A stretch of 64,000 nt of DNA from Pseudoalteromonas sp. UG3-2 (GTDB taxonomy: Bacteria > Pseudomonadota > Gammaproteobacteria > Enterobacterales > Alteromonadaceae), in contig NZ_JAWLJU010000001.1 in NCBI RefSeq assembly GCF_037120705.1, positions 748,892-812,891 of the forward strand. The letters are read 5' to 3'. Under the pieces are notes generated by a model. It had not been told where the DNA came from, ran no database searches, and saw only the letters and a list, made by a program, of their open reading frames with translations. This document shows, piece after piece, positions 1 to 64,000 of the stretch. Every line of letters starts with the position of its first letter. Positions within the stretch are counted from its first letter, which is position 1. A program made the position numbers and the translations under genes.

Positions 1-408
1 GAACATAACATGGTCGAAATTGCCAAACGTAGACCCAGCTCGTTAAACAGTCTACGCAATATACCTGGGGTTGAAACCATGGAAGTGAACCGCTCTGGTA
101 AAGAGATCCTTGTTTGCATTGAGCGTGCCAAGGAGTTAACTGACGAGCAATGCCCAGCGCGGGTAAAGCGGTTAATTGACTACAAGGGGTATAAGGGTGC
201 CTGTAAAGAAATCAAACAGGTTATCAATGAAGTGGCCAACGCCAACCAGATACCTGCTGATGTCTTTGCATCGAAAAAGCAAATAAACCAAGTGATTAGT
301 TGGGCTTGGAAAAAGTCAGAACAAGAAAAACAACAATTGATGAAACCAGATTTAGCGCTAGGATGGCGTAAACAACTTATTGCTGACAAGCTTGATGCTT
401 GGTGGTGA
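1..408 (+). CDS. rnd: Ribonuclease D, C-terminal part (5' truncated by window edge)
   Basis: The reading frame is open from base 1, so the start lies outside the window; 135 residues and the stop are present. The segment with MVEIAKRRPSSLNSLRNIPG and the helical region after it match the HRDC domains at the C-terminus of RNase D, the 3'-5' exoribonuclease that trims tRNA precursors. The DEDD nuclease domain is not visible here. The gene converges on the min operon and both end at a shared palindromic terminator. The family call is from recognised motifs; the symbol is likely because rnd next to min genes is common in related marine bacteria. Confidence 0.85.
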   Translation, partial: EHNMVEIAKRRPSSLNSLRNIPGVETMEVNRSGKEILVCIERAKELTDEQCPARVKRLIDYKGYKGACKEIKQVINEVANANQIPADVFASKKQINQVISWAWKKSEQEKQQLMKPDLALGWRKQLIADKLDAWW

Positions 409-478
409 ACTAGCTAGATTGAGTCATTTTTTGCCGGCTACATAACCGCAATACTTAAAACTCATTCGGCAACAACAA

Positions 479-504
479 AAAAGAGGAGCTTAAGCTCCTC
501 TTTT
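479..504. terminator. Bidirectional terminator between rnd and minE
   Basis: Perfect palindrome AAAAGAGGAGC-TTAA-GCTCCTCTTTT with A and T tails on both sides, placed between the convergent stop codons of rnd and minE. It should terminate both transcripts. Confidence 0.85.
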
Positions 505-519
505 GCAAACAAACAACGC

Positions 520-780
520 TTATTTTTCGTCGTCTGGCAAGGTGACGTTAAGCTCTAACACAGCTAAGTCATCTTCATTTTGTTCGAATTGCACATTTAC
601 AGCGTCTGAATCCACTTTCACGTATTTACGGATCACGTCCAAAATATCTTGCTTCAATTGTGGCAAGTAGTCTGGGGTACCGCGTTTTGAACGCTCATGG
701 GCAACGATGATCTGCAAACGCTCTTTGGCAAGCGATGCACTGCTTTTCTTTTCTGAGCGGAAATAATCTAGTAATGACAC
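520..780 (-). CDS. minE: Cell division topological specificity factor MinE
   Basis: 86 residues, the usual MinE length. The N-terminal [22 protein letters not shown] stretch is the membrane/MinD-binding region and the [10 protein letters not shown] part is the contact helix; the C-terminal half is the dimerisation domain. MinE stimulates MinD ATPase and drives pole-to-pole oscillation so that MinC inhibits FtsZ only away from midcell. I place the start at a GTG (778-780) preceded by a strong GGAGGATAAG site, rather than an upstream ATG, because the product then begins VSLLDYF as in the family. It begins one base after the minD stop, so it is translated as part of minCDE. Confidence 0.95.
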
Positions 781-781
781 C

Positions 782-1591
782 TTATCCTCCAAAAATCCGT
801 TTGAAGATACCTTTCTTCTCAGTTTGTAAGAAGCGGAAATCAACAACTTCACCTAGCAAACGATTTATCGCGTCGCTGTATGCCTGGCCAGCATCTGACT
901 CTTGGTCCAGTACCACTGGTTGGCCAGAGTTTGAGGCGTTTAGTACGGAAGTCGACTCAGGAATAACCCCAAGTAGATCGATTGCAAGAATATCTTTAAC
1001 GTCTTCAACTGATAGCATTTCACCACTATCAACACGTTCTGGATTATAGCGAGTAAGCAATAAGTGCTCTTTCACTGGCTCTAAGCCCAGTTCAGCTCGC
1101 TTCGATTTACTTTGTAAAATGCCCAAAATGCGGTCTGAATCGCGCACCGATGACACTTCTGGGTTGGTAGTAACAATTGCTTCATCAGCGAAATACAATG
1201 CCATCATGGCACCGGCTTCAATACCCGCAGGAGAGTCACAAATGATGTAATCAAATTCATCATTCATTTCTTTTAGCACTCGCTCAACCCCTTCTTTAGT
1301 GAGGGCGTCTTTATCACGAGTTTGTGATGCCGGCAAAATGTAAAGCTTTTCAACACGCTTATCTTTAATCAGCGCTTGGTTTAAATTCGCTTCACCATTA
1401 ATTACATTAACAAAATCATACACCACGCGACGTTCGCAGCCCATGATAAGGTCAAGGTTTCTCAGACCAATATCAAAATCGACTATGGCTGTTTTATAAC
1501 CTTTGAGCGCCAGTCCTGTACCAATTGCTGCACTAGACGTGGTTTTACCAACACCGCCTTTACCTGAAGTTACGACAATAATTTTTGCCAT
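782..1591 (-). CDS. minD: Septum site-determining ATPase MinD
   Basis: 269 residues. A deviant Walker A motif GKGGVGKTT lies at residues 10-18 with its signature lysine, and the C-terminal amphipathic helix [11 protein letters not shown] is the membrane-targeting sequence. ATP-bound MinD dimerises on the membrane, recruits MinC and is released by MinE. It is the middle gene of minC-minD-minE, five bases after minC and one before minE. All expected ParA-family motifs are intact. Confidence 0.97.
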
Positions 1592-1596
1592 CTGAT

Positions 1597-2301
1597 TTAT
1601 CCTTTGACCAAAGCTGTAATTTTTAATGATTCATCTTGTTGTGTTATTTGAGCAGCTTGACCCCAGTATTCGCCTTGCAGCGAATCACTGATCCAATAAC
1701 TCCCATTTATAGACACCAATTCTGCCTCAAGCTTTTGACAGAAAATACTGGTGTCTGGCTGGCCTTGAGCACCGGCTATGGCGCGGCCTCTCAATGTGCC
1801 ATATATATGAACATTGCCATCAGCAATCACCTCAGCACCATGACTGACGGCACCAAGTACAATTAAGTCGCGGTCTTTTGCGTAGATTTGCTGTCCGCTA
1901 CGTACCGTGCCATTCACAATCTGAGCAGGTAAATAGACTTGCTTTTCAACCACTTCAGATGACTGAGTAGGCGCTGGGGCATTGGATTGGACGTCACGTG
2001 AATAATTTAATACCGACAATCCAGCTTGTTTGGCTAAGTCATGTTGACTCTGAGTGCCACTACAAACCCCCACTGGATTTAATTGTAAATCTTCTAGGGC
2101 CTGCTTCAACTCTTTGAATTCTACAGCTTGCTCCTGAACATCCGCTAAATTAACCACAATCGGAGCACCTTGGAAAAACTTTGGCGCTTGCGATATTTTA
2201 CTGTCTAGTTCTTGTCGTAATTTGGCGATATCAAAAGAAAACAACTGCAATACAGAGAGTGTAAATAGATTTCCTTTTAGTTCGAATGTTTGTTTTGCCA
2301 T
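1597..2301 (-). CDS. minC: Septum site-determining protein MinC
   Basis: 234 residues with the two MinC domains: an N-terminal domain that inhibits FtsZ polymerisation and a C-terminal right-handed beta-helix with repeated short turns (VRSGQQIYAKDRDLIVLG, then GAEVIADGNVHIYGTLRG) that dimerises and binds MinD. First gene of the min operon; the upstream 136 bases separate it from the divergent ycgL gene and must hold both promoters, although I do not see an unambiguous -35/-10 pair. Confidence 0.95.
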   Translation of the reverse strand: MAKQTFELKGNLFTLSVLQLFSFDIAKLRQELDSKISQAPKFFQGAPIVVNLADVQEQAVEFKELKQALEDLQLNPVGVCSGTQSQHDLAKQAGLSVLNYSRDVQSNAPAPTQSSEVVEKQVYLPAQIVNGTVRSGQQIYAKDRDLIVLGAVSHGAEVIADGNVHIYGTLRGRAIAGAQGQPDTSIFCQKLEAELVSINGSYWISDSLQGEYWGQAAQITQQDESLKITALVKG

Positions 2302-2437
2302 TTATGCACTCAAATTTTTATACAACTCGCTCTAAAGCCTTATCAGCTTTGCCATAGAGCGTAGTAAAACTTTCCACAACTTACTATTAGCATGGTATAG
2401 TGAGCGCCACTGATTAGCAAGATTTTATAGGGTTATA

Positions 2438-2719
2438 ATGCTTACAGCTGTATATAAAAGTCCAAAAAAAGCGGATACCTACCTTTTTGTCACGAAAAGA
2501 GACGATTTCTCCGATGTCCCCGAACCTTTGTTAAACACTTTTGGCAACCCCATTTACGTCATGATGGTGAACCTTGCTAAACGCCAAAAGCTGGGTATTG
2601 CCGATCTGGATACAGTTAAGCAGAAGTTAACCGATGATGGTTTTTACTTACAGCTTCCCCCACACACAGAAAACTTGCTTGATGAATTTAAAAAGCAAAA
2701 TGGAGTAACCGACGCGTGA
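2438..2719 (+). CDS. ycgL: YcgL-family protein (DUF709)
   Basis: 93-residue conserved protein of the YcgL family, recognised from the opening MLTAVYKSPKKADTYLFV and the phrase FGNPIYVMMVNLAKRQKL. The family has a known small alpha/beta fold but no settled biochemical role. It is divergent from minC and its TGA stop overlaps the GTG start of the following transglycosylase (GTGA), so the two are translationally coupled. This min-ycgL neighbourhood is typical of gammaproteobacteria. Confidence 0.9.
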   Translation: MLTAVYKSPKKADTYLFVTKRDDFSDVPEPLLNTFGNPIYVMMVNLAKRQKLGIADLDTVKQKLTDDGFYLQLPPHTENLLDEFKKQNGVTDA

Positions 2720-3735
2720 TAAAAAAAATTTCTCTATTAGTGGCCTCTTTGTGCCTGTCGACGTCAGTATTTGCCAATACCCAAGCCAAATTCGATAGCT
2801 ATTTAAGTGCCTTAAAAAAAGAAGCCATCGAAAAGGGTTATAGCCAAGAGCTGGTAGACCAAGCCTTCGCCACCGCTAAGTTTAAGAAAAAAGTAATTAG
2901 CAACGACAAATCACAACCGGAAGTGGTTGAAACGCTAGAGACCTATCTTCCTAAACGAGTTCCAGAGTGGAAGGTAAGCCAAGCGCGAAAGTTGTATAAA
3001 AAGCACCAAGATTTACTAGAAAAAGTCGCCAAAGAATATGGTGTGCAAGCCCGCTTTATTGTCGCCCTTTGGGGACTAGAAAGTAACTTTGGCCGTATCC
3101 AAGGTGGCTACCCAGTGATCAGTGCCTTAGTGACGCTGGCATTCGATGGCCGCAGAGAGGCTTTGTACAAACGCCAACTGTGGGCCGCGTTAGACATTTT
3201 ACGCGATGGCCATGTTAACCTCGATAACTTCAAAGGTTCTTGGGCCGGCGCCATGGGTCAAACCCAGTTTATGCCCACCTCATTTAATGCCTATGCGGTC
3301 GATTATGATAACGATGGTCGTAAAGACATTTGGACCACTGAAGCCGATGCCTTTGCCTCCATTGCCAACTACCTTAAAAGCGTAGGTTGGAATGACAACT
3401 TAACCTGGGGTCGTCAGGTACAACTACCAGAAAACTTTGATAGCAAGTACGTTCTAAAACGTGGTACTAAAAATCATAAACAGTGGCTAGAATTTTGGGC
3501 CAAATCAGAGCGTACACTAGAGCAGTGGCAGCAATTAGGATTACGCCGCATGGATGGCACCGATCTACCAAAAGTAAACATCACTGCCGCATTAGTGATG
3601 CCTGATGACATCAATGGTCGTATGTATCTTGCTTATGATAATTACAAAGCACTGATGAATTGGAACCGTTCATATTATTTTGCTACCAGTGTTGGCTATT
3701 TATCTGACCGCATTGGCTATCCGAAAATTAAATAA
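2716..3735 (+). CDS. Periplasmic lytic murein transglycosylase, MltB/SLT_2 family
   Basis: 339 residues with a Sec signal peptide (hydrophobic core LLVASLCLSTSVFA, cleavage after FANA-like site). The catalytic region contains ALWGLESNFGR, where the Glu is the expected general acid, and GSWAGAMGQTQFMPTSF, the SLT_2 signature. It would cleave glycan strands of peptidoglycan to 1,6-anhydro products. No lipobox, so it is periplasmic or peripherally bound rather than a lipoprotein like E. coli MltB. GTG start chosen because it overlaps the ycgL stop. A strong hairpin terminator follows. Confidence 0.9.
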   Translation: MIKKISLLVASLCLSTSVFANTQAKFDSYLSALKKEAIEKGYSQELVDQAFATAKFKKKVISNDKSQPEVVETLETYLPKRVPEWKVSQARKLYKKHQDLLEKVAKEYGVQARFIVALWGLESNFGRIQGGYPVISALVTLAFDGRREALYKRQLWAALDILRDGHVNLDNFKGSWAGAMGQTQFMPTSFNAYAVDYDNDGRKDIWTTEADAFASIANYLKSVGWNDNLTWGRQVQLPENFDSKYVLKRGTKNHKQWLEFWAKSERTLEQWQQLGLRRMDGTDLPKVNITAALVMPDDINGRMYLAYDNYKALMNWNRSYYFATSVGYLSDRIGYPKIK

Positions 3736-3770
3736 TGGCTATCGCCAATATCAATAAGCGCAATAATAGA

Positions 3771-3802
3771 AAAAAGGCAGTGTATCTCTACGCTGCCTTT
3801 TT
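3771..3802 (+). terminator. Rho-independent terminator after the transglycosylase gene
   Basis: Stem AAAAAGGCAG / CTGCCTTTTT with a 12-base loop and a T-run, 36 bases after the stop. The symmetric A/T tails mean it may also serve the convergent cioB gene. Confidence 0.85.
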
Positions 3803-3856
3803 GGTTGGGCTAATGTAATACCAATTACGACGTGCGTAACGGGTAAAGTGCAAAAT

Positions 3857-4855
3857 TTAATAGTAAGAAAGCGGTTCGACCTTACCCCAAAACACGCGAT
3901 AAGAAAAAACCGTATAGGCAATGAGCGTCGGCACTACCACCACCACACCATACAATAAAAAGGTAAGAGCAGAAGGGTCGGCAACGGCTTCAAAAATCGT
4001 CAGCTTGCCAGGCACTACATAGGGGTAAAAGCTATACACTAGGCCGAAAAAGCACAATAAAAAGATAAATGCTGAAATCATAAAGGGTAACCAAGCACCG
4101 GTTTGAGGCGCTTTAGGTAGCTTTTGTAGTACTAGTTCTAATATAACGAATAACACGACGCATATGATGGGTGCGGGAAGTACCACTAAGGCCAATGGCA
4201 AATCAAACCAACGGCCATAAATCTGCTCGTTGATCATGGGGTTGATCACCGACACCAAAAGCACACCCAGTAAAGCAACCCAAGCAAAGCGTCGGCACCA
4301 GCCAATGGCACTTTGTTGTAACTGACCTTCACATTTCATAATTAACCAAGCCGAGCCAATTAAGCCATAAGCGCACACCACGCCAATACCACTAAACAGT
4401 GCAAAAGCGTGGGCTACAAGAGTGTTTTCAAAACCCAGCACATATAACCCGAGCATGTACCCTTGCGCGAAGCCAGTTAGCAGTGAACCAAACTTAAAGA
4501 CTTTGTCCCAACGTCGCTGGCGTTTAACTCGCGCTTTGGCCCTAAAGTCAAATGCCACTCCACGCATGATCAAGCCAAACAGTAAAAACACCACAGGCAA
4601 ATACAGCGCTTGTAAAATCATGCTATGGGCTTCGGGAAAAGCGATAAATGCCAATCCCACAGCCAATACGAGCCAAGTTTCATTGGCATCCCAAAACGGG
4701 CCAATAGAGGCTATCATGGTGTCTGCCGTATCACGGTCGTCCAGTGGAATAAGCATGCCTACCCCTAGGTCATAACCATCCAAAATGGCATACACCAATA
4801 CCGCTAATGCCATCAAACCGGCATAAATCAACGATAAATATTCGGCATTAAACAC
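3857..4855 (-). CDS. cioB: Cytochrome bd-type ubiquinol oxidase subunit II (CioB/CydB)
   Basis: 332 residues with about eight to nine membrane helices; the N-terminal signature LDGYDLGVGMLIP and FWDANETWLVLAVG are diagnostic of CydB/CioB. It pairs with subunit I to reduce oxygen with quinol without pumping protons. Its start overlaps the end of the subunit I gene by eight bases, giving tight coupling. I see no CydX-like small ORF after it. The symbol cio is preferred over cyd because subunit I is of the short-Q-loop type. Confidence 0.9.
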   Translation of the reverse strand: MFNAEYLSLIYAGLMALAVLVYAILDGYDLGVGMLIPLDDRDTADTMIASIGPFWDANETWLVLAVGLAFIAFPEAHSMILQALYLPVVFLLFGLIMRGVAFDFRAKARVKRQRRWDKVFKFGSLLTGFAQGYMLGLYVLGFENTLVAHAFALFSGIGVVCAYGLIGSAWLIMKCEGQLQQSAIGWCRRFAWVALLGVLLVSVINPMINEQIYGRWFDLPLALVVLPAPIICVVLFVILELVLQKLPKAPQTGAWLPFMISAFIFLLCFFGLVYSFYPYVVPGKLTIFEAVADPSALTFLLYGVVVVVPTLIAYTVFSYRVFWGKVEPLSYY

Positions 4856-6194
4856 GCGCCACCTCCTTATTTACTTCATTCATTTCATACTCTTCGACTT
4901 CAACCGATTTATTGGCAGTATGAAATAGGGTGCGAATATAGGCGTACAGCAACACCGCATAAATACTCAAATAGCCAATTAAGGTAAACAACACGTTGCC
5001 ACTAGGTAGGGTGGTGACGGCCTCTTCGACTCGCAGAACACCACTGACAATATAAGGCTGGCGACCAACCTCAGTGACATACCAGCCTGCTAATGTCGCA
5101 ATCCAACCTGAAAATGTCATTGCTACCAGCACTTTTAACTGCCAATCAGGCAGTGCACCTTTACGGTATAAAGTGAAACGAGTCAGCAATGCAACCGCTA
5201 TCATTAGCATGCCCATGCCAACCATCACCCTAAAGCTGTAAAACACCGGTTTAACCGGTGGATGCTCACCTTTAAATTCATTGAGTCCTTTAATCTCACC
5301 ATCCATTTCATGAGTCAGGATCAGACTCGCTAGGTTAGGGATCCCGATGGCATAGTCGTTACGACGCTCTTCTTCGTTCGGCACAGCAAACAACAAAAGT
5401 GGTGCACCACGCTCGGTTTCCCAAACGCCTTCCATTGCCGCGACTTTTTGCGGTTGATGTTCCAAGGTATTAAGACCGTGTAAATCGCCAACAAACGCCT
5501 GCACAGGGGTAAGCAAAGCCGCTACGGTTAATGCCACTTGCAGGGTTTTCTTCGGAGCATGTTTGTCGTCTTGTTTAAGCATCCGATAAGCGCTGACTCC
5601 AGCAATTAAGAAAGAGGCCGTTAACGCACTGGCTAACAACATATGCATCAAACGGTAACCAAACGAGGGGTTAAAAATGATGGCAAACCAATCGGTGGGG
5701 TAAACGACTCCATCTCTTAGTTCAAAGCCCGTTGGTGTTTGCATCCAGCTATTTAGAGATAAGATCCAAAACGCCGAAAGGGTAGTGCCAACGGCCACAA
5801 TAATGGTGGCCAAAGTGTGTATTTTTGGCGGCACTCGCTTCATGCCAAACAGCATAATTCCTAAGAAAGTCGCCTCCATAAAAAACGCGGTGAGTACTTC
5901 GTAGCCCAGAAGTGGACCGGCGACATTACCAACCTTTTCCATAAAGCCTGGCCAATTGGTACCAAACTGAAATGACATGGTAATGCCACTGACCACGCCA
6001 AGAGCAAAAGTCAGTGCGAAAATTTTCACCCAAAAACGATAAGCACGTAACCACACTGGGTGTTGTGTCAGGTCATACTTAATTTTAAAAAACGCGAGAA
6101 ACCATGCCAAAGCAATGGTAATGGTGGGAAAAAGAATATGAAAACTGATATTGGCCGCAAATTGAATTCGCGACAACATTAATGTATCAAGCAT
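4848..6194 (-). CDS. cioA: Cytochrome bd-type ubiquinol oxidase subunit I, cyanide-insensitive (CioA) type
   Basis: 448 residues, short for CydA, because the quinol-binding Q-loop lacks the long insertion. His19 in the NISFHILFP segment is the expected haem b595 ligand, a second His lies in GYRLMHMLLAS, and the GRQPYIVSGVLRVEEAV stretch after the Q-loop is typical of the CIO branch. Subunit I carries all haems of the complex. It follows a GbsR/MarR-type regulator gene by 15 bases and overlaps cioB, so the three form an operon. An FNR-type box upstream suggests oxygen control. CIO-type enzymes are usually relatively resistant to cyanide; that property is inferred. Confidence 0.92.
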   Translation of the reverse strand: MLDTLMLSRIQFAANISFHILFPTITIALAWFLAFFKIKYDLTQHPVWLRAYRFWVKIFALTFALGVVSGITMSFQFGTNWPGFMEKVGNVAGPLLGYEVLTAFFMEATFLGIMLFGMKRVPPKIHTLATIIVAVGTTLSAFWILSLNSWMQTPTGFELRDGVVYPTDWFAIIFNPSFGYRLMHMLLASALTASFLIAGVSAYRMLKQDDKHAPKKTLQVALTVAALLTPVQAFVGDLHGLNTLEHQPQKVAAMEGVWETERGAPLLLFAVPNEEERRNDYAIGIPNLASLILTHEMDGEIKGLNEFKGEHPPVKPVFYSFRVMVGMGMLMIAVALLTRFTLYRKGALPDWQLKVLVAMTFSGWIATLAGWYVTEVGRQPYIVSGVLRVEEAVTTLPSGNVLFTLIGYLSIYAVLLYAYIRTLFHTANKSVEVEEYEMNEVNKEVARV

Positions 6195-6209
6195 GACGCA
6201 CCCCGCTTG

Positions 6210-6755
6210 TTAAGATTTACGTAATAATTTGTCCTTTAAATCTATTACCTTACTCACTGAAGAGCCGAGCTTCATTAATTGCTGCAGTTGCTCAGGAGAG
6301 AGTCGTTGAAGCTCTGCCGACCATTTGGTTACGGTTTCCAGCAAGTCGTGAATGGTTTGCATTTGCTCTTGGGCATAAATCTCTTCTGGCGAGTTTGCCG
6401 TATCTAAAATTTGATCCCGCAACAGCGATAAGGTAGGGTCGATTTCACGTTTACGACGCTCCTCAAACACCCGATTTGCTAAGTCCCAGATAGAGCCATT
6501 AGGTGAGTAGTATTCTTTTCGGTCGCCTGGAATATGGTGCACTTTAACCAGTTGCCACGACTGCAACTCTTTAATGCCCATACTGACATTGCCACGAGAT
6601 ATTTTCAGTGCTTCGGCTATTTCATTGGCAGTTAACGGCGCTTCGTTAATCACCAACAAACCAACCATTTGACCGATAGTACGATTAAATCCCCAACGGC
6701 TACCCATTTCCCCGCAGTGGAGAACAAAATTTTCTATTTTTGGTGACAGGTTCAT
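6210..6755 (-). CDS. GbsR/MarR-family transcriptional regulator upstream of cioAB
   Basis: 181 residues. A winged helix-turn-helix lies at about residues 35-85 (TANEIAEALKISRGNVSMGIKEL is the HTH core region), followed by a wing with PGDRKEYY and a long helical C-terminus that probably dimerises. This matches the GbsR branch of MarR regulators. As first gene of the cio operon it most likely regulates its own transcription and the oxidase; the ligand is unknown. Two AAACTTT direct repeats at 6762-6768 and 6781-6787 just before its start are candidate operator halves. Confidence 0.82.
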   Translation of the reverse strand: MNLSPKIENFVLHCGEMGSRWGFNRTIGQMVGLLVINEAPLTANEIAEALKISRGNVSMGIKELQSWQLVKVHHIPGDRKEYYSPNGSIWDLANRVFEERRKREIDPTLSLLRDQILDTANSPEEIYAQEQMQTIHDLLETVTKWSAELQRLSPEQLQQLMKLGSSVSKVIDLKDKLLRKS

Positions 6756-6802
6756 TGTTTTAAACTTTCAGTAATTTTTGAAACTTTAATATAAGGCCGG
6801 TA

Positions 6803-6816
6803 TTGATTGAGATCAA
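6803..6816. promoter_or_regulatory. FNR/ANR-type binding site upstream of gbsR-cioAB
   Basis: TTGATTGAGATCAA is an exact match to the FNR consensus TTGAT-N4-ATCAA. It lies 48 bases before the regulator start (6755, minus strand) and 160 bases before the divergent phosphodiesterase gene, so the oxidase operon is the better target. Inference: FNR-like control of the operon by oxygen. Confidence 0.7.
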
Positions 6817-6975
6817 GCATTAATTGTATTCAGGGGCATTTGTTTTATTCTTAGTCGCAAGTAAAAAAGTCCCTAGTATCAACACAAATGATGATCCCGC
6901 CGAAAATATTTTGTGTTTAAATGGTGGAGCTGGCATTAAGCTAGAGTAACTAACTGAAAACACACGGATCAAATA

Positions 6976-8157
6976 ATGATAAAATACCTTTTATGCGCTC
7001 TGCTTTTGGTTCCGACCATAGTATGTGCACAACCACCTAGCACCATTTTAATTTCCATTGATGGCTTTCGCTGGGATTACATTGAAAAACACAACGCCAA
7101 ACATATTGGCAAGCTTGCCTCTGAAGGGGTGCGCGTAAACAAGCTAATTCCTCAATACCCAAGTAAAACGTTTCCTAACCACTTGTCTCTGATCACGGGT
7201 CTTAAACCCATCAATCATGGTTTAGTTGATAACCACTTTTGCGATAACCAGCGTCAGCAATGTTATAAAATGGGCCGTGGCAAGATTGATTCAAGTTGGA
7301 TTCAAGGAGTGCCGCTATGGAACCTAGTTAAAATGCACGGTTATAAATCCGCTGCGTATTTTTGGCCTGAGTCAGACGCTAGGATCAATGGCATGACACC
7401 TGATTACTATTATCACTATGCCAAAGAAGCGGATTACCAAAACCGGTTAGACCAAATTGTCAGTTGGTTACAATTACCACAAGCGCAGCGACCTCTGTTT
7501 ATTGCCAGTTATTTTTCTCTGGTGGATACCAAAGGTCATGAGTTTGGCCCTGAACATCCACAAACCAAAGCGGCAGTTCACTATATCGATGAGCTCATTG
7601 GAAAATTTGTCAGTAATTTAAAATCCAAAGGCATTAGCGCCAACCTCGTGCTAGTCTCTGATCATGGCATGGCTAAGGTCAATGAAGCAGACACCATCGC
7701 TATTGAACCATTAGCTATTCCAAAGGGGTGGATGGTGAAAAACAGTGGTACCCGAGTGTCATTATACACCCTTGGCCAACCTAATTTGGATGTCAAAGAG
7801 TTGCTGCAACAATTGCGCGACAAAGCACAAGGCCGATATCAGGTATTAGAGAAGTCGCAGCTAGCAAAGCTGTACCAAGGTAATTCACCACGAGTTGCCG
7901 ACATCGTACTACAAACCCAAGCCCCCAGAGTGTTTAGCCAAACCGGTGAGCTCCACTATCAAGGCACTCATGGCTTTGAATCCAATAATGATATGGCGGC
8001 TTTTTTTGTCGCTAAAGGACCAGCGTTTAAGTCTGGAATGGTGATAGAAAGTGCAAGTAATTTAGAGCTCTACCCAACGCTTGCCAAAGTGATGGGATTA
8101 ACGCCCGTTAACTCATTAGATAGTGACGGCAAGAACTTGCTACAGCTAATTAAATAA
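6976..8157 (+). CDS. Secreted nucleotide pyrophosphatase/phosphodiesterase (NPP, alkaline phosphatase superfamily)
   Basis: 393 residues with a signal peptide ending near VCAQ. The NPP metal and nucleophile motifs are intact: Asp28 in SIDGFRWDY, Thr64 as nucleophile in PSKTFPNH, DTKGHEFGPEH, and SDHGM, with a final His in GTHGFE. Such enzymes hydrolyse nucleotide pyrophosphates and phosphodiesters in the periplasm, probably for phosphate or nucleotide scavenging. Monocistronic, divergent from gbsR-cioAB, and followed by an inverted repeat that could terminate it. Exact substrate cannot be told from sequence. Confidence 0.88.
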   Translation: MIKYLLCALLLVPTIVCAQPPSTILISIDGFRWDYIEKHNAKHIGKLASEGVRVNKLIPQYPSKTFPNHLSLITGLKPINHGLVDNHFCDNQRQQCYKMGRGKIDSSWIQGVPLWNLVKMHGYKSAAYFWPESDARINGMTPDYYYHYAKEADYQNRLDQIVSWLQLPQAQRPLFIASYFSLVDTKGHEFGPEHPQTKAAVHYIDELIGKFVSNLKSKGISANLVLVSDHGMAKVNEADTIAIEPLAIPKGWMVKNSGTRVSLYTLGQPNLDVKELLQQLRDKAQGRYQVLEKSQLAKLYQGNSPRVADIVLQTQAPRVFSQTGELHYQGTHGFESNNDMAAFFVAKGPAFKSGMVIESASNLELYPTLAKVMGLTPVNSLDSDGKNLLQLIK

Positions 8158-8167
8158 CGGTTTTGCT

Positions 8168-8201
8168 GGTGTTCGCTAATGCCAGTGCAATGGCGAACAC
8201 C
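8168..8201. terminator. Inverted repeat between convergent genes, possible terminator
   Basis: Nine-base stem GGTGTTCGC / GCGAACACC with a 16-base loop, between the phosphodiesterase gene and the convergent 58-aa ORF. No strong T-run, so termination strength is uncertain. Confidence 0.5.
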
Positions 8202-8211
8202 AAAGTACTTA

Positions 8212-8388
8212 TTACTTTTTGTTAGACGTGCGAATAAAGCGCTTGGCCAAAGCCGTCACTATGTACACCAGTACTAACGAGTTAAGTACTAGCAAGGTGT
8301 CTTTATCACTTATAAATAACCATATAGCAGCCAGAGCTAAAATAGCAATGGTAAAATGACCTACTAATGGATTGCTTTTCTTTTTCAT
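8212..8388 (-). CDS. Small two-helix membrane protein, 58 aa, unknown function
   Basis: An ATG at 8386-8388 opens a frame of 58 codons beginning MKKKSNPLVGH and ending RTSNKK. Two hydrophobic stretches, about residues 11-25 and 32-46, are separated by a polar SDKDT turn, so it should be a helical hairpin with both charged termini cytoplasmic. I do not recognise a family. Ribosome binding site is weak. It fills an otherwise gene-free stretch, is convergent with the phosphodiesterase and divergent from the diguanylate cyclase, with a perfect palindrome 54 bases upstream. Coding status rests on composition and position only. Confidence 0.55.
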   Translation of the reverse strand: MKKKSNPLVGHFTIAILALAAIWLFISDKDTLLVLNSLVLVYIVTALAKRFIRTSNKK

Positions 8389-8441
8389 CAAGGTGTCGTG
8401 TCGTTCACTTTGCCGTTATTTTACACCGGTTCCATCTGACA

Positions 8442-8458
8442 AACCAACATTGTTGGTT
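8442..8458. promoter_or_regulatory. Perfect palindrome, candidate operator
   Basis: AACCAACA-T-TGTTGGTT is a perfect 8-base inverted repeat with one central base, located between the divergent 58-aa membrane protein and the diguanylate cyclase. A related half-site, AACTAACAA, follows at about 8463. The arrangement suggests a dimeric regulator site (TetR or similar); which regulator is unknown. Confidence 0.5.
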
Positions 8459-8603
8459 AAAAACTAACAACTTTGCATTCAGTCTGTATAATAGAGACAA
8501 ACTTTCGCATTAGCTTAACTGGTCACACCAGATTTGATGTAGATTAATCTATGCCGATACTGCCTCGGCTACACTAGACATGATGGACTAAAGAGAAATT
8601 TAA

Positions 8604-10193
8604 GTGAGTAAAATCAACAAAGCCAAGCATTGGTTAGATCTTAAAAAATTAATACTCATTCTGGCCACCTTGTGTGTATTAACGTCATTATTTAATGCGT
8701 TATTTGCAACCTATCAAGTGCAAAAGGAAACAATGATCAAGGATACACTTGAGTCTAACCACGCTTATGCAGCAAAATTGGCCGATGTCACCGATCTTTT
8801 TTTGCAATCAGTTTTGGCGCAGCTCAGTAATTCAAGTCAATTAGTAGCTAATAACTTTACTAATAAAGAGGCGGTTAATACTGAGCTTAAACAGTTACTC
8901 CAGCGCACCAATAGCTTTGACTCTATAGTGCTGGTTGATGCCAAAGGGCAGATCATCGATGCCTTGCCTGCGTCACTAGACGTCACTGGGACGTTACTCA
9001 CCAATGAAGTGCTCACCTCGCCACTGCGAGATCAAACTCCAAAAATAATCGGCCCATTTGTCTCACCTGCTGGCAACTTAATGGTCAGCCCAACATACCC
9101 TATTTTTTCATCGCAGCAGGAGTTTTTAGGTTTTATTGCCGCAGGAATTTACCTCAAAGGAGATAATATTTTAGGGAAACTGTTGGCCAGCCATCACCAT
9201 CGCGACGAAACGTACGTGTATGTCACAGGACCCAATGGTAAATTAATTTACCACCACGATGAAACCCGCATTGGCGAAGACGTGTCAGTCAATCAGGTAG
9301 TGCAAAAATTAAAAGCGAACCAGTTTGGCGCAGAAGAAATAAAGAATACTTTAGGCGTTGATATGCTGGCAGGATTCGCACCTATAACTACTAGCCAGTG
9401 GGGGGTAGTGGCACAACGACCATTACAAATCACCATGTCGCAACTAAACCACACCATGATACATGTGATTAAAACTACCGCACCGTTCACGGTCTTATTA
9501 TTAATTTGCGTGTTAGGCTTAGGCACCTTAATCGCAAAACCACTCTGGCGAATGGCCAAAATAACTGAGCAAGTACAAGACGGCCGTAATACTACTTTCC
9601 CTAGTGTACCAACGTGGTACTATGAAGCCGCTTGGTTAAATCAGGCCATGCAACATAGCGTAAAGAGTCTTGGCGAACAAATTCAGCGCTTTGATGATGA
9701 ACGCCAGCAAGATCAGCTAACGGGCCTTTATAACCGTCGAGGTATGGAGAAGTGGTTAGCCTCGGCAGCTGAGCATAACATTGCCTTTAGTATCATTGCC
9801 CTTGATATTGACCACTTTAAGCAAGTTAATGATAGCTTTGGCCATGATGTCGGTGATGTGGTGATCAAAAAACTCGCTGAATTGATGCGCCAGAATGCTC
9901 GTGGCGATGATCATTTGTGCCGTTCCGGTGGTGAAGAGTTCTTGATGTTTTTGCCTCGAGTGGACTTAGAACAAGCCATTAAAATAGCCGAGCGTTTACG
10001 AGTGTGCACTGAGCAAACACAGTTTGATGTTGCCGGACATATCACTATTTCGTTAGGCGTTTCCCATTGGCCACTGTGCTCGGAGGATATGCTTCATGCC
10101 TTAAAGCTTGCAGATCGGAGCTTATACCAAGCCAAGGCCAATGGTCGTAACCAAGTAGAGCAAGCCGTTGCTGCCAATCACCAAGTTGCTTAG
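8604..10193 (+). CDS. Membrane-bound diguanylate cyclase with periplasmic dCache-type sensor
   Basis: 529 residues. TM helix at about 13-33, a periplasmic sensor region of about 250 residues resembling a double Cache domain, second TM helix near 290-312, a short HAMP-like linker and a C-terminal GGDEF domain. The active-site motif is SGGEEF with the metal/substrate segment DIDHFKQVNDSFGHD intact, and an RGDD inhibitory site five residues before it, so it should make c-di-GMP and be feedback-inhibited. Start is GTG at 8604; an ATG does not occur early. A hairpin-rich leader (8539-8572) precedes it. Confidence 0.88.
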   Translation: MSKINKAKHWLDLKKLILILATLCVLTSLFNALFATYQVQKETMIKDTLESNHAYAAKLADVTDLFLQSVLAQLSNSSQLVANNFTNKEAVNTELKQLLQRTNSFDSIVLVDAKGQIIDALPASLDVTGTLLTNEVLTSPLRDQTPKIIGPFVSPAGNLMVSPTYPIFSSQQEFLGFIAAGIYLKGDNILGKLLASHHHRDETYVYVTGPNGKLIYHHDETRIGEDVSVNQVVQKLKANQFGAEEIKNTLGVDMLAGFAPITTSQWGVVAQRPLQITMSQLNHTMIHVIKTTAPFTVLLLICVLGLGTLIAKPLWRMAKITEQVQDGRNTTFPSVPTWYYEAAWLNQAMQHSVKSLGEQIQRFDDERQQDQLTGLYNRRGMEKWLASAAEHNIAFSIIALDIDHFKQVNDSFGHDVGDVVIKKLAELMRQNARGDDHLCRSGGEEFLMFLPRVDLEQAIKIAERLRVCTEQTQFDVAGHITISLGVSHWPLCSEDMLHALKLADRSLYQAKANGRNQVEQAVAANHQVA

Positions 10194-10297
10194 CCGCCGT
10201 GAGCACTTAGAATATAATGGCAAAAGCCGTGAAATGTGCGCCGAAAATGGGTAATATGCTGCCCGTCTAATTTTATTTTATTGGAGTTGTACTTTTC

Positions 10298-11704
10298 ATG
10301 GCCAACACCTTGAAAGTTCCTCATACCTTAGTGTTGCTACTGGGTATGATGTGTATTGCCCTTATTTCTACTTGGGTTGTTCCCCAAGGTTTTTTTGAGA
10401 CCGCCACCACCGACTCAGGTCGCCAGGTGGTATTAGCCGGAACCTATCACTTAGCTGAGCAAACCGTAGGCTTAACCCCATGGGATTTACTTAAAGCCAT
10501 TCCACGCGCTTTTGCAGCAGCCCAAGACGTTATCTTTTTTGTCATGATCGTAGGTGGTGTGTTGGCGATTGCCAGAGCCACAGGCACGGTGGATGCATTA
10601 ATAGGGCGGCTACTAGAAAAGCATGGCGATAAACCACAAAAGCTGATTTTTATGGTGGTCTTTTGTTTTGCCATTGCCTCAAGCACCATCGGCACCGCAG
10701 GGGAATACATTCCGTTTGTGCTTATTTTAGTGGCCTTGTGTAAAGCCATGAAACTCGATGCCATGACCGCCGTCGGTATGATCATTGCCGGTTACGGCAT
10801 TGGCTATGGCGTGTCTGCATTTAACCCTTTCACGGTATTGATAGCGCAACAAATTGCTGAAGTGCCAGTGTATTCGGGAATATGGCTGCGCTTTGCTATT
10901 TTCTTGCCTTTCGTTCTAATTGGTTTTCACCATGTTTGGCAGTATTCCAAGCGCGTACAAGCTAACCCCGAAAAGTCGATGATGACAGACGTCACTTGCC
11001 CGTTGGCAGGTCAAGCACAACCCAGTTATCCAACTCTTAATAATCGTCATAAGTTGATTTTATCCTCCTTTATTATCACTTTAGGGGTTGCCGTTTGGGG
11101 TATAGCCACCAAAGGCTGGTACTTATATGAGTTGGGTGGTGTGTTTATCGCATGGGGAATAGTCATCGCCATATTAGGTAAGCTCAGTGCTGATGAAGCG
11201 GCAAACCGCTTTATTGAGGGCGTGTCTGACCTGGTTACTACTGCCATTTTAATTGGCGTAGCCCGTGGCATCGCATTGATTTTGGAAGATGGACAAATAC
11301 TTCATACCATTGTTAATGGCTTATCAACTCCACTTTCATATGTTGCTGCAGAAATCTCAGCAGTGGGTATGTTGGTGATTCAAACCTTATTAAATATGTT
11401 TATCCCATCCGGTTCTGGTCAGGCTTATGTCACTATGCCATTGATGGTGCCAGTTGGCGACTTAGTGGGTGTACCACGACAAGTTGCAGTACTGGCGTAC
11501 CAATTCGGCGATGGCTTTTCAAATATGATTGTGCCCACCAATGCGGTACTGATGGGTATTCTTGGTATGGCTGGCGTGCCTTACACACATTGGTTTCGAT
11601 TCTGTATGCCATTGATGTTTAAGTTAATGCTTGCTGCTGCCACAGTACTGGTACTGGCCGTGATGTTCGGGTACGGTTTAGACGTGCAACCGAAAATAAC
11701 GTAA
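10298..11704 (+). CDS. yfcC: YfcC-family membrane transporter (DcuC/C4-dicarboxylate carrier superfamily)
   Basis: 468 residues with about twelve membrane helices and the repeated carrier architecture of the YfcC family; recognisable phrases are STWVVPQG at the N-terminus, GTAGEYIPF and the C-terminal MFIPSGSGQAYVTMPLM. Related proteins move C4-dicarboxylates, amino acids or short-chain fatty acids, so the substrate stays open. A good TTGGAG ribosome site is 8-9 bases before the ATG. Stands alone, followed by a GC-rich hairpin. Confidence 0.8.
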   Translation: MANTLKVPHTLVLLLGMMCIALISTWVVPQGFFETATTDSGRQVVLAGTYHLAEQTVGLTPWDLLKAIPRAFAAAQDVIFFVMIVGGVLAIARATGTVDALIGRLLEKHGDKPQKLIFMVVFCFAIASSTIGTAGEYIPFVLILVALCKAMKLDAMTAVGMIIAGYGIGYGVSAFNPFTVLIAQQIAEVPVYSGIWLRFAIFLPFVLIGFHHVWQYSKRVQANPEKSMMTDVTCPLAGQAQPSYPTLNNRHKLILSSFIITLGVAVWGIATKGWYLYELGGVFIAWGIVIAILGKLSADEAANRFIEGVSDLVTTAILIGVARGIALILEDGQILHTIVNGLSTPLSYVAAEISAVGMLVIQTLLNMFIPSGSGQAYVTMPLMVPVGDLVGVPRQVAVLAYQFGDGFSNMIVPTNAVLMGILGMAGVPYTHWFRFCMPLMFKLMLAAATVLVLAVMFGYGLDVQPKIT

Positions 11705-11711
11705 CCCCCCC

Positions 11712-11739
11712 GGCAGCTGTAATGCTCTTTACAGCTGCC
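11712..11739 (+). terminator. Hairpin after yfcC
   Basis: Eleven-base stem GGCAGCTGTAA / TTACAGCTGCC with a six-base loop, eight bases after the stop. Lacks a clear T-run, so it may be a Rho-dependent or mRNA-stabilising structure. Confidence 0.6.
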
Positions 11740-11876
11740 TGTTAGCTGCTGATCTAAAATAATTTTCATTACTTATCTTACGTGTTTATTGATCTGCGTT
11801 TGTATAGCTAGTAGCTTAATAGTCTAAACTAAACGATTAAAGCAAAATTCCGTTATGGTTATACGAACAGCTCACT

Positions 11877-14435
11877 ATGTCATTATCATTTAATCAGTTT
11901 TACAACTTAACCAGTAGCAAGCAAAGATATCAATTTGCATTGCAAACCCTTTACAACAGGTTTCAGGCTAGGCACTGTTTTGTGGGCCAGTTTGTCGATG
12001 ATGACCGCCAAGTAAACACCGTAATGTACTACCGTGACGGCAAAATAGTAGACAACATCACCTATGATTTGCAAGGCACACCCTGCATGGACGCCAAGCA
12101 AAGCCAAGGAGTGTGCGCAATATTCGATTGCTTGCAACAGCGTTATCACGAAGATGAACTACTCAATGTGTTGAACATTGAAGGTTACCTTGCTGTTACC
12201 TTGAGAGCGCTCGATCATACGCCAATTGGCATTTTAGTGTGTTTATTCGATGAACACACAGCCATATCCAGTGAAGACAAAGCGTTTTTCCAAGAGCTCG
12301 GTCACCTGGTAGCCACAGAATTAAATCACAACCTTGAACTTGCCAAACAAGATAGACTGGTAAAACAACTTGCTAAAGGCGAAGAAATCGCACAACTATG
12401 CACTTGGTCGTGGCAACTTAAACAAGACAAACATTACTTTTCTAGCCATTTTGCTCAGTTAGTGAAAACGCCGAATTGCGAGGCTTCTTTATCTACGCTG
12501 TTAAATGCCTTGGTGGCTGATGACAAGTCTCGTTTACAAGGCGCGCTGGAACGCATTGCCTCAGGTGAGTGTCGGCATATAGATTTGCGTGTCGCCCTTA
12601 CCACAGCAGATGAGCACTCTGGTTTATTGCACATTAATGGGCAAGTTGAAAACGCCGATGATAATTCAAAAGAGCCCGTTTTCACTGCCACCATCCAAGA
12701 AATTAGCTATCTTGCAGCATTAACAAAGCAACTTGAACTCACTAATGTGGTGTTTGAGCATGCCACAGAAGCCATCATGATCACTAACAAGAATAATAAA
12801 ATTATCATGGTTAATAGGGCGTTTGAGCAGCTCACAGGCTACACAGGTTTTGAGTTGTATGGTCAAGACCCTGGTGTCTTATCCTCTGGCCAGCAAGATA
12901 AAACCTTTTATCACAGCATGTGGCAATCACTGATGCGAACTGGGCATTGGAAAGGTGAGATCCATAACCGCCGTAAAAATGGCCAGATCTACCCAGAAGA
13001 ACTTACCCTGAGCGTGGTTAAAGATGAACAAGGCAACATAGTCAATTACGTTGGCATCTTTCGTGATATCACTGACTGGAAACGTAACGAGGCTCAGCTT
13101 ACCTTTTATGCCAATCACGAGCCACTCACCGCGTTATTGAACCGCCGAAGCTTTATGCAGCGTTTAGAAGAGCAAATCTCCGAGGCCAGAAGTCAAGGTG
13201 GTAGTTGTTCGCTTATTTTTATCGGTTTAGACCGCTTTAAAGAAGTAAATGATGTGTTTGGTCCTGAGGTAGGCGACAAAGTGCTGGTATCTGTGGCCAA
13301 GCGACTAAAAAATGCCGTACGACAAAATGACATTAGTGCTCGTTATGGTGGCGATGAATTTGCTATTTTACTGACTAATAGCGATGTTGATAATGGTCTA
13401 AGCATCGCCAAAAAACTCTCGCATAAGCTGTCTCTGCCTTATGTCTTCAATGACATTACCATCGAAATTACCGTTTCAACGGGCGTGGCACAACTTGAGC
13501 CTGGCTCGAAAATAACGGCGGTAAATTTGCTTCGAAATGCCGCCCACGCACTTAATAGTGTAAAGAAAACAGAGCGAGGGCGAGTGGCGCTCCACGACGT
13601 TTCAATTCAAAATGCCTACCTGAACAAAATTAAGCTTAAAGACAAACTTAAAAAAGCGATAAAAACACAATCGCTTAGTGTTCATTATCAACCAATTGTT
13701 GATGCCAAGAGTAACCAGATCAGCAAATTCGAAGCCTTAGTTCGCTGGTTTGACGATGAGTATGGCTTGGTTTCGCCTGGTACCTTTATTCCCATTGCCG
13801 AAGAGTTTGGCCTGATTCATCTGGTTGGTCAGTTTGTCTTGGAGCGTAGCTGCAAAGATCTGGCCATGCTCCATCGCGCCGGATTTACCCATATTGGTTT
13901 TTCAATTAACCGCTCGGTTAGTGAATTTAAAACCTCGACCAACCAAGTCAAGCTTATCACTAAAGCCATTGAAACAGCAGGTATTGATTACTCTGCAATC
14001 ACCATAGAGGTGACCGAATCTTTAGCATCAGACCGCTTAACTTGGAAAAAGCTCAATGAGATACGCGAGCATGGGGTAAAACTTTCTTTGGATGACTTTT
14101 GTACGGGCTACTCATCGTTGAGTAATCTAATTGAAAACCAAGTCGATTACTTAAAGATAGACAAAAGCTTTATTGATAGCTTACTGACCGACCGCAGCAA
14201 GCAAGTGATGGTGGATTGCTTGATTGATCTTAGTGACAAGCTAGGGATCCATGTTATTGCCGAAGGGGTTGAGCACTACAACCAACTGCAGCAGCTCAGG
14301 GAGCTTGGTTGTCATCACATTCAAGGCTTTTACTTTAGCCCTGCCAAAGACATTGACGCTTGCCTCGCGCTACTGCAGCAGGGCGCGTTTAATGAACAAA
14401 GCGAGACTATAAGTTATGGCCAGCAAGGGCGCTAA
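11877..14435 (+). CDS. GAF-PAS-GGDEF-EAL cyclic-di-GMP protein
   Basis: 852 residues, no membrane segment. An N-terminal GAF-like region (to about 165), a linker, one clear PAS domain at about 285-400 with a PAC end (VNYVGIFRDITDWKR), a GGDEF domain (ARYGGDEF, preceded by RQND inhibitory site) and an EAL domain (FEALVRWFD, later DDFCTGYSS and EGVE). Both catalytic motifs look intact, so it could be bifunctional or switch activity through the sensory domains. PAS may bind flavin or haem but no ligand residue is diagnostic. Monocistronic; ends at a hairpin shared with hemH. Confidence 0.9.
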   Translation: MSLSFNQFYNLTSSKQRYQFALQTLYNRFQARHCFVGQFVDDDRQVNTVMYYRDGKIVDNITYDLQGTPCMDAKQSQGVCAIFDCLQQRYHEDELLNVLNIEGYLAVTLRALDHTPIGILVCLFDEHTAISSEDKAFFQELGHLVATELNHNLELAKQDRLVKQLAKGEEIAQLCTWSWQLKQDKHYFSSHFAQLVKTPNCEASLSTLLNALVADDKSRLQGALERIASGECRHIDLRVALTTADEHSGLLHINGQVENADDNSKEPVFTATIQEISYLAALTKQLELTNVVFEHATEAIMITNKNNKIIMVNRAFEQLTGYTGFELYGQDPGVLSSGQQDKTFYHSMWQSLMRTGHWKGEIHNRRKNGQIYPEELTLSVVKDEQGNIVNYVGIFRDITDWKRNEAQLTFYANHEPLTALLNRRSFMQRLEEQISEARSQGGSCSLIFIGLDRFKEVNDVFGPEVGDKVLVSVAKRLKNAVRQNDISARYGGDEFAILLTNSDVDNGLSIAKKLSHKLSLPYVFNDITIEITVSTGVAQLEPGSKITAVNLLRNAAHALNSVKKTERGRVALHDVSIQNAYLNKIKLKDKLKKAIKTQSLSVHYQPIVDAKSNQISKFEALVRWFDDEYGLVSPGTFIPIAEEFGLIHLVGQFVLERSCKDLAMLHRAGFTHIGFSINRSVSEFKTSTNQVKLITKAIETAGIDYSAITIEVTESLASDRLTWKKLNEIREHGVKLSLDDFCTGYSSLSNLIENQVDYLKIDKSFIDSLLTDRSKQVMVDCLIDLSDKLGIHVIAEGVEHYNQLQQLRELGCHHIQGFYFSPAKDIDACLALLQQGAFNEQSETISYGQQGR

Positions 14436-14445
14436 TTACGCGCCC
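14427..14445. terminator. Small hairpin between convergent genes
   Basis: GGGCGC-TAATTAC-GCGCCC stem-loop overlapping the stop of the GGDEF-EAL gene and just before the hemH stop on the other strand. Likely bidirectional, weak T-run. Confidence 0.5.
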
Positions 14446-14454
14446 TAATCACCG

Positions 14455-15474
14455 TTAAAGCAGTGGTTTTAACAATGCGTTAATCGCAGCAATATGGTCA
14501 TCACGATCGTTAAGCGCAGGAATATAGCGGTAATGCTCACCACCGGCTTCTTCAAATACCTCACGGTTTTCAACTTCCAGCTCTTCTAACGTTTCTAAGC
14601 AATCGGCACTGAATGCTGGGCTCAAAATCGCAATGTTTTTAACCCCTTGCTCAGGAAGAGATTCGAGTGTTTTATCGGTATAGGGTTGCAGCCATTCCGC
14701 TTTACCAAAGCGGCTTTGGAAGGTAGTGATTACTTTGTCTTTATCTAGGCCAAGCTTTTCTACCACTAAGCGAGTCGTTTGTTGGCAAAAACAATGGTAC
14801 GGGTCGCCACGCTCTAAAAACAACTTTGGCGTACCATGGTATGAAAACACCCACTTGTCTGGTTCGCCGTGTTGCTTTAAGTCTTCTTGTATCGAGGCCG
14901 CCAGTGACTCAATGTATTCAGGCAGCTTATGATAACCGTTTATAAAATGCAATTCAGGCACCCAACGCCATCCGCGCAACACCTTAGCAACTTGGTCGAA
15001 CGTAGAGCCAGTTGTGGCACTAGAATATTGTGGATACAAGGGCATGACTATGATCCGGGTTATGCCTTTGTCTCTGAGTTTTTCCAGTCCGGATTCGATT
15101 GAAGGATTGCCATATCGCATGGCTAATTCAACCTCAATATTGTCATAGCCCTCGGCCCGCAATTGCGCCTCCACTTTGGCAGCTTGTGCTTTACTAATGG
15201 CAATAAGGGGTGAACCTACGTCTGTCCATACAGTTTGGTATGCTTTGGCCGATTTTTTTGGTCTTACCCTAAGAATAATGCCATGTAAAATCATCAACCA
15301 AATAAGGCGTGGGATTTCAACGATCCGGGGGTCGGCCAAAAACTCGGCAAGATAGACTTTCAGTGCTTTTGCAGTAGGGGCATCTGGGCTGCCAAGGTTG
15401 GTGAGCAGAATACCTGTTTTAGCGTTAAATCGTCCTTCATGAGGATTGTCTGTTATTGCAGAAAAGCGAGACAC
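14455..15474 (-). CDS. hemH: Ferrochelatase
   Basis: 339 residues, normal length. Inserts ferrous iron into protoporphyrin IX, the last step of haem b synthesis. Family marks: LLTNLGSPDAPT at the N-terminus, PLYPQYSSATTGSTFDQV, the active-site histidine in FSYHGTP and the glutamate-rich helix ADCLETLEELEVEN. Its presence fits the haem-rich bd oxidase in the window, though it is not linked to it. Transcribed alone, convergent with the GGDEF-EAL gene. Confidence 0.95.
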   Translation of the reverse strand: MSRFSAITDNPHEGRFNAKTGILLTNLGSPDAPTAKALKVYLAEFLADPRIVEIPRLIWLMILHGIILRVRPKKSAKAYQTVWTDVGSPLIAISKAQAAKVEAQLRAEGYDNIEVELAMRYGNPSIESGLEKLRDKGITRIIVMPLYPQYSSATTGSTFDQVAKVLRGWRWVPELHFINGYHKLPEYIESLAASIQEDLKQHGEPDKWVFSYHGTPKLFLERGDPYHCFCQQTTRLVVEKLGLDKDKVITTFQSRFGKAEWLQPYTDKTLESLPEQGVKNIAILSPAFSADCLETLEELEVENREVFEEAGGEHYRYIPALNDRDDHIAAINALLKPLL

Positions 15475-15708
15475 CTAATGCTCCTTAGATTGTCATTGAT
15501 ATACTTGATATTTTACATGAAAAGCCAGTACGTGAGTAAGTCTTAAATCGATCTTACACAAGACAAATCACTTTGCCTCTGACAATAACTCACACTATAG
15601 TTGTAATTACGTTGAAAATATACGCTTAACGCTTGCCATTAATGATTTCAACGCGTATTTTCCCGCGCAATAGGGAAACTGTTTAATTTATTGTTTTGGA
15701 ACAGCCAG

Positions 15709-17262
15709 ATGCGGACCAACCACCCAGTCACTCAACAAGAAAAAACCTTCTCAGTAGATAGCAAGCTTATTTCAGTTACTGATTTGCAAGGCAACATTAC
15801 CGATTGTAATCAGGCCTTTGTCGACATCAGTGGCTTTTCCAGAGAAGAACTCATAGGCCAACCTCATAATATTGTTAGGCATCCAGATATGCCGGTGGAA
15901 GCCTTTCGCACCATGTGGGCGCAGTTAAAAATAGGTAAGCCTTGGATGGGGGTGGTGAAAAACCGCTGTAAAAATGGCGACCATTACTGGGTTGATGCTT
16001 ATGTCACCCCAATCACTCAAAACGGCAAAGTGGTCGGCTATGAATCCGTTAGAAGTTGCCCTAATCGTGATACAGTAGCAAGGGCAGAAGCGTTATATAA
16101 AAGTGTCAAAGCCGGGCAAAGCAGTGCTATTACACTGCCTTCACTACGCATTTTGTGGCCACTATTCAATATTATCACCTCGCTACTGCTGTGGTACTTT
16201 GTTTCAGAGTCTGGCGGATTCTTTTGGTTAATGGCCAATATGCTTGGCTATTCAACTTATTCAACTTGGCGTGCAAAGGAACAATTACAACGCATTGAGT
16301 CGGAGTTATCGCATAGCTTTTGCGATGACATAGCAACTCAGGTTTACTCTACCTGGGATGGCACCATGGCTTCACTGCAAGTACGCCTTAAAAGCGAGCG
16401 CGCTCACCTAGATACCATATTAACTCGTGTTGAGCATGCTGCCGACTCGGTTTCGCAAGGTGCACATTCAGCCAGTAAAGAAGCGAAAACGACTTACTCT
16501 GACCTGCAAAAGCAACAAAGTGAAACTGAACTCGTTGCAACTGCAATGAACGAAATGACGACCACTATTAGTGATGTCTCTAACAGTGTGCAACAAAGCG
16601 CTAAAGATGCGCAAAATTCATTAGAGTTAACCTCTCAAACAGAGCAGATAGCCAACAAGACCAAAACAGCGTTTACAGATCTGAGTAACACCATCGAAGA
16701 TATTCGTAATTCAGTGCAAGGGGTGTCTAAACAAACAGACAAAATTGCTTCTGCAGCACAGATCATTGAACAAATAGCTGAGCAAACCAATCTTCTAGCA
16801 CTGAATGCTGCCATTGAAGCGGCACGAGCAGGTGAGCAGGGTAGAGGATTTGCCGTGGTGGCCGATGAAGTGCGTCACCTTGCCCAACGCACCCAAGAGT
16901 CAACCAAGGAAATACATGCCATTATTTCTGAATTAACCGCCAGCACGAAAGCGTCGGTGGATATTGCCGAGCAAGGTCAGGCGGAATCATTACATGGCAT
17001 TGAACAGCTCAATGAAAGCACTGATATGCTGCAGCAAATCACTCAAGCCGTGATCCAAATCAGCGATATGTCGATGCAGATAGCCACCTCAGTTGAGCAG
17101 CAAGCCACGGTTTCAGATGACATCAATCAACAAGTAGTGAATATTGCACAACTAGCTAGCAATAGCTTAACCAGTGCGGAGCAGGTGTCACAGGAGAGTA
17201 TTGCGCTCGAGCATACCGCCAACGACATGCATGAATTGATTGTACGCTTCAAACGCAAATAA
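15709..17262 (+). CDS. PAS-containing methyl-accepting receptor, Aer-like
   Basis: 517 residues from an ATG whose product starts [10 protein letters not shown], matching the short Aer N-terminus; an upstream TTG (15691) would add six residues and is less likely. The PAS domain (about 15-125) has the Aer signature NIVRHPDMP and [12 protein letters not shown], which in Aer binds FAD. A short hydrophobic hairpin (about 150-185) anchors the protein with no periplasmic domain, and the C-terminal signalling domain has the hairpin tip [32 protein letters not shown]. It should sense redox/oxygen for taxis via CheA/CheW encoded elsewhere. Confidence 0.88.
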
Positions 17263-17264
17263 AT

Positions 17265-17283
17265 GGAAGGACTTAGTCCTTCC
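17265..17283 (+). terminator. Terminator after the Aer-like receptor
   Basis: GGAAGGAC-TTA-GTCCTTCC hairpin directly after the stop, followed by TATTAAAAA; between convergent genes. Confidence 0.65.
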
Positions 17284-17314
17284 TATTAAAAACACTCAAT
17301 CATACTGACAACAT

Positions 17315-18523
17315 TTAAATCTTTCGCTTAAGCCCAGATTTAGCGCGTTCTTTAATGTTGGTTTGAATGTATATTTGATCCGTGGTGGCTATTTTGGCAT
17401 GACCCAAGTCTTCTGACAAATGCTTGAGCGGCCGGTGTTGGGCATCATGGGTGGCTCCGGTATGACGTAACCAATGTGAGGTTGCCGCCTCTAACTTTTC
17501 AGCATCTTCGGTAAAACCGTCTTCGGCGAGCTTGGCCACAGCAAAATCAAAGCTTTGTTGCACAATACGCCTAATTTGTCGCACGTTCATGCCGCCTTGA
17601 CCACGTAGTTTATGCACCAGCGGGTATGGTTCATCAACACGAGGTAGGGCGCTTAGACCACGGTATTGGCGATAGCGTTTCAGATAACTGAGAAAATCCT
17701 CACTGAGTGTCACATCTCTGAGCTTATTTCCCTTACCCATGATCCTAAGATACCAAAAGTTATCTTGATCTTGCCAAAAATGACTCATAACAGGAGACCA
17801 GTGAGGGCGATCAGATAATTCTGATATGCGTAAATACAGTCCTTTCAAGCAGGCCAACACAAACAAGTTGCGTTCTAACTCAGGTCGCTTTTCGCTGAGA
17901 TCTCGTGTCACACCAAAAACGTATTCCCACTGCAAATCACTCAAGGTGTCCGGCAGATTAATTTGCGATTGCACTACTAAGTAAGGACTGTTCTTTTTTA
18001 CCACAGGGACAAAGTTAGCAAAGGCTTTTTCTTCTAAAATAGCGAACTTGTAAAATACGTTCAGCGCCGTAAACATAGCTGCCAACGTCTGCTGACTAGC
18101 GCCATTTTCTTTTACCACAAAAGGGCGCCAATTAGGATTTACTTTGCGTAAACCTTGCACTTGTTTATATCGCCATTGCACTGAGGTTTGCGACCAAGAT
18201 TTATCCGGCTCCACCACGAAATCGACATAGGCCTCAATGTCTTCACGCTTTAATTCAAATACCGACTTTTCAGCCTGCAACCAAGACCACAAGCAAAAAC
18301 GCTCCAGCTCATTACGAAAACGGTTAAATGTGGCTTCAGACTTACGACCATAAACGTATAAGAATTGATAAAGAAATTGCAGCTCATCCAATAATGGCAC
18401 CTGTTGCTCGTGATGTTTTATAAATGCAGCCAACTCTGGATATTCATTTGCCAAAGTGTCATCCTCAAGATGAGCGATTTGATAACGTAGCTGCTTAAAG
18501 GTATCAACCAAAGGTACAAGCAT
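17315..18523 (-). CDS. Tyrosine site-specific recombinase adjacent to the prophage attachment site
   Basis: 402 residues. The catalytic set is complete: Arg232 in GLYLRISEL, a beta-hairpin Lys in GKGNKLRDV, His350 and Arg353 in SHWLRHTGA, His375 in LGHAKI and nucleophile Tyr385 in QIYIQT. It has an unusually long N-terminal SAM-like/core-binding region and is longer than XerC/XerD (about 300). I chose the ATG at 18523 over a TTG at 18568 because a promoter (-10 at 18555-18560) overlaps the latter. The gene points away from the prophage and lies outside the direct repeats, so it may be host-encoded rather than the phage integrase. Function in integration is inference. Confidence 0.85.
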   Translation of the reverse strand: MLVPLVDTFKQLRYQIAHLEDDTLANEYPELAAFIKHHEQQVPLLDELQFLYQFLYVYGRKSEATFNRFRNELERFCLWSWLQAEKSVFELKREDIEAYVDFVVEPDKSWSQTSVQWRYKQVQGLRKVNPNWRPFVVKENGASQQTLAAMFTALNVFYKFAILEEKAFANFVPVVKKNSPYLVVQSQINLPDTLSDLQWEYVFGVTRDLSEKRPELERNLFVLACLKGLYLRISELSDRPHWSPVMSHFWQDQDNFWYLRIMGKGNKLRDVTLSEDFLSYLKRYRQYRGLSALPRVDEPYPLVHKLRGQGGMNVRQIRRIVQQSFDFAVAKLAEDGFTEDAEKLEAATSHWLRHTGATHDAQHRPLKHLSEDLGHAKIATTDQIYIQTNIKERAKSGLKRKI

Positions 18524-18554
18524 GTAAAGTCCGATATTGGTAAGTATTGGACAT

Positions 18555-18584
18555 AGTATAAAAGACAAGGCAAGCTAGATGCAA
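18555..18584 (-). promoter_or_regulatory. Probable sigma-70 promoter of the tyrosine recombinase
   Basis: On the minus strand, TTGCAT (18579-18584) and TATACT (18555-18560) are separated by 18 bases and point to the recombinase. The -35 element ends ten bases from the dif-like site, so protein bound at that site, or insertion there, could change recombinase expression. Confidence 0.6.
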
Positions 18585-18593
18585 CCACAGCAA

Positions 18594-18621
18594 CACTCCT
18601 ATAATTTATATTATGTTAAAT
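18594..18621 (+). other. dif-like recombination site, left end of prophage (attL)
   Basis: The right half, TTATGTTAAAT (18611-18621), is identical to the E. coli dif XerD arm, and the six-base spacer TTTATA differs by one base from the E. coli TGTATA. The left half, CACTCCTATAA, keeps only the inner ATAA plus one C of the canonical XerC arm. A second copy of spacer plus XerD arm occurs at 30180-30196. Interpreted as attL formed by integration into a dif or dif-like site. Confidence 0.65.
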
Positions 18622-18702
18622 AGCTAAAAATCCCGCAATTTGACGGTGGTTTATCGGTTCGACCAAAATCACCCCTCTAAGCCTCATTTTTATAAGTTTT
18701 CC
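18605..18702 (+). repeat. Left copy of ~97-bp end repeat (dif-like core plus flank)
   Basis: Begins with 19 identical bases (spacer, XerD arm and AG) and continues with diverged but collinear sequence: GGTTCG at 18656, CTCTAAGCC at 18675 and GTTTTCC at 18696. The right copy has the same words at 30230, 30249 and 30270, with the same spacing to within one base. This makes the pair a true duplicated block rather than only a short core. Confidence 0.75.
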
Positions 18703-18830
18703 TCATTTTTGGAATCATTTGAAAAATTGATTGAAAGTAAAACTATCAATCGAAAAATTTCATATAAAAACGTACTTCCGCGCAGGACGCTCGACGCAAA
18801 AACAACGTCAAAGGAAGTAAGGAAAAGACG

Positions 18831-19310
18831 ATGGCAGATTTTAAGACGCTTCTTTTTAGAGCGGGATTTATGAATTTTGGGAGGCTTGACCGCAAACAGG
18901 TATGTGATTTTTTGCTTGTGCCTGAGCGTACACTTGAACGCTGGCTAAGCAAAAACGCACCATGCCCCCGCGCTGTCAGGTTGTTGGAAATGCGCATTAA
19001 TGGAAGCGTATCTAATCACTGCGATTGGTCAGACTTTCGCATTTGCCGCGATGGTTACTTGTGGACGCCCAGCGGCAGCAAGTACACCGCCCAATACATA
19101 AATAAACTGGATGTTTTGCAAAGGACTAACCGCTATCACGAAGCCCAAGCCGCCGCCCTGAATGCTGAAATAAAACATTTGCAGGACTTGGTTTTGGCAC
19201 GTGACCAGCTCAAGGAAATGGGCAAGGATTTAATCGAAATGTCAGACCGCTTTAGGTTTAGGGATGCCATGCTTAGGTATGAGCAGCAAAAAAAGGATAA
19301 ACGCGCTTAA
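18831..19310 (+). CDS. Phage DNA-binding-like protein, DUF3653-like
   Basis: 159 residues. An N-terminal helix-turn-helix-like segment (DRKQVCDFLLVPERTLERWL) is followed by CPRAVRLLEMRINGSV, a SDFRICRDGYLWTPSG region and a C-terminal coiled coil (from about 95). This resembles DUF3653 proteins found in temperate filamentous and tailless marine phages; function unknown, probably regulatory. An AAGGAAGTAAGGAAAAGACG stretch supplies the ribosome site. It is the only rightward gene at the left end and ends at a strong terminator. In the circular phage it would lie directly downstream of the repressor across the attachment site. Confidence 0.7.
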   Translation: MADFKTLLFRAGFMNFGRLDRKQVCDFLLVPERTLERWLSKNAPCPRAVRLLEMRINGSVSNHCDWSDFRICRDGYLWTPSGSKYTAQYINKLDVLQRTNRYHEAQAAALNAEIKHLQDLVLARDQLKEMGKDLIEMSDRFRFRDAMLRYEQQKKDKRA

Positions 19311-19314
19311 TTTA

Positions 19315-19343
19315 GGGGCTGCACCGTGCAGCCCCCTTTTTTT
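19315..19343 (+). terminator. Strong terminator at left end of prophage
   Basis: GGGGCTGCA-CCG-TGCAGCCCC followed by C and seven Ts. It ends the DUF3653-like transcript and overlaps the end of the convergent leftward operon by a few bases. Confidence 0.9.
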
Positions 19344-19497
19344 AGTTTAGCGCCTCATCCAGTGCGGCCACTATTTCATCGTCTAGCTTGTTAGTAGACT
19401 TGGTTGCCAAGTGCTTGGCTGTTGATAAACACACCCGCTTAATAAACGCTTCCGTTGCGAGCTTGGTTAGTAAGTATTTTCCGATGGTTGCTAGCAT
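19342..19497 (-). CDS. Prophage small protein, 51 aa
   Basis: ATG at 19495-19497 with a GGGGGAG ribosome site four bases upstream opens a 51-codon frame, MLATIGKYLLTK to DEALN. The N-terminal half is a mildly hydrophobic amphipathic helix and the C-terminal half is acidic. Last gene of the leftward late operon, nine bases after the preceding 44-aa ORF. Position and size fit a lysis accessory or virion membrane peptide, but I do not recognise a family. Confidence 0.6.
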   Translation of the reverse strand: MLATIGKYLLTKLATEAFIKRVCLSTAKHLATKSTNKLDDEIVAALDEALN

Positions 19498-19506
19498 AGC
19501 TCCCCC

Positions 19507-19641
19507 TTATTTAATTTTCTCTTTGATTTCTTTCACTGACTCTTTGAGCCAGCGAATATCCGTTTTATTGGTTGTTACCGCGCCATAGAGAAATATGGCG
19601 TTTGCCAATATGGTGATAATGGTGTCTTGACTAATATCCAT
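19507..19641 (-). CDS. Prophage small single-TM protein, 44 aa, holin/spanin-like layout
   Basis: 44 codons from the ATG at 19639-19641 (MDISQDTIITILANAIFLYG...). One hydrophobic helix at about residues 7-23 is followed by a charged, probably coiled-coil tail (WLKESVKEIKEKIK). Next to the lytic enzyme and the 130-aa membrane protein, it could be a holin-like or envelope-disrupting protein; PM2 itself uses small lysis proteins, but homology is not shown here. Start is three bases before the 130-aa gene stop. Confidence 0.6.
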   Translation of the reverse strand: MDISQDTIITILANAIFLYGAVTTNKTDIRWLKESVKEIKEKIK

Positions 19642-19644
19642 GCC

Positions 19645-20037
19645 CTACCGCCTATTAACCGTGGCTATGGTTTTGGCAGACACCTCTTTATCAATAAGCA
19701 CCCGATACTTAGGCTTTAACTGCTGGTTACTATCAAATATTTCATCAAGCAAGAGCTTGTGACCATCGTTTAACTCATCAATCGCGCGATACCAAAGCGG
19801 GTCTTTGATGTAGTAGTCATGAGTGAGCTTTTCAGAGTCCAAGTAAAACCCAGACCACTGGCGGTGAATGGGGTGCGAACCGTTCGCCCAAAGCTGAATT
19901 TCAGCCAGAGCATTCCCCGCTGCATCCGTCAGTGGCTTAGTTATGTTTTCGGTGGTGCTTACAAACCGCTGATAAAACCAATAGACCGCGAGCAAAGTTA
20001 GGCCAAGACTGGCGTTTTTGCTGATAAAGTTACCCAT
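19645..20037 (-). CDS. Prophage membrane-anchored protein, 130 aa, unknown
   Basis: One N-terminal transmembrane helix (about residues 7-25, NASLGLTLLAVYWFYQRF) followed by a soluble region with aromatic-rich WSGFYLDSEKLTHDYYIKDPLWYRAID. Start overlaps the end of the lytic enzyme gene by eight bases. It could be a virion membrane protein or lysis component; I do not recognise a family. Confidence 0.65.
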   Translation of the reverse strand: MGNFISKNASLGLTLLAVYWFYQRFVSTTENITKPLTDAAGNALAEIQLWANGSHPIHRQWSGFYLDSEKLTHDYYIKDPLWYRAIDELNDGHKLLLDEIFDSNQQLKPKYRVLIDKEVSAKTIATVNRR

Positions 20038-20497
20038 AAAACCCCCAGTTAAAGCCCTGCTGTATTTGCTCGGGCGTGTAAGGTTGTTCGCCGTTTTCCA
20101 TCACTATCATGGCTTCGATGACTTTGGGATATTCGTCATCCGTTAGCGCCTTTTGCTTATCAACCCCTGCCCGTTTTGATACAAAGTCAATGTAATTGGC
20201 TGTGTCGTTTTCTACTGGCGGCGCCCATCGACTAATGATGCCTGCCACGTTAGTGATGCCGTATTTTTTGGCGTAGGTTCGCAGAATGCGAGCGGCGGCG
20301 CGAATGCCGTGCTCGGCGGTTTCGAAAACCGCAAAGCGCCCGTCCGTGCCAGCCAGCCCTACCCAGTTTTCGCCCGCTTCAATGTTGAGCGGGTTATTGT
20401 TGCGGATACCCCGCGCGGTTTGTTGAGTCGTCATGTATACCCCAATGCTTAGAACAATTAATGCTGTGATAATGTGTGGTGTGTCGAACTTCATCAC
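20030..20497 (-). CDS. Phage peptidoglycan-degrading/lysozyme-like protein, membrane anchored
   Basis: 155 residues. N-terminal hydrophobic helix (about 8-22, IITALIVLSIGVYM) then the phage motif ARGIRNNNPLNI, common to virion-associated muralytic proteins of several phage groups, followed by FAVFETAEHGIRAAARIL and an ISRWAPP motif typical of that structural lysozyme-like family. Probably helps genome entry or release by opening the cell wall. ATG overlaps the spike stop (ATGA). The catalytic glutamate is likely in FETAEHG, by analogy only. Confidence 0.75.
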   Translation of the reverse strand: MMKFDTPHIITALIVLSIGVYMTTQQTARGIRNNNPLNIEAGENWVGLAGTDGRFAVFETAEHGIRAAARILRTYAKKYGITNVAGIISRWAPPVENDTANYIDFVSKRAGVDKQKALTDDEYPKVIEAMIVMENGEQPYTPEQIQQGFNWGFYG

Positions 20498-22011
20498 ACC
20501 ACCTCTTTTAGCACTCTCAATTTTGAGACTGCGCTGGCTTTCGAAACAGTGGTGTCATAAAGCCGTGCCTTGTAGGTGTCGTCCGCATTCTTAGTGAGTG
20601 GTAAAGTTATAAACTTTTCATCCGTGAACGTACCAAGCACCACCCCACTACCAAAATCAGCGGTGTCATTGGGAATAGGCGTAAATGTCACCCCATCATC
20701 TTCAGATATGAGCTGTTTGCCATCTTTTATCACATATATAACCCCCCGCGACTGCGCTGACACAAGCTGAATATCTATCAGCTCGGTAATGACACCCGAT
20801 TGGCGGTTAAAAATTAAACCTTTACCACCGGAATAAACCGTAATGTGTGTGCTGCTAAAGCGCATATCAGGAAAGGTAACAACCGCTCCGAGAGAACCAT
20901 TAATATCTTGTCCTAGCGCATGTGGAAATGTTTCACAAAGCCCAGACGCCCCCGTGATGTCATAAATGAATTGATACCCTGACTTATCGCATATCGCTAA
21001 GACGCGTCTAGTGCTTTTATCGTAGAACGTTTTTCGGATAAGTATTCCTTGGTCTGATGAGAACCAGAACGCCGGTGTAGACGTGTCGCTTGGTGTATAC
21101 CAGTTCACAGCATCTTCGCCCCAGTGGTAAGCATAAAAACGCTCGCCATCATACATCAACTTTTTCCAATTGAGAGTGGATTTGGCGTAAAGCGCATTGT
21201 ATTCCGCCACTTTTTCACCCATTTCATACACCATGATTACCCCATTATCATAGAGCATCGCGACTTTATCTCTGTCGTAATCCACAACAACAATATCGTT
21301 GATGTCACCTGTTAGATTCAGTAACTTTGCACCACCCACAGAAATACGGATTGCGCCGTAAGAGCGATATTGACCAATGTGGCGCTCAGTAACGTAAACA
21401 GCATGAGCTGTTGCTGCGTTTGACCTATAATCAATGGTACTCTCACCATATCCGCCACCGTAGCGACCAACGCCATTATCTAACTCGTTAATTGTGTTAT
21501 AGGTACTACCTGAGATATACATAGGCGGCTCATCAATCGAAACAAACACCTCCGAGGATGAATTAATCTTTTTTTCAACCCCCGCTCTAACGGGTATACC
21601 CGTCTCAGGTGTGCAACCCTTTCCGCCATACCAAAAGTCGTGCGTATCGCTATACAAAACAGCAGATAGCCTTTTTGCCTCAAACGGCAAAATAGACTGT
21701 GTTCCACCGTAATGCTCTATCAAAAAGCTGTATGACTGATTACTCCCCTTAGTTGGCGCATCGTATGTTAACTTATGACTTGAAATCCAAACGTCAACAA
21801 CTTGGTTAGAACTAGAAACAAGCGTTATTTGTTTAAACTCCTCTGTTAACTCCAACTCAAAACCTGCTGTAACAACACTGTCAATTAACTTTTTAGCGCC
21901 GCTAGATGCAATCAATCTAAAGTCATACTCGCAGTTCATCACCTTAATATAGCGACCTTCTGTGTGGTCGTCGTTTGGCACACCCTGTTGTAGAATTTTT
22001 CTATTTAACAT
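20494..22011 (-). CDS. Candidate receptor-binding spike protein (PM2 P1 position)
   Basis: 505 residues, the largest late-operon product, without signal or membrane helix. An N-terminal region (to about 130) looks beta-rich and may attach to the capsid vertex; the rest shows recurring segments such as NDIVVVDYDRDKVAMLYDNG, KLMYDGERFYAYHW and KLRVLKEV-type blades reminiscent of a beta-propeller. No confident homology to PM2 P1 (335 aa) is claimed; assignment rests on size, operon position and beta-rich composition. Start TAATG-overlaps the upstream gene. It is much longer than P1, which suggests a different receptor domain. Confidence 0.55.
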   Translation of the reverse strand: MLNRKILQQGVPNDDHTEGRYIKVMNCEYDFRLIASSGAKKLIDSVVTAGFELELTEEFKQITLVSSSNQVVDVWISSHKLTYDAPTKGSNQSYSFLIEHYGGTQSILPFEAKRLSAVLYSDTHDFWYGGKGCTPETGIPVRAGVEKKINSSSEVFVSIDEPPMYISGSTYNTINELDNGVGRYGGGYGESTIDYRSNAATAHAVYVTERHIGQYRSYGAIRISVGGAKLLNLTGDINDIVVVDYDRDKVAMLYDNGVIMVYEMGEKVAEYNALYAKSTLNWKKLMYDGERFYAYHWGEDAVNWYTPSDTSTPAFWFSSDQGILIRKTFYDKSTRRVLAICDKSGYQFIYDITGASGLCETFPHALGQDINGSLGAVVTFPDMRFSSTHITVYSGGKGLIFNRQSGVITELIDIQLVSAQSRGVIYVIKDGKQLISEDDGVTFTPIPNDTADFGSGVVLGTFTDEKFITLPLTKNADDTYKARLYDTTVSKASAVSKLRVLKEVV

Positions 22012-22940
22012 TATTTATCCTTAAGCATGTAAGCAACTAAACCAAACGCAGTCACACCACCGACAACACTAAACACCACCATCATGGTTTTGTTGGTACT
22101 TACTGCAAGTTGCTGGTCGTCTGAGCGACTGGCGTGGTCGGCAAATTGAAACGCTTGCTTGTTGGCTAAAATGGATTGGTCGGACGCGGTTTTATAGGCG
22201 TCTTGAGTTGCGCTTAACATGGACTCGGTTAAGTCGCGAGCAAGGTTATTGCCCTTGTCGATTGACACATAAGCCAAGTCTGACATGCGAGCGTTTGAAT
22301 TGTCCGCCGCATCAATTGACATACCCGCCAGCGTGGCTGAATTGTCCATTGCATCCGTGGCAATATCACCCACACGCGCATTTGCATCGTTCAAGGCGTC
22401 AGCGGTGGCGCTGATAGCCCCATCAGCGAACCCAATCACTTCACTGCTAAGCCCTGCGGAGTAATCAACCATATCTCGCGCTAAGTCGCCGTTTTGGCTG
22501 ACCGCTTCAATAGCCAAGTCGGATTGCGCACTAATGCTTGAGTTTGCAAGATTCTCGTTTGATGCAAGCGCATCGCCTGCAAAGTCGAGTGAATCGCTGT
22601 TTACATTGCTGATGTGCGACATTGCACTTTCACCGAAGCCTAACGCGCTGTAGAGCGAGTTATCAGCAAAGTCGAGTGAGTCGCGATTGACGTCAGACGC
22701 AAAATTAAAGCCGTCACTGGTCATCTGACTTGCGGTGTCAAATCCCGCAATGTTTGCATCAACCAAATTACCGCCGATGGATTCCATCGCTTCCACTAAG
22801 CCGTGGTCTGTTTGGGTTATGTTGTAGGTGTTCCCGTCACCGTTGGTTATATAGCCATTATTATCACCGTGCACACCCAAACTTGTGGATGTGTTATTGG
22901 TGGTTTGGCTGCTACGGGATTTCGATTTACTTCCCATCAA
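22011..22940 (-). CDS. Repeat-rich coiled-coil membrane protein of the prophage virion (predicted)
   Basis: 309 residues. Ser/Thr/Asn-rich N-terminus (GSKSKSRSSQTTNNTSTS and GDNNGYITNGDGNTYNI), then about 190 residues of imperfect roughly 11- to 22-residue repeats around DSLDFAxxAL / DNSxxLAxxSI, and a single C-terminal TM helix (TMMVVFSVVGGVTAFGLVAYML) ending LKDK. The layout suggests a long helical fibre or trimeric stalk anchored in the viral membrane, for instance linking vertex or delivering DNA. Family not recognised. A second ATG three bases on is an equal start candidate. Confidence 0.65.
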   Translation of the reverse strand: MMGSKSKSRSSQTTNNTSTSLGVHGDNNGYITNGDGNTYNITQTDHGLVEAMESIGGNLVDANIAGFDTASQMTSDGFNFASDVNRDSLDFADNSLYSALGFGESAMSHISNVNSDSLDFAGDALASNENLANSSISAQSDLAIEAVSQNGDLARDMVDYSAGLSSEVIGFADGAISATADALNDANARVGDIATDAMDNSATLAGMSIDAADNSNARMSDLAYVSIDKGNNLARDLTESMLSATQDAYKTASDQSILANKQAFQFADHASRSDDQQLAVSTNKTMMVVFSVVGGVTAFGLVAYMLKDK

Positions 22941-23283
22941 GCACCATCCTATAAACTAAATACCCATCCGCTTGAGTTTCTGCGTATTCAAACGGATAAG
23001 CAGACAAAAGGCGTTTTAGCCCTTTGCGTTTTGTATGAAAGATAATTGACGGGGCGCAAATGCGCTTAGCAAATTCGAGAATAAGCGGGGCGGCGCTCAG
23101 TAGCTTTTTTCCTTGAGCACATACCACGCATAAACCATCACGGTCCGCACGTAGTACAAAGTAACAGCCAGCGTGTTCAACCAGCATGGCTTTGCCGTTT
23201 TCCACTTCGCTTTTGATTTCATCATAATCACCTGCTGCGGCGGTCTTAACATGATGAAATTCGCTAATGTGAGCTAAGCGCAC
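22927..23283 (-). CDS. Prophage small protein, GNAT-like fold suspected
   Basis: 118 residues. The pattern of a beta strand (CYFVLRADRDGLCVVCAQ), a helix LILEFAKRI, APSIIFHTKRKGLKRLLSAYPFEY and a closing strand YLVYRMVL resembles a minimal GNAT acyltransferase fold, but the acetyl-CoA pyrophosphate loop is not clear. Small GNAT-like proteins occur in several DJR and tailed phages. It overlaps the next gene by 14 bases. Could equally be an unrelated structural protein. Confidence 0.5.
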   Translation of the reverse strand: MRLAHISEFHHVKTAAAGDYDEIKSEVENGKAMLVEHAGCYFVLRADRDGLCVVCAQGKKLLSAAPLILEFAKRICAPSIIFHTKRKGLKRLLSAYPFEYAETQADGYLVYRMVLDGK

Positions 23284-23293
23284 CCCGCCCCCG

Positions 23294-23512
23294 TCATTTG
23301 TTTAACAAGTAAATACCCAGCAGCACGAACCCGCCGATAATTAGCAGCTGGTTGTTACCGCCGCCATTACCAAAGTTCACACTGCCGCCATGAAAACCAA
23401 TTTTTTGGGATTGGTCGCCGGTGCCTGATGTTGCCCCCGAACTAATGGGACTTCCCGCCCCATTTTGTAGGTTAGGCACAGCACCCGTTGCCCCCAAAAG
23501 ACCGCCCAGCAT
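23294..23512 (-). CDS. Prophage single-TM virion membrane protein, 72 aa
   Basis: Gly/Ser/Asn-rich flexible N-terminal part (about 1-52) and one C-terminal helix (LLIIGGFVLLGIYLLNK). Composition matches small integral membrane proteins of PM2-like virions, which have several such proteins under the capsid shell. Its ATG overlaps the stop of the 41-aa ORF (TAATG). Confidence 0.65.
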   Translation of the reverse strand: MLGGLLGATGAVPNLQNGAGSPISSGATSGTGDQSQKIGFHGGSVNFGNGGGNNQLLIIGGFVLLGIYLLNK

Positions 23513-23637
23513 TACTGCGCCGCCTGCTTTCTGGCTTGGTATTTACGATATTGGTCGCGCAACACTTCCGCAGTGAGCGCGCCACATGCCGCAATTGCGA
23601 CCCCTTTTAAAAATGCTTTGGTATTTTTATCCATCAT
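23512..23637 (-). CDS. Prophage mini-protein, 41 aa
   Basis: ATG at 23635-23637 opens 41 codons, MMDKNTKAFLKGVAIAACGA to RKQAAQ. A short hydrophobic stretch at about 10-24 precedes a basic tail rich in Arg/Lys/Gln. It overlaps the previous gene by four bases (ATGA) and the next by one (TAATG), so translational coupling on both sides argues it is real. The MDKNTK opening resembles the MFDKNT opening of the 35-aa ORF before the capsid gene, perhaps a shared leader. Confidence 0.65.
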   Translation of the reverse strand: MMDKNTKAFLKGVAIAACGALTAEVLRDQYRKYQARKQAAQ

Positions 23638-23939
23638 TTCACCGCCTTAATTACTAATGCCACACCCAGTAAGCCCACCGACCCCATTAGCAAGTGCGAT
23701 TGCTTAATGCCAAAAATCTCAGGCTCTTGGGGTTTCGCTGGTTGCGCTGTTTGTTTTGGGGTATCGACCACCACGGCCGCGCCGTTGTCCAGCTCGGTGG
23801 TGTTGGCCTGCTCGTTTTGTAGCTGCCCTGTCGATGCCTTTTTAGCTTTTATGGCCTCAACGTTCCCCCATACTTCTAAGGCGCGGCCTAGAGCCGAATC
23901 AACCGACCCCCAAAAGCCGTTATTTGCTGCTGCTGACAT
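23634..23939 (-). CDS. Prophage membrane protein directly after the capsid gene, 101 aa
   Basis: Soluble N-terminal part with an amphipathic helix (SVDSALGRALEVWGNVEAIKAKK), a Pro/Gln-rich linker and one C-terminal TM helix (LLMGSVGLLGVALVIKAV). Starts nine bases after the capsid gene. Probably a virion membrane protein bridging membrane and capsid, the role of PM2 P3/P6; inference from position and topology. Confidence 0.65.
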   Translation of the reverse strand: MSAAANNGFWGSVDSALGRALEVWGNVEAIKAKKASTGQLQNEQANTTELDNGAAVVVDTPKQTAQPAKPQEPEIFGIKQSHLLMGSVGLLGVALVIKAVK

Positions 23940-23948
23940 ATTGCCCCC

Positions 23949-24794
23949 TTAGAACGAACTTGATGCGTAGTCGTCCACGTAATGCACCACCACTTCCGCC
24001 GCGCCACTTTCATCGGAGTCAATGCGCAAGCGCATATCATGAATGGCGTCTTTGCCTTCGCTTGCGAGTTTAAGCGCTGCAAACACATCGCCTTGCTGCA
24101 TTAAATCCACGGCAAAAGTGTCTGTGATTGGCTGGCGGCCATTTTGTTTAAGGATGTGTTTGTGCAGTTTCAGCGGTACGCGCTCGCGCCACTTGTTGTT
24201 ATTCACCAAAAATTCAACTTCGGTTACACCGACTTTGTTGTCCGTGTCTTGCACTTTTTTGTGGATTTCGATTAGCGCAATGTGAGCGCCATCTGGGCGT
24301 GGAATGTCTGCCACCTCGTTTGTGCCCTCGGCAAAGTTGAAGCGGAAAACGCGGCGCTTAAATAGCCAACCAGGCATAGTACCCGCCGACTTTTGCGCAT
24401 AGGCTTTGATTTGCGGATTGGTGGCGGCGCTATCAATATCGAACTTGATTTGTGCAAGGCTCAAACCCACCGTACCAAGGCCGAAAAAGCGTTCAACACG
24501 CAAGCTTGGGTGCAGTGCGCTGCGCATTTCTTCGCGAGTAAAGTGCAACGTAACAAGGCCATCTAACTGCTCGCGCTTGTAATAGTTGTTTTCATTGACC
24601 AAATCAGCCAAGGACGGGTATTCCGTCAACATGCGACCATTGAGTTCAACACGAAAGTTTGTGATTTGTGCAGGCGTGACGCCCTCTAATTCAAAAAACA
24701 CCTTTTCATACGTTAGGCCAATTGGCAGGCTAAGCGATGCCGTACCGCCAGATTGAACGCCCGTGATGTTGTTAAGTTTGGATAGTTCTAACAT
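23949..24794 (-). CDS. Major capsid protein, double jelly-roll, PM2 P2-like
   Basis: 281 residues versus about 269 in PM2 P2. It matches P2 as I remember it along most of its length: the opening SLPIGLTYEK..., GVTPAQI, RVELNGRMLTEYPSL, FGLGTVGL, IKFDIDSAATNP with QKSAGTMPGWLFKRR, ADIPRP, KWRERV and the ending DLRLRIDSDESG / EVVVHYVDDY. Trimers of two eight-stranded jelly rolls form the pseudo-hexagonal capsomers that cover the internal membrane. This is the strongest single piece of evidence for the element's identity. Ribosome site GGGGGTAGC just upstream. Confidence 0.93.
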   Translation of the reverse strand: MLELSKLNNITGVQSGGTASLSLPIGLTYEKVFFELEGVTPAQITNFRVELNGRMLTEYPSLADLVNENNYYKREQLDGLVTLHFTREEMRSALHPSLRVERFFGLGTVGLSLAQIKFDIDSAATNPQIKAYAQKSAGTMPGWLFKRRVFRFNFAEGTNEVADIPRPDGAHIALIEIHKKVQDTDNKVGVTEVEFLVNNNKWRERVPLKLHKHILKQNGRQPITDTFAVDLMQQGDVFAALKLASEGKDAIHDMRLRIDSDESGAAEVVVHYVDDYASSSF

Positions 24795-24803
24795 GCTACC
24801 CCC

Positions 24804-24911
24804 TTAACCGATGATGAAACGTTTAACCGAGCGTAGCGCTCGGACGTTACTGATAAGTGCTAGTGAACCTAGCGTGATAGCGACTGGAATAAGAGTATTT
24901 TTATCAAACAT
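24804..24911 (-). CDS. Prophage mini membrane protein upstream of capsid gene, 35 aa
   Basis: 35 codons from the ATG at 24909-24911: MFDKNTLIPVAITLGSLALI followed by a basic tail with VKRFIIG. One TM helix at about 8-21. A perfect GC hairpin, CCGAGCG-TAG-CGCTCGG (24827-24843), lies inside the tail-coding part, so selection on RNA structure and on protein may overlap. Ends nine bases before the capsid ATG. Short, so coding status is moderate. Confidence 0.55.
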   Translation of the reverse strand: MFDKNTLIPVAITLGSLALISNVRALRSVKRFIIG

Positions 24912-24975
24912 GTGATTACCTAATTTAAAGTTAACGCTCATTGCGTGTTAAAAGCGCTTATTAATAAATCAGGCG

Positions 24976-25050
24976 TTTCGCTCTTGGGGCAAACGGTTTT
25001 CGCTCCCCCTAGAGCGAAAAGAGCGAAATTTTCGCTCTTTTGGGGCGAAA
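24976..25050. repeat. Alternating TTTCGCTC / GAGCGAAA repeats forming competing hairpins
   Basis: Six copies of the 8-mer or its complement lie in 75 bases between the ATPase and capsid genes. 24997-25005 pairs with 25012-25020, while AAAAGAGCGAAA at 25017-25028 pairs perfectly with 25030-25041 around one base, followed by T-rich sequence. The two hairpins share bases and exclude each other. The second could act as a terminator or processing site in the late operon. The same motif recurs within the upstream coding region to about 26560. Confidence 0.7.
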
Positions 25051-25073
25051 TTCAATGTGGTTTTTTCTTGAAT

Positions 25074-25874
25074 TTACGCTTTTTCTGTTTCTCCTTTGAA
25101 TTGCTCCATAGTCAATTTGTGCACTTTGCCCGTTTTAATGTCGATGTAACACGGCTCAACTTGCCCAATCCCGCCCTTGTGTTTGACCAGATAGTAAAGA
25201 CGCTTATCTTCGTATTGCCCGTTCAACACACTAATGCGAATGACGTTCGCCATTTCGGTGGAAAATTCGGTGGCCATTCGCTTGGCGTCCGCTTCCACCT
25301 CTTGCGCCCCGAGCACTTTGCGAGGGCTGTTACTCCAGATGGTTTTTGGCACTTCTTGCGAGCGCTGGAAAACCGTATGCAGCACAATGCCATATTTACG
25401 GCCACCCGTTGCCAACTCACCCACAATGGTGTCATCTTTACCCACCGAATCGGTTAGCTTGGCTAATTCCTCAATGACCACATCAAGGTCTCGATTACCG
25501 TCCGATGCGTTCCACATCAACTGTGCGAACCATTCAAGCTCTCGCTTTCTGGCTTCTTTGAGTTCAGCGCCTTTCAGTGTCACTGGGAACTCTGGGCAGT
25601 ATGCAACCACGAATGCTTTGCCGCTTGACCACGCATCAATGAAATTTTTAGCGAATGTCTTGCGGGAATTAAAGCGGTAAATCGGACGACCACCCAACCC
25701 ATTAAACGGCGACTTGCTTCGCCCATCAAAGCTATATTCACCGTACAAATCGAAAATGGCCGCGTGCTTGCCAACCATCCCCATTAACTTAATGGCGGCG
25801 GACTTGCCGCCGCCCGTCCCTGCTAGCGTGCAGGAGTGACGCGGCTTTAGTGCATTTTTTGGATTAACTGCCAA
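25074..25874 (-). CDS. Genome-packaging ATPase, FtsK/HerA superfamily (PM2 P9-like)
   Basis: 266 residues. Walker A GTGGGKSA at about 19-26 and Walker B-type DVVIEE at 131-136 with tandem acidic residues, then the HTVFQRSQEVPKTIW segment with the Q/R typical of HerA-type ATPases. Such an enzyme powers translocation of the dsDNA genome into the preformed capsid. It sits one small ORF away from the capsid gene, the usual ATPase-capsid pairing of DJR viruses. Start overlaps the previous gene by 11 bases. Confidence 0.88.
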   Translation of the reverse strand: MAVNPKNALKPRHSCTLAGTGGGKSAAIKLMGMVGKHAAIFDLYGEYSFDGRSKSPFNGLGGRPIYRFNSRKTFAKNFIDAWSSGKAFVVAYCPEFPVTLKGAELKEARKRELEWFAQLMWNASDGNRDLDVVIEELAKLTDSVGKDDTIVGELATGGRKYGIVLHTVFQRSQEVPKTIWSNSPRKVLGAQEVEADAKRMATEFSTEMANVIRISVLNGQYEDKRLYYLVKHKGGIGQVEPCYIDIKTGKVHKLTMEQFKGETEKA

Positions 25875-26406
25875 CTTGCACCCCCTGCTTTTCGCTGCTG
25901 ATTTCGCTTTGCTTTTCGCCCTTTCGCACTTGGGAAATAATCGAAACCGCCGTGGTCGCGAGCACTAGGCCAAGCTGGAATTCCTCTTGGTATTTCGCCA
26001 GCCACGCTGGCATTTTTCCGCCTTTGCAGTGCTTCTTAATCACAGGTAACGCGCGTTCGGTGATGACTTCCCGCGTGTCGTTGTCGATGGTAACAGGCGT
26101 ATCAAAGCTGGATTCAACAAAGTTGGCTATTTGCTCAACCCCCAGCGCCGTTACGCCTATCATGTCCTCATCGGTGAGCGCTTCCGCTTCCACTGTTTCG
26201 GTGGTGTCGGGCTGCGCTTGGTCTAGCTCTGCGCTTTCGCCTTGATAGCTAGCTAGATGCGAGTACTCGAATTCCTGCGACGGCGCAGAGTCCTGCGACA
26301 ATTCCACGTCCGATTGCGCTCCAATTTGCTCCGCCGTCATTTCGGTTTCGCTCGGGTTCGCTGTTTGTTCGCTCTGCGTTTCGCTCTTGATTTCGCTCTT
26401 GCTCAT
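25864..26406 (-). CDS. Prophage acidic protein with C-terminal TM helix, 180 aa
   Basis: About 80 N-terminal residues are Ser/Glu/Gln-rich and disordered (SKSEIKSETQSEQT and similar), followed by a folded-looking domain (about 88-140) and a TM helix near 146-162 (LGLVLATTAVSIISQ) with a basic tail. Codons for Ser-Glu give many GAGCGAAA repeats. An AAAAGGAGC ribosome site stands before the ATG, which lies inside the upstream gene: 158 bases are read in two frames. Likely a virion membrane protein; family unknown. Confidence 0.65.
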   Translation of the reverse strand: MSKSEIKSETQSEQTANPSETEMTAEQIGAQSDVELSQDSAPSQEFEYSHLASYQGESAELDQAQPDTTETVEAEALTDEDMIGVTALGVEQIANFVESSFDTPVTIDNDTREVITERALPVIKKHCKGGKMPAWLAKYQEEFQLGLVLATTAVSIISQVRKGEKQSEISSEKQGVQVGS

Positions 26407-26698
26407 GGCTTTTTTGCTCCTTTTCGCTTAATTGTGGCGTCCACTCGTCAGCCTTTGGTGTGTGTGTAATAACGGGTTGATTTTCGGTTGCTTCAATAGC
26501 GAAACTTTCGCTTGTTTCGCCCTTAATGGCTTTTTCCCATTTCGCTTGAATTAGGTGGCCGCTTCGCTTATCCATACCGCAATTTTTACAATGCAAATAC
26601 AGGTATTGCTTGCCCGTTCTTTGTCTGCGTATTGCGGCCATGCCATTGCAACCATCGCATTCAATGTGGCCTAAATCGGGGTTAGTGGACTTGCTCAT
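26249..26698 (-). CDS. Prophage zinc-ribbon protein with C-terminal TM helix, 149 aa
   Basis: Starting at the ATG 26696-26698 (MSKSTNPDLGHIECDGCNG). Four cysteines in CDGC and CKNC, about 24 residues apart, should bind zinc in a ribbon fold; a charged Glu/Arg/Asn-rich middle (QERNQERNAERTN region) leads to a C-terminal helix (GRGIVAGLCAVAGIRVLA). The longer frame from 26842 is rejected because it would overlap all of the next 65-aa gene. Its 3' third overlaps the 180-aa gene in another frame. Perhaps a membrane-tethered nucleic-acid binder; no family recognised. Confidence 0.65.
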   Translation of the reverse strand: MSKSTNPDLGHIECDGCNGMAAIRRQRTGKQYLYLHCKNCGMDKRSGHLIQAKWEKAIKGETSESFAIEATENQPVITHTPKADEWTPQLSEKEQKSHEQERNQERNAERTNSEPERNRNDGGANWSAIGRGIVAGLCAVAGIRVLASS

Positions 26699-26879
26699 AT
26701 TCACCCCTTGCGCCAGTGACGCCCTCCAACATTTCAATTCGATGCGCCATTTCTGACCACAGCGTGACCGCGTCTGCAATGGCTTTTTCAGCCAGTGCAA
26801 TTTTGGCGGCGGCTCGTATTGCAGGCATATCTTTAGCCTCATTTATCGTTTCTTTGATGCGTTCAATTTTTTTCAGCAT
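26682..26879 (-). CDS. Prophage small helical protein, 65 aa
   Basis: MLKKIERIKETINEAKD to EYEQVH, almost entirely helical and probably coiled coil, preceded by AAGGAACAG. Overlaps the following gene by 17 bases and starts nine bases after the ribbon-helix-helix gene. Function unknown; position among early genes suggests regulation or replication. Confidence 0.6.
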   Translation of the reverse strand: MLKKIERIKETINEAKDMPAIRAAAKIALAEKAIADAVTLWSEMAHRIEMLEGVTGARGEYEQVH

Positions 26880-26888
26880 AACTGTTCC

Positions 26889-27080
26889 TTAAATCGCCTT
26901 TTTCATTTTGCCAGTTACCAAGTCACGCGCCATAAATGGCACATGGTTTGGGTTTTCACACAAGAACTCGCACATTTGCCTCACTTCAACTTCGGCGTGT
27001 TCCGGTATCCAGACTGTGAGCTTTTTTTCGCCTTTTTGTTTGCGCCCTTGCTCGTAGCGCTGGTTTCTACTCAAAGCCAT
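26889..27080 (-). CDS. Prophage ribbon-helix-helix-like regulator, 63 aa
   Basis: Basic N-terminus (ALSRNQRYEQGRKQKGEKK) and a strand-helix-helix pattern KKLTVWIPEHAEVEVRQMCEFL, in the style of Arc/MetJ proteins in which the VWIP strand inserts into the DNA major groove. PM2 has small transcription factors in the equivalent early region, though direct homology is not claimed. Its start overlaps the end of the replication gene by 14 bases. Confidence 0.65.
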   Translation of the reverse strand: MALSRNQRYEQGRKQKGEKKLTVWIPEHAEVEVRQMCEFLCENPNHVPFMARDLVTGKMKKAI

Positions 27081-29010
27081 AAGCGTTCCCCGTCACCAGT
27101 GACAACTCATCAAAAGCCATTACCTCATGGGGTTGGACTCGTTCAAATCGGTCATAGAAATTACACAGCGAATCAAGCGAATCGTTCACTGCTTGCTGTG
27201 TTTGGATTAGCCATTTATTAACTGCGCTTTCGTCTTGTTTGGCTTGCTCTATGTGGTCGCTATCGGTGCATTTACCGAATGCGGTTTTAAGCCTCCAGCC
27301 GCGAACCCCGACCGCCCAATTGATAAAGTCTAAAAATTGATTGTCGCTGGCAAACTGCACCATGCCGCCACGGGCAAAATTGCCGTACACCTCTTGGCCT
27401 AGGGCTTTGGTCTTGCTCTCCAATGACTTCATTTTGTCGGTGAGTTTTTCAATGAAGCGCTGGCGCTTTTCGCTGTATTTGGCTTTGTTGAGCCCTTTTT
27501 GCTTTTCGCGCTGTGCGATGGTGTCGCGTAGCTTTTTCGATAACTTGGCCTTGCGCTTTTGCTTGGCTTCCAGCCCTTGCATGTATTCCTGAATTAGTCC
27601 GTACATGTGCTGTGCCTCATGGGTCGCACAATTCTCCCAAGGATGGGCGCGTGCGCTTTTGCTGATGTTATAGCGGTTGCCTTTAATTTCGCCTTGGTCG
27701 CCCTCTTGGCCTTTGGTCATGTAGCCCACGGCTTTGAGTAAATACTTGGCGGCGGCGTTGGCGTTTTGAATGCGCTCAAGCGTGACAAACCCACACCCCC
27801 AACGCGCTTCTATTCGTGCCGCCCATTCACGAAAATGGTGCTTTTCAACATTCCAACGCATGAGCATGTGAACGTGATAGTTTTGGTGTCCAAGCGATGA
27901 TACTTTGCCCCACGGATAAGTGCGGGTTTCGATGACTTTTCGCGGCGCTTCCGCTACCCAGATGTAATCGAACACGGGTTTATCGCTTGCACCGACACAC
28001 TCAATCACATGGGGTTTGCCGTCCCACTGGTAAATACGTTGGTTTTCATGAAGCACATCGGTGCGAACCTTTTCACCGCCGACAAATTTCACGTGGGTAA
28101 AGTCGCCCGAGGCGGCCACCGCTTTTTTGCCGATTTTCACCTTGTCACCCGCGACACCCGCGCCGCCGTTACGACTCACCCAACCGCGCTTGTGCATCTT
28201 GCCAAGGTTATCTAAAAACGGGCTGAGTAATTGGCCGATGGTTGTTTGGTTGTTATCGAGCATCTTGCGCGATTGCTCGTTAAAGGTGATGGTCGCAAAC
28301 GCATTGAACCCGCCTTTTACGGCTTGCATATACAAACCACTATCGACAATTTTGCCGCTGGCGCGGCTGGTTAATTTATCGGTCACTCTATCACCGGTGT
28401 TTGATTCGGGCGCATCACTGGTTTGGGTAAGTTGAGTGCACACAATGCGATAGCTGTTATCCCAGTTGCGAGTTTGAAAATGGGCGCGACTCTTGTTGTA
28501 GTCCACTTTGCCGCCACGGTAGCCAGTAAACTCGGGGCTAAAGGTGACTTTTTTGCCATTTTTGCGGGTTAGCTCGCGTGGCGTGGTGTCCTGCACAGTG
28601 GCATCAAAGTGGTTTGGTTCGATGTAACTAACGGCCTTGGCGGTGATTTCACCTGTTTCAAAGTCCATGCGTTCACCATCGCGCAACCCTAGGCGCTGTA
28701 AACGCTGCTCAGGCGTCATTTGGTTAACCGCTGCCGTGTATAGGTTTTCAGCTTTTAGCTTTGTCTGTGCTTGCTGGGCTGCGCTAACGTGCGGTTTTTT
28801 GGACTTTTCTAGCCCTGTCGGACTTTTGCGGCCTCTGACAAGCCTAGCTTTTTCCACCCCTTTCGGGGCGTCCGCTTCGCGGTCTTTTCGGTCTTTTGCT
28901 TCAATCCACCAAAGGTTTGAATTTTTCGCTACGGGTGAACCAACAAAAGCGCCACTTAGGGCGCTTTCTGCTGCATCTTGAATGATATGCTCGGGGATAT
29001 TAATTGACAT
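27067..29010 (-). CDS. HUH-type replication initiator (PM2 P12-like), rolling circle
   Basis: 647 residues from an ATG behind GGGGGTGATA; a GTG 15 bases upstream is less likely. Motif 1-like FATITFN at 238-243, metal-binding HVH at 379-381 (in NYHVHMLMRW) and a motif 3-like block AAKYLLKAVGYMTKG with Tyr423 and Tyr430 and lysines as candidates for the nicking residues. A long N-terminal region and a basic coiled-coil C-terminal region flank the nuclease. PM2 P12 belongs to the same superfamily. It nicks one strand to start rolling-circle replication. Largest gene of the early operon. Confidence 0.8.
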   Translation of the reverse strand: MSINIPEHIIQDAAESALSGAFVGSPVAKNSNLWWIEAKDRKDREADAPKGVEKARLVRGRKSPTGLEKSKKPHVSAAQQAQTKLKAENLYTAAVNQMTPEQRLQRLGLRDGERMDFETGEITAKAVSYIEPNHFDATVQDTTPRELTRKNGKKVTFSPEFTGYRGGKVDYNKSRAHFQTRNWDNSYRIVCTQLTQTSDAPESNTGDRVTDKLTSRASGKIVDSGLYMQAVKGGFNAFATITFNEQSRKMLDNNQTTIGQLLSPFLDNLGKMHKRGWVSRNGGAGVAGDKVKIGKKAVAASGDFTHVKFVGGEKVRTDVLHENQRIYQWDGKPHVIECVGASDKPVFDYIWVAEAPRKVIETRTYPWGKVSSLGHQNYHVHMLMRWNVEKHHFREWAARIEARWGCGFVTLERIQNANAAAKYLLKAVGYMTKGQEGDQGEIKGNRYNISKSARAHPWENCATHEAQHMYGLIQEYMQGLEAKQKRKAKLSKKLRDTIAQREKQKGLNKAKYSEKRQRFIEKLTDKMKSLESKTKALGQEVYGNFARGGMVQFASDNQFLDFINWAVGVRGWRLKTAFGKCTDSDHIEQAKQDESAVNKWLIQTQQAVNDSLDSLCNFYDRFERVQPHEVMAFDELSLVTGNAYGFE

Positions 29011-29176
29011 TATCACCCCCAACACTTTTTAGCTGTTGCTCACACCACTCGATACAACCACCACACAACCAAATATCATACTCTTGCTGTGCAACAGTGC
29101 ATAACTCCAGCGGTACTGTGTAAGAAGCGTAATTGTCTGCGTGTTCGTTTTCGCAGATTTCACAAGGTGAATTCAT
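29000..29176 (-). CDS. Prophage Cys-rich zinc-binding small protein, 58 aa
   Basis: MNSPCEICENEHADNY opens the frame with GGGGTGA in front; a longer frame to 29236 is not needed. Cysteines pair as CEIC and CGGCIEWC, a probable single zinc site. Sits between two early genes with overlaps at both ends (11 bases with rep, 17 with the upstream gene). Possible anti-repressor or replication partner; family not recognised. Confidence 0.6.
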   Translation of the reverse strand: MNSPCEICENEHADNYASYTVPLELCTVAQQEYDIWLCGGCIEWCEQQLKSVGGDNVN

Positions 29177-29399
29177 GTTCACCCCACACGCTACCGATAA
29201 CCCCGCATCTTGAAACAGTGTCACCAACCAACTCATCTAATTTGTGAGCAATTTGGTGCATTCCACACTCGTGAAAATCATCAACAAGGCTCAACCATAA
29301 ATCAACTGACGATTCGCAAATAGGAGCTTTTAAGCGTGGCAACCCTACGCAAAGCCCAATCCCGCAATTAAGGGCGTTGTAATACGTGTTCGACTTCAT
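29160..29399 (-). CDS. Prophage early protein, 79 aa, unknown
   Basis: MKSNTYYNALNCGIGLCVGL with GGGGGC before the ATG; mixed helical composition including DLWLSLVDDFHECGMHQIAHKLDELV and several scattered Cys and His. Its ATG overlaps the previous stop (ATGA). No family recognised; kept because of coupling and ribosome site. Confidence 0.55.
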   Translation of the reverse strand: MKSNTYYNALNCGIGLCVGLPRLKAPICESSVDLWLSLVDDFHECGMHQIAHKLDELVGDTVSRCGVIGSVWGEHEFTL

Positions 29400-29614
29400 A
29401 GCGCCCCCTGCTTGTTCCAATAGCTCGCAGAGTGCAACGCGCTCATGTCGGTATATTCATTGATTTGCTGCGCCGCTGGTTCAGGGCGTGGTTTTTTGGG
29501 GAAGTGCTTCGCCTTTAAAGCGCGTACAAGTTTTAACTGTCGTTCCCAGTGCTTAGGGTCGTTTATCAGAGTGTTCAGCATGGTCATCACCTCGGCTAAA
29601 AGTTGGTTATTCAC
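29396..29614 (-). CDS. First gene of the prophage early operon, 72 aa, unknown
   Basis: GTG start at 29612-29614 (MNNQLLAEVMTMLN), ending NKQGAL; a mostly helical, basic middle (LKAKHFPKKPRPEP). Internal ATGs at 29587 and 29581 are alternatives. It begins 18 bases from a 30-bp palindrome with a LexA-type box, so it is the first product released when repression is lifted. Function unknown. Confidence 0.5.
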   Translation of the reverse strand: MNNQLLAEVMTMLNTLINDPKHWERQLKLVRALKAKHFPKKPRPEPAAQQINEYTDMSALHSASYWNKQGAL

Positions 29615-29631
29615 TTCGGCTTCATAAAAAT

Positions 29632-29661
29632 GTGACTACTGTATGGCCATACAGCAGTCAC
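29632..29661. promoter_or_regulatory. 30-bp operator palindrome containing a LexA-type SOS box
   Basis: The two 15-base arms, GTGACTACTGTATGG and CCATACAGCAGTCAC, are complementary except for one position. The core CTGTATGGCCATACAG (29639-29654) fits the LexA rule CTGT-N8-ACAG. It stands 18-47 bases before the first early gene and 136 bases before the divergent repressor. It may be bound by host LexA, by the phage repressor, or by both, giving SOS-linked induction. Confidence 0.65.
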
Positions 29662-29797
29662 GCCGAAGCAATTGTTTCCAGTTGAGAAAACCAGTAACAG
29701 GAAAGAAATTACCATCCACGGCGGTGCATAACAACCACCACGGAACATAGTGAATATCGTGGTTACTACGTCTACAATCAAAAACAGGGATTTTTTG

Positions 29798-30091
29798 ATG
29801 ATGAGAAAACTTATGAAAATTACCAACTCGATTGAGCTGCTTGACTGGTTTAAAAGCGCCATTGATGTTGACTCTGACTATATGGTGGCTAAGTTAACAG
29901 GTCTTAGAACACAAACGTTAAGCCAAATCAGAACAGGAAAACGCGAGTTTTCAGAACTTAACGCCTTAAAGCTACTTTTAGTTGGCGAGCACCCCGACCC
30001 CTTAGAAATTATGGCTATTCTTGAAGCTCACAAGGCTGAAAGTCGAGGGGATGAAGAAGCGGCAAAAATATGGCGAAAAAGCGTTGCTTAG
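29798..30091 (+). CDS. Prophage repressor-like HTH protein, DUF3693-like
   Basis: 97 residues from an ATG seven bases after AGGGA. The core IELLDWFKSAIDVDSDYMVAKLTGLRTQTLSQIRTGKREFSE is a Cro/CI-style helix-turn-helix; the family DUF3693 occurs in temperate phages of marine bacteria. Divergent from the replication operon with the palindrome between them, the classic position of a lysogeny repressor. In the integrated state it is the last gene before attR. Confidence 0.75.
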   Translation: MMRKLMKITNSIELLDWFKSAIDVDSDYMVAKLTGLRTQTLSQIRTGKREFSELNALKLLLVGEHPDPLEIMAILEAHKAESRGDEEAAKIWRKSVA

Positions 30092-30104
30092 GCACGCCAA
30101 ATAA

Positions 30105-30122
30105 CCCCGCCATTTTGCGGGT
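30105..30122 (+). terminator. Weak hairpin after the repressor
   Basis: CCCCGC-CATTTT-GCGGGT, short stem with no T-run. A second ACCCGC at about 30137 offers an alternative pairing. Read-through toward the attachment site is therefore possible. Confidence 0.35.
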
Positions 30123-30168
30123 AAACAAAACGTTAAACCCGCTTAACACAAGGCTTAGAGCAAAACAA

Positions 30169-30196
30169 ACCTAACATACTTTATATTATGTTAAAT
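30169..30196 (+). other. dif-like recombination site, right end of prophage (attR)
   Basis: Spacer TTTATA (30180-30185) and XerD arm TTATGTTAAAT (30186-30196) are identical to the left site. The XerC half ACCTAACATAC departs strongly from the canonical arm. With 18594-18621 it defines the element ends. Confidence 0.65.
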
Positions 30197-30276
30197 AGGC
30201 AATTTACAGACATTTTGGCGGTAAATTTAGGTTCGTCATGAAAAGTTGCTCTAAGCCCTATTTTTATATGTTTTCC
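30180..30276 (+). repeat. Right copy of ~97-bp end repeat (dif-like core plus flank)
   Basis: Same collinear words as the left copy: XerD arm, GGTTCG at 30230, CTCTAAGCC at 30249, an ATTTTTATA tract and GTTTTCC at 30270. After 30276 similarity stops. If the exchange occurs in the spacer, this copy is the host flank and the left copy is the phage-borne one. Bases 30277-30356 hold nothing I can name. Confidence 0.75.
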
Positions 30277-30356
30277 GTAATTTCATGATGCCAGCACTAT
30301 GTTAGCACTTTATTTTATATAATTTGATACTTTTAAACCGGTTTTGCTAGCGGTTG

Positions 30357-31066
30357 CTATCTTCTGGTTTGTTGCAAGAACCATTGTTCAAAATCCCCCT
30401 TAATAAATGGCTGAACATAAATTAAGTCAATTAATAACTGGTCTATATCAATCTTATAGCATCGATTAGCGGCTTTATAGTTTAATGCTTTCACTATAAT
30501 CGGCCGTGTTTTATCATTTAGTAGCAAATATGACATCCATACCCAACTACTTGCATAGTTATGAATGGTATCAACGCGGCGCCAAGTTTTCTCACCTTTA
30601 GTGAATAGTTCATAAAACTCAAATGGCATTTTGTCTTCTGCTACTCAGTCGTGTCAATTTACCGAGTTAACCCAGGTAGCGCTATTTTCATTCCTTCTTA
30701 ATGCGCTTAAATAGGTTGCCAGGCCTTCCCAAAATTGACATGTAAAATGGCATGGATTGCCTCGTGAACTGCAGTATTTATAGTTTCATTGTCATCATCG
30801 CTCATTAATACAAATGATTTGTGATAGTAATGGGAATAAACACCATACGTTTGGACATAGGGGTTGTCCTCTATCTCAATTCTGTGATCTTTTAGGGCCT
30901 GAAGAAATGCGCTCTTGTCATAATAAAAATGTATTTTTATATCCGTAAAGTATTGGATATTTATGTCGCTGGAATGAAAGAAGCTAAATATTCGATGGAG
31001 GTTCTCTCCTAACCCTTCATATATAAACTCCTGTTGTGGTTTTAGTACATCTCCGTGATAAGACAA
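30357..31066 (-). pseudogene. Broken gluzincin-like (HExxH, DUF1570-type) metallopeptidase gene
   Basis: Two ORFs are parts of one gene. The 5' part (30707-31066) ends in AVHEAIHAILHVNFG, with the HExxH zinc motif. A -1 frame change near 30728-30736 restores WEGLATYLSALRRNE, the family's downstream glutamate motif, in the frame of the 3' part (30357-30629, YASSWVWMSYLL...DFEQWFLQQ). Two in-frame TGA codons (30654-30656 and 30645-30647) interrupt that frame. The 5' end also lacks a convincing start or signal peptide. Spacing between HExxH and EGLATY is short, suggesting a deletion too. Decay next to attR may reflect relaxed selection. Confidence 0.7.
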
Positions 31067-31199
31067 ACTTAAACGGGCATTGGTGTTTTTTATTTTTTTC
31101 CATGAGATACGGCTGTCGCATCCTCTAGTATAAACCTAATTCACTGTAATCCCCCTTTACACCATCACTATCCAATAGTAGCTTTGTTCAAAACCAGTG

Positions 31200-32204
31200 C
31201 TAGTAATTCACAGTGCAAGTATCGGAATTTTTACTATTACAGTAATGAAAGTCTAAGTAATATTTTTCCTGTTTAGGCTTTGTCCCATGCTTTATTACAT
31301 CATAAAGCAACTCGGCCCCTAGCCTGCCCATTTCAAATGGATTTTGACCAATGTTAATGGTGGAGAGTTGCTGCTTTAATGCCGCTAGCTGAACCTTTTC
31401 GGTGTCGGCAGAGATAATAATTTTTTCTTGCTTGGCAATGTCTGCATGAAATGGCTGCATGCGCTCAATGTAGTTGGGATGAAATTGTGCGAAGCCCGCT
31501 ACGGCGATAAAAATAGGGGGATTAGGATAAGCCAGAAGGTTATTAAGCTGGGTGATGGCATCTTCTCTTCTGCCCATGGTGTATAGCGGGCAGCGAGCAT
31601 GTTCAATCCAGCCACTGGCACCAGATAATCGCTCAGTGCTTTGCCCTGAAAGCGCCTGTCTCACGCCAGAGATGCGTTTATTTAAATTGGGGGTGGTTTG
31701 GTGACCTGATTGAATGCAGATTGGCTGCGGCTCGGTGGTTTTGTATATTTTTGCTGCTTCACCAAGGGCTTTGCCGAATTCAAAATTGTTGGTACCTACG
31801 TAGGCAAGACGGTAGGCCTGCTCTGGTTCGAGTAAGTCAGAATCGAAGGTGATCACCGGAATATTTTGTTGCTTGGCATATTTTAATGCGCGATTGGTAA
31901 GGTAGGCTGAATCCGTTGTTGAAACCATTATGCCATCTACTTGCTGTTTTACCAGCTCCCTTACAATTAAGGCTTGAGTTCTCACGTCTTGGTAGTCGTC
32001 AGCACCGTCATAGATGCAATTTAACTCTGGATGCTCTCGGGCAAAACGCTGACAGCCTTTATAAGACTGCTCATAAAAGCTATCGTTTTTGGTTTTGCCA
32101 ACCACGGCAATGGTCACTTCTGCTGCAGTTAGCGGATTAAACAGCAGCATCATTAGGCACCACGGCCAAAGTGCTAAACGCCTGTTTAATTTCATCTTTA
32201 TCAT
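31200..32204 (-). CDS. Periplasmic sugar-binding-type protein (Peripla_BP_4/TorT-like), orphan
   Basis: 334 residues with a signal peptide (core LWPWCLMMLLFNPLTAAE). Fold marks of ribose-binding-type proteins: VTIAVVGKTKNDSFYEQSYKGC, VDGIMVSTTDSAYL, IPVITFDSDL and GQNPFEMGRLGAELLYDVI. Four cysteines in the mature protein are unusual for this class and probably form disulfides. No ABC transporter genes adjoin it, so it may serve as a sensor partner as TorT does, or for a distant transporter. Ligand unknown. Confidence 0.8.
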   Translation of the reverse strand: MIKMKLNRRLALWPWCLMMLLFNPLTAAEVTIAVVGKTKNDSFYEQSYKGCQRFAREHPELNCIYDGADDYQDVRTQALIVRELVKQQVDGIMVSTTDSAYLTNRALKYAKQQNIPVITFDSDLLEPEQAYRLAYVGTNNFEFGKALGEAAKIYKTTEPQPICIQSGHQTTPNLNKRISGVRQALSGQSTERLSGASGWIEHARCPLYTMGRREDAITQLNNLLAYPNPPIFIAVAGFAQFHPNYIERMQPFHADIAKQEKIIISADTEKVQLAALKQQLSTINIGQNPFEMGRLGAELLYDVIKHGTKPKQEKYYLDFHYCNSKNSDTCTVNY

Positions 32205-32405
32205 TATTTTTAAGTCTGGCTAACGTCTTAGATAAGAGCATAACCGAATTGCCTATTTACGCAAGTCAAACCTTCATTTGCTTTAAGCTATATCAAAGTA
32301 CACTGATATTATTCATCCTCCTATTTGGCTAAATTCGATTAGAGTTTGGATCTAATCTAGGTAATAATAGCGGTTTCGCGTCAAACGATATGGATTGTCT
32401 CTGCT

Positions 32406-34301
32406 ATGAAACAACTTCTTTTATTAATGGCTCTACTATTTAGCCAAATTAACTACGCCAAGCTGCCTGTAGAAAGTTACGCTCAGTTGCCCGATATCAG
32501 CAAAGTGAATTTGTCACCTAATGGCAATGCCGTGGCTTTTCTAAAAAATTACGATGGTAACTTGGTGCTCACGGTCTTGGACTTAACCACCAATAAGTCG
32601 CGCATGCTGCTCAAAGCCGACAATAAAACGGTGACCTTATCTTGGTATAACTGGGCCAACGATGAGATTTTGTTGATTGGTGCCAACTATACTAACCGCC
32701 ACCGCACTGTAAAGTATTCCACATCGAGGTTATTTAAATTCGATTTAAGCGATCCCGATAATGACTTAGAGCGCCTTAATACACCAAAAAGGCATGATAA
32801 AGACGCGCAGTTCCAAGCCAGCCTTATCAGCTTACTACCAGAAAAGCCTAATAAGGTGTTAGTGCAAACGGCGTTTGATGTCGATAATAAGCCCACGGTA
32901 TACGAGCTGGATATCAATAAAAACCGCCGTAAACGAATTGCGCGAGCAAACAGCAAGGTACAATATTGGCTCGCCGACCGTCAGGGTAATGTCCGCCTTG
33001 GCTATGGTATTGATGAGCTGCACGCCAGTTACTACCTCTATGATGACGATAGTAATAAGCTCACTGAACTATATACATTTCAGGCCCGCGGCCCAGAGGC
33101 CATCAGAATTTTAGGGTTTGATAAAGACCCCAATATTGTCTACCTCACTGCCCTTCACAATGGCAAACAGGCCTTGTTTAAAGCCGATATTACTCAAAAG
33201 CCCATGCTGCCTGAGTTGATATTCTCTGATCCGGATTATGATTTCGATGGCCGCATTCATTACTCTGCAAAGGATGGTCGCGCCATAGGCTTTAGCCACT
33301 CAAACTTAGATAATTCCAGAGTATATTGGGATGAAGATCATCAACTACTGCAGCGCTCTTTAAAAGCGGCACTGCCAGAGTATGATGTGGTGGTAATTGA
33401 TATGAGCCGAGATGGCAAAAAGTATATCGCTTACGGCAATTCTGATGCTGACTCAGGTACTTACTTGCTCGGAGACCGTGAAAATAAATCATTAGTCGGT
33501 TTTGGCCGCCTATACCCTGACATCATCGGTGAAAAACTGTTAGGTAAAACCAAACTCAATTTCCAAGCGCGTGACGGTCTTGAAATTGAAGCCTATTTAA
33601 CACTACCAAGCGATTTTAATGCCGCCTCCCCAGCTATTATTCTTCCCCATGGTGGCCCTCATGCCAGAGATTACAGTGGCTTTGACTATTGGTCAGAGCT
33701 CTTTGCCAGCCGTGGCTATGTAGTTTTGCAGCCTAATTTTCGCGGCTCTTTTGGCTATGGCTTTGATTTTCTTCGTGAAGGTGAAAGGGGTTGGGGAGGT
33801 AAAATGCAAGACGATTTACAAGATGCGGCAACCTACCTAATTAAAAATGACTATGCCTTAGCAGATAAAATCTGTATTGCTGGCGGCAGTTATGGTGGCT
33901 ATGCGGCGTTAATGGCCGTGGTTAAACACCCAGAAACCTTTCAATGTGCAGCCAGCTTTGCCGGCGTCACTGACCTAGAAGACATTGTTCAGCGTGCTCG
34001 CTATTTTACCAATAAAGAGCTTATTCGTGATCAATTTGGTCAGGACTACGATAAACTAGAGCAGCAATCTCCGGTTAACTTTGCTAAAAACATAACCCGC
34101 CCTGTGCTGTTAGTGCATGGCGACGATGATAAGATAGTTGATGTTTCCCACAGTCGCAAAATGGCCGATGAGCTTGAAGATCACGACAAGCCTGTGACTT
34201 ATATCGAACTGGAAGACGGTAATCACCATCTGAGTTATCAAGGTCATCGCATTGAAACCATGGAAGCGTTTTTAGCATTTTTTGAAAAGCACCTGATGTG
34301 A
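32406..34301 (+). CDS. Secreted S9-family prolyl oligopeptidase-like serine peptidase
   Basis: 631 residues with signal peptide (LLLLMALLFSQINYA). N-terminal seven-bladed propeller-like region (about 25-370), then an alpha/beta hydrolase domain: PHGGPHARD, nucleophile Ser in AGGSYGGYAAL, Asp in LVHGDDDKIVDV, His in EDGNHHLS. Acts on short peptides as a dipeptidyl or acylaminoacyl peptidase in the periplasm, usual in protein-degrading marine bacteria. Monocistronic, with an inverted repeat after the stop. Confidence 0.9.
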   Translation: MKQLLLLMALLFSQINYAKLPVESYAQLPDISKVNLSPNGNAVAFLKNYDGNLVLTVLDLTTNKSRMLLKADNKTVTLSWYNWANDEILLIGANYTNRHRTVKYSTSRLFKFDLSDPDNDLERLNTPKRHDKDAQFQASLISLLPEKPNKVLVQTAFDVDNKPTVYELDINKNRRKRIARANSKVQYWLADRQGNVRLGYGIDELHASYYLYDDDSNKLTELYTFQARGPEAIRILGFDKDPNIVYLTALHNGKQALFKADITQKPMLPELIFSDPDYDFDGRIHYSAKDGRAIGFSHSNLDNSRVYWDEDHQLLQRSLKAALPEYDVVVIDMSRDGKKYIAYGNSDADSGTYLLGDRENKSLVGFGRLYPDIIGEKLLGKTKLNFQARDGLEIEAYLTLPSDFNAASPAIILPHGGPHARDYSGFDYWSELFASRGYVVLQPNFRGSFGYGFDFLREGERGWGGKMQDDLQDAATYLIKNDYALADKICIAGGSYGGYAALMAVVKHPETFQCAASFAGVTDLEDIVQRARYFTNKELIRDQFGQDYDKLEQQSPVNFAKNITRPVLLVHGDDDKIVDVSHSRKMADELEDHDKPVTYIELEDGNHHLSYQGHRIETMEAFLAFFEKHLM

Positions 34302-34308
34302 TCAACTT

Positions 34309-34339
34309 GCCAACGGCTATAGTTAATAAAGCCGTTGGC
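34309..34339 (+). terminator. Hairpin after the S9 peptidase gene
   Basis: GCCAACGGCT / AGCCGTTGGC ten-base stem with an 11-base A/T-rich loop, eight bases after the stop; no T-run. Confidence 0.5.
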
Positions 34340-34401
34340 GTCACTATCATGTAAAACTCAGCGGCTAAAGTGAGCGCTATATTATAAAAAGCTGGTCTTC
34401 T

Positions 34402-35334
34402 ATGTTTATGGTGTTGTTGTTCTCTTTGTTGGGGCTTAGTTTTGCTACTCAGGCGCAGTCGTTTAGCTTTCTGGCTTATGGTGACATGCCCTATTTTGCT
34501 GCTGATAGCGCCTTACTGCAACAAGGTGGTAAATTACAGCAAGCAGCCAGCAACACAGAGCATCAATTTGTGGTGCACGTTGGCGACCTTTAAGCGGGAT
34601 CAGACCCCTGCACTAACGCTCTTTTACAACGCAATTACCGCTTGATTTCATCCTTAACCAAGCGGCCATTTATTTATACCCCTGGCGATAACGACTGGAC
34701 TGACTGTGACCGCAAAAAACTGACTCCTCGCTATGACGAGTTAGAGCGCTTAGCTTATGTGCGCCAAAGCTTTGCCAGTAAACCTGTCGCGCTTAGCGAC
34801 TTTGCCAGACAAGCTGAGCAGCCCGAGAATCAACGTTGGCTAGAGGGTAATACGTTATTTTTAACGCTACATATTACGGGTACCAATAACGGCCGCCGTC
34901 AAATACTACTTTCTGATAAGCAAACGGCACTGTCTGCTGCAACAGTTCGCGATCACAACAACCTAACTTGGTTAAGCCAAAACCTAAACGGCAAGTTCCA
35001 GGCAGCAGTGATATTTTTTCAAGCCGATATTTACCAACAAAGCAAACACACTAGTGCTTGCACTGCCAACACCGCAAGTCAGTGCGACGGCTTTAAACAG
35101 TATCGTAAGCAGTTTTCCAGCCTCGCCGAGCAATCAGATTTTCCCATATTATTGGTCCATGGCGATACTGGGCCTTATTGCGTTAACTCACCAAGTAACA
35201 ACCTATGGCGGTTAAATGCCCCTGGTGACTATCAGCATCTTGATATTGCCAAAATTACTGTGGACGTTACGGCTAACCAGCCATTTGCCATTGAAGGGTT
35301 ACTAGCCAAACAGCCACCAGAGGTTTGCCAATAG
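34402..35334 (+). pseudogene. Secreted metallophosphoesterase interrupted by one in-frame ochre codon
   Basis: A signal peptide (MFMVLLFSLLGLSFATQAQ) leads to FSFLAYGDMPYF and VVHVGDL, metal-site motifs of calcineurin-like phosphoesterases. Codon 64 is TAA (34591-34593). The same frame then continues without shift as AGSDPCTNALLQRNYRLISS, TPGDNDWTDC and LLVHGDTGPYC to 35334. Related proteins have a lysine at this place, so a single A-to-T change of AAA would explain it. The rest of the 310-codon frame is intact, which points to a recent mutation. As it stands only a 63-residue fragment would be made. Confidence 0.8.
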
Positions 35335-35466
35335 CGCTATATTGTTAGGGTGATAGCAAGGTGGTTTTGCTGACGAGTATGAATCACATTTCGTTGTGTT
35401 TTAAATCATGGTTTTGCCCTATTGGCCACACGCTATTGCTGTGGCCAATTTGCATACAGCAACAAT

Positions 35467-37179
35467 TTAATTGTTTGCCATCAGCTCACGGCTAACATTA
35501 TGACTGTCGAACTGCTCACTGGTAACGGTATCAACAAAGTGCCACTGACTATCCACTTTTTCTCGAGTAAAGTTCAGGGTTAAGTATCCGCGCTGATGGA
35601 TATTGGCGTAATCTAGATCATCCACCAACAATTTCAGAGCCTCAGCAAATTGCATTGCTTGCTCATCAGGTAGGCCTAAGTATGACTCAAGACCAGGTGA
35701 GCTTACAGAGGCAGTGGCGTATTCATGGCCGCATACTTCACCGTTGACGCTGCACAACTTACCCGACCAAGCATTGTGGGTATCACCGGCCACTACTACG
35801 AGGTTTTTATTCATTGCTTTTGCCGTTTGCAAAATCACTTCGCGCTCCACTGGGTAGCCATCCCACGCATCGAGGTTATAAGGTGCAGTCATGGTAACCC
35901 GCGCCTTTTCTTGCTCGGTTAAGGTTTCATCCGCTGCTTGCATTCGCGCTTTAATGTGCGCCAGTTCCGCCACTTGTGTAGACATTTCTGCATTTGGTGC
36001 AGCAAGAGTTTGTAGTAGCTCTGCCGGAATATTCATCTTGGTCATTAGCACTTGCTGACCAAGTACCTGCCACTTGGCATTAGACGTTTTAATGTTATCT
36101 GTAAGCCAAGTTAACTGCTTAACACCAAGCAATTGTTGCGATGGCGCGGTTAAATCAGCTTGAAAGCGGTTGAAGTCAAGCATGCCCGACACCGGATCCA
36201 TGTAATCTTGGTAATCCAGTGGTTTTGCTCGGCTCTCATTGCGAGTGTCCAACATATACAAAGACAGCAAATCACCAAACTCAAACTTACGATATAGACT
36301 CTCGAGCTTGTCTTTTACCAGCGGTCGAATGGGCATCCACTCGTAATATGCTTGCAGCGCTGCAAGCTTCCTTTGACTAAAGTCGCCTTCACCTTGGTTA
36401 TGGTTCTCAGCGCCATCAACATAGCTGTCATTGCATATTTCGTGGTCATCCCATACGGCGATAAATGGCGTATTGGCATGTAAGGCTTGTAGCCCAAGGT
36501 CGGTGCGATACTTAGCGTAACGTTTGCGATAATCTTCTAGGGTAATGGTTTCTTGGTTATTGTCTGGGTCTAGTTCTCTGCCCAAAGCAGTGGCTTGCTC
36601 TGTGGCATAGCCGCCCATACCATACTCGTAAATGTAATCGCCTAAATGCAGTACCGCATCTAAGTCGCTGCGTTTAGCCGCCTCGGCATAGACATGAAAA
36701 TGCCCAGCAGGATAGTTAGCACAAGACATAACCGCCAATTTAACTTGTGTTACGTCATTGGCTGGTAGTGTTTTGCAGCGACCAATACTGGAGTGAGTGT
36801 CTTTGGTGACAAAACGATAATAATACTGACTATTTGGGCTAAGGCCACTTAAATCCACTTTGGCGGTGTAGTCATTTTTAGCCAACGCCGACACGGTTTG
36901 ACTTTGCAAGAGCACACCAAAGTCCTCACTATCAGACACCTGTAAAGTCAGATCAACACTGGCTGGACTGCCTTGTGGGGTTACCCGGGTCCACAAAATA
37001 ACGCTGTCTTGCAGTGGATCGCCACTGGCCACGCCATGGTTAAACGCCACAGCAAAGTCATTTTCTGCGACACTTTCTCCACTGCTACTACCACAACCTA
37101 CGATGGAGACAGAAATAGTAGCGGCTCCCAACCCCATAATAGAACGTTTTATAAACTCGCGACGAGAGATAGATGACAT
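35467..37179 (-). CDS. phoD: PhoD-like alkaline phosphatase/phosphodiesterase, Tat-exported, possible lipoprotein
   Basis: 570 residues from the ATG with AAGGAAT eight bases upstream. Twin-arginine signal SRREFIKRS followed by a hydrophobic region ending IVGC, so it may be a Tat-dependent lipoprotein. PhoD marks: GVASGDP, VILWTRVTP, LHLGDYIYEYG, WDDHEICND and VVAGDTHNAW with the Ca/Fe-site residues. Releases phosphate from phosphomonoesters and diesters outside the cytoplasm. Two phosphoesterases (this and the broken one) converge here, with the NPP enzyme elsewhere in the window. Confidence 0.9.
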   Translation of the reverse strand: MSSISRREFIKRSIMGLGAATISVSIVGCGSSSGESVAENDFAVAFNHGVASGDPLQDSVILWTRVTPQGSPASVDLTLQVSDSEDFGVLLQSQTVSALAKNDYTAKVDLSGLSPNSQYYYRFVTKDTHSSIGRCKTLPANDVTQVKLAVMSCANYPAGHFHVYAEAAKRSDLDAVLHLGDYIYEYGMGGYATEQATALGRELDPDNNQETITLEDYRKRYAKYRTDLGLQALHANTPFIAVWDDHEICNDSYVDGAENHNQGEGDFSQRKLAALQAYYEWMPIRPLVKDKLESLYRKFEFGDLLSLYMLDTRNESRAKPLDYQDYMDPVSGMLDFNRFQADLTAPSQQLLGVKQLTWLTDNIKTSNAKWQVLGQQVLMTKMNIPAELLQTLAAPNAEMSTQVAELAHIKARMQAADETLTEQEKARVTMTAPYNLDAWDGYPVEREVILQTAKAMNKNLVVVAGDTHNAWSGKLCSVNGEVCGHEYATASVSSPGLESYLGLPDEQAMQFAEALKLLVDDLDYANIHQRGYLTLNFTREKVDSQWHFVDTVTSEQFDSHNVSRELMANN

Positions 37180-37321
37180 TTTCTTATTCCTTAACGACAA
37201 CATGCGCCCTCTTAGACGCATCTTAATTACTGCTTTAAGGAATTAGATTAGTGAGGGATTATGACAGCAATACTACTGGTCTAATCACTGTAATATAAAA
37301 ATAACACAACTGTCACCTGCG

Positions 37322-38233
37322 CTATTGGCAGTCTGGATTAACTCGGTTTTTACCTTCTGCTTTTGCTCTTTGTAAACGGCTATCGGCACTATTAAGAATG
37401 TCTTCAATAGTTAAACCATCCACGCCCACTTCTGCCACACCAAAAGATGCCGTAATATCAACTTCCTGACCAACAATTGCCGCAAAAGGAGTCCGCCCTA
37501 TGAGCTTACGCTCTCGCTCTGCCACAAACACAGCCCCTTCAAGATTGGTATTGGGTAAAATCAGCGCAAACTCATCGCCACTGAGTCTGGCAATAAGATC
37601 CGTATCACGTAGCTTGTCGGTCAACATCGCAGCGCAGTTCGCCAGCACTAAGTCAGCGATTTCATGGCCAAAATCGTTATTTAGGTTACGAAAATTATCT
37701 AGCCCCATTAACACCACACTGGCAGACTCTTTGTAACGGTCATATAAGCGTATTTGCTGTTGTAGCTTTTCACTGAATAAGCGGCGATTACCCACCCCCG
37801 TTAATGGATCGGTTTGGGTGATAAATTCGACTTCTTTAGTGAGGTGAGCAATTTCACTCTTAAGAGAGTTAAGTTCGGTAATGTTTTTGCCACACACAAG
37901 GAACTCCCCGGTAGAAAGCTGAACCGCGTTGAGTTTGAAAAACTGCTCTTCTAATGAATCTATTACAAAAGAATCCACATTCCCTGAGTGCTCCACTACC
38001 CCTAACAGCCATTGTGAAAGCTCTTCTGGGTCTAGCCTGTCACCGTTGTAATCCTCTACAAAAAGCGAGTTAACGGTTTTACCCACTACTTCAGCTTTAC
38101 TCTCTCCCAAAATGCTTGCCATAGCGTCATTACAAAAAGTGAAAGTGGCTTTGGCGTCTAAAATAGCAATGGCATTTGAGGTTTTTTCAATGACCTCAAG
38201 CAATAAAGCGGTGTTGGGGCTGGTTTGCGTCAT
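37322..38233 (-). CDS. PAS-GGDEF diguanylate cyclase
   Basis: 303 residues from the ATG at 38231-38233; an in-frame start seven codons earlier is less likely. N-terminal PAS (about 12-120, AILDAKATFTFCNDAM), coiled linker and GGDEF domain with active motif RLSGDEF, metal segment GLDNFRNLNNDFGHE and inhibitory RDTD five residues before SGDEF. First Gly of GGDEF is Ser, a change tolerated in active enzymes. Cytoplasmic. Monocistronic. Confidence 0.85.
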   Translation of the reverse strand: MTQTSPNTALLLEVIEKTSNAIAILDAKATFTFCNDAMASILGESKAEVVGKTVNSLFVEDYNGDRLDPEELSQWLLGVVEHSGNVDSFVIDSLEEQFFKLNAVQLSTGEFLVCGKNITELNSLKSEIAHLTKEVEFITQTDPLTGVGNRRLFSEKLQQQIRLYDRYKESASVVLMGLDNFRNLNNDFGHEIADLVLANCAAMLTDKLRDTDLIARLSGDEFALILPNTNLEGAVFVAERERKLIGRTPFAAIVGQEVDITASFGVAEVGVDGLTIEDILNSADSRLQRAKAEGKNRVNPDCQ

Positions 38234-38406
38234 ACTTCTAAGCACCTTTGGCAAAAATAGTTACCCTTCATTTATAGGGTAATTTATTAAAAAATAACAC
38301 TTCTTTTTGTAAAAAGTCTGCTTAAGTATAACCCATGTTATTCACCTAGGCTTCAGGCAATGAGGTTAAATTTAACCATATTATTGAGCTTAATTTAGAG
38401 GGGCCT

Positions 38407-38739
38407 ATGTTGCACACCGTTAAATTGCTGACGTTATTCTTGTTACTCTCGTTGTCTGCCTGTAGCGAATTGCAACCGTCTGCTACTGACAATGCAGGCT
38501 CAACGCAACATTACCTATGTGATAAAAACAAAACCCTGACGGTGACTCACAACTCAGCGGAAGAGATAACCCTTGGATACCTTAACCAAGCTCACCGTTT
38601 AACTTTGATGACAGCTGCAAGTGGCGAAAAGTATCAAAATGAGCAATATATCTGGTGGGCCAAAGGACAAAAAGGATTACTTCTGTTGCAACAACCAAAC
38701 CAAACTGATCGTATCGAGCTTAGGTGCAAAAGAGCTTAA
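38407..38739 (+). CDS. MliC-like lysozyme-inhibitor lipoprotein
   Basis: 110 residues. Signal peptide with lipobox LSAC, mature protein beginning at Cys19. HYLCDKNKTLTVTHNS, SGEKYQNEQYIWWAKG and a final cysteine fit the MliC/PliC family, in which SGxxY is the loop that enters the lysozyme active site. Protects peptidoglycan from C-type lysozyme at the outer membrane or periplasm. Divergent from the PAS-GGDEF gene. Confidence 0.8.
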   Translation: MLHTVKLLTLFLLLSLSACSELQPSATDNAGSTQHYLCDKNKTLTVTHNSAEEITLGYLNQAHRLTLMTAASGEKYQNEQYIWWAKGQKGLLLLQQPNQTDRIELRCKRA

Positions 38740-38759
38740 CAGAGTCACCCATGAATGGG

Positions 38760-39200
38760 TTAAATAGCTTTTTGTTGTAACTGTTGAAGATGAGCAGCAA
38801 TGAATTGACAGGCAGAATCAACGTCTTCAAATAGGACAGACTCTAATGGCCCATCAAACCCTAACTCCGCGCGCATTTTTTCAATTTGCCGCTTAGCAAT
38901 AGGGTTGCCTAAAATGTAAGCCCCACAAGCGCAGCCACGCTCAATACAAAAGCGCGCAATGTCTAAAAACTGTTGGTAGGCGTCAGGCGTAGCTGCAATG
39001 GCACCTTTAGAGTGGCTGATGTAACCCCAATATTGTCCTTCAACTTGGTCAAGACAATGTTCTAAAGCTCGGCGAAAATAGCTAGTCATAGAAGCATTAA
39101 TATTGCCCTCGAAACTTGCGATAACAATATTTCCCCTTACTTCTAATGCGACCTTGCCAAAGTTACTCTGGTAACTGTACTTGCTCATATCACCACTCAT
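38760..39200 (-). CDS. STAS-like conserved protein, unknown role
   Basis: 146 residues. The opening pattern KVALEVRGNIVIASFEGNINASMTSYFRRAL and the central WGYISHSKGAIAATPDAYQQFL resemble small STAS/anti-sigma-antagonist-like proteins of marine gammaproteobacteria, sometimes found near two-component genes. No phosphorylatable serine context is certain. An ATG four codons later is an alternative start. Monocistronic. Confidence 0.55.
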   Translation of the reverse strand: MSGDMSKYSYQSNFGKVALEVRGNIVIASFEGNINASMTSYFRRALEHCLDQVEGQYWGYISHSKGAIAATPDAYQQFLDIARFCIERGCACGAYILGNPIAKRQIEKMRAELGFDGPLESVLFEDVDSACQFIAAHLQQLQQKAI

Positions 39201-39370
39201 GCTTTTGTGTTGCGTTATTATAACGCAATCTCACCTAGTGATGGCAAGTTATGTTATTTATATCGAAATAAATAAAACAGCATATCCTGCTACTGTGTGC
39301 GAATAAAGTAAGCTCATACCTTACTGTGCATTTTAGGGATGGGAGTTCAATCAAGAGTTGCCGAGAAAAC

Positions 39371-39396
39371 AAAAAGCCCCTTCAGGGGCTTTTTTT
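39371..39396. terminator. Terminator after HU gene
   Basis: AAAAAGCCCC-TTCA-GGGGCTTTTTTT, ideal rho-independent hairpin 28 bases after the hup stop on the minus strand, symmetric tails. Confidence 0.9.
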
Positions 39397-39423
39397 AAAT
39401 AGAGTAACTAATACTAAAAGTAA

Positions 39424-39696
39424 TTAGTTTACAGTGTCTTTTAGCCCTTTGCCGGCTTTGAACGTAGGGATGTTCGCCGCTGGAATTTGGATTTCAGCAC
39501 CTGTTTGAGGGTTGCGACCAGTACGTGCAGAGCGCTCTTTAACAGAGAAAGTACCAAAACCAACTAAAGCAACTGAACCGCCGTCTTTAAGCGTGTTTGT
39601 TACTGCGCCAGTGAATGCTTCTAAAGCGCGAGATGCCGCTGCTTTTGAAATTTCTGCGTCTGCCGCCATCTTTTCAACTAGTTGAGCTTTATTCAT
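39424..39696 (-). CDS. hupB: DNA-binding protein HU (HU-beta-like)
   Basis: 90 residues, exactly the family length. Helical dimerisation part, then [24 protein letters not shown], the beta-arm base with the conserved proline-containing arm (IPAANIPTF) and C-terminal KGLKDTVN. The [13 protein letters not shown] and VALVGFGTF phrases are nearer to E. coli HupB than HupA. Abundant nucleoid protein. Not preceded by lon as in E. coli. Confidence 0.93.
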
Positions 39697-39847
39697 TATT
39701 AGATTCCTATAACTTTATAATTTGCCTAAGCAAAACCTATGTTTAAGCATTTTGCGTTGTAGTGCAACCCCCAAAACGCGAAATTAGACGAAATATTTAT
39801 TATTTTCGTTCGATACGCCCCGTTGTTTGTGGGTTTGTAATTAAAAG

Positions 39848-40375
39848 CTACCAATTTGCATTGGCCTGTGCAAGCTTTGTACCCTTTAACGCTTCATTGA
39901 TTTTAACAATCAATAAGAAGCCTACACTCCATATGGCGCCAAAACTGAGCCAAAATTGCCACCAAGGCAATTGCAACTCAATTACGCCCACTTGAGCAGC
40001 CGCCAAATAACTCGGTGGTGCGCAAAACCAAAAAATAATAAACAACAGTAATGGTTTTAGGCTCAATAACCGCGATAACGCTTGGTTTATGGTTAAGACC
40101 AAGGCCAACCACAATACGACCAACCACAAGGGGATGATATTCGTGTCTTGATAATTGTAGAGACCAGCTTGTATGGCTAAATACTCAGCGGCTATACCCA
40201 CAGCAGCGCCAATGATTGCCAATATCAGGTTTAAGCGCTTGTGGCTGTGGCCAGCCAACATCAAAGCGCAGCCGAGTAACATCCAAGGCAACGCTTGATA
40301 TTGATAAAAAAACGCTAAAAACCAAACGCTTTGAAAAACGATGGCATTAGTAATCCAGTGTTTTAATACAATCAC
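39848..40375 (-). CDS. DUF2878 membrane protein, last gene of the photo-oxidative operon
   Basis: 175 residues from a GTG (40373-40375) with AAGG upstream; the longer frame to 40588 only overlaps the cfa gene out of frame. About six TM helices; the phrases HWITNAIVFQSVWFLAFFYQ and GCALMLAGHSHK identify DUF2878. It overlaps the end of the cfa-like gene by 29 bases. Family members often accompany cfa/DUF1365 genes, so a role in membrane-lipid adaptation is plausible; function unknown. Confidence 0.75.
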   Translation of the reverse strand: MIVLKHWITNAIVFQSVWFLAFFYQYQALPWMLLGCALMLAGHSHKRLNLILAIIGAAVGIAAEYLAIQAGLYNYQDTNIIPLWLVVLWLALVLTINQALSRLLSLKPLLLFIIFWFCAPPSYLAAAQVGVIELQLPWWQFWLSFGAIWSVGFLLIVKINEALKGTKLAQANANW

Positions 40376-41609
40376 GAGATTGATACCTTGGTTTGCGAGC
40401 AACGAGGTGCACAGCACTGGTCGCTCTGCGTTTGAACGCCCCTTCGCAATAACACAAATAAAATTGCCACAAACGATAGAATTGCTCGTCAAAACGTTTT
40501 GAATCCAGGCTTGGCCAAGCTTGCTCAAATCGTACACGCCAATCGTACAAGGTACGGGCATAATGTAGGCCAATGTCATGCAGCTCATGCACTACCATAT
40601 CGGTTGAGCGCAAAATCTGTTGTGTCATTTCAGACACCGAGGGCAAACACCCGCCTGGGAAAATATACTGTTGAATAAAGTCAGATTGCTTTAAATAATG
40701 CGTGTAACGCTGGCAAGCAATGGTAATGGCCTGTATCAACATGGCACCATCTGGTTTAAGCAGCTCACTGCACTTTGTAAAAAAACCTGGTAGATAGTCG
40801 TGCCCCACCGCTTCAATCATCTCTATCGACACTAGCTTGTCGTACTGCCCGGTAAGATCGCGATAATCTTCCTTGAGCAAGGTAATTTTATCTTGCAGTG
40901 ACTCTCGTTTAATAAGCTCAGCAACATGGGCGTGCTGCTCTTCAGAAATCGTCGTGGTGGTAACATGACAGCCATAGTGCTTGGCGGCATGAATCGCAAA
41001 AGCGCCCCAGCCGGTGCCTATCTCTACTACTTGGTCTTGTGCTTTTAAATCTAAGCGCTGACAAATGGCTTCCAGCTTAGTGAACTGAGCTTGCTCTAAA
41101 CTGGCGTCTTTACTTGGGTAAATGGCACTGGAGTAAAGCATTTCCTCGCTAAGGAAGGACTCATATAAGTCATTTCCTAAGTCGTAGTGGGCTGCAATAT
41201 TACGCTTAGAGCCTTGTTTGGAATTGCGGTTTTTAATATGTTTGAGTTTGTTAGCAATACCAGACAATATGGCAAACTTGTTTTCAAAGGCATCAAGCTG
41301 CGCTTGGTTTAGCACAAATATTTCAATTAAACCCGTTAAGTCACTGCAGCGCCAGTGTCCTAATATAAAGGATTCACCGGCTCCCACACTGCCGCCCAAA
41401 GCGAACAACTTATACATTTGTGGGTCAACCACGGTTATCTCAACACTCAATTCGCTGCCAATGTCACCAAACTGATGTTTTTCATTACCTTCGATTAAGA
41501 TAACCTCACCGGACTCGAGTGAGTTAAGGGCCGTAAAAACCAGCTTGCGATACAGTTTGTCAAACCAAGATAATGAATTCGATGATGTATATGTTGTGGT
41601 ATTTTCCAT
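40347..41609 (-). CDS. cfa: Cyclopropane-fatty-acyl-phospholipid synthase-like SAM methyltransferase
   Basis: 420 residues from an ATG six bases after GGAAGAG. SAM-binding motif VVEIGTGWGAFAIHAA, then TTTISEEQHAHV and SIEMIEAVGHDY typical of the CFA synthase family. It adds a methylene bridge or similar group to unsaturated acyl chains of phospholipids in place. Long form with an N-terminal lipid-binding domain. One base after DUF1365 in the operon. In Rhodobacter the RpoE/ChrR regulon also includes cfa, supporting a role against singlet oxygen. Confidence 0.88.
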   Translation of the reverse strand: MENTTTYTSSNSLSWFDKLYRKLVFTALNSLESGEVILIEGNEKHQFGDIGSELSVEITVVDPQMYKLFALGGSVGAGESFILGHWRCSDLTGLIEIFVLNQAQLDAFENKFAILSGIANKLKHIKNRNSKQGSKRNIAAHYDLGNDLYESFLSEEMLYSSAIYPSKDASLEQAQFTKLEAICQRLDLKAQDQVVEIGTGWGAFAIHAAKHYGCHVTTTTISEEQHAHVAELIKRESLQDKITLLKEDYRDLTGQYDKLVSIEMIEAVGHDYLPGFFTKCSELLKPDGAMLIQAITIACQRYTHYLKQSDFIQQYIFPGGCLPSVSEMTQQILRSTDMVVHELHDIGLHYARTLYDWRVRFEQAWPSLDSKRFDEQFYRLWQFYLCYCEGAFKRRATSAVHLVARKPRYQSRDCIKTLDY

Positions 41610-41610
41610 T

Positions 41611-42342
41611 TTAAACTCTTCCGGGATGTCCAACAAATGGGACTTTTTTTAGAAATAATTTCAGCGCCTGCCAATAAATACCTTTAGCAATGCTCCACGT
41701 CATTGCGGGAAATCGGCGCAATAACGCCGAGACATTGGCAGCACTTAACGCCTGCTGTTTCAGTGTCATGGTGGCATCAAAAAGCAACTCTTCACCACGA
41801 CGGTTTTCGATATGCACCAGCGCACTACTGCCAGGTGGACGCACTTTCCAGTGGTAATGCATATCTAAATTCATAAATGGTGATACGTGAAATACTTTTT
41901 TAAGGTTCACTTCTTTATTCAGTTCTACTAAGTAATAATGACGCTCGTTCCACGGTGTGTTGCTCACTTCAGCCACCATATGACTAAAATGTGCCTCGCC
42001 TGGTTGACGATAAAAGTAAAAGTTAACCGGGCTAAAATAGACGCCAAAACAGCGTAATTGCGCCATCATCATCACATTAGTATGCGGATCGAGCTCAAAA
42101 CCCAACTCTGCACTTTTTGCCAGAGCGCGACTATGTAGATCGCCATCGAGGTCTTTAATGTAATCAGACTGATTAAAAATGAGTGGTTTAATGCCCTCGG
42201 TACCGAGCCAAGGGGAAATGTCATTGAGCTTATCCAGTTCAGCTAAGTCAACCCACATCATGTACATGGGATAGCTAAACTGGTGAGAAGCATGGCTATA
42301 ACGCCGATGCCTCACTTTGCCAACGAGCAAGGCGCTGTTCAA
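41611..42342 (-). CDS. DUF1365 protein
   Basis: 243 residues; [20 protein letters not shown] opening, [14 protein letters not shown] and [19 protein letters not shown] identify DUF1365, nearly always encoded next to the cfa-like enzyme and an FAD oxidoreductase. Biochemical role unproven, perhaps in fatty acid modification. Its start overlaps the FAD gene stop by four bases. Confidence 0.88.
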
Positions 42343-43592
42343 AACGCTACCCCGAGTTTTTCTGCCACATCCACGGCACTTTTAACCCCGTCCTCATGGA
42401 AACCATTAAACCAATAAGCGCCACAAAAATAGCTATTTTGCTCACCATCAAGCTCGTCTTTACGCTTTTGCGCGGCGATGCTGGTAGTATTGAATACGGG
42501 GTGATGATAAGTGAAGCGCTTAATTACTTTGTTCTCAGCTATCCCTTCATCGTGATTCAAAGTGACACAGTAATCATGTTTGGCGTTTAGCCCTTGCAAA
42601 ATATTCATCTGATAGGTGACCACCGCTGCTTTATCGGTGGCCTCATTAAGTAAATAATTCCAGCTCGCCCAAGCCAGCTTTCGTTTTGGCAATAAGCTGG
42701 TGTCAGTATGCAACACCACCGAGTTGGCGGTGTATGGAATGGCGCCTAAAATGTCTTGTTCTGCTTGAGAGGGCTCAGCTAACAGCGCTAGGGCTTGATC
42801 GCTATGACAAGCAAACACCACTTTATCAAAGCGTTGCTGCTCACCATTATCATGGCAGACCGTCACTCCATCAGCATCACGGCTAACGTGTTTGATCTGA
42901 GCGTTGAGTACAATATTGTCTTTAAACTGAGCCACCAAAGGCGCAATATACTCTCGCGAGCCCCCTGGGATCACATACCACTGCGGGCGATTGGTAATAT
43001 CCAGCAAGCCATGATTGTAAAAGAAGCGCACAAAGAACTTAGCTTCAAAGTCGCGCATTTCCTTGATGCTGGTTGACCAAATTGCAGCTCCCATAGGCAA
43101 AATATAGTGCATCTTAAAGAAGTCATTAAATTGGTACTTATCCAGTAATGCACCTAGGGTTTCAACCCCTTGATAATCGTCGCTTTGATGTAACTCCTTG
43201 CAGACTTTGTTAAAGCGCACAATATCATTGAGCAAGCGCCAAAAGCGCGGACGAAATAGGTTACGCTTTTGCGCAAACAAAGTGCGTAACGAGTGGCCAT
43301 TATATTCAAACTGAGTTGCGGTGTTGTGGACGCTGAAGCTCATTTCTGTGGCTTGCCTGTCGACACCGATTTCAGCCAATAGTTTTTCAAACTTAGGGTA
43401 TGTTCTGTCGTTAAATACAATAAAACCAGTATCAATGGCGAGTTGCTCACCTTGGTAATCAACGTCGATGGTGGCAGTATGACCGCCAATATAATCGTTT
43501 TTTTCAAAAACAGTGACTTGGTGTTTTTTACTTAATAAATAAGCAGCAGTCATGCCTGCAATGCCACTGCCAATAATTGCGATGTTAGCCAC
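42339..43592 (-). CDS. FAD-dependent oxidoreductase (amine-oxidase family) of the RpoE/ChrR operon
   Basis: 417 residues from a GTG six bases behind AAGGA (product [20 protein letters not shown]). Dinucleotide-binding GxGxxG at about 8-13, [10 protein letters not shown] motif and a C-terminal [15 protein letters not shown]-contact segment. Family members sit beside DUF1365 and cfa and may desaturate or oxidise lipids. The start overlaps the SDR gene end by eight bases. Confidence 0.85.
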
Positions 43593-44301
43593 GTGCGATC
43601 CTTTTTGCGATAGGCGACCATAATGCAAACGGTAACAACCTAAATAGTTTTAAAATCCAAGTAAATCGTTTAGGAAAATGAACTTCTTTATCACGCTTTG
43701 CCACGCCATGAACAATGCGCTCTACTGCTTCGTCGACGGACACTTTGCATGGCATGGGGAAATCATTCTTGTCGGTTAGTGGGGTTTCAACAAAACCTGG
43801 GTGTACCACAGTGACGTCGATGTTTTTCAATGTCACAGACAAGGTTCTTGCTAAATAGCTTAACGCCGCTTTCGAGGCACCATAAGCTTCCGCCCTAGGT
43901 AGAGGTAGATAGGAGCTGCTAGAGCTGACAATGCAAAGTTGACCATGTGGTTTGATTTTCGGTAGCAATACCTCTAAGCAGTGACCCACAGAGATAAGAT
44001 TGATGCGCATGATGCGCTCGAATAATTTGCCATCAAATTCATTGGCATTATCAATGTATTCACAGCCTCCAGCGTTGAGGATAACGAGGTCAAGTTCATC
44101 GACATCAGCGAAGTTACTTTTAATCGCTTCAGGGTCCGTTAAATCAAATGCCTTCGGAGTCATGGCAAAGTTACGCTGCAGATCAGACAAAATCTCTTGG
44201 TTTCGGCCACAAGCGATGACCTCATCACCGCTATTTGCATAATGTTTAGCAAGCCCTTCACCTATGCCAGAGGTAGCGCCGGTAATAACAATCTTACTCA
44301 T
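43585..44301 (-). CDS. Short-chain dehydrogenase/reductase
   Basis: 238 residues. Cofactor motif TGATSGIGEGLA at 7-18, NAGG at about 75, catalytic Ser in VSSSSSYLP and YGASK (Tyr-x-x-x-Lys). Classical SDR using NAD(P)H. Substrate unknown; its fixed place in this operon suggests work on oxidised lipids or carbonyls. Overlaps the upstream gene by four bases. Confidence 0.88.
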   Translation of the reverse strand: MSKIVITGATSGIGEGLAKHYANSGDEVIACGRNQEILSDLQRNFAMTPKAFDLTDPEAIKSNFADVDELDLVILNAGGCEYIDNANEFDGKLFERIMRINLISVGHCLEVLLPKIKPHGQLCIVSSSSSYLPLPRAEAYGASKAALSYLARTLSVTLKNIDVTVVHPGFVETPLTDKNDFPMPCKVSVDEAVERIVHGVAKRDKEVHFPKRFTWILKLFRLLPFALWSPIAKRIARG

Positions 44302-44723
44302 GCTGACATCCTTTTATCTAACAGTTTAATCAACCATCCTAGCACCGGAACTTGACGGTACAACATTTGTGCCGTATCAAGGTAATCTCGATGGTGACTG
44401 ACCTTATCACCGTCAAAGCTCAAGCGACTGTGTCCGTCAACCAAAGTCGGGTTGCCTTTGTTTAAGCGCGGATGAACAAAGGTCATTTGCCAATAAATAA
44501 AGCTGACGTCGCCCTTTTCATAGGATTTATGAACATGAAACTCGATTTCTGAGACGTTCTCATACAAGGACTCAAAATAACGAGTTAACGATGTAAGCCC
44601 AGAAATTTCATGCATAGGATCTTTAAAGTGGACATCGTCAGTGTAGATTAAAGCCAATTTATCTAGGCTATCTTTATTTATCTCGTTGTAAATAGAGACA
44701 AACCTTTGCGTTCTCTGTTCCAT
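44298..44723 (-). CDS. NTF2/SnoaL-like small protein
   Basis: 141 residues with the NTF2-like cone pattern: IYTDDVHFKDPMHEISGL, FHVHKSYEKGDVSFIYWQMTF and RLSFDGDKVSHHRDYLD. Similar proteins accompany the photolyase-SDR-FAD set. Likely binds a small hydrophobic ligand; function unproven. Seven bases before the photolyase stop region, four-base overlap with the SDR gene. Confidence 0.78.
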   Translation of the reverse strand: MEQRTQRFVSIYNEINKDSLDKLALIYTDDVHFKDPMHEISGLTSLTRYFESLYENVSEIEFHVHKSYEKGDVSFIYWQMTFVHPRLNKGNPTLVDGHSRLSFDGDKVSHHRDYLDTAQMLYRQVPVLGWLIKLLDKRMSA

Positions 44724-44729
44724 ATCACG

Positions 44730-46103
44730 TTATACCTTAAACGCGTCAAGTGCCCTCGCCCTTGCCGCTTTGTGTTCAACTAAAGGCGCCACATACTCAC
44801 CGCCAAACGCTGCTAAGTAATCATGGGGGAAGTGAATATGCTTCGCCGGAACATCTTTTAATTCAGGAACATATGTACGGATAAAAGTACCGTCAGGATC
44901 AAACTTTTCGCTTTGGGTGATGGGGTTAAACACGCGAAAATAGGGCTGGGCGTCGCAGCCCGTGCTCGCTGCCCATTGCCAGCCACCATTGTTACTGGCT
45001 AAGTCACCATCAATGAGCTTTTCCATAAAGAAACGCTCACCTTTACGCCAGTCAATTAGCAAATGTTTGGTTAAAAAGCTGGCCACAATCATGCGCAAGC
45101 GGTTATGCATCCAGCCGGTTTTATTTAATTGTCGCATTGCCGCATCGACAATGGGATAACCCGTTTTTCCCTGACACCAGGCTTTAAATTGACTGTCATC
45201 CTCTCGCCATGCCACGGCATCGTACTTCTCGTTAAAGTTAACACCCATACACAGCTTTGGATACGCCACAATAAGATGACGATAGAACTCACGCCAAATA
45301 ATTTCGTTAACCCAACAAAACTCCGCCTTACTGGGATTTTCTAATACTTCTGGAAAGTGCAGCTGCACCTGAGCGAGCAACTGCTTGGCTGACACAATGC
45401 CTAAAGCCAAGTAAGGGCTTAACCCTGAAGTGCCTTTGATTGCAGGGAAATCGCGGTACTCCTGATATTCAACCAATTTGTCACTTATAAAGCGATTGAC
45501 AATGGCGACAATGGCTTCGTCATCAACCGGCCATTTGTGCGATGACTCACTGATTGAGAAAAAGTCAGGAGCAGTAAACTGACGCGGATGCTGCTTATCC
45601 AACGGCCACTGTACAAATGAAAAGTGTTGCTGACTGTGCTGCTTTAACCATGCTTTTTTAAACGGAGTAAACACCTTAAACATGTCGCCAGACCCGGTTA
45701 ATACGGTACCAGGCTTGGCAATCACATCGCCATCAAATAGCGTCAGCTGGATACGCTCACTGCAGGCGGCATCGCGCTTAAGCTCATTTACTTCGTATTC
45801 TTTGTTAGCGTATAAGCTGGTAATGTTGTGGCTATCACAAAATTTGCTGAGTGTGTCTGGGACTTGCTCAAAGTCTTTGGCATCGATGATATGTAAGCGA
45901 ATGCCAAACTCACTTAGCATGCCCCCTAACTCAAGCACCCGGCGCTTTAACAGATCCAACTGAATTTCAGCGACACCATGTTGCTGCCACTGCTGCTCAC
46001 AATACAAAAAAAGCGCATCACGTGCGCCTTGTTCAACGGCCGCTATTAGCGCCTCGTTACCGTAAACCCTAAGATCTCGGCGAAACCAAAATGCTTTTTT
46101 CAT
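44730..46103 (-). CDS. phrB: Deoxyribodipyrimidine photolyase (class I)
   Basis: 457 residues; ATG at 46101-46103, product MKKAFWFRRDLRVYGNEAL. N-terminal antenna-binding Rossmann domain and C-terminal FAD domain with EFYRHLIVAYP, GYPIVDAAMRQLNKTGWMHNR, DLASNNGGWQWAASTG and FNPITQSEKFDPDG. Repairs UV cyclobutane dimers with blue light. The start overlaps nothing but sits two bases after the preceding TAG. Placement under a RpoE-ChrR system matches light/singlet oxygen control of phr in Rhodobacter. Confidence 0.93.
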   Translation of the reverse strand: MKKAFWFRRDLRVYGNEALIAAVEQGARDALFLYCEQQWQQHGVAEIQLDLLKRRVLELGGMLSEFGIRLHIIDAKDFEQVPDTLSKFCDSHNITSLYANKEYEVNELKRDAACSERIQLTLFDGDVIAKPGTVLTGSGDMFKVFTPFKKAWLKQHSQQHFSFVQWPLDKQHPRQFTAPDFFSISESSHKWPVDDEAIVAIVNRFISDKLVEYQEYRDFPAIKGTSGLSPYLALGIVSAKQLLAQVQLHFPEVLENPSKAEFCWVNEIIWREFYRHLIVAYPKLCMGVNFNEKYDAVAWREDDSQFKAWCQGKTGYPIVDAAMRQLNKTGWMHNRLRMIVASFLTKHLLIDWRKGERFFMEKLIDGDLASNNGGWQWAASTGCDAQPYFRVFNPITQSEKFDPDGTFIRTYVPELKDVPAKHIHFPHDYLAAFGGEYVAPLVEHKAARARALDAFKV

Positions 46104-46104
46104 A

Positions 46105-47064
46105 CTAAATTCCAAATCTTAAGCGCAGTTCATTGGGGTAAGGGTCAAAATAGACTTGGCTTTGCAAATACTCTTTAGGGTGTACTTTTAAGTGATGCTT
46201 TAAGAGCGTTAACGGCACATACAAAGGCACTATGCCTTTGCGATACTCGTCAATGGCCTCACACATTTCTTGCTTTTCGACTTTGCTTAAGTCGTCTTTA
46301 AAATACCCCTGGAGGTGAGTCAAGGTGTTTGCTTGATTCTTACGGTTTGCAGGTTTGCTAAGCGCCGTCATCAAACCGGTTATGTATTTGTCTTTGAGTT
46401 CAGCCAGAGGATATTGCTTACCGTCACCAAGCAGACGACCTAAGTCTTTGTAGGCTTGGTAATTATGACTCATTAATAAATATTTGTGCTTGGCATGAAA
46501 GGTGGTGAGCTCATGCAGGCCAACGTCGCTGTTGTGGTTAAGCTCTTGCCAGCTTTTGTAGACATAAACCCGCATGACGAAGTTTTCACGTAAATGAACA
46601 TCGTTTAAGCGGCCATTTTCTTCGCAAGGTAGCAAAGGATTGTGCTTCATAATTTGCTCAGCAAACACGCCAACGCCCTCTGAGGTATTGCCTGTACCTG
46701 CTTCGTTGTAGATTTTTACTCGCTCCATACCACAACTTGGGCTTTTAGCACAAAAAACAAACCCAGATAATGGCTCCGCATGCTGTGTGGCTATTTTTTC
46801 TCCGTATTCTTTGAGTTTCGGCGCCACGTCTTCCTCACCGTCGGGACGACTGACTTTTATCACATCACCAACCCGAATTTGTCGGATGGTGGGCCGTGGG
46901 ATGGGAAGACCGATTGCAACCTCAGGACAATAGCGAACATAATCAACGTGTTCGCTAAGTTCATCCATACAAAAATTCGAACGCTTGTGGCCAGAGTCAA
47001 ACCTAACTTTGTCACCAGCCAAACAAGCGCTAATGCCAATTTTTATTGGAGATGAAAAATTCAT
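46105..47064 (-). CDS. DUF523 (TudS-like)-DUF1722 (YbgA) fusion protein
   Basis: 319 residues. The N-terminal half (to about 160) is DUF523: ISACLAGDKVRFDSGHKR with Cys14, YCPEVAIGLPIPRP and SPSCGMERVKIY give the three cysteines expected for a [4Fe-4S] cluster as in thiouracil desulfidase TudS. The C-terminal half is DUF1722/YbgA (LHELTTFHAKHKYLLMSHN). Possibly removes or repairs modified, sulfur-containing bases; in this setting a nucleic-acid repair partner of photolyase is inference. Third gene of the operon. Confidence 0.85.
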   Translation of the reverse strand: MNFSSPIKIGISACLAGDKVRFDSGHKRSNFCMDELSEHVDYVRYCPEVAIGLPIPRPTIRQIRVGDVIKVSRPDGEEDVAPKLKEYGEKIATQHAEPLSGFVFCAKSPSCGMERVKIYNEAGTGNTSEGVGVFAEQIMKHNPLLPCEENGRLNDVHLRENFVMRVYVYKSWQELNHNSDVGLHELTTFHAKHKYLLMSHNYQAYKDLGRLLGDGKQYPLAELKDKYITGLMTALSKPANRKNQANTLTHLQGYFKDDLSKVEKQEMCEAIDEYRKGIVPLYVPLTLLKHHLKVHPKEYLQSQVYFDPYPNELRLRFGI

Positions 47065-47080
47065 GTCCGATATAATTCCT

Positions 47081-47731
47081 TTAATATATTAAATTACCGA
47101 TGGGATTCAATAATTTGCTGATCCCTTTATTAAAGTGTAATGCACTACTGACCACTGTAAAGCACAAACAACCTGATTTTGTTCTAGGTGAATGATTGTG
47201 TTGCCCATCTTGCCAAATAAAGTCGCCAGGCACGTACTCTCCAGCCTCGTCTTCAAAGTCGCCATCGAGTAATAAGGTAATTTCAAAACCGGTGTGGGTG
47301 TGTTCAGGGATCTCCCCTTCTGCTTCAATTTGCAACAAGCTTGAACGCAGTTCACCATCGTCTAAAAGTAAACGTGAACGCGACACCTTGCCAACCCCTG
47401 CAAAGCCAGAGCGATCAACATTAGCAATTGCTCGAGGTAGCTTAACTTCTCTGTCAAGGTAGGTAAAACTAGGTTGCACATATTCTTTAACTTCATCCAA
47501 CGATGGATCCATAGTAATGAAGTTCATCATCGCTTCTAAGTCAGAATCAACAAAGATTTCTTCCTCACCGCCGAGATGAGTGTTGGCCTTTTGCGCTTCT
47601 AATTTCTCAGTTTTTTGCTGGCAATGCGGACACATTTCAACGTGCGCTGCAACCGCTATACTGATACTTGCAGGCAAATTACCCTCTACAAACTGAGATA
47701 ATAGTGTGTCGTTAGGGTGATGCTTTATCAT
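47081..47731 (-). CDS. chrR: ChrR-type zinc-binding anti-sigma factor with cupin domain
   Basis: 216 residues. N-terminal anti-sigma domain with the zinc motif His30-x3-Cys34-x2-Cys37 and an upstream His-His pair; C-terminal cupin with HTHTGFEITLLLDG and QDGQHNHSPRT metal ligands. ChrR binds RpoE and releases it on singlet oxygen or organic hydroperoxide stress. ATG overlaps the sigma gene stop (ATGA). Confidence 0.92.
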   Translation of the reverse strand: MIKHHPNDTLLSQFVEGNLPASISIAVAAHVEMCPHCQQKTEKLEAQKANTHLGGEEEIFVDSDLEAMMNFITMDPSLDEVKEYVQPSFTYLDREVKLPRAIANVDRSGFAGVGKVSRSRLLLDDGELRSSLLQIEAEGEIPEHTHTGFEITLLLDGDFEDEAGEYVPGDFIWQDGQHNHSPRTKSGCLCFTVVSSALHFNKGISKLLNPIGNLIY

Positions 47732-48348
47732 TCTCGCTCTCCCATTTCTGCGCGTAATTTCTGTAAAGCCAATCTCAATCGAGACTTAACCGTTCCCACC
47801 GGAATATCTAAATGTTCCGCAAGTTGTTCTTGCGACATTTCCTGAAAATAAACCCCTTTCACAATATCCCGTTGAGCCGGAGGTAATTTATTAATGTACT
47901 TTTGAATTTGAGCTGTTTGCAGGTGGTCCTTGTAGACCTCTTCTTCAGCTTGTGAGTCTTGGATAATAGGCCAAATGTCTTCACTGATGTGCTCTTCTTT
48001 GTTGCTTTTCATTTTTCTCAAAGCATCAAAAGAAGCGTTTCTCATCACCGTGTAAATCCAAGTCGTTGCCGCCCCTTTATCGTTATGATAAAGGTGGGCC
48101 TTACGCCACACGGAGGTCATGGTGTCTTGCACTAACTCCATTGCTTGCGCGTCGTTGCCAAATTGCTTAACGCCAAAACGACGGATCTTAGGCGCGAAAT
48201 ATTCAAACAAATAAGCAAATGCCTTTCTGTCTCTTTTTTCCGCCACTTTAATAAGCGCCTCTGACAACGCTTGAGAAGGAGTTTCTTGCACTTTATTACG
48301 TGTTCCTGCTTGAACATGGCAATCATTTGACTGCTGTAGGCCTATCAT
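47728..48348 (-). CDS. rpoE: ECF sigma factor, RpoE of the ChrR (ECF11) group
   Basis: 206 residues. Region 2 (FAYLFEYFAPKIRRFGVKQ, AMELVQDTMTSVWRKAHLY) and region 4 (LPPAQRDIVKGVYFQEMSQEQLAEHLDIPVGTVKSRLRLALQKLR). First gene of the ten-gene operon, with GGAAGGTGAG before the ATG. Cognate anti-sigma is the following chrR. Probably autoregulated through the promoter at 48381-48408 and controls repair and lipid genes downstream. Confidence 0.92.
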   Translation of the reverse strand: MIGLQQSNDCHVQAGTRNKVQETPSQALSEALIKVAEKRDRKAFAYLFEYFAPKIRRFGVKQFGNDAQAMELVQDTMTSVWRKAHLYHNDKGAATTWIYTVMRNASFDALRKMKSNKEEHISEDIWPIIQDSQAEEEVYKDHLQTAQIQKYINKLPPAQRDIVKGVYFQEMSQEQLAEHLDIPVGTVKSRLRLALQKLRAEMGERE

Positions 48349-48380
48349 AGCTCACCTTCCAATTTTCACTTATTACAGAC

Positions 48381-48408
48381 TTTACGTAATGGCGACGGCA
48401 TCGGATCA
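48381..48408 (-). promoter_or_regulatory. Candidate ECF11 (RpoE-ChrR) autoregulated promoter
   Basis: On the minus strand TGATCC (48403-48408), 16-base spacer, CGTAAA (48381-48386), ending 32 bases before the rpoE ATG. TGATCC is the known -35 element of Rhodobacter RpoE targets. The -35 directly follows the stop of the Lon-domain gene. Confidence 0.65.
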
Positions 48409-48981
48409 CTAATCTTCGTCCAATACAGTATGTAAGAAGTTTGCTACCTGTTCAAATGTTTGTGCTTGTTTTACCTTTTCTTTTTGCATCATAGGTATAG
48501 GTAGTAATTCCAACCATCGATATGCCACCCAAATAGGATCCGAAAAATCTTTCTCACGATACAAGTCATCGAGTACTGGGTTGGCATAAAACACGTGTTC
48601 CAGTTTGTGCTGTAAGTTGTTATCAATCAAAGACAACCAAGCATCATGGCATTCCCAAGGCGGACCATCGAGCTTTTCACACTCGCCATAACGTAATTGC
48701 TGGTTATCGCAGTGAACGTCGTTGATGCTAACTCGAGACTCGCCAACCACATCAATTAATAATTGGCCATTAGGGTCTTGGGAAAAGTCCACTATTTTCA
48801 CTAATACCCCCTCGCCGGGGACATTGTATTCAGCGTCTTCCACATAGTTGCAAAGCACAAAGCCTTGGCCCGTTTTACTGGCTTCTTTCACCATGTGTAA
48901 GTATCGTTGCTCGAATATCTTTAATCGCGTGTAGCCGCCAGGCAATAAAAATATTGGCAGTGGAAATAAAGCGAGTTTCAT
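48409..48981 (-). CDS. Lon N-terminal (LON substrate-binding) domain protein
   Basis: 190 residues made only of the LON domain: FPLPIFLLPGGYTRLKIFEQRYLHMV opening, GVLVKIVDFSQ and VGESRV, and a helical C-terminus. No ATPase or protease part. Small proteins of this type are common; possible roles are adaptor or cereblon-like substrate recognition. Ends just before the rpoE promoter. Confidence 0.85.
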   Translation of the reverse strand: MKLALFPLPIFLLPGGYTRLKIFEQRYLHMVKEASKTGQGFVLCNYVEDAEYNVPGEGVLVKIVDFSQDPNGQLLIDVVGESRVSINDVHCDNQQLRYGECEKLDGPPWECHDAWLSLIDNNLQHKLEHVFYANPVLDDLYREKDFSDPIWVAYRWLELLPIPMMQKEKVKQAQTFEQVANFLHTVLDED

Positions 48982-49053
48982 AATTCCCAGTTCATTGCTT
49001 AAAACTATCGATAATTACGACTTGCAAAAAAACTAAGATCAATTTATCGACAC

Positions 49054-49374
49054 TTAATTCCACAGGTATTGCGATAGAATGAGGTTACGCGCAGAAAAAG
49101 TGACGCCTTCAGCCTCTAATTTTTGCTTCTGCTCAGCGAACTTTTTGCTTTCTTCAGGGAAAGAAATCCGTCGCTGACTGTTTACTACTCGATGCCATGG
49201 CAAGGTTGAGTCATCGGGAAGCTGGCGTAGTAACTGCCCGACCTTTCGAGCATGGTTAGGGTAACCTGCTAAAGCAGCTATTTGACCATAAGAAGCCACT
49301 TTGCCACGGGGAATACTGCCGATTAGGGTATATACCCGTTCAGCGAGTTGTTGCATTGCGCTCATAGTGCTCAC
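49054..49374 (-). CDS. Alkyltransferase-like protein (ATL, MGMT family without active cysteine)
   Basis: 106 residues; GSIPRGKVASYGQIAALAGYP and the motif PWHRVV at about 59-64. In O6-alkylguanine methyltransferases this is PCHRV; here Trp60 replaces the acceptor Cys, the mark of ATL proteins that flag O6-alkylguanine for nucleotide excision repair. GTG at 49374 or ATG at 49365 can start it; both overlap the end of the LysR gene. Confidence 0.88.
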   Translation of the reverse strand: MSTMSAMQQLAERVYTLIGSIPRGKVASYGQIAALAGYPNHARKVGQLLRQLPDDSTLPWHRVVNSQRRISFPEESKKFAEQKQKLEAEGVTFSARNLILSQYLWN

Positions 49375-50245
49375 TTAATTTGGTTAATTGTTGCCAAAAG
49401 TAGCGTGCGACCGGCCCATGATGTGAAATGTGTAACCGGTATGCATGAATTTGGGCTTCAAATTCGTCTTTTCTATCAACCACCCGCACGCGTTGCAGCG
49501 CCCCTGATTGTAATTCTTCGCGGCACAGATTGAGTCCAATTAAGCCATACCCGAGCCCTTGTAATAAGTAACGCTTAATCGCCAAGGGATCATCCAACTT
49601 CATGACCTTGGTGCTATTTCGATAGGCTAAGCGTTCGCTGTCAAAATTAAACTTACTTTCCTTCATTGCTAATGACGGGTATTTGGCTAACTCATTAAAG
49701 GTCATCTCACTGGGCATGTAACCGGCTTTCGCCACTAGGCCTAATTTCACTTTACCGATTGGCATGGACTCTAAGTCTCCGGTGGAATGAAATAAATCAA
49801 ACCAAGGGCCTATCCCTAAATTCGCCAAACCTTGCGTCACTTGCTCAAGAGCAAAGAAACGCTTACCGCTGGAAATATTCATTTCCGTGGCAGGAAAATG
49901 GCTAAAACCGTCGGCCAGGATCTGATCAATTTGGCTTTGATACACAATGGGCTCATAGCAAATATTGAAGCTTGGCTCATTCCCCGCGGCAAACTCATTG
50001 GCCAGCGACGATAAATCACGATGATGGTTAAGTAGCTTTTCTGCTTCAAAATAAAAGCGTCGACCTTGCTCAGTTAACACATTACGATATTTTTCACGCT
50101 CAAACAGGGCAAAGCCAAGGGATTGTTCTAATCTCTTAATAGATTGTGACACTGCAGGTTGGGTTTTGTGCAGTTGCTGAGCGGCATCCGTTAAGCTTGG
50201 TGCTTCAGCAACGGTGCAAAAGACCATAAGGTCAGAAATCTTCAT
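49340..50245 (-). CDS. LysR-family regulator divergent from the RND efflux genes
   Basis: 301 residues. N-terminal winged HTH (DLMVFCTVAEAPSLTDAAQQLHKTQPAVSQSIKRLE) and LysR substrate-binding domain. Divergent from the membrane-fusion/RND pair with 101 bases between; probably controls it. Two TTTTTATAAT direct repeats (50252-50261 and 50271-50280) lie in that gap and could be operator or -10 elements. Inducer unknown. Confidence 0.88.
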   Translation of the reverse strand: MKISDLMVFCTVAEAPSLTDAAQQLHKTQPAVSQSIKRLEQSLGFALFEREKYRNVLTEQGRRFYFEAEKLLNHHRDLSSLANEFAAGNEPSFNICYEPIVYQSQIDQILADGFSHFPATEMNISSGKRFFALEQVTQGLANLGIGPWFDLFHSTGDLESMPIGKVKLGLVAKAGYMPSEMTFNELAKYPSLAMKESKFNFDSERLAYRNSTKVMKLDDPLAIKRYLLQGLGYGLIGLNLCREELQSGALQRVRVVDRKDEFEAQIHAYRLHISHHGPVARYFWQQLTKLSEHYERNATTR

Positions 50246-50346
50246 AAATATTTTTTATAATGTAGAGAACTTTTTATAATTTTTATTTTATATCTATTTC
50301 CTATATTCTGCACGCAGAAAAAATCGACGTTTTCATGGAGAACAAA

Positions 50347-51423
50347 ATGCTAAGAGTGTTTTCTGGACTTGTACTGGCGCTCATATTAACTGGCTGCCAA
50401 GACCAAGCAGAGCAAGGTAAAAAAGAGTCACCTAACCGCCCGGTAAAAATCCATACAGTGTCTGATCCCAACAGCAACACTTTACGAAGCTTTCCTGCAG
50501 AAGTCGTTGCCAATCAGGGGTCTTATTTAGCATTTCGAGTCAACGGTGAACTTACCGAGTTTCCGGTAAGAGCGGGTCAAGAAGTGCAAAAAGGCCAGCT
50601 TTTAGCAAAGTTAGACCCTGAAGACTTCAATCTGCAATACGAGCAGCGCAAAGCTCAGTTTGAATTAGCCAAAGCCCAGCTGTCACGGATAGAACCTCTT
50701 TATGACAAAGGCATTGCCACCAAAGCCGAATTCGATAAGGCCTTAGCCGATAAGCAAGTGGCGGAGTCCGCGTTCAAGATAGCCAAAACCAACCTTGAAT
50801 ACAGTGAACTGAGAGCCCCTTTCAGTGGCACAGTGGCCAAGGTATTTGTTAAAAACTATGAAAACATCCAAGCCAAGCAAAATATTCTGCGTTTAGAAAC
50901 GCGCGATAGAATGGACGTGGTGATTCAAGTGCCTGAAAAAATCGTCGCTCGTGTAGACAGAGACACAGACTATCAACCCACCGTTGTGTTTGACGGCTAC
51001 CCCAGTAAGTCTTATCCGCTCACCATAAAAGAGTGGGACACTCAGGCAGACCCTGCCACACTCACTTACAAAGTGGTGTTTAGCTTACCTATCCCTGAAG
51101 ATTTTAACTTATTCGCCGGGATGTCTGGGCATGTCTATATTGACCCCAGTAAAATCACCAGTCAGAAAAACACCGCCATTATTGTGCCGAATCAGGCGGT
51201 GTTCTCTGACAAGACGCAAACCCCTAACAACAGTTACGTCTGGGTGTACGATGAAAGCAGCCAAACCGTGACTAAGCGTGAAGTCAGTGTTGGCCAATTA
51301 AACCACACAGGTATTGAAGTGAAGGCTGGGTTAAACCCTGGAGAAAAAATCGTCGCAGCGGGTGTGCACTATCTCAGTGAAGGCGCAAAAGTGAGACCAT
51401 GGACGAAAGAAAGAGGCCTGTAA
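50347..51423 (+). CDS. RND efflux membrane-fusion lipoprotein
   Basis: 358 residues from an ATG six bases after GGAG; an ATG 12 bases earlier overlaps that site. Lipobox LTGC at 17-20, so anchored to the inner membrane. HlyD-like architecture: VRAGQEVQKGQLLAKLDPEDF lipoyl half, coiled-coil hairpin (about 100-160), second lipoyl half ELRAPFSGTVAKVFVKNYENI, beta barrel. Works with the next gene; no outer-membrane channel gene is present here, so a TolC encoded elsewhere is expected. Confidence 0.9.
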   Translation: MLRVFSGLVLALILTGCQDQAEQGKKESPNRPVKIHTVSDPNSNTLRSFPAEVVANQGSYLAFRVNGELTEFPVRAGQEVQKGQLLAKLDPEDFNLQYEQRKAQFELAKAQLSRIEPLYDKGIATKAEFDKALADKQVAESAFKIAKTNLEYSELRAPFSGTVAKVFVKNYENIQAKQNILRLETRDRMDVVIQVPEKIVARVDRDTDYQPTVVFDGYPSKSYPLTIKEWDTQADPATLTYKVVFSLPIPEDFNLFAGMSGHVYIDPSKITSQKNTAIIVPNQAVFSDKTQTPNNSYVWVYDESSQTVTKREVSVGQLNHTGIEVKAGLNPGEKIVAAGVHYLSEGAKVRPWTKERGL

Positions 51424-51424
51424 T

Positions 51425-54400
51425 ATGAGTTTAGCGAAATGGTCGATTGAAAATAAAGTCATCAGCTGGATGTTTGCCCTGCTGTTACTCATCGCCGGTG
51501 TGGTGTCGTATTTTGGCTTAGGACAACTGGAAGACCCTGAGTTTACTCTGAAAAAAGCCATGGTGGTGACCATGTACCCTGGCGCCTCGCCACAGCAGGT
51601 CGAAGAGGAAGTCACTTTTCCAATTGAAAACGCCATTCAATCCTTGCCCTATGTGGATTACGTCACCTCTATCTCGTCACCAGGCAAGTCACAAATTACG
51701 GTGGAGATGAAAAGCAGCTACCGTAAAAATGATTTAAAACAGATTTGGGATGAGCTGCGTCGTAAAGTCAACGATTTGTCGCCAAAGCTACCACCTGGCG
51801 TGATGGCGCCAAGCGTCATTGATGACTTTGCCGATGTTTATGGCGAACTCTATGCCATTACTGGTGAGGGCTATTCTTACGACGAGCTGAAAGACTATGT
51901 CGACTTCCTCAAGCGTGAACTGGTGTTGGTGGATGGTGTTAGTAAAGTCACCGTTGCCGGTGAACAGCAGGCGCAAGTTATCGTTGAGATTTCAACCCAA
52001 AAACTGTCGCAACTGGGCATTTCCCCAGACTATATTTTCTCTTTATTGCAATCGCAAAATACCGTTTCCAATGCTGGTAAAATTCGCGTTGGGGATGAGT
52101 CTATTCGACTCCACCCCACAGGCGAGTTTAATGATGTTGCCGAGCTAGAAGGACTGTTGATTTCTCAACCAGGTGCCAACGAATTGATCTATTTAGGCGA
52201 TGTTGCCACTGTGTCACGAGAATACGCCGAAGTACCTAAGCACATCACCCGCTATGACCAACAACGGGCATTATTAGTCGGGGTTTCATTTACCTCTGGC
52301 GTTAATGTAGTAGAGGTTGGCCAGCGTATTTCCGCCCATCTAGAGCAGCTAGAATATCAACGCCCGTATGGCATGACCATTAATACGGTTTATAACCAAC
52401 CCAATGAAGTAGAAACCTCAGTGGATGGTTTTATCATTAGTCTACTTGAGGCCGTTGCCATCGTTATTGTGGTGCTGCTGATTTTTATGGGCGTGAAAAG
52501 CGGTATTTTAATTGGCGGGATCTTGCTGTTAACGGTGCTAGGCACCTTTATCTTTATGAAGATATTCGCCATCGATTTACAACGCATTTCTCTTGGCGCG
52601 TTGATCATCGCCCTAGGTATGCTCGTGGACAATGCCATCGTGGTTACCGAGGGCATCTTAATCAACATTAAGCGCGGACAAACCAAACTCAAAGCTGCCG
52701 TCAATATCGTCGAACAAACCAAATGGCCTCTGCTCGGTGCCACGATCATTGGTATCACTGCTTTCGCCCCCATTGGCTTAAGCTCAGATGCCAGTGGTGA
52801 ATTTGCCGGCTCGTTATTCTGGGTATTGTTGATCTCGCTGTTATTGAGTTGGGTTACGGCGATCACCTTAACGCCATTTTTTGCTCATCTGATGTTCCGT
52901 GAAACAAAAAGCAGTCAAGAGCAAAACGCATCACAGCAACAAGACGAAGATCCTTATCAAGGAGCGATTTTTACTGTCTATAAGTCGTTGTTATCGTTTT
53001 GCTTAAAGCACCGTGTGATGACGCTGATTTTTATGGCGCTATTATTGGTGGCCGCAGTGGTTGGCTTTAAGCAAGTGAAGCAGTCTTTCTTCCCCGCTTC
53101 TAATACGCCGATGTTTTATGTCGATTATTGGCATTATCAAGGGGCCGATATTCGTAGCACCGCACATAATATTGAAAAACTCGAAGCCTTCTTACTTGAA
53201 GACCCTTTAGTCAACGAAGTGACCACTACTATTGGCCAAGGTGCACCACGCTTTATGCTGACCTATTCACCGGAAAAACAATACGATGCCTATGGCCAAC
53301 TAATCGTTCGAGTTAAAGACCGTGAAGCCGTGGTTACCATGATTGCGAAGTTACGCGATTATGAGCGCAACAACGAGCTCGATGGTCAATTGAAAATTAA
53401 ACGCATGGAAATTGGACCATCCACCGATGCCAAAATCGAAGCGCGTTTCTCAGGCCCAGATCCAGTAGAGCTGCGGCGCCTGGCTGAGCAAGCAAAAGCC
53501 ATCATTGGCGAGGATGACAAAGCCTTTAATATTCGCGATAACTGGCGTCAACGCATTAAAGTGATACGACCGCAGTTTAATGAACTTAAAGCGCGCCGCC
53601 TTGGGATCAGTAAGTCCGATCTTGACCAATTGCTGTTGACCTCGGTAAGTGGCAAAAAGGTAGGGTTATATCGCGATGGTACGCAATTGTTGCCTATCAT
53701 TGCCCGTTCCCCTGAAGAAGAGCGCCTTAACGTCGAGAACTTAGGCGACCTACAGATATTTAGCCCAGTGCTTAATGTCTACGTACCAGTGTCGCAAATT
53801 GTCGATAATTTTAGTGTCACTTGGGAAGACAGTTTAATCATGCGTCGCGACCGTAAACGCACCATTACCGTGATGGCAGACCATGATGTTATTGGTGACG
53901 AAACCCCAGCCAAGCTGTTTAACCGCATACGCGCTGACATTGAAGCCATAGAGCTCCCACAAGGCTATGAAATGCAATGGGGCGGCGAATTTGAATCCTC
54001 GAGTAAGGCACAAAAAGCCATCTTTGGCTCATTGCCACTGGGTTATCTGGCAATGTTTATGATCACCGTATTGTTATTTAATTCAGTGAAAAAACCACTG
54101 GTGATTTGGTCTACGGTGCCACTGGCGATTATTGGTGTCACAGCTGGGTTAGTGCTCTTACAAGCGCCATTTAGCTTTATGGCGCTGCTGGGGTTATTGA
54201 GTCTGTCGGGGATGTTGATTAAAAATGGCATCGTGTTGATGGATCAAATAAACATAGAAACCGCATCCGGTAAAACTCCTTATCAGGCAGTGTTTGATTC
54301 CGGTGTCAGTCGTGTAAGGCCTGTCTCTATGGCGGCGATCACCACCATTTTAGGCATGATCCCCTTATTATTTGATGTCTTCTTCCAATCAATGGCGGTA

Positions 54401-54499
54401 ACCATCATGTTTGGCTTAGGCTTTGCTACCATTTTGACCTTAATTGTTTTGCCTGTCTTACACTGTGTGTATTTTGGCATTAAACAACCGCAAGACTAG
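51425..54499 (+). CDS. RND-family efflux permease (AcrB-like)
   Basis: 1024 residues, twelve TM helices in two repeats with two large periplasmic loops. Opening SLAKWSIENKVISWMFALLLL, YPGASPQQVEEEVTFPIE, and the proton-relay helix GMLVDNAIVVTEGI with its Asp. Follows the fusion lipoprotein with one base between, so the two are co-transcribed. The divergence from HAE1 pumps leaves substrates open (drugs, dyes or metabolites). A stem-loop terminator follows. Confidence 0.92.
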   Translation: MSLAKWSIENKVISWMFALLLLIAGVVSYFGLGQLEDPEFTLKKAMVVTMYPGASPQQVEEEVTFPIENAIQSLPYVDYVTSISSPGKSQITVEMKSSYRKNDLKQIWDELRRKVNDLSPKLPPGVMAPSVIDDFADVYGELYAITGEGYSYDELKDYVDFLKRELVLVDGVSKVTVAGEQQAQVIVEISTQKLSQLGISPDYIFSLLQSQNTVSNAGKIRVGDESIRLHPTGEFNDVAELEGLLISQPGANELIYLGDVATVSREYAEVPKHITRYDQQRALLVGVSFTSGVNVVEVGQRISAHLEQLEYQRPYGMTINTVYNQPNEVETSVDGFIISLLEAVAIVIVVLLIFMGVKSGILIGGILLLTVLGTFIFMKIFAIDLQRISLGALIIALGMLVDNAIVVTEGILINIKRGQTKLKAAVNIVEQTKWPLLGATIIGITAFAPIGLSSDASGEFAGSLFWVLLISLLLSWVTAITLTPFFAHLMFRETKSSQEQNASQQQDEDPYQGAIFTVYKSLLSFCLKHRVMTLIFMALLLVAAVVGFKQVKQSFFPASNTPMFYVDYWHYQGADIRSTAHNIEKLEAFLLEDPLVNEVTTTIGQGAPRFMLTYSPEKQYDAYGQLIVRVKDREAVVTMIAKLRDYERNNELDGQLKIKRMEIGPSTDAKIEARFSGPDPVELRRLAEQAKAIIGEDDKAFNIRDNWRQRIKVIRPQFNELKARRLGISKSDLDQLLLTSVSGKKVGLYRDGTQLLPIIARSPEEERLNVENLGDLQIFSPVLNVYVPVSQIVDNFSVTWEDSLIMRRDRKRTITVMADHDVIGDETPAKLFNRIRADIEAIELPQGYEMQWGGEFESSSKAQKAIFGSLPLGYLAMFMITVLLFNSVKKPLVIWSTVPLAIIGVTAGLVLLQAPFSFMALLGLLSLSGMLIKNGIVLMDQINIETASGKTPYQAVFDSGVSRVRPVSMAAITTILGMIPLLFDVFFQSMAVTIMFGLGFATILTLIVLPVLHCVYFGIKQPQD

Positions 54500-54507
54500 C
54501 AAACTTT

Positions 54508-54531
54508 GGCCCCTAGTATCTATTAGGGGCC
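54508..54531. terminator. Terminator between RND permease and rluF
   Basis: GGCCCCTA-GTATCTAT-TAGGGGCC, perfect eight-base stem between convergent genes. Confidence 0.7.
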
Positions 54532-54552
54532 ATTCACTCTTCAGATAGAGTG

Positions 54553-55455
54553 TTACTTTTTAAGTGACAGCGTCCCTTTTACGCGCTTCGGCTTGTTATG
54601 CTTAGCGTTTGTTGTCGGTTTAGCATGACGGCCTCTACCGCCATTACTTCTTGGCTTGGCACTGCGTTCGGATACGGCTTTTGCGGCTGATGCAGCCTTA
54701 GCATCGCTTTTAGGACTGCCTGCACCTGCGGATGCCTCTTGCGTTTTACTCGACGCTTCAGTGGCCTGATTAATCGCCCGCATTTCTTTGTCTGATAGAT
54801 GACGCCATTGCCCGGCAGCCAAGCCAGACAAATCAACGTTCATTATTCTAACTCGTTTTAGCTTGGTCACTTCATAACCAAAGTACTCACACATACGGCG
54901 AATTTGGCGATTTAGACCCTGAGTTAACACTATGGTAAATGATTTCGCGCCGCGCTTTGTGACTTTACAGGGCTTAGTTACCGTGCCAAGAATTGGCACG
55001 CCAGCAGCCATACGTTTTACAAAGCGTTCATCAATGGGTTTATCCACCACCACTTCATATTCTTTTTCGTGATTATTGCCAGCACGAAGAATTTTATTCA
55101 CCATATCGCCCTGATTGGTAAGAAAGATTAGGCCTTCTGAGGGACGGTCTAAGCGACCAATGGGGAAGATCCGCTCGGGGTAGTTGATAGCACTGACAAT
55201 GTTGCTTTTAATTTTGCGCTCAGTTGTACAGGTAACGCCAACGGGTTTGTTGTAAGCAATAAATACCGCCTTGGGTTTGGCTTTTAATGGCTTATTATCA
55301 ATAGCAACGGTGTCCGCATCTGACACTTTAAGTCCCATCTCGGCGACTTCGCCATTGACTTTAACGCGCCCTGAAGAGATTAAAGTATCTGCTTCACGAC
55401 GGCTACAGAATCCAGTTTCGCTGATGTATTTATTTAGGCGCTTTTGCTCAGTCAC
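54553..55455 (-). CDS. rluF: 23S rRNA pseudouridine synthase RluF
   Basis: 300 residues. N-terminal S4 domain ([21 protein letters not shown]), catalytic Asp in [20 protein letters not shown], and [21 protein letters not shown]. The sequence around the active site is that of RluF (U2604 modification), rather than RluB or RluE. A basic, low-complexity Ala/Lys/Ser tail of about 70 residues follows the catalytic domain. Confidence 0.88.
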
Positions 55456-55541
55456 GATACAACCACTTTGTGTAAAAAACCGCTATTGTAAAGCTTCTCG
55501 AGCCATTAGACTAATAAATTCAGTACTTTCATAAAGCAAAG

Positions 55542-56627
55542 TTACTGCCCAGCCTTTACTGATGGTGAAGAGTTGGCCGCAAGCCACGCTAAAGAAAACT
55601 GATACGTCTGCTGCGACTGAGTGGCTAAGCTCATACTGGTATAGTCAAGCCTTTGCCAATCTAGCTCGTCAGCAATCCATTGATATTGCGTAATGTTGTA
55701 TTTGGTAACCACTCTTAAGTCAAAGGCTATTTCATCATGTTGCGACCAAAATGGATGGCCATGAAAGTGGTCGTACGCGCTGATTAATGCCCACGCCCCC
55801 ATCATAAAATGACCGCCAACGGAGGCGTTAAGTTTGCCACGATGAATTAATGCAAAACTATCTGAAAGCCAATCAAACCCACCTACCACCACCTGTTCGC
55901 TCAGGTTTGGCGCTGCAATCGCGCCCATGGCCATTAAATCTGATGCGCTCCAAATCAGGTTAGTGTCAGGGTAACGCTTAAGTAACTTGGTGGCTTTATC
56001 CATCGCCTGCTTTTTCGACCAGCCAGCATACACCACTTGTTGGATAGCAATGTTTTGCTGCTTAAAAAAACGCTCAGCCCCAGCTTGGCGTAATTCTGAC
56101 TCTGCGCCATAGTGGCCATTAATCAAAATAGGGTAAATCTGATTATGCCCTTTGTTTTTTGCCTGCTGATATAAAGCCTTGGCTAAATCAAATCCAGCTT
56201 GTTCATTATTATGATGAATTTCACCCAACCAGTATGGGAAACGCTGTTTTGGCTTGCCCACTGCCTGTAATTCGGGGCCAGACAGAGTACGCTCCAATGT
56301 AATATGTTTGACCTTGTATTTGTCTAGTAAGGTGAGGGTTTGCTCAGCGCCACTGGGGTAATTAATTAATAATACATAATCTGGCGTAGCGCGGTAAGCT
56401 AAGTACTTTTCTAACTGTTGTAGCTGGATAATGCGATTGCCTTCACCGTAAATGACCTCAAGCTCAACGCCGAGTTCCGCCGCAGCCGCTCGAGTAATGG
56501 CTTCAACCCGTTGCCAAAATGGCTCACCTGGCAGTGAAGGGTTAACAAACAGCATACTAATAGGCTGCTTAGCCAGAACTGGCTGTGAACATAGCAAAAA
56601 CACAAAGATGATCAGCAGTCTAGTCAT
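55542..56627 (-). CDS. Periplasmic binding protein (sugar/AI-2-type), orphan
   Basis: 361 residues from an ATG whose product opens with a signal peptide (MTRLLIIFVFLLCSQPVLA). Peripla_BP features: ISMLFVNPSLPGEPFW, DYVLLINYPSG, ILINGHYGAES, TNLIWSASDLMAMGAI and VVVGGFDWLSD. No transporter genes adjacent; upstream are a DUF418 protein and an EAL-HDOD protein, so it may act as a sensory ligand receptor. Overlaps the DUF418 end by eight bases. Ligand unknown. Confidence 0.8.
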   Translation of the reverse strand: MTRLLIIFVFLLCSQPVLAKQPISMLFVNPSLPGEPFWQRVEAITRAAAAELGVELEVIYGEGNRIIQLQQLEKYLAYRATPDYVLLINYPSGAEQTLTLLDKYKVKHITLERTLSGPELQAVGKPKQRFPYWLGEIHHNNEQAGFDLAKALYQQAKNKGHNQIYPILINGHYGAESELRQAGAERFFKQQNIAIQQVVYAGWSKKQAMDKATKLLKRYPDTNLIWSASDLMAMGAIAAPNLSEQVVVGGFDWLSDSFALIHRGKLNASVGGHFMMGAWALISAYDHFHGHPFWSQHDEIAFDLRVVTKYNITQYQWIADELDWQRLDYTSMSLATQSQQTYQFSLAWLAANSSPSVKAGQ

Positions 56628-57720
56628 TTGTTTTAGCACTTTTGATAATGGCTTTTTGCAGTAAGTATTCAAACGGCCCTTGCTGGAAAACACGGAAATA
56701 AGCCAATGACAGTAATACCTGAATTATAGCTGCCCCGACAAAAATGGCGAAGTAGTCGATGCGATTGTAATGACTTACCGCCTCAGGCTGAATAAACATA
56801 AAAAAGCTGACAAAAACAATGGAGTGCAGCAAATACCAGGTTAAGGCCATGCGACCAACCTTTTGTAAGCCCTGAAGTTTACTAATGCCTGCTCGAATTA
56901 GAGACTTAATAATAACCAAATAAAACAAAGAAACCGGCACCGCACACAGCCAGTTTAACCCCGCAAAAAAGTCACTGGCGACTTTTTTCTCAATCACAAA
57001 ACCAAGCAGTGCAACAATCAACGCGGTAATGGTGAACAACATTATTTTGTGGATAGGCTCTTGCCGCTCCAGCGATAACCAGCCACGACGATAGATAATC
57101 ATGCCAAGCAGCATGAGGCCTGCGGTGTTCCAGAGCGTGATAAAAGGTATTAGAAGGCTCATAATGATGAAGTACAGCGCATTCATTTCGAGTAGAGCCC
57201 AATAGTTCTCAGGTAGTTGTTGTAAGAAAGCAGTAAATTCTGGTGATTGACGATTAATCTCAGTGTTAGGTTCAATTATATTTAGCAAAGTTAACAACAG
57301 CGCCGGAGCAACAATAAAAATGGTGGCATAACGCTTTAGTTTACTTATATTGTTGTGCACAAAATGTAACACAAAAAAACCAGATAAAGCATAGCTAAAT
57401 AGGATGTCACCAGGCCATATCAGTGCACCATGGAGTATGCCAATAACCATTAACCATCTCAAACGTACGACTACATGATTATGGTTAGGGTATTTTTTTA
57501 ATTGAATTAATAAAGCCGCGCCAAATAGCATGGCAAATAATGAACGAAATCGGCCGTCAAAAAATAAAGTATTCACGGTAGCAAATAAAGGATCTAGGTA
57601 ATTCTTTGGTGCATCGGGGACATAGCCATATTCGAAGTTGGCCATATGGATGAGATTCATGGATAATAGGCCAAGCACAGCAAGACCTCGAACAGCATCC
57701 ATGACAATATTTCTATTCAT
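56620..57720 (-). CDS. DUF418 membrane protein
   Basis: 366 residues beginning MNRNIVMDAVRGLAVLGLL (ATG overlapping the previous stop as TAATG). About nine TM helices; FFDGRFRSLFAMLFGAALLIQ, YAISGF-like and C-terminal GRMALTWYLLHSI signatures of DUF418/YeiB proteins. Unknown role, perhaps acyl transport or envelope synthesis; related to acyltransferase 3 topology. Confidence 0.85.
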   Translation of the reverse strand: MNRNIVMDAVRGLAVLGLLSMNLIHMANFEYGYVPDAPKNYLDPLFATVNTLFFDGRFRSLFAMLFGAALLIQLKKYPNHNHVVVRLRWLMVIGILHGALIWPGDILFSYALSGFFVLHFVHNNISKLKRYATIFIVAPALLLTLLNIIEPNTEINRQSPEFTAFLQQLPENYWALLEMNALYFIIMSLLIPFITLWNTAGLMLLGMIIYRRGWLSLERQEPIHKIMLFTITALIVALLGFVIEKKVASDFFAGLNWLCAVPVSLFYLVIIKSLIRAGISKLQGLQKVGRMALTWYLLHSIVFVSFFMFIQPEAVSHYNRIDYFAIFVGAAIIQVLLSLAYFRVFQQGPFEYLLQKAIIKSAKTND

Positions 57721-58937
57721 TAATACACACGGTTCTTGTACATATCGGCCCAATTAATGGCAGCGGCATGAAAGTCTGGCAAATTCTCATCTTTATAGTT
57801 TAGAAAACTACACGCCTCTTGTAATTGCCACCAGCTACCCGACTCATAGGCTTTAACAATATTTAGAATATAAAACAAAGTATTGGGTTTGCCAATCAAG
57901 GCATCGTGAAGTTGTTCTGGGAAAGGCAGTTTGTTAACCACCTGCTCCATTGGCCGGTCTAAAATAGCGTCAAGCAGAGAAAATAACCCCGTCATAAAGC
58001 TCATATTGATAACGCCTGGCGCAATTTGTTGTGCGATAAGCTCACAAAAGCGCGAACGCACTATGGATAAACGGGTTAATTCAGTCGGCTTTCCTTCAGC
58101 CACGTGGGCGGTCATGATTAGATTAACGAACTTTTTCACCCGTTCGTTGCCAAGATACACCAAGGCTTGTTTCAGCGATTCGATACGACTTTTAATTGGG
58201 AAAACGCCGGAATTAATCAGTCTTAAGAGCTTGTACGCCAACGCAGTATCCTGAGCAAAGAGCTCCGCAATACGATTAATACTCATATTTGGTTTCAGCG
58301 CTTCTTCGTAAATTAGCATCACAATGACATAGTTAATTTCGATGTCTTTTTGTGTAATCATTTTCGGTTTAGCGAAGAAGTAGCCTTGGAAGAATTGAAA
58401 CCCCATTTTTTTGGCTTGTTCAAACTCTTCTTCGGTCTCGACTTTTTCAGCTAATAGCTTGATGTTTTTGCGTGCCTTTATCATCCCGACCACTGGCCCT
58501 AGGGTATCGAGTGGGTTCTGCATGACATCAAATTTAATCAGTCGAATAAGCTTTAAAAAAGGGTCCCATTCTTTGGAATATTGAAAATCATCTAACGCGA
58601 GACGAAAGTTGCTGTGAAATAGCGTTCTTATTTTTTCGTAATTTTCTTTAGTGGGAGGAATAGTTTCAAGCAGTTCTAAAATGACATCATTAGACGGCAA
58701 AAACTGACACAGGTCCTGATCGAGAGAATCCGGCCCTATATTGATTAATGCTTTTTTTCCTGATGTCAGATACCGCGTGCCTAAATTTAATTGATTATTC
58801 ATGATCAATTTAGCCGTCGCTGCATCATCTGCAATATTAGGAAAGCTATTTTTTACACCATCGCGAAACAACAATTCGTATGCAACAACTTGTTTTTTAC
58901 GATTAAATATGGCTTGGCGAGCCACAAAAACCTTCAA
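57720..58937 (-). CDS. EAL-HDOD signalling protein (YuxH-like), probably catalytically inactive EAL
   Basis: 405 residues. N-terminal EAL-like domain (VFVARQAIFNRKKQVVAYELLFRDG) in which EAL is ELL and the usual DDFGTG is DDFQYS, so c-di-GMP hydrolysis is unlikely. C-terminal HDOD domain (INRIAELFAQDTALAYKLLRLINSG, LKQALVYLGNERVKKFV). Such proteins act as scaffolds in motility and biofilm control. Followed by DUF418 through a TAATG overlap. Intergenic 58938-59178 upstream shows nothing definite. Confidence 0.88.
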   Translation of the reverse strand: MKVFVARQAIFNRKKQVVAYELLFRDGVKNSFPNIADDAATAKLIMNNQLNLGTRYLTSGKKALINIGPDSLDQDLCQFLPSNDVILELLETIPPTKENYEKIRTLFHSNFRLALDDFQYSKEWDPFLKLIRLIKFDVMQNPLDTLGPVVGMIKARKNIKLLAEKVETEEEFEQAKKMGFQFFQGYFFAKPKMITQKDIEINYVIVMLIYEEALKPNMSINRIAELFAQDTALAYKLLRLINSGVFPIKSRIESLKQALVYLGNERVKKFVNLIMTAHVAEGKPTELTRLSIVRSRFCELIAQQIAPGVINMSFMTGLFSLLDAILDRPMEQVVNKLPFPEQLHDALIGKPNTLFYILNIVKAYESGSWWQLQEACSFLNYKDENLPDFHAAAINWADMYKNRVY

Positions 58938-59178
58938 ACAAAAACTCCTTTATAGCCAAAACACCTAGATCAGACTTTTAGGTTAGCAATTTTCCCATTT
59001 TAACCCTTTGTGATGAGGAAGAAAATCAAACTAAGCTATTAAGAATTAAAATAACAGCTTAAAAGATAATGCAAATCCATAAAAAAGAAAGCCCAACCCG
59101 CGCAATTAGCGCCGCAAAAGGTTTAACTGCTGAAGTTTTGTTCTTTATACAGAATAAAGTAGTATGTTTAACTCCTAG

Positions 59179-60717
59179 TTATTGATACAGCTTTTGCAGA
59201 TACTGCTGTGCCGAACTATGCCAATCAAAACGTTGATTGCGAGCGGCATCACTGAGGCGCTGATACGCTTCATTATTATTGCATAAATCATTAAGTGCCA
59301 TTTGAAATGTTACAATTAATTCACTTCCCTGCTCAGCCAAGCTCTCGCCACTAAAACAATAACCAGTTTGCTTGTCCTTAACGGTATCTGCCAAGCCGCC
59401 TACCTGATGCACAATACATGGCTGCCCTTCGCGCATCGCGAGCATTTGACTAATACCACAAGGCTCAAATGAACTGGGCATCAAAAACAGATCGCCTAGT
59501 TGATACAATTGCTCGCCAAGTGCCTGCCCATAACCATTTAGAAACAATAGGTTGTCATGGCGCGACATCACTTCGCTAAAAAGCTGCTCCAATTGTTCAT
59601 CACCAGAACCCACTAAAATTAATCTAGCTTGCTTTTCTGTCGCCAACATAGCTAGGTCATCAAGTACTACACCCGTTTTTGTCGGTTGTCGTAAAATCAA
59701 GGCTTTTTGCTCAGTTAAACGACCCACGCTGGTAATTAAGTGGCCAGTAAACGGTTGCTGTTGCCAGGCCAAAATGCGACGGTGGGCAATATAAAACTTT
59801 GACAACAGCTGTTTTGATTTCGCCATCCACTGCAAAACATGCTGTTCTGCCAGGTTTAAATAGTCAGTGAAGCTTGGTTTTACTGTTGTGGTGTCATCAC
59901 TTGGATAAACACAGCCATTGAGAATACCCACCAATCGCCCCTCATGGGCGGCATGTTGCATATCCGATTCTAATCCTTCGCCACCAAAGAAGCCCAATTC
60001 CGGGTGGCTGGTCATCATCACTTCCTTGGCGTAATTCGGCGACACCACATGGACCTTGTCGCTTAAATTCACCGCCGCACGCATCGGATTAAAACAATGT
60101 GGGTGATGGGGATCGCAAATAGGTAAGCCGTCGTAGGTTAAGGTTGGGAACCAGGCTTCGAGGCTGGAGTGGTCGCCTTTAAATGGCCTAACCCCTTGCA
60201 AGGCTAGGTTGTGTACAGTGTAAACCGTGGTCAGTGTTTTCAGGCGCTTAAAACGCGGGCTAAAGCGTCGTAATACACTTATCACCGCGGCATGCCAATC
60301 ATGCAAATGAACCACATCTATATCAGCAATCACTTGGTGCTCAATCACCTCAGCGACTGCTGCTGCAAAAAATGCAAAACGGCTAGCGTCGGTCGCAAAA
60401 GGCTGATGCTGGTCGTTACAGTAAATTGCTCCGCCATGTTCACTAAACAAGGAGTGCGACAGCACATATTGCGTCACCGCTGGTGATTGCCCTACCTGCC
60501 ATAAGGTTGCCGTTTCTAAATGCTGTCGAAATGGCACAGCAATATCCGCAATAAGTTCTCGCTCTAATGCCGCTTGGCCATAATCAGGAGTGATCACCGA
60601 CACCCTTAAGCCTAGTTCAGCCAGTGCGTCAGGCACATCACGAATGACATCCGCCACGCCCCCGACTTTACAATTTGGCAGCGCGTCATTTTCCGCTGCC
60701 ACTAACATTACATGCAT
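59179..60717 (-). CDS. glgA: Glycogen synthase (ADP-glucose)
   Basis: 512 residues, GT5 family. The N-terminal donor loop reads KVGGVADVIRDVPDAL where E. coli has KTGGLADVIGALP, so the Lys-x-Gly-Gly motif is intact. VVHLHDWHAAV, the synthase GRLTEQKA segment and SSFEPCGISQMLAMREG-type acceptor/phosphate loop are present. Adds glucosyl units from ADP-glucose to glycogen. Last gene of glgP-glgC-glgA; 22 bases after glgC. Confidence 0.9.
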   Translation of the reverse strand: MHVMLVAAENDALPNCKVGGVADVIRDVPDALAELGLRVSVITPDYGQAALERELIADIAVPFRQHLETATLWQVGQSPAVTQYVLSHSLFSEHGGAIYCNDQHQPFATDASRFAFFAAAVAEVIEHQVIADIDVVHLHDWHAAVISVLRRFSPRFKRLKTLTTVYTVHNLALQGVRPFKGDHSSLEAWFPTLTYDGLPICDPHHPHCFNPMRAAVNLSDKVHVVSPNYAKEVMMTSHPELGFFGGEGLESDMQHAAHEGRLVGILNGCVYPSDDTTTVKPSFTDYLNLAEQHVLQWMAKSKQLLSKFYIAHRRILAWQQQPFTGHLITSVGRLTEQKALILRQPTKTGVVLDDLAMLATEKQARLILVGSGDEQLEQLFSEVMSRHDNLLFLNGYGQALGEQLYQLGDLFLMPSSFEPCGISQMLAMREGQPCIVHQVGGLADTVKDKQTGYCFSGESLAEQGSELIVTFQMALNDLCNNNEAYQRLSDAARNQRFDWHSSAQQYLQKLYQ

Positions 60718-60739
60718 ACTTGCCCTATCAACCGAGTTA

Positions 60740-62011
60740 TTAGCGTTCTTTTTTTGAGGTACCCGTGAGCATATCCCGAGTCACTAACACAATGCCTTTA
60801 TTTGACACCCTAAAGCCATTTTGTTGGTCTTGTTCATGGTCGTAGCCAATGGTCATGCCCTCGGGAATAATACAACTTCTGTCGATGATTGCATTCTTAA
60901 TTCGACAGTTTCGGCCAATTTTAACCCCAGGCAATACCACTGCCCCCTCTATCTCGCAATAAGAGTGCACATGGACATTGGAAAACAGTAGTGACTTTTT
61001 CACTTTAGAGCCAGAAATAATACAGCCACCCGACACCGTTGAGTCAACCGCCATGCCGCGTCTGTCCTCATCATCAAAGATGAACTTAGCGGGTGGCAGT
61101 TGTTCTTGGTAGGTCCAAATAGGCCATTGGGGATCGTATAAATCAAGCTGTGGCTCAGGCGACACCAGCTCCATATTGGCTTCCCAAAACGAATCCAGGG
61201 TACCCACATCCCGCCAATAAGGTTGGCCAGTGTGAGAAGGCTCACTGAATGGATAGGCAAAAACATTATGCTCTTCGATAATGGCAGGAATAATATCATG
61301 ACCAAAGTCGCGGCCTGAACCTTCACGTTCAGCGTCCTTCTTTAATTGCTCAAACAAAAACTCGGTATTAAATACGTAATTGCCCATTGAAGCCAAACAA
61401 GTACCAGGCTTACCGGGAATGGAGGAAGGATCCGCCGGCTTTTCGTCAAACCGGCGCACCCGATTGCTTTCATCCACGGTCATTACTCCAAAGGTATTTG
61501 CCGCCTCTTCACAGCCCACCTCAATGCAACACACCGTCATGTCGGCACCGTTTTCTACGTGTTTTGCCAGCAAGCCACCGTAGTCCATGCGATAAACATG
61601 ATCTCCAGATAACACCATCACGTATTTTGGCAGCTCATGGCGGATAATATCCATATTTTGAAATACCGCATCGGCCGTACCACAATACCACTCATCGCCA
61701 TAACGTTGCGAGGCCGGAAGGATCTCCACCGACTCGCCCAGTTCCTTTTTAAAATGTCCCCAGGCACGGTTTACATGGCGAATTAGTGAGTGTGACTTAT
61801 ATTGGGTCGCAATTCCAACCCGTCTGATGCCAGAATTAATGCAGTTAGACAGTGGGAAGTCGATAATGCGATGTTTACCCCCAAAATACACTGCCGGTTT
61901 TGCTCGCCAGTCGGTTAACTCATGTAAGCGTGAGCCACGACCACCAGCCAGGATCAGTGCATATGTTTCTCGCGTCAGGGTACTAATATAACGATTCGCA
62001 TAATTAGGCAT
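60740..62011 (-). CDS. glgC: Glucose-1-phosphate adenylyltransferase
   Basis: 423 residues from an ATG behind GGAGAG; an upstream in-frame ATG at 62068 lies in glg[17 protein letters not shown] pyrophosphorylase motif, [31 protein letters not shown] and [15 protein letters not shown], then the left-handed beta-helix domain. Makes ADP-glucose from glucose-1-phosphate and ATP, the committed step, usually allosterically controlled. Thirty-two bases after glgP. Confidence 0.95.
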
Positions 62012-62043
62012 TATTTTTTCTCTCCATAACAAGGTTGCGCTGA

Positions 62044-64000
62044 TCACTGCATTGGGCTGAGGCGCCAAATATCATCGCTGTAATTTTGTATTGTTCTATC
62101 ACTTGAAAACTGACCACTGGCTGCGGTATTTAAAATACTCATACGCAGCCAATGTTGCTTATCTCGGTATGCTTGCGCTGCTTGCTCTTGAGCTTCAACA
62201 TAAGATGGAAAATCCTGCGCCACCAACCACGGATCATTACTGCTTTTAATAGCAGCAATCAGGTCATCAAAAATAGTCGGTTCGAACAGATTAAAATGAC
62301 CGCTTTCTAACAGTGCTAATACTCGCTTTAAGTCATCGCAACCGTCGATTATTTTCAACGGTTGATAGTGTTCACGCACTGCTTGTGCTTGTTCCGCGGT
62401 TACGCCGAATAAAAAGAAATTATCATCACCTACGCTGTCACGAATTTCGATATTGGCACCATCCAAGGTTCCAATGGTGATGGCGCCGTTCATCATAAAT
62501 TTCATATTCCCCGTCCCCGATGCTTCCTTTCCGGCCGTGGATATTTGCTCTGATAAGTCCGTTGCGGGACAAATGACTTCCATTTTAGAGACGTTGTAAT
62601 TAGGTAAAAACGCCACTCGCAAGAACGGTGCAGCCGCACTGTCATGGTTAATCACATTAGCGACGTTATTAATAAGCTTGATGATTTTTTTCGCCATGTA
62701 GTAACCTGGTGCAGCCTTGCCACCAAACAGCACGCAACGTGGAACCAGTCCCTCGGTATCGCCACGGCAAATGCGGTCGTATAAATGGATCACATGAAGC
62801 ACGTTCAATAGCTGGCGTTTGTATTCATGGATCCGTTTAACTTGGACGTCAAACATCATGGTGGCATCAAACTCAACATCACACTCTTGTTGCACCAAAG
62901 TTGCTAAGCGCTGTTTGTTGTTTTGTTTTACTTGCAACCAACGCTGTTGTAATTCCTGGTTGTCGTAACAGCGACGAAGTTCAGCAATGTGGGCAAAATC
63001 ACTTTGCCACTTGTCACCGATGTGTTCGCTGATCAGAGCTGCCAGTTCAGGGTTGCAATGCATTAACCAGCGTCTTGGTGTCACGCCATTAGTTTTATTA
63101 TTAAATTTTCGCGGTGACAGCTGATAAAAGTGATTGAATAACCCCGCTTTTAACAGTTCAGTATGCAACTTGGCCACGCCATTTACTGAGTAGCTGCCAA
63201 CAATGGCCAAATACGCCATCCGTATTTGTGGTTCATCCGACTCCTCAATCAATGACATAGCACGCTGCTTGGCAACATCACCGGGCCACTTCAGCGCCAC
63301 TTCACTTAAAAAGCGGGCATTGATTTCATAGATGATCTCTAGCAGGCGTGGCAATAACCGTTGAAACAAGCTCACCGACCACTTTTCTAATGCTTCAGGT
63401 AATAGCGTATGATTGGTGTAGGCCATGGTGGACGTGGTTATCTGCCAAGCCTGATCCCACTCCAGTTCGTAGTCATCTAATAAAATTCGCATTAACTCAG
63501 CCACGGCAATGCTGGGGTGTGTGTCATTGAGCTGGAACACATGATAATCAGCATAGTCAGAAAAGCTGGCGCCATGTTGCTCAACCCAAGTGGCAATCAC
63601 GTCTTGCAAGCTGGCACTGGATAGAAAATATTGTTGCTTGAGCCTGAGCTCTTTGCCATTTTCGCTGGCGTCATTGGGGTAAAGCACCATAGTGATTTGC
63701 TCAGCGGCGTTTTTTCTTGCTACGGCTTCGGAATAACTGCCTGCATTAAACTCGTTGAGGTCAAACTCATCGGTGGCCTCCGATTTCCACAGCCGTAACG
63801 TGTTCACCACGTCATTGTGGTAGCCGGGTACGGGGACATCATAAGGTACAGCAAGGACATCTTGAGTGTCGAGCCACTCACGATGTTGCCGCCCTTGTCT
63901 GTCGGTATGCACCTCAACATGACCATAAAACTTCACTCTTTTTGCTTGCTCAGGCGCCGCCAGTTCCCAAGGGTGTCCCTCTCGTAACCAATTATCTGGC
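62044..64000 (-). CDS. glgP: Glycogen phosphorylase, N-terminal end beyond the window
   Basis: At least 652 residues of GT35 phosphorylase; the frame stays open to the right edge ([16 protein letters not shown]) so the start is outside. [52 protein letters not shown] and the PLP-lysine site [17 protein letters not shown] are present. Releases glucose-1-phosphate from glycogen. First of the visible glg operon; no branching or debranching enzyme gene is visible in the window. Confidence 0.95.

What the first reader, a model, noticed from the sequence alone, without database searches (positions are those of the whole stretch)
18605..30198. PM2-like double jelly-roll prophage, complete and without its own integrase
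The capsid protein at 23949-24794 shares phrase after phrase with PM2 P2, and an HerA-type ATPase, HUH initiator and several one-helix membrane proteins accompany it. Temperate members of this virus group are few compared with tailed phages, and this one looks intact. No recombinase lies between the end repeats, so integration must be catalysed in trans.
Basis: partly seen in the sequence, partly recalled or inferred. Interest (0 to 1): 0.8.

Follow-up and report, generated by a model that had tools for sequence, protein, structure and literature searches.

The report
PM2-like prophage at chromid dif site
A complete-looking PM2-type membrane virus of marine bacteria sits inserted at the site where the second chromosome is normally untangled; it has no integrase of its own, and it carries a gene that may switch on the host's recombinases, as does the textbook lytic virus PM2.

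Summary
Confirmed and sharpened. The element (18605-30196, unit 11,575 bp) is an apparently intact Corticoviridae prophage in a Pseudoalteromonas-genus genome. Its capsid is PM2 P2 (42% identity; predicted fold matches 2vvf, TM 0.91). No integrase was found inside. The end repeats, TTTATATTATGTTAAAT, are the central hexamer plus XerD arm of dif; the left copy also has a dif-like XerC arm, the right one does not. The insertion is in the dif of the 813-kb chromid. Host XerC and XerD are present. Among 27 capsid clusters compared, 20 of 20 with this gene lack an integrase and 7 of 7 without it have one (Fisher p 1.1e-6; not independent). Lytic PM2 has both site and gene. Elsewhere in the order, 14 of 20 fuller-length relatives have a dif-like site within 400 bp upstream (0.83 expected). 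Against: PMC11630473 reports Vibrio tailless prophages at dif that do carry integrases. Dif-integrated corticoviruses and PM2's dif are already in print; I saw no report of the activator link. Nothing here shows recombination experimentally.

The parts
17315..18568 (-). Chromid tyrosine recombinase (TyrR), outside the prophage; conserved host gene
   Evidence: PF00589 43.8 bits; XerC model 70.7 bits against a cut-off of 335.15; in 103 of 108 genomes of the genus
18594..18621 (+). Left attachment site: 28-bp dif-like, XerC-side arm CACTCCTATAA, hexamer TTTATA, XerD arm TTATGTTAAAT
18831..19310 (+). DUF3653 / VC1465-like protein, candidate Xer recombination activator; homologue of PM2 Orf a
   Evidence: NF040522.1 E 7.4e-10, 38.9 bits, cut-off 70; PF12375 22.8 bits, cut-off 22.4; 55% identical to PM2 Orf a
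19342..19497 (-). PM2 Orf l homologue
   Evidence: 65% identical
19507..19641 (-). PM2 Orf k homologue
   Evidence: 34% identical, E 5e-4
19645..20037 (-). PM2 P6 homologue, virion protein
   Evidence: PHROG 20312 E 7.1e-30; 35%
20030..20497 (-). PM2 P5 homologue, lysin
   Evidence: PHROG 873 E 1.4e-53; 53%
20494..22011 (-). PM2 P1-like spike protein; N-terminus conserved, remainder variable
   Evidence: PHROG 24031, residues 1-174 only; 25% over 158 residues to PM2
22011..22940 (-). PM2 Orf j homologue, C-terminal hydrophobic stretch
   Evidence: 34%; hydropathy 2.10
22927..23283 (-). Small conserved corticoviral protein
   Evidence: 33-69% in relatives, no match in PM2; PHROG 610
23294..23512 (-). 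PM2 P8 homologue
   Evidence: 42%
23512..23637 (-). Position of PM2 P4
   Evidence: PHROG 37720 virion protein E 2.5e-6; no tblastn match in PM2
23634..23939 (-). PM2 P3 homologue, virion protein
   Evidence: PHROG 19558 E 1.4e-27; 52%
23949..24794 (-). Major capsid protein P2, double jelly roll
24804..24941 (-). PM2 P7 homologue
   Evidence: PHROG 30767 E 1.5e-8; 58%
25074..25874 (-). Packaging ATPase P9
   Evidence: PHROG 2666; 32% over 102 residues to PM2, 59-94% in 12 sister loci
25864..26406 (-). Position of PM2 Orf h
   Evidence: gene order; 37-66% identity to sister elements, no match in PM2
26249..26842 (-). Position of PM2 P14
   Evidence: gene order; 39-74% identity to sister elements, no match in PM2
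26682..26879 (-). Position of PM2 P13
   Evidence: gene order; 37-66% identity to sister elements, no match in PM2
27067..29025 (-). Rolling-circle (HUH) replication initiator
   Evidence: invariant HxH and YxxKxxxY in 6 sequences; 30% identical to NO16, no match in PM2
29000..29614 (-). Small early ORFs 29000-29236, 29160-29420, 29396-29614
   Evidence: 46-75% identity in the G089 prophage
29750..30091 (+). HTH repressor-like protein, PM2 Orf c homologue
   Evidence: PHROG 4441 E 4.2e-27; 74% identical to PM2 Orf c
30169..30196 (+). Right attachment site: divergent XerC-side arm ACCTAACATAC, hexamer TTTATA, XerD arm TTATGTTAAAT

Best explanation
This is a temperate corticovirus prophage of the PM2 group that uses the host's chromosome-dimer-resolution machinery. 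The circular virus DNA carries a half-dif attP (hexamer and XerD arm conserved, XerC arm degenerate) between the HTH repressor-like gene and the DUF3653 gene. Host XerC and XerD recombine attP with the dif of the 813-kb chromid. The chromid keeps a full dif at the left end (host XerC arm + hexamer + XerD arm) and gains a half-site at the right. The DUF3653 protein next to attP is a relative of the VC1465 Xer activators and most likely helps the virus trigger recombination, perhaps independently of FtsK. The HTH protein presumably holds lysogeny; after release the genome replicates by a rolling circle from the HUH initiator and is packaged by P9 into a P2 shell with an internal membrane. Shown by sequence: virus identity, open core genes, the dif nature and position of the ends, no tyrosine integrase found, host XerC and XerD present, linkage of the DUF3653 gene with dif ends. 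Inferred: Xer catalysis, activation by the DUF3653 protein, repression, inducibility, membrane.
For: Capsid identity and 13 genes found by tblastn in the same circular order in PM2. Ends carry the same 17 bp as dif sites of sister genomes. Own genome has XerC (348.8 bits, cut-off 335.15) and XerD (387.5, cut-off 329.6). The DUF3653 protein hits NF040522 in 11 of 11 corticoviral copies tested, 31-47 bits. Across 27 capsid clusters (97% nucleotide identity) the DUF3653 gene is in 20 and a tyrosine integrase in the other 7, with no overlap (Fisher p 1.1e-6). 16 of the 20 (all but NO16, PG21, L109, L110) have an exact XerD arm; 0 of the 7 integrase-type clusters has one in the DNA scanned. In PM2 the site (747-757) lies between Orf a and Orf c, the place at which the prophages are opened. 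The gene family also sits next to dif elsewhere: 14 of 20 fuller-length relatives in the order have a dif-like site within 400 bp upstream, 0.83 expected; of 9 partial matches 1 does, 0.40 expected. Of 15 of these loci without a corticoviral capsid or ATPase in the DNA read, 10 have the site.
Against: All 11 corticoviral DUF3653 proteins tested score below the curated cut-off of 70 bits for NF040522, and none of 295 genomes of the order reaches it. The predicted fold is weak (pTM 0.38) with no PDB match at E 0.001. Partial HTH matches to the model are common. 6 of the 20 fuller-length relatives have no dif-like site upstream, and several of the 20 come from the same genera, so they are not independent. 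PMC11630473 states that Vibrio tailless prophages targeting dif regularly carried integrase genes (passage), so the split seen here does not hold for all tailless viruses. The attP is the mirror image of the TLCphi attP as described in PMC5357621 (passages). A second recombinase (TyrR) lies 37 bp away. The profiles were built partly from the sequences they then recover. At least 5 of the 20 activator-type records (L035, L092, L096, L109, L110) are partial or end at a contig edge. No induction, virion or empty-site data for this strain.
Confidence: 0.77

Rival explanations
1. The chromid-borne tyrosine recombinase TyrR (17315-18568), 37 bp outside the left repeat, and not XerCD, integrates the element.
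For: It abuts the site, aligns with XerC and XerD at the Arg, HxxR and Tyr signature, and 21 of 30 TyrR loci have an exact XerD arm within 1.5 kb.
Against: Sister prophages sit at dif on the large replicon in G089, G124 and G070, where TyrR is on the other contig. The site has a canonical XerD arm. TyrR is in 103 of 108 genomes, only 12 of which have the capsid; of the 5 without it, 4 (G002, G016, G087, G102) still have two dif sites. It could still act in trans: all 12 capsid-bearing genomes have it.
Confidence: 0.1
2. Xer-dependent integration without any phage activator: FtsK or XerC-first catalysis suffices, and the DUF3653 protein is an ordinary regulator such as a Cro-like factor.
For: HTH-like N-terminal part; score below the family cut-off; it lies next to a repressor-like gene across attP as a regulator would; CTXphi and VGJphi are described as using XerC catalysis (PMC5357621, passages).
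Against: Co-occurrence with dif ends and exclusion by integrases in this sample, although shared ancestry could also produce it; linkage to dif in other elements.
Confidence: 0.25
3. A domesticated or decayed corticovirus remnant that no longer moves.
For: No virions or free circle seen; one genome only.
Against: The core genes are open, 13 of them in PM2 order; capsid frame without stops; both attachment sites intact.
Confidence: 0.12
4. Inserted by chance or homologous recombination, the 17-bp repeats being coincidental.
For: Short repeat.
Against: Exact match to dif sites of sister genomes; 0 of 100 shuffles reach the count; sister elements have the same anatomy at other dif sites.
Confidence: 0.01

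Closest known systems
Pseudoalteromonas phage PM2 (Corticoviridae)
   Same: Capsid P2 42% identical, 13 genes in the same order by tblastn, HTH Orf c 74%, Orf a 55%, and the same half-dif TTTATA-TTATGTTAAAT between Orf a and Orf c
   Different: PM2 is called strictly lytic (PMC1950889, passage); its initiator P12, P13, P14, P4, d, e and h gave no tblastn match; spike differs; 10,079 bp against 11,575 bp
Pseudoalteromonas phage Cr39582
   Same: Same site and Orf a; called a temperate PM2-like phage in PMC9966536 (passage)
   Different: 42% capsid identity
Vibrio phage NO16 ('Asemoviridae')
   Same: Double jelly-roll temperate virus proposed to use XerCD and dif (PMC9966536, abstract and passages); its gene 7 hits the VC1465 family, E 1.6e-12
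   Different: 28% capsid identity; the dif-like site that I read between genes 6 and 7 keeps the XerC side rather than the XerD arm (my reading)
TLCphi satellite phage with XafT
   Different: Not a membrane virus; attP conserves the XerC side (PMC5357621, passage); homology of the activator is distant and was not tested against XafT itself
Pseudoalteromonas phage GXT1010
   Same: Best phage-record capsid match, 58%, with the same half-dif and Orf a homologue
   Different: Partial record; initiator gave no match and the spike only 145 residues

Membership tests
[quoted passage not shown]
Corticoviridae | P9-type packaging ATPase and structural module in PM2 order | tested here: met
   P9, P7, P2, P3, P8, j, P1, P5, P6 matched in order to PM2 by tblastn; P4 only by PHROG
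Corticoviridae | Circular dsDNA genome of about 10 kb | tested here: inconclusive
   11,575-bp unit between repeats; the circular form cannot be seen here
Corticoviridae | Virion with internal membrane | not testable with these tools
   hydrophobic stretches only suggest it
Xer-exploiting integrative elements (IMEX) | Inserted at dif, with a dif-like attP | tested here: met
Xer-exploiting integrative elements (IMEX) | No integrase of its own; host has XerC and XerD | tested here: met
   (tyrosine recombinases, ORFs of 80 codons or more)
Xer-exploiting integrative elements (IMEX) | Integration depends on XerC/XerD | not testable with these tools
   needs a bench test
VC1465 family Xer recombination activation factors (NF040522) | Score over the curated cut-off of 70 bits | tested here: not met
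   38.9 bits, E 7.4e-10; called a relative, not a member
VC1465 family Xer recombination activation factors (NF040522) | Activates XerD without FtsK | not testable with these tools
   only genomic association
TLCphi-type attP | XerC arm and central region conserved, XerD arm divergent | tested here: not met
   the reverse is found: XerD arm and hexamer conserved, XerC arm divergent
HUH rolling-circle initiators | His-x-His and catalytic Tyr motif | tested here: met
   motifs invariant in 6 sequences; no family model matched

The most novel reading that the evidence does not exclude
The Pseudoalteromonas corticoviruses, PM2 included, are a lineage of Xer-exploiting temperate viruses that carry a portable module: HTH repressor, half-dif attP of a mirror-TLCphi type, and their own Xer activator of the VC1465 superfamily. 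The type virus of the family, used as a lytic model, would then hold a complete but unnoticed lysogeny module whose attP matches a dif of its genus, and in the main subclade the 6-bp central region, not the replicon, would decide which chromosome is entered.
Probability: 0.45. Interest if true: 0.7.

Novelty: new member of a known kind. Interest (0 to 1): 0.52.

Why it matters
Tailless prophages at dif have been reported, but how they recruit recombinases was left open: PMC11630473 calls it inconclusive whether host recombinases or own integrases are used, and says that those Vibrio prophages often carry integrases (passages). In the 27 capsid clusters compared here, one gene next to the site separates dif-type from integrase-type elements, and it is related to known Xer activators. 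If right, this re-reads NO16 gene 7 (annotated S-adenosylhomocysteine hydrolase) and PM2 Orf a, and makes the statement that PM2 is strictly lytic directly testable in laboratory strains.

Tried and rejected
E. coli-type dif with up to 3 mismatches finds nothing in the window, so the site was found through the XerD arm. A first own-genome pattern was mis-specified and found nothing; corrected. No near DNA relative in the phage records. The 159-aa protein against PDB sequences gave only chance-level matches, and its predicted fold likewise. The idea that the downstream repeat 18675-18709 / 30249-30283 is a host accessory sequence was put aside: the right flank scores 43 to this phage's left end (null maximum 25) and 37-42 to those of G089, G070, S2755, L101 and L102 (null maxima 26-32), 31 to G124 and 30 to PM2, but 25-26 to the flanks of the two empty chromid sites compared (null maxima 28-31). 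One entry there, G028_chromid, was placed one base off. 'XafT' as a search word gave 48 papers, 20 listed, all off topic; DUF3653 is held by 1 paper, a Vibrio phage-resistance study seen only in the listing. The genome-contig scan named the genus through relatives but not the window's own species.
Full report
What is there. The window is bases 748,892-812,891 of contig C1 (812,891 bp) of a 4.16-Mb genome whose other contig has 3,349,174 bp. C1 is therefore read as the chromid. Within 18605-30196 the core genes of a corticovirus are open. Thirteen match PM2 by tblastn in the same circular order: Orf a, Orf c, P9, P7, P2, P3, P8, j, P1, P5, P6, k and l. P4 is assigned by PHROG; h, P13 and P14 only by position; the initiator matches NO16, not PM2. 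P2 matches PM2 P2 by Pfam, PHROG, PDB sequence and predicted fold. The spike has a conserved N-terminus and a variable remainder.

The ends. The repeats are TTTATATTATGTTAAAT, that is the 6-bp central region and the XerD arm of a dif site. At the left the 11 bases before them, CACTCCTATAA, resemble the XerC arm of other dif sites of the genus; at the right they are ACCTAACATAC and do not. This is the anatomy of an Xer-exploiting element: a full dif is left at one junction and the half-site of the virus marks the other. The own genome has one more exact site, ATAA-TTTACG-TTATGTTAAAT on the main chromosome; the genome has one capsid gene, so that site holds no such prophage. Its gene neighbourhood shares two or more genes with 7 of 10 main-chromosome dif sites of other species that I read, one gene with an eighth, none with two (G008, G068). 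XerC and XerD are both encoded on C2 and exceed their NCBIfam cut-offs.

Two ways of integrating. I compared 15 capsid-bearing elements from 12 of 108 genomes of the genus, five phage records and 19 IMG/VR contigs. Capsids collapse to 27 clusters at 97% nucleotide identity. Of the 8 genome-contig loci, 7 fall into these clusters and the eighth, L091, a 3-kb record, was not used. Twenty clusters carry the DUF3653 gene (tblastn and a profile; the profile includes NO16 and PG21, so those two match by construction, L109 and L110 do not), and in none did I find a tyrosine recombinase inside; the one seen on L101 is the host TyrR beyond the dif. Seven clusters carry a tyrosine integrase (for L057 found only after extending the flank, L134; the recombinase profile was built partly from these integrases), and none has the DUF3653 gene or, in the DNA scanned, an exact XerD arm. 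Fisher p is 1.1e-6 for 20/0 against 0/7; shared ancestry makes this less independent than the number suggests, and at least 5 of the 20 records are partial. Of the 20, 16 have the exact XerD arm; the 4 NO16-like ones (L036, L038, L109, L110) do not. In NO16 and PG21 I read a dif-like site between the HTH and the DUF3653-like gene, and in L110 one just beyond that gene, at 1-2 mismatches; L109 showed none. Against the generality of this split, PMC11630473 states that Vibrio tailless prophages targeting dif regularly carried integrase genes (passage).

The candidate activator. Protein 18831-19310 hits NCBIfam NF040522, 'VC1465 family Xer recombination activation factor', at E 7.4e-10. Ten corticoviral homologues (PM2, NO16, PG21, GXT1010 and six prophages or contigs) all hit it, 31-47 bits. 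None reaches the curated cut-off of 70 bits, so I call them relatives. XafT, encoded by one Vibrio cholerae Xer-exploiting element, is described as a XerD-activating factor that escapes FtsK dependence (PMC9765430, passage, citing Midonet 2019, which is not held); that VC1465 is XafT is my recollection. As a separate test I searched 295 genomes of the order with NF040522: 92 match, none over the cut-off, many only in the HTH part. The search gave 30 loci, the best ones; without our own, 20 have a match reaching profile position 80 or more and 9 a shorter one. In the 400 bp upstream (235 bp for L162), a dif-like XerD arm with at most 1 mismatch occurs in 14 of 20 (12 in the same orientation, 2 opposite) against 0.83 expected from resampled sequence, and in 1 of 9 against 0.40. 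Reading 19 of the 20 at 11-20 kb (L162 was not fetched), 4 carry a corticoviral capsid or ATPase; of the other 15, 10 have the site, so the link to dif is wider than this virus group, although several of the 15 come from the same genera. The corticoviral profile in turn recovers the protein in 18 of these 19 loci at E 0.001. The predicted structure is an N-terminal helical part, a beta hairpin and a long helix, at low confidence.

PM2. PM2 and Cr39582 carry TTTATA-TTATGTTAAAT, XerD arm at 747-757 on the minus strand, between Orf a (the DUF3653 protein, 77-550) and Orf c (HTH, 850-1128); in PM2 it overlaps the tiny putative ORF b. The window prophage is opened at this place relative to its genes. 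A presumptive PM2 dif was already printed in PMC9966536, which also suggests an unseen lysogenic life style (passages); the presence of an Xer-activator relative next to it is what I add. In PMC9966536 the NO16 homologue is called S-adenosylhomocysteine hydrolase (passages). In the listings of searches and the passages I read, no paper links corticoviruses with such a factor; the library holds open-licence papers only, and most of the listed papers were not read.

Which replicon. Of 10 activator-type elements whose two ends I could both read, 7 have the same hexamer at both ends (window, G089, G124, G100, G070 TTTATA; L093 ATTACG; S2755 TTTACG, there as the two ends of one contig) and 3, of another subclade (L069, L099, L100), do not. 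Among the 7, the insertion is on the large replicon in G089, G124 and G070, probably beside the main-chromosome dif in S2755 (contigs not joined), on the chromid in the window and L093, and undetermined in G100; L101, with one end read, is on a chromid. The closest relative in a genome, in G089 (79% capsid identity), sits at TTTATA on its 4.13-Mb chromosome, whereas ours sits at TTTATA on the chromid. So in this subclade the hexamer, not the replicon, seems to be followed. Cautions: agreement could also arise by conversion during integration, since phages with at least 97% identical capsids carry TTTATA in G070 and TTTACG in S2755; and the three unlike cases show that integration can do without full agreement.

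What is known. Temperate corticoviruses at dif are in print: NO16 (PMC9966536), a few tailless Vibrio prophages at dif of both chromosomes (PMC11630473), Jorvik at dif-like att sites without a predicted integrase (PMC10589892), and prophages at or near dif2 of Pseudoalteromonas chromids (PMC7858055); all seen as passages, not whole texts. Krupovic and Bamford 2007 found PM2-like prophages, some with integrases (PMC1950889, passages). Divergence of central regions between dif sites of non-homologous chromosomes is also known (PMC2533119, passages). The prophage is thus a new member of a known kind; the activator relative and the mirror-type attP are the new parts of the reading.

Confidence. 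Virus identity and dif ends are near certain. Xer catalysis is likely, by analogy and site identity. The activator role is probable but rests on distant homology and genomic association. Repression and inducibility are inferred from gene content.

Noticed in passing
17315-18568: A 417-aa tyrosine recombinase beside the chromid dif is in 103 of 108 genomes of the genus; 21 of 30 loci read have an exact XerD arm within 1.5 kb. Of the 5 genomes without it, G001 has one contig and one dif site, the other 4 have two sites. It scores 70.7 bits to XerC against a cut-off of 335. Its role there is unknown to me.
   Followed up: partly
18605-18621; G000:C2:621932-621952: Central hexamers of dif seem to have changed replicon within the genus: of 17 TTTATA sites in assemblies of at most 8 contigs whose contig length a call printed (those I fetched), 10 are on contigs of 3.3 Mb or more and 7 on contigs of 0.8-1.35 Mb.
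   Followed up: partly
30197-30290: The host flank right of the prophage resembles phage left ends (alignment score 43, null maximum 25), perhaps a scar of an earlier corticovirus at the same dif.
   Followed up: partly
L069 4259-13910, L099 1043-10882, L100 685-11114: A subclade of dif-type corticoviruses whose right-end hexamer differs from the left one (GGGACA, CAAACA, GGTCGA), so strand exchange there may need little homology.
   Followed up: no
L036 6606-7037; L038 9602-10018: Genes annotated S-adenosylhomocysteine hydrolase in phages NO16 and PG21 hit the VC1465 Xer-activator family (47.5 and 46.4 bits, below the cut-off) and may be misnamed.
   Followed up: yes
L058, L059, L065, L067, L071: These integrase-type corticoviruses lie beside a gene I recognise from memory as dusA, a tailless-prophage hotspot in Vibrio (PMC11630473).
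   Followed up: no
L170, L171, L181, L184, L186: In other genomes of the order a tyrosine recombinase lies next to a VC1465-like gene, in L170, L171 and L181 also with a dif-like site, recalling the TyrR-dif-DUF3653 order of this window.
   Followed up: no
L074 1-21 and 10216-10236: The S2755 prophage contig appears to begin and end with the same bases around the site, as a circular or tandem form would.
   Followed up: no
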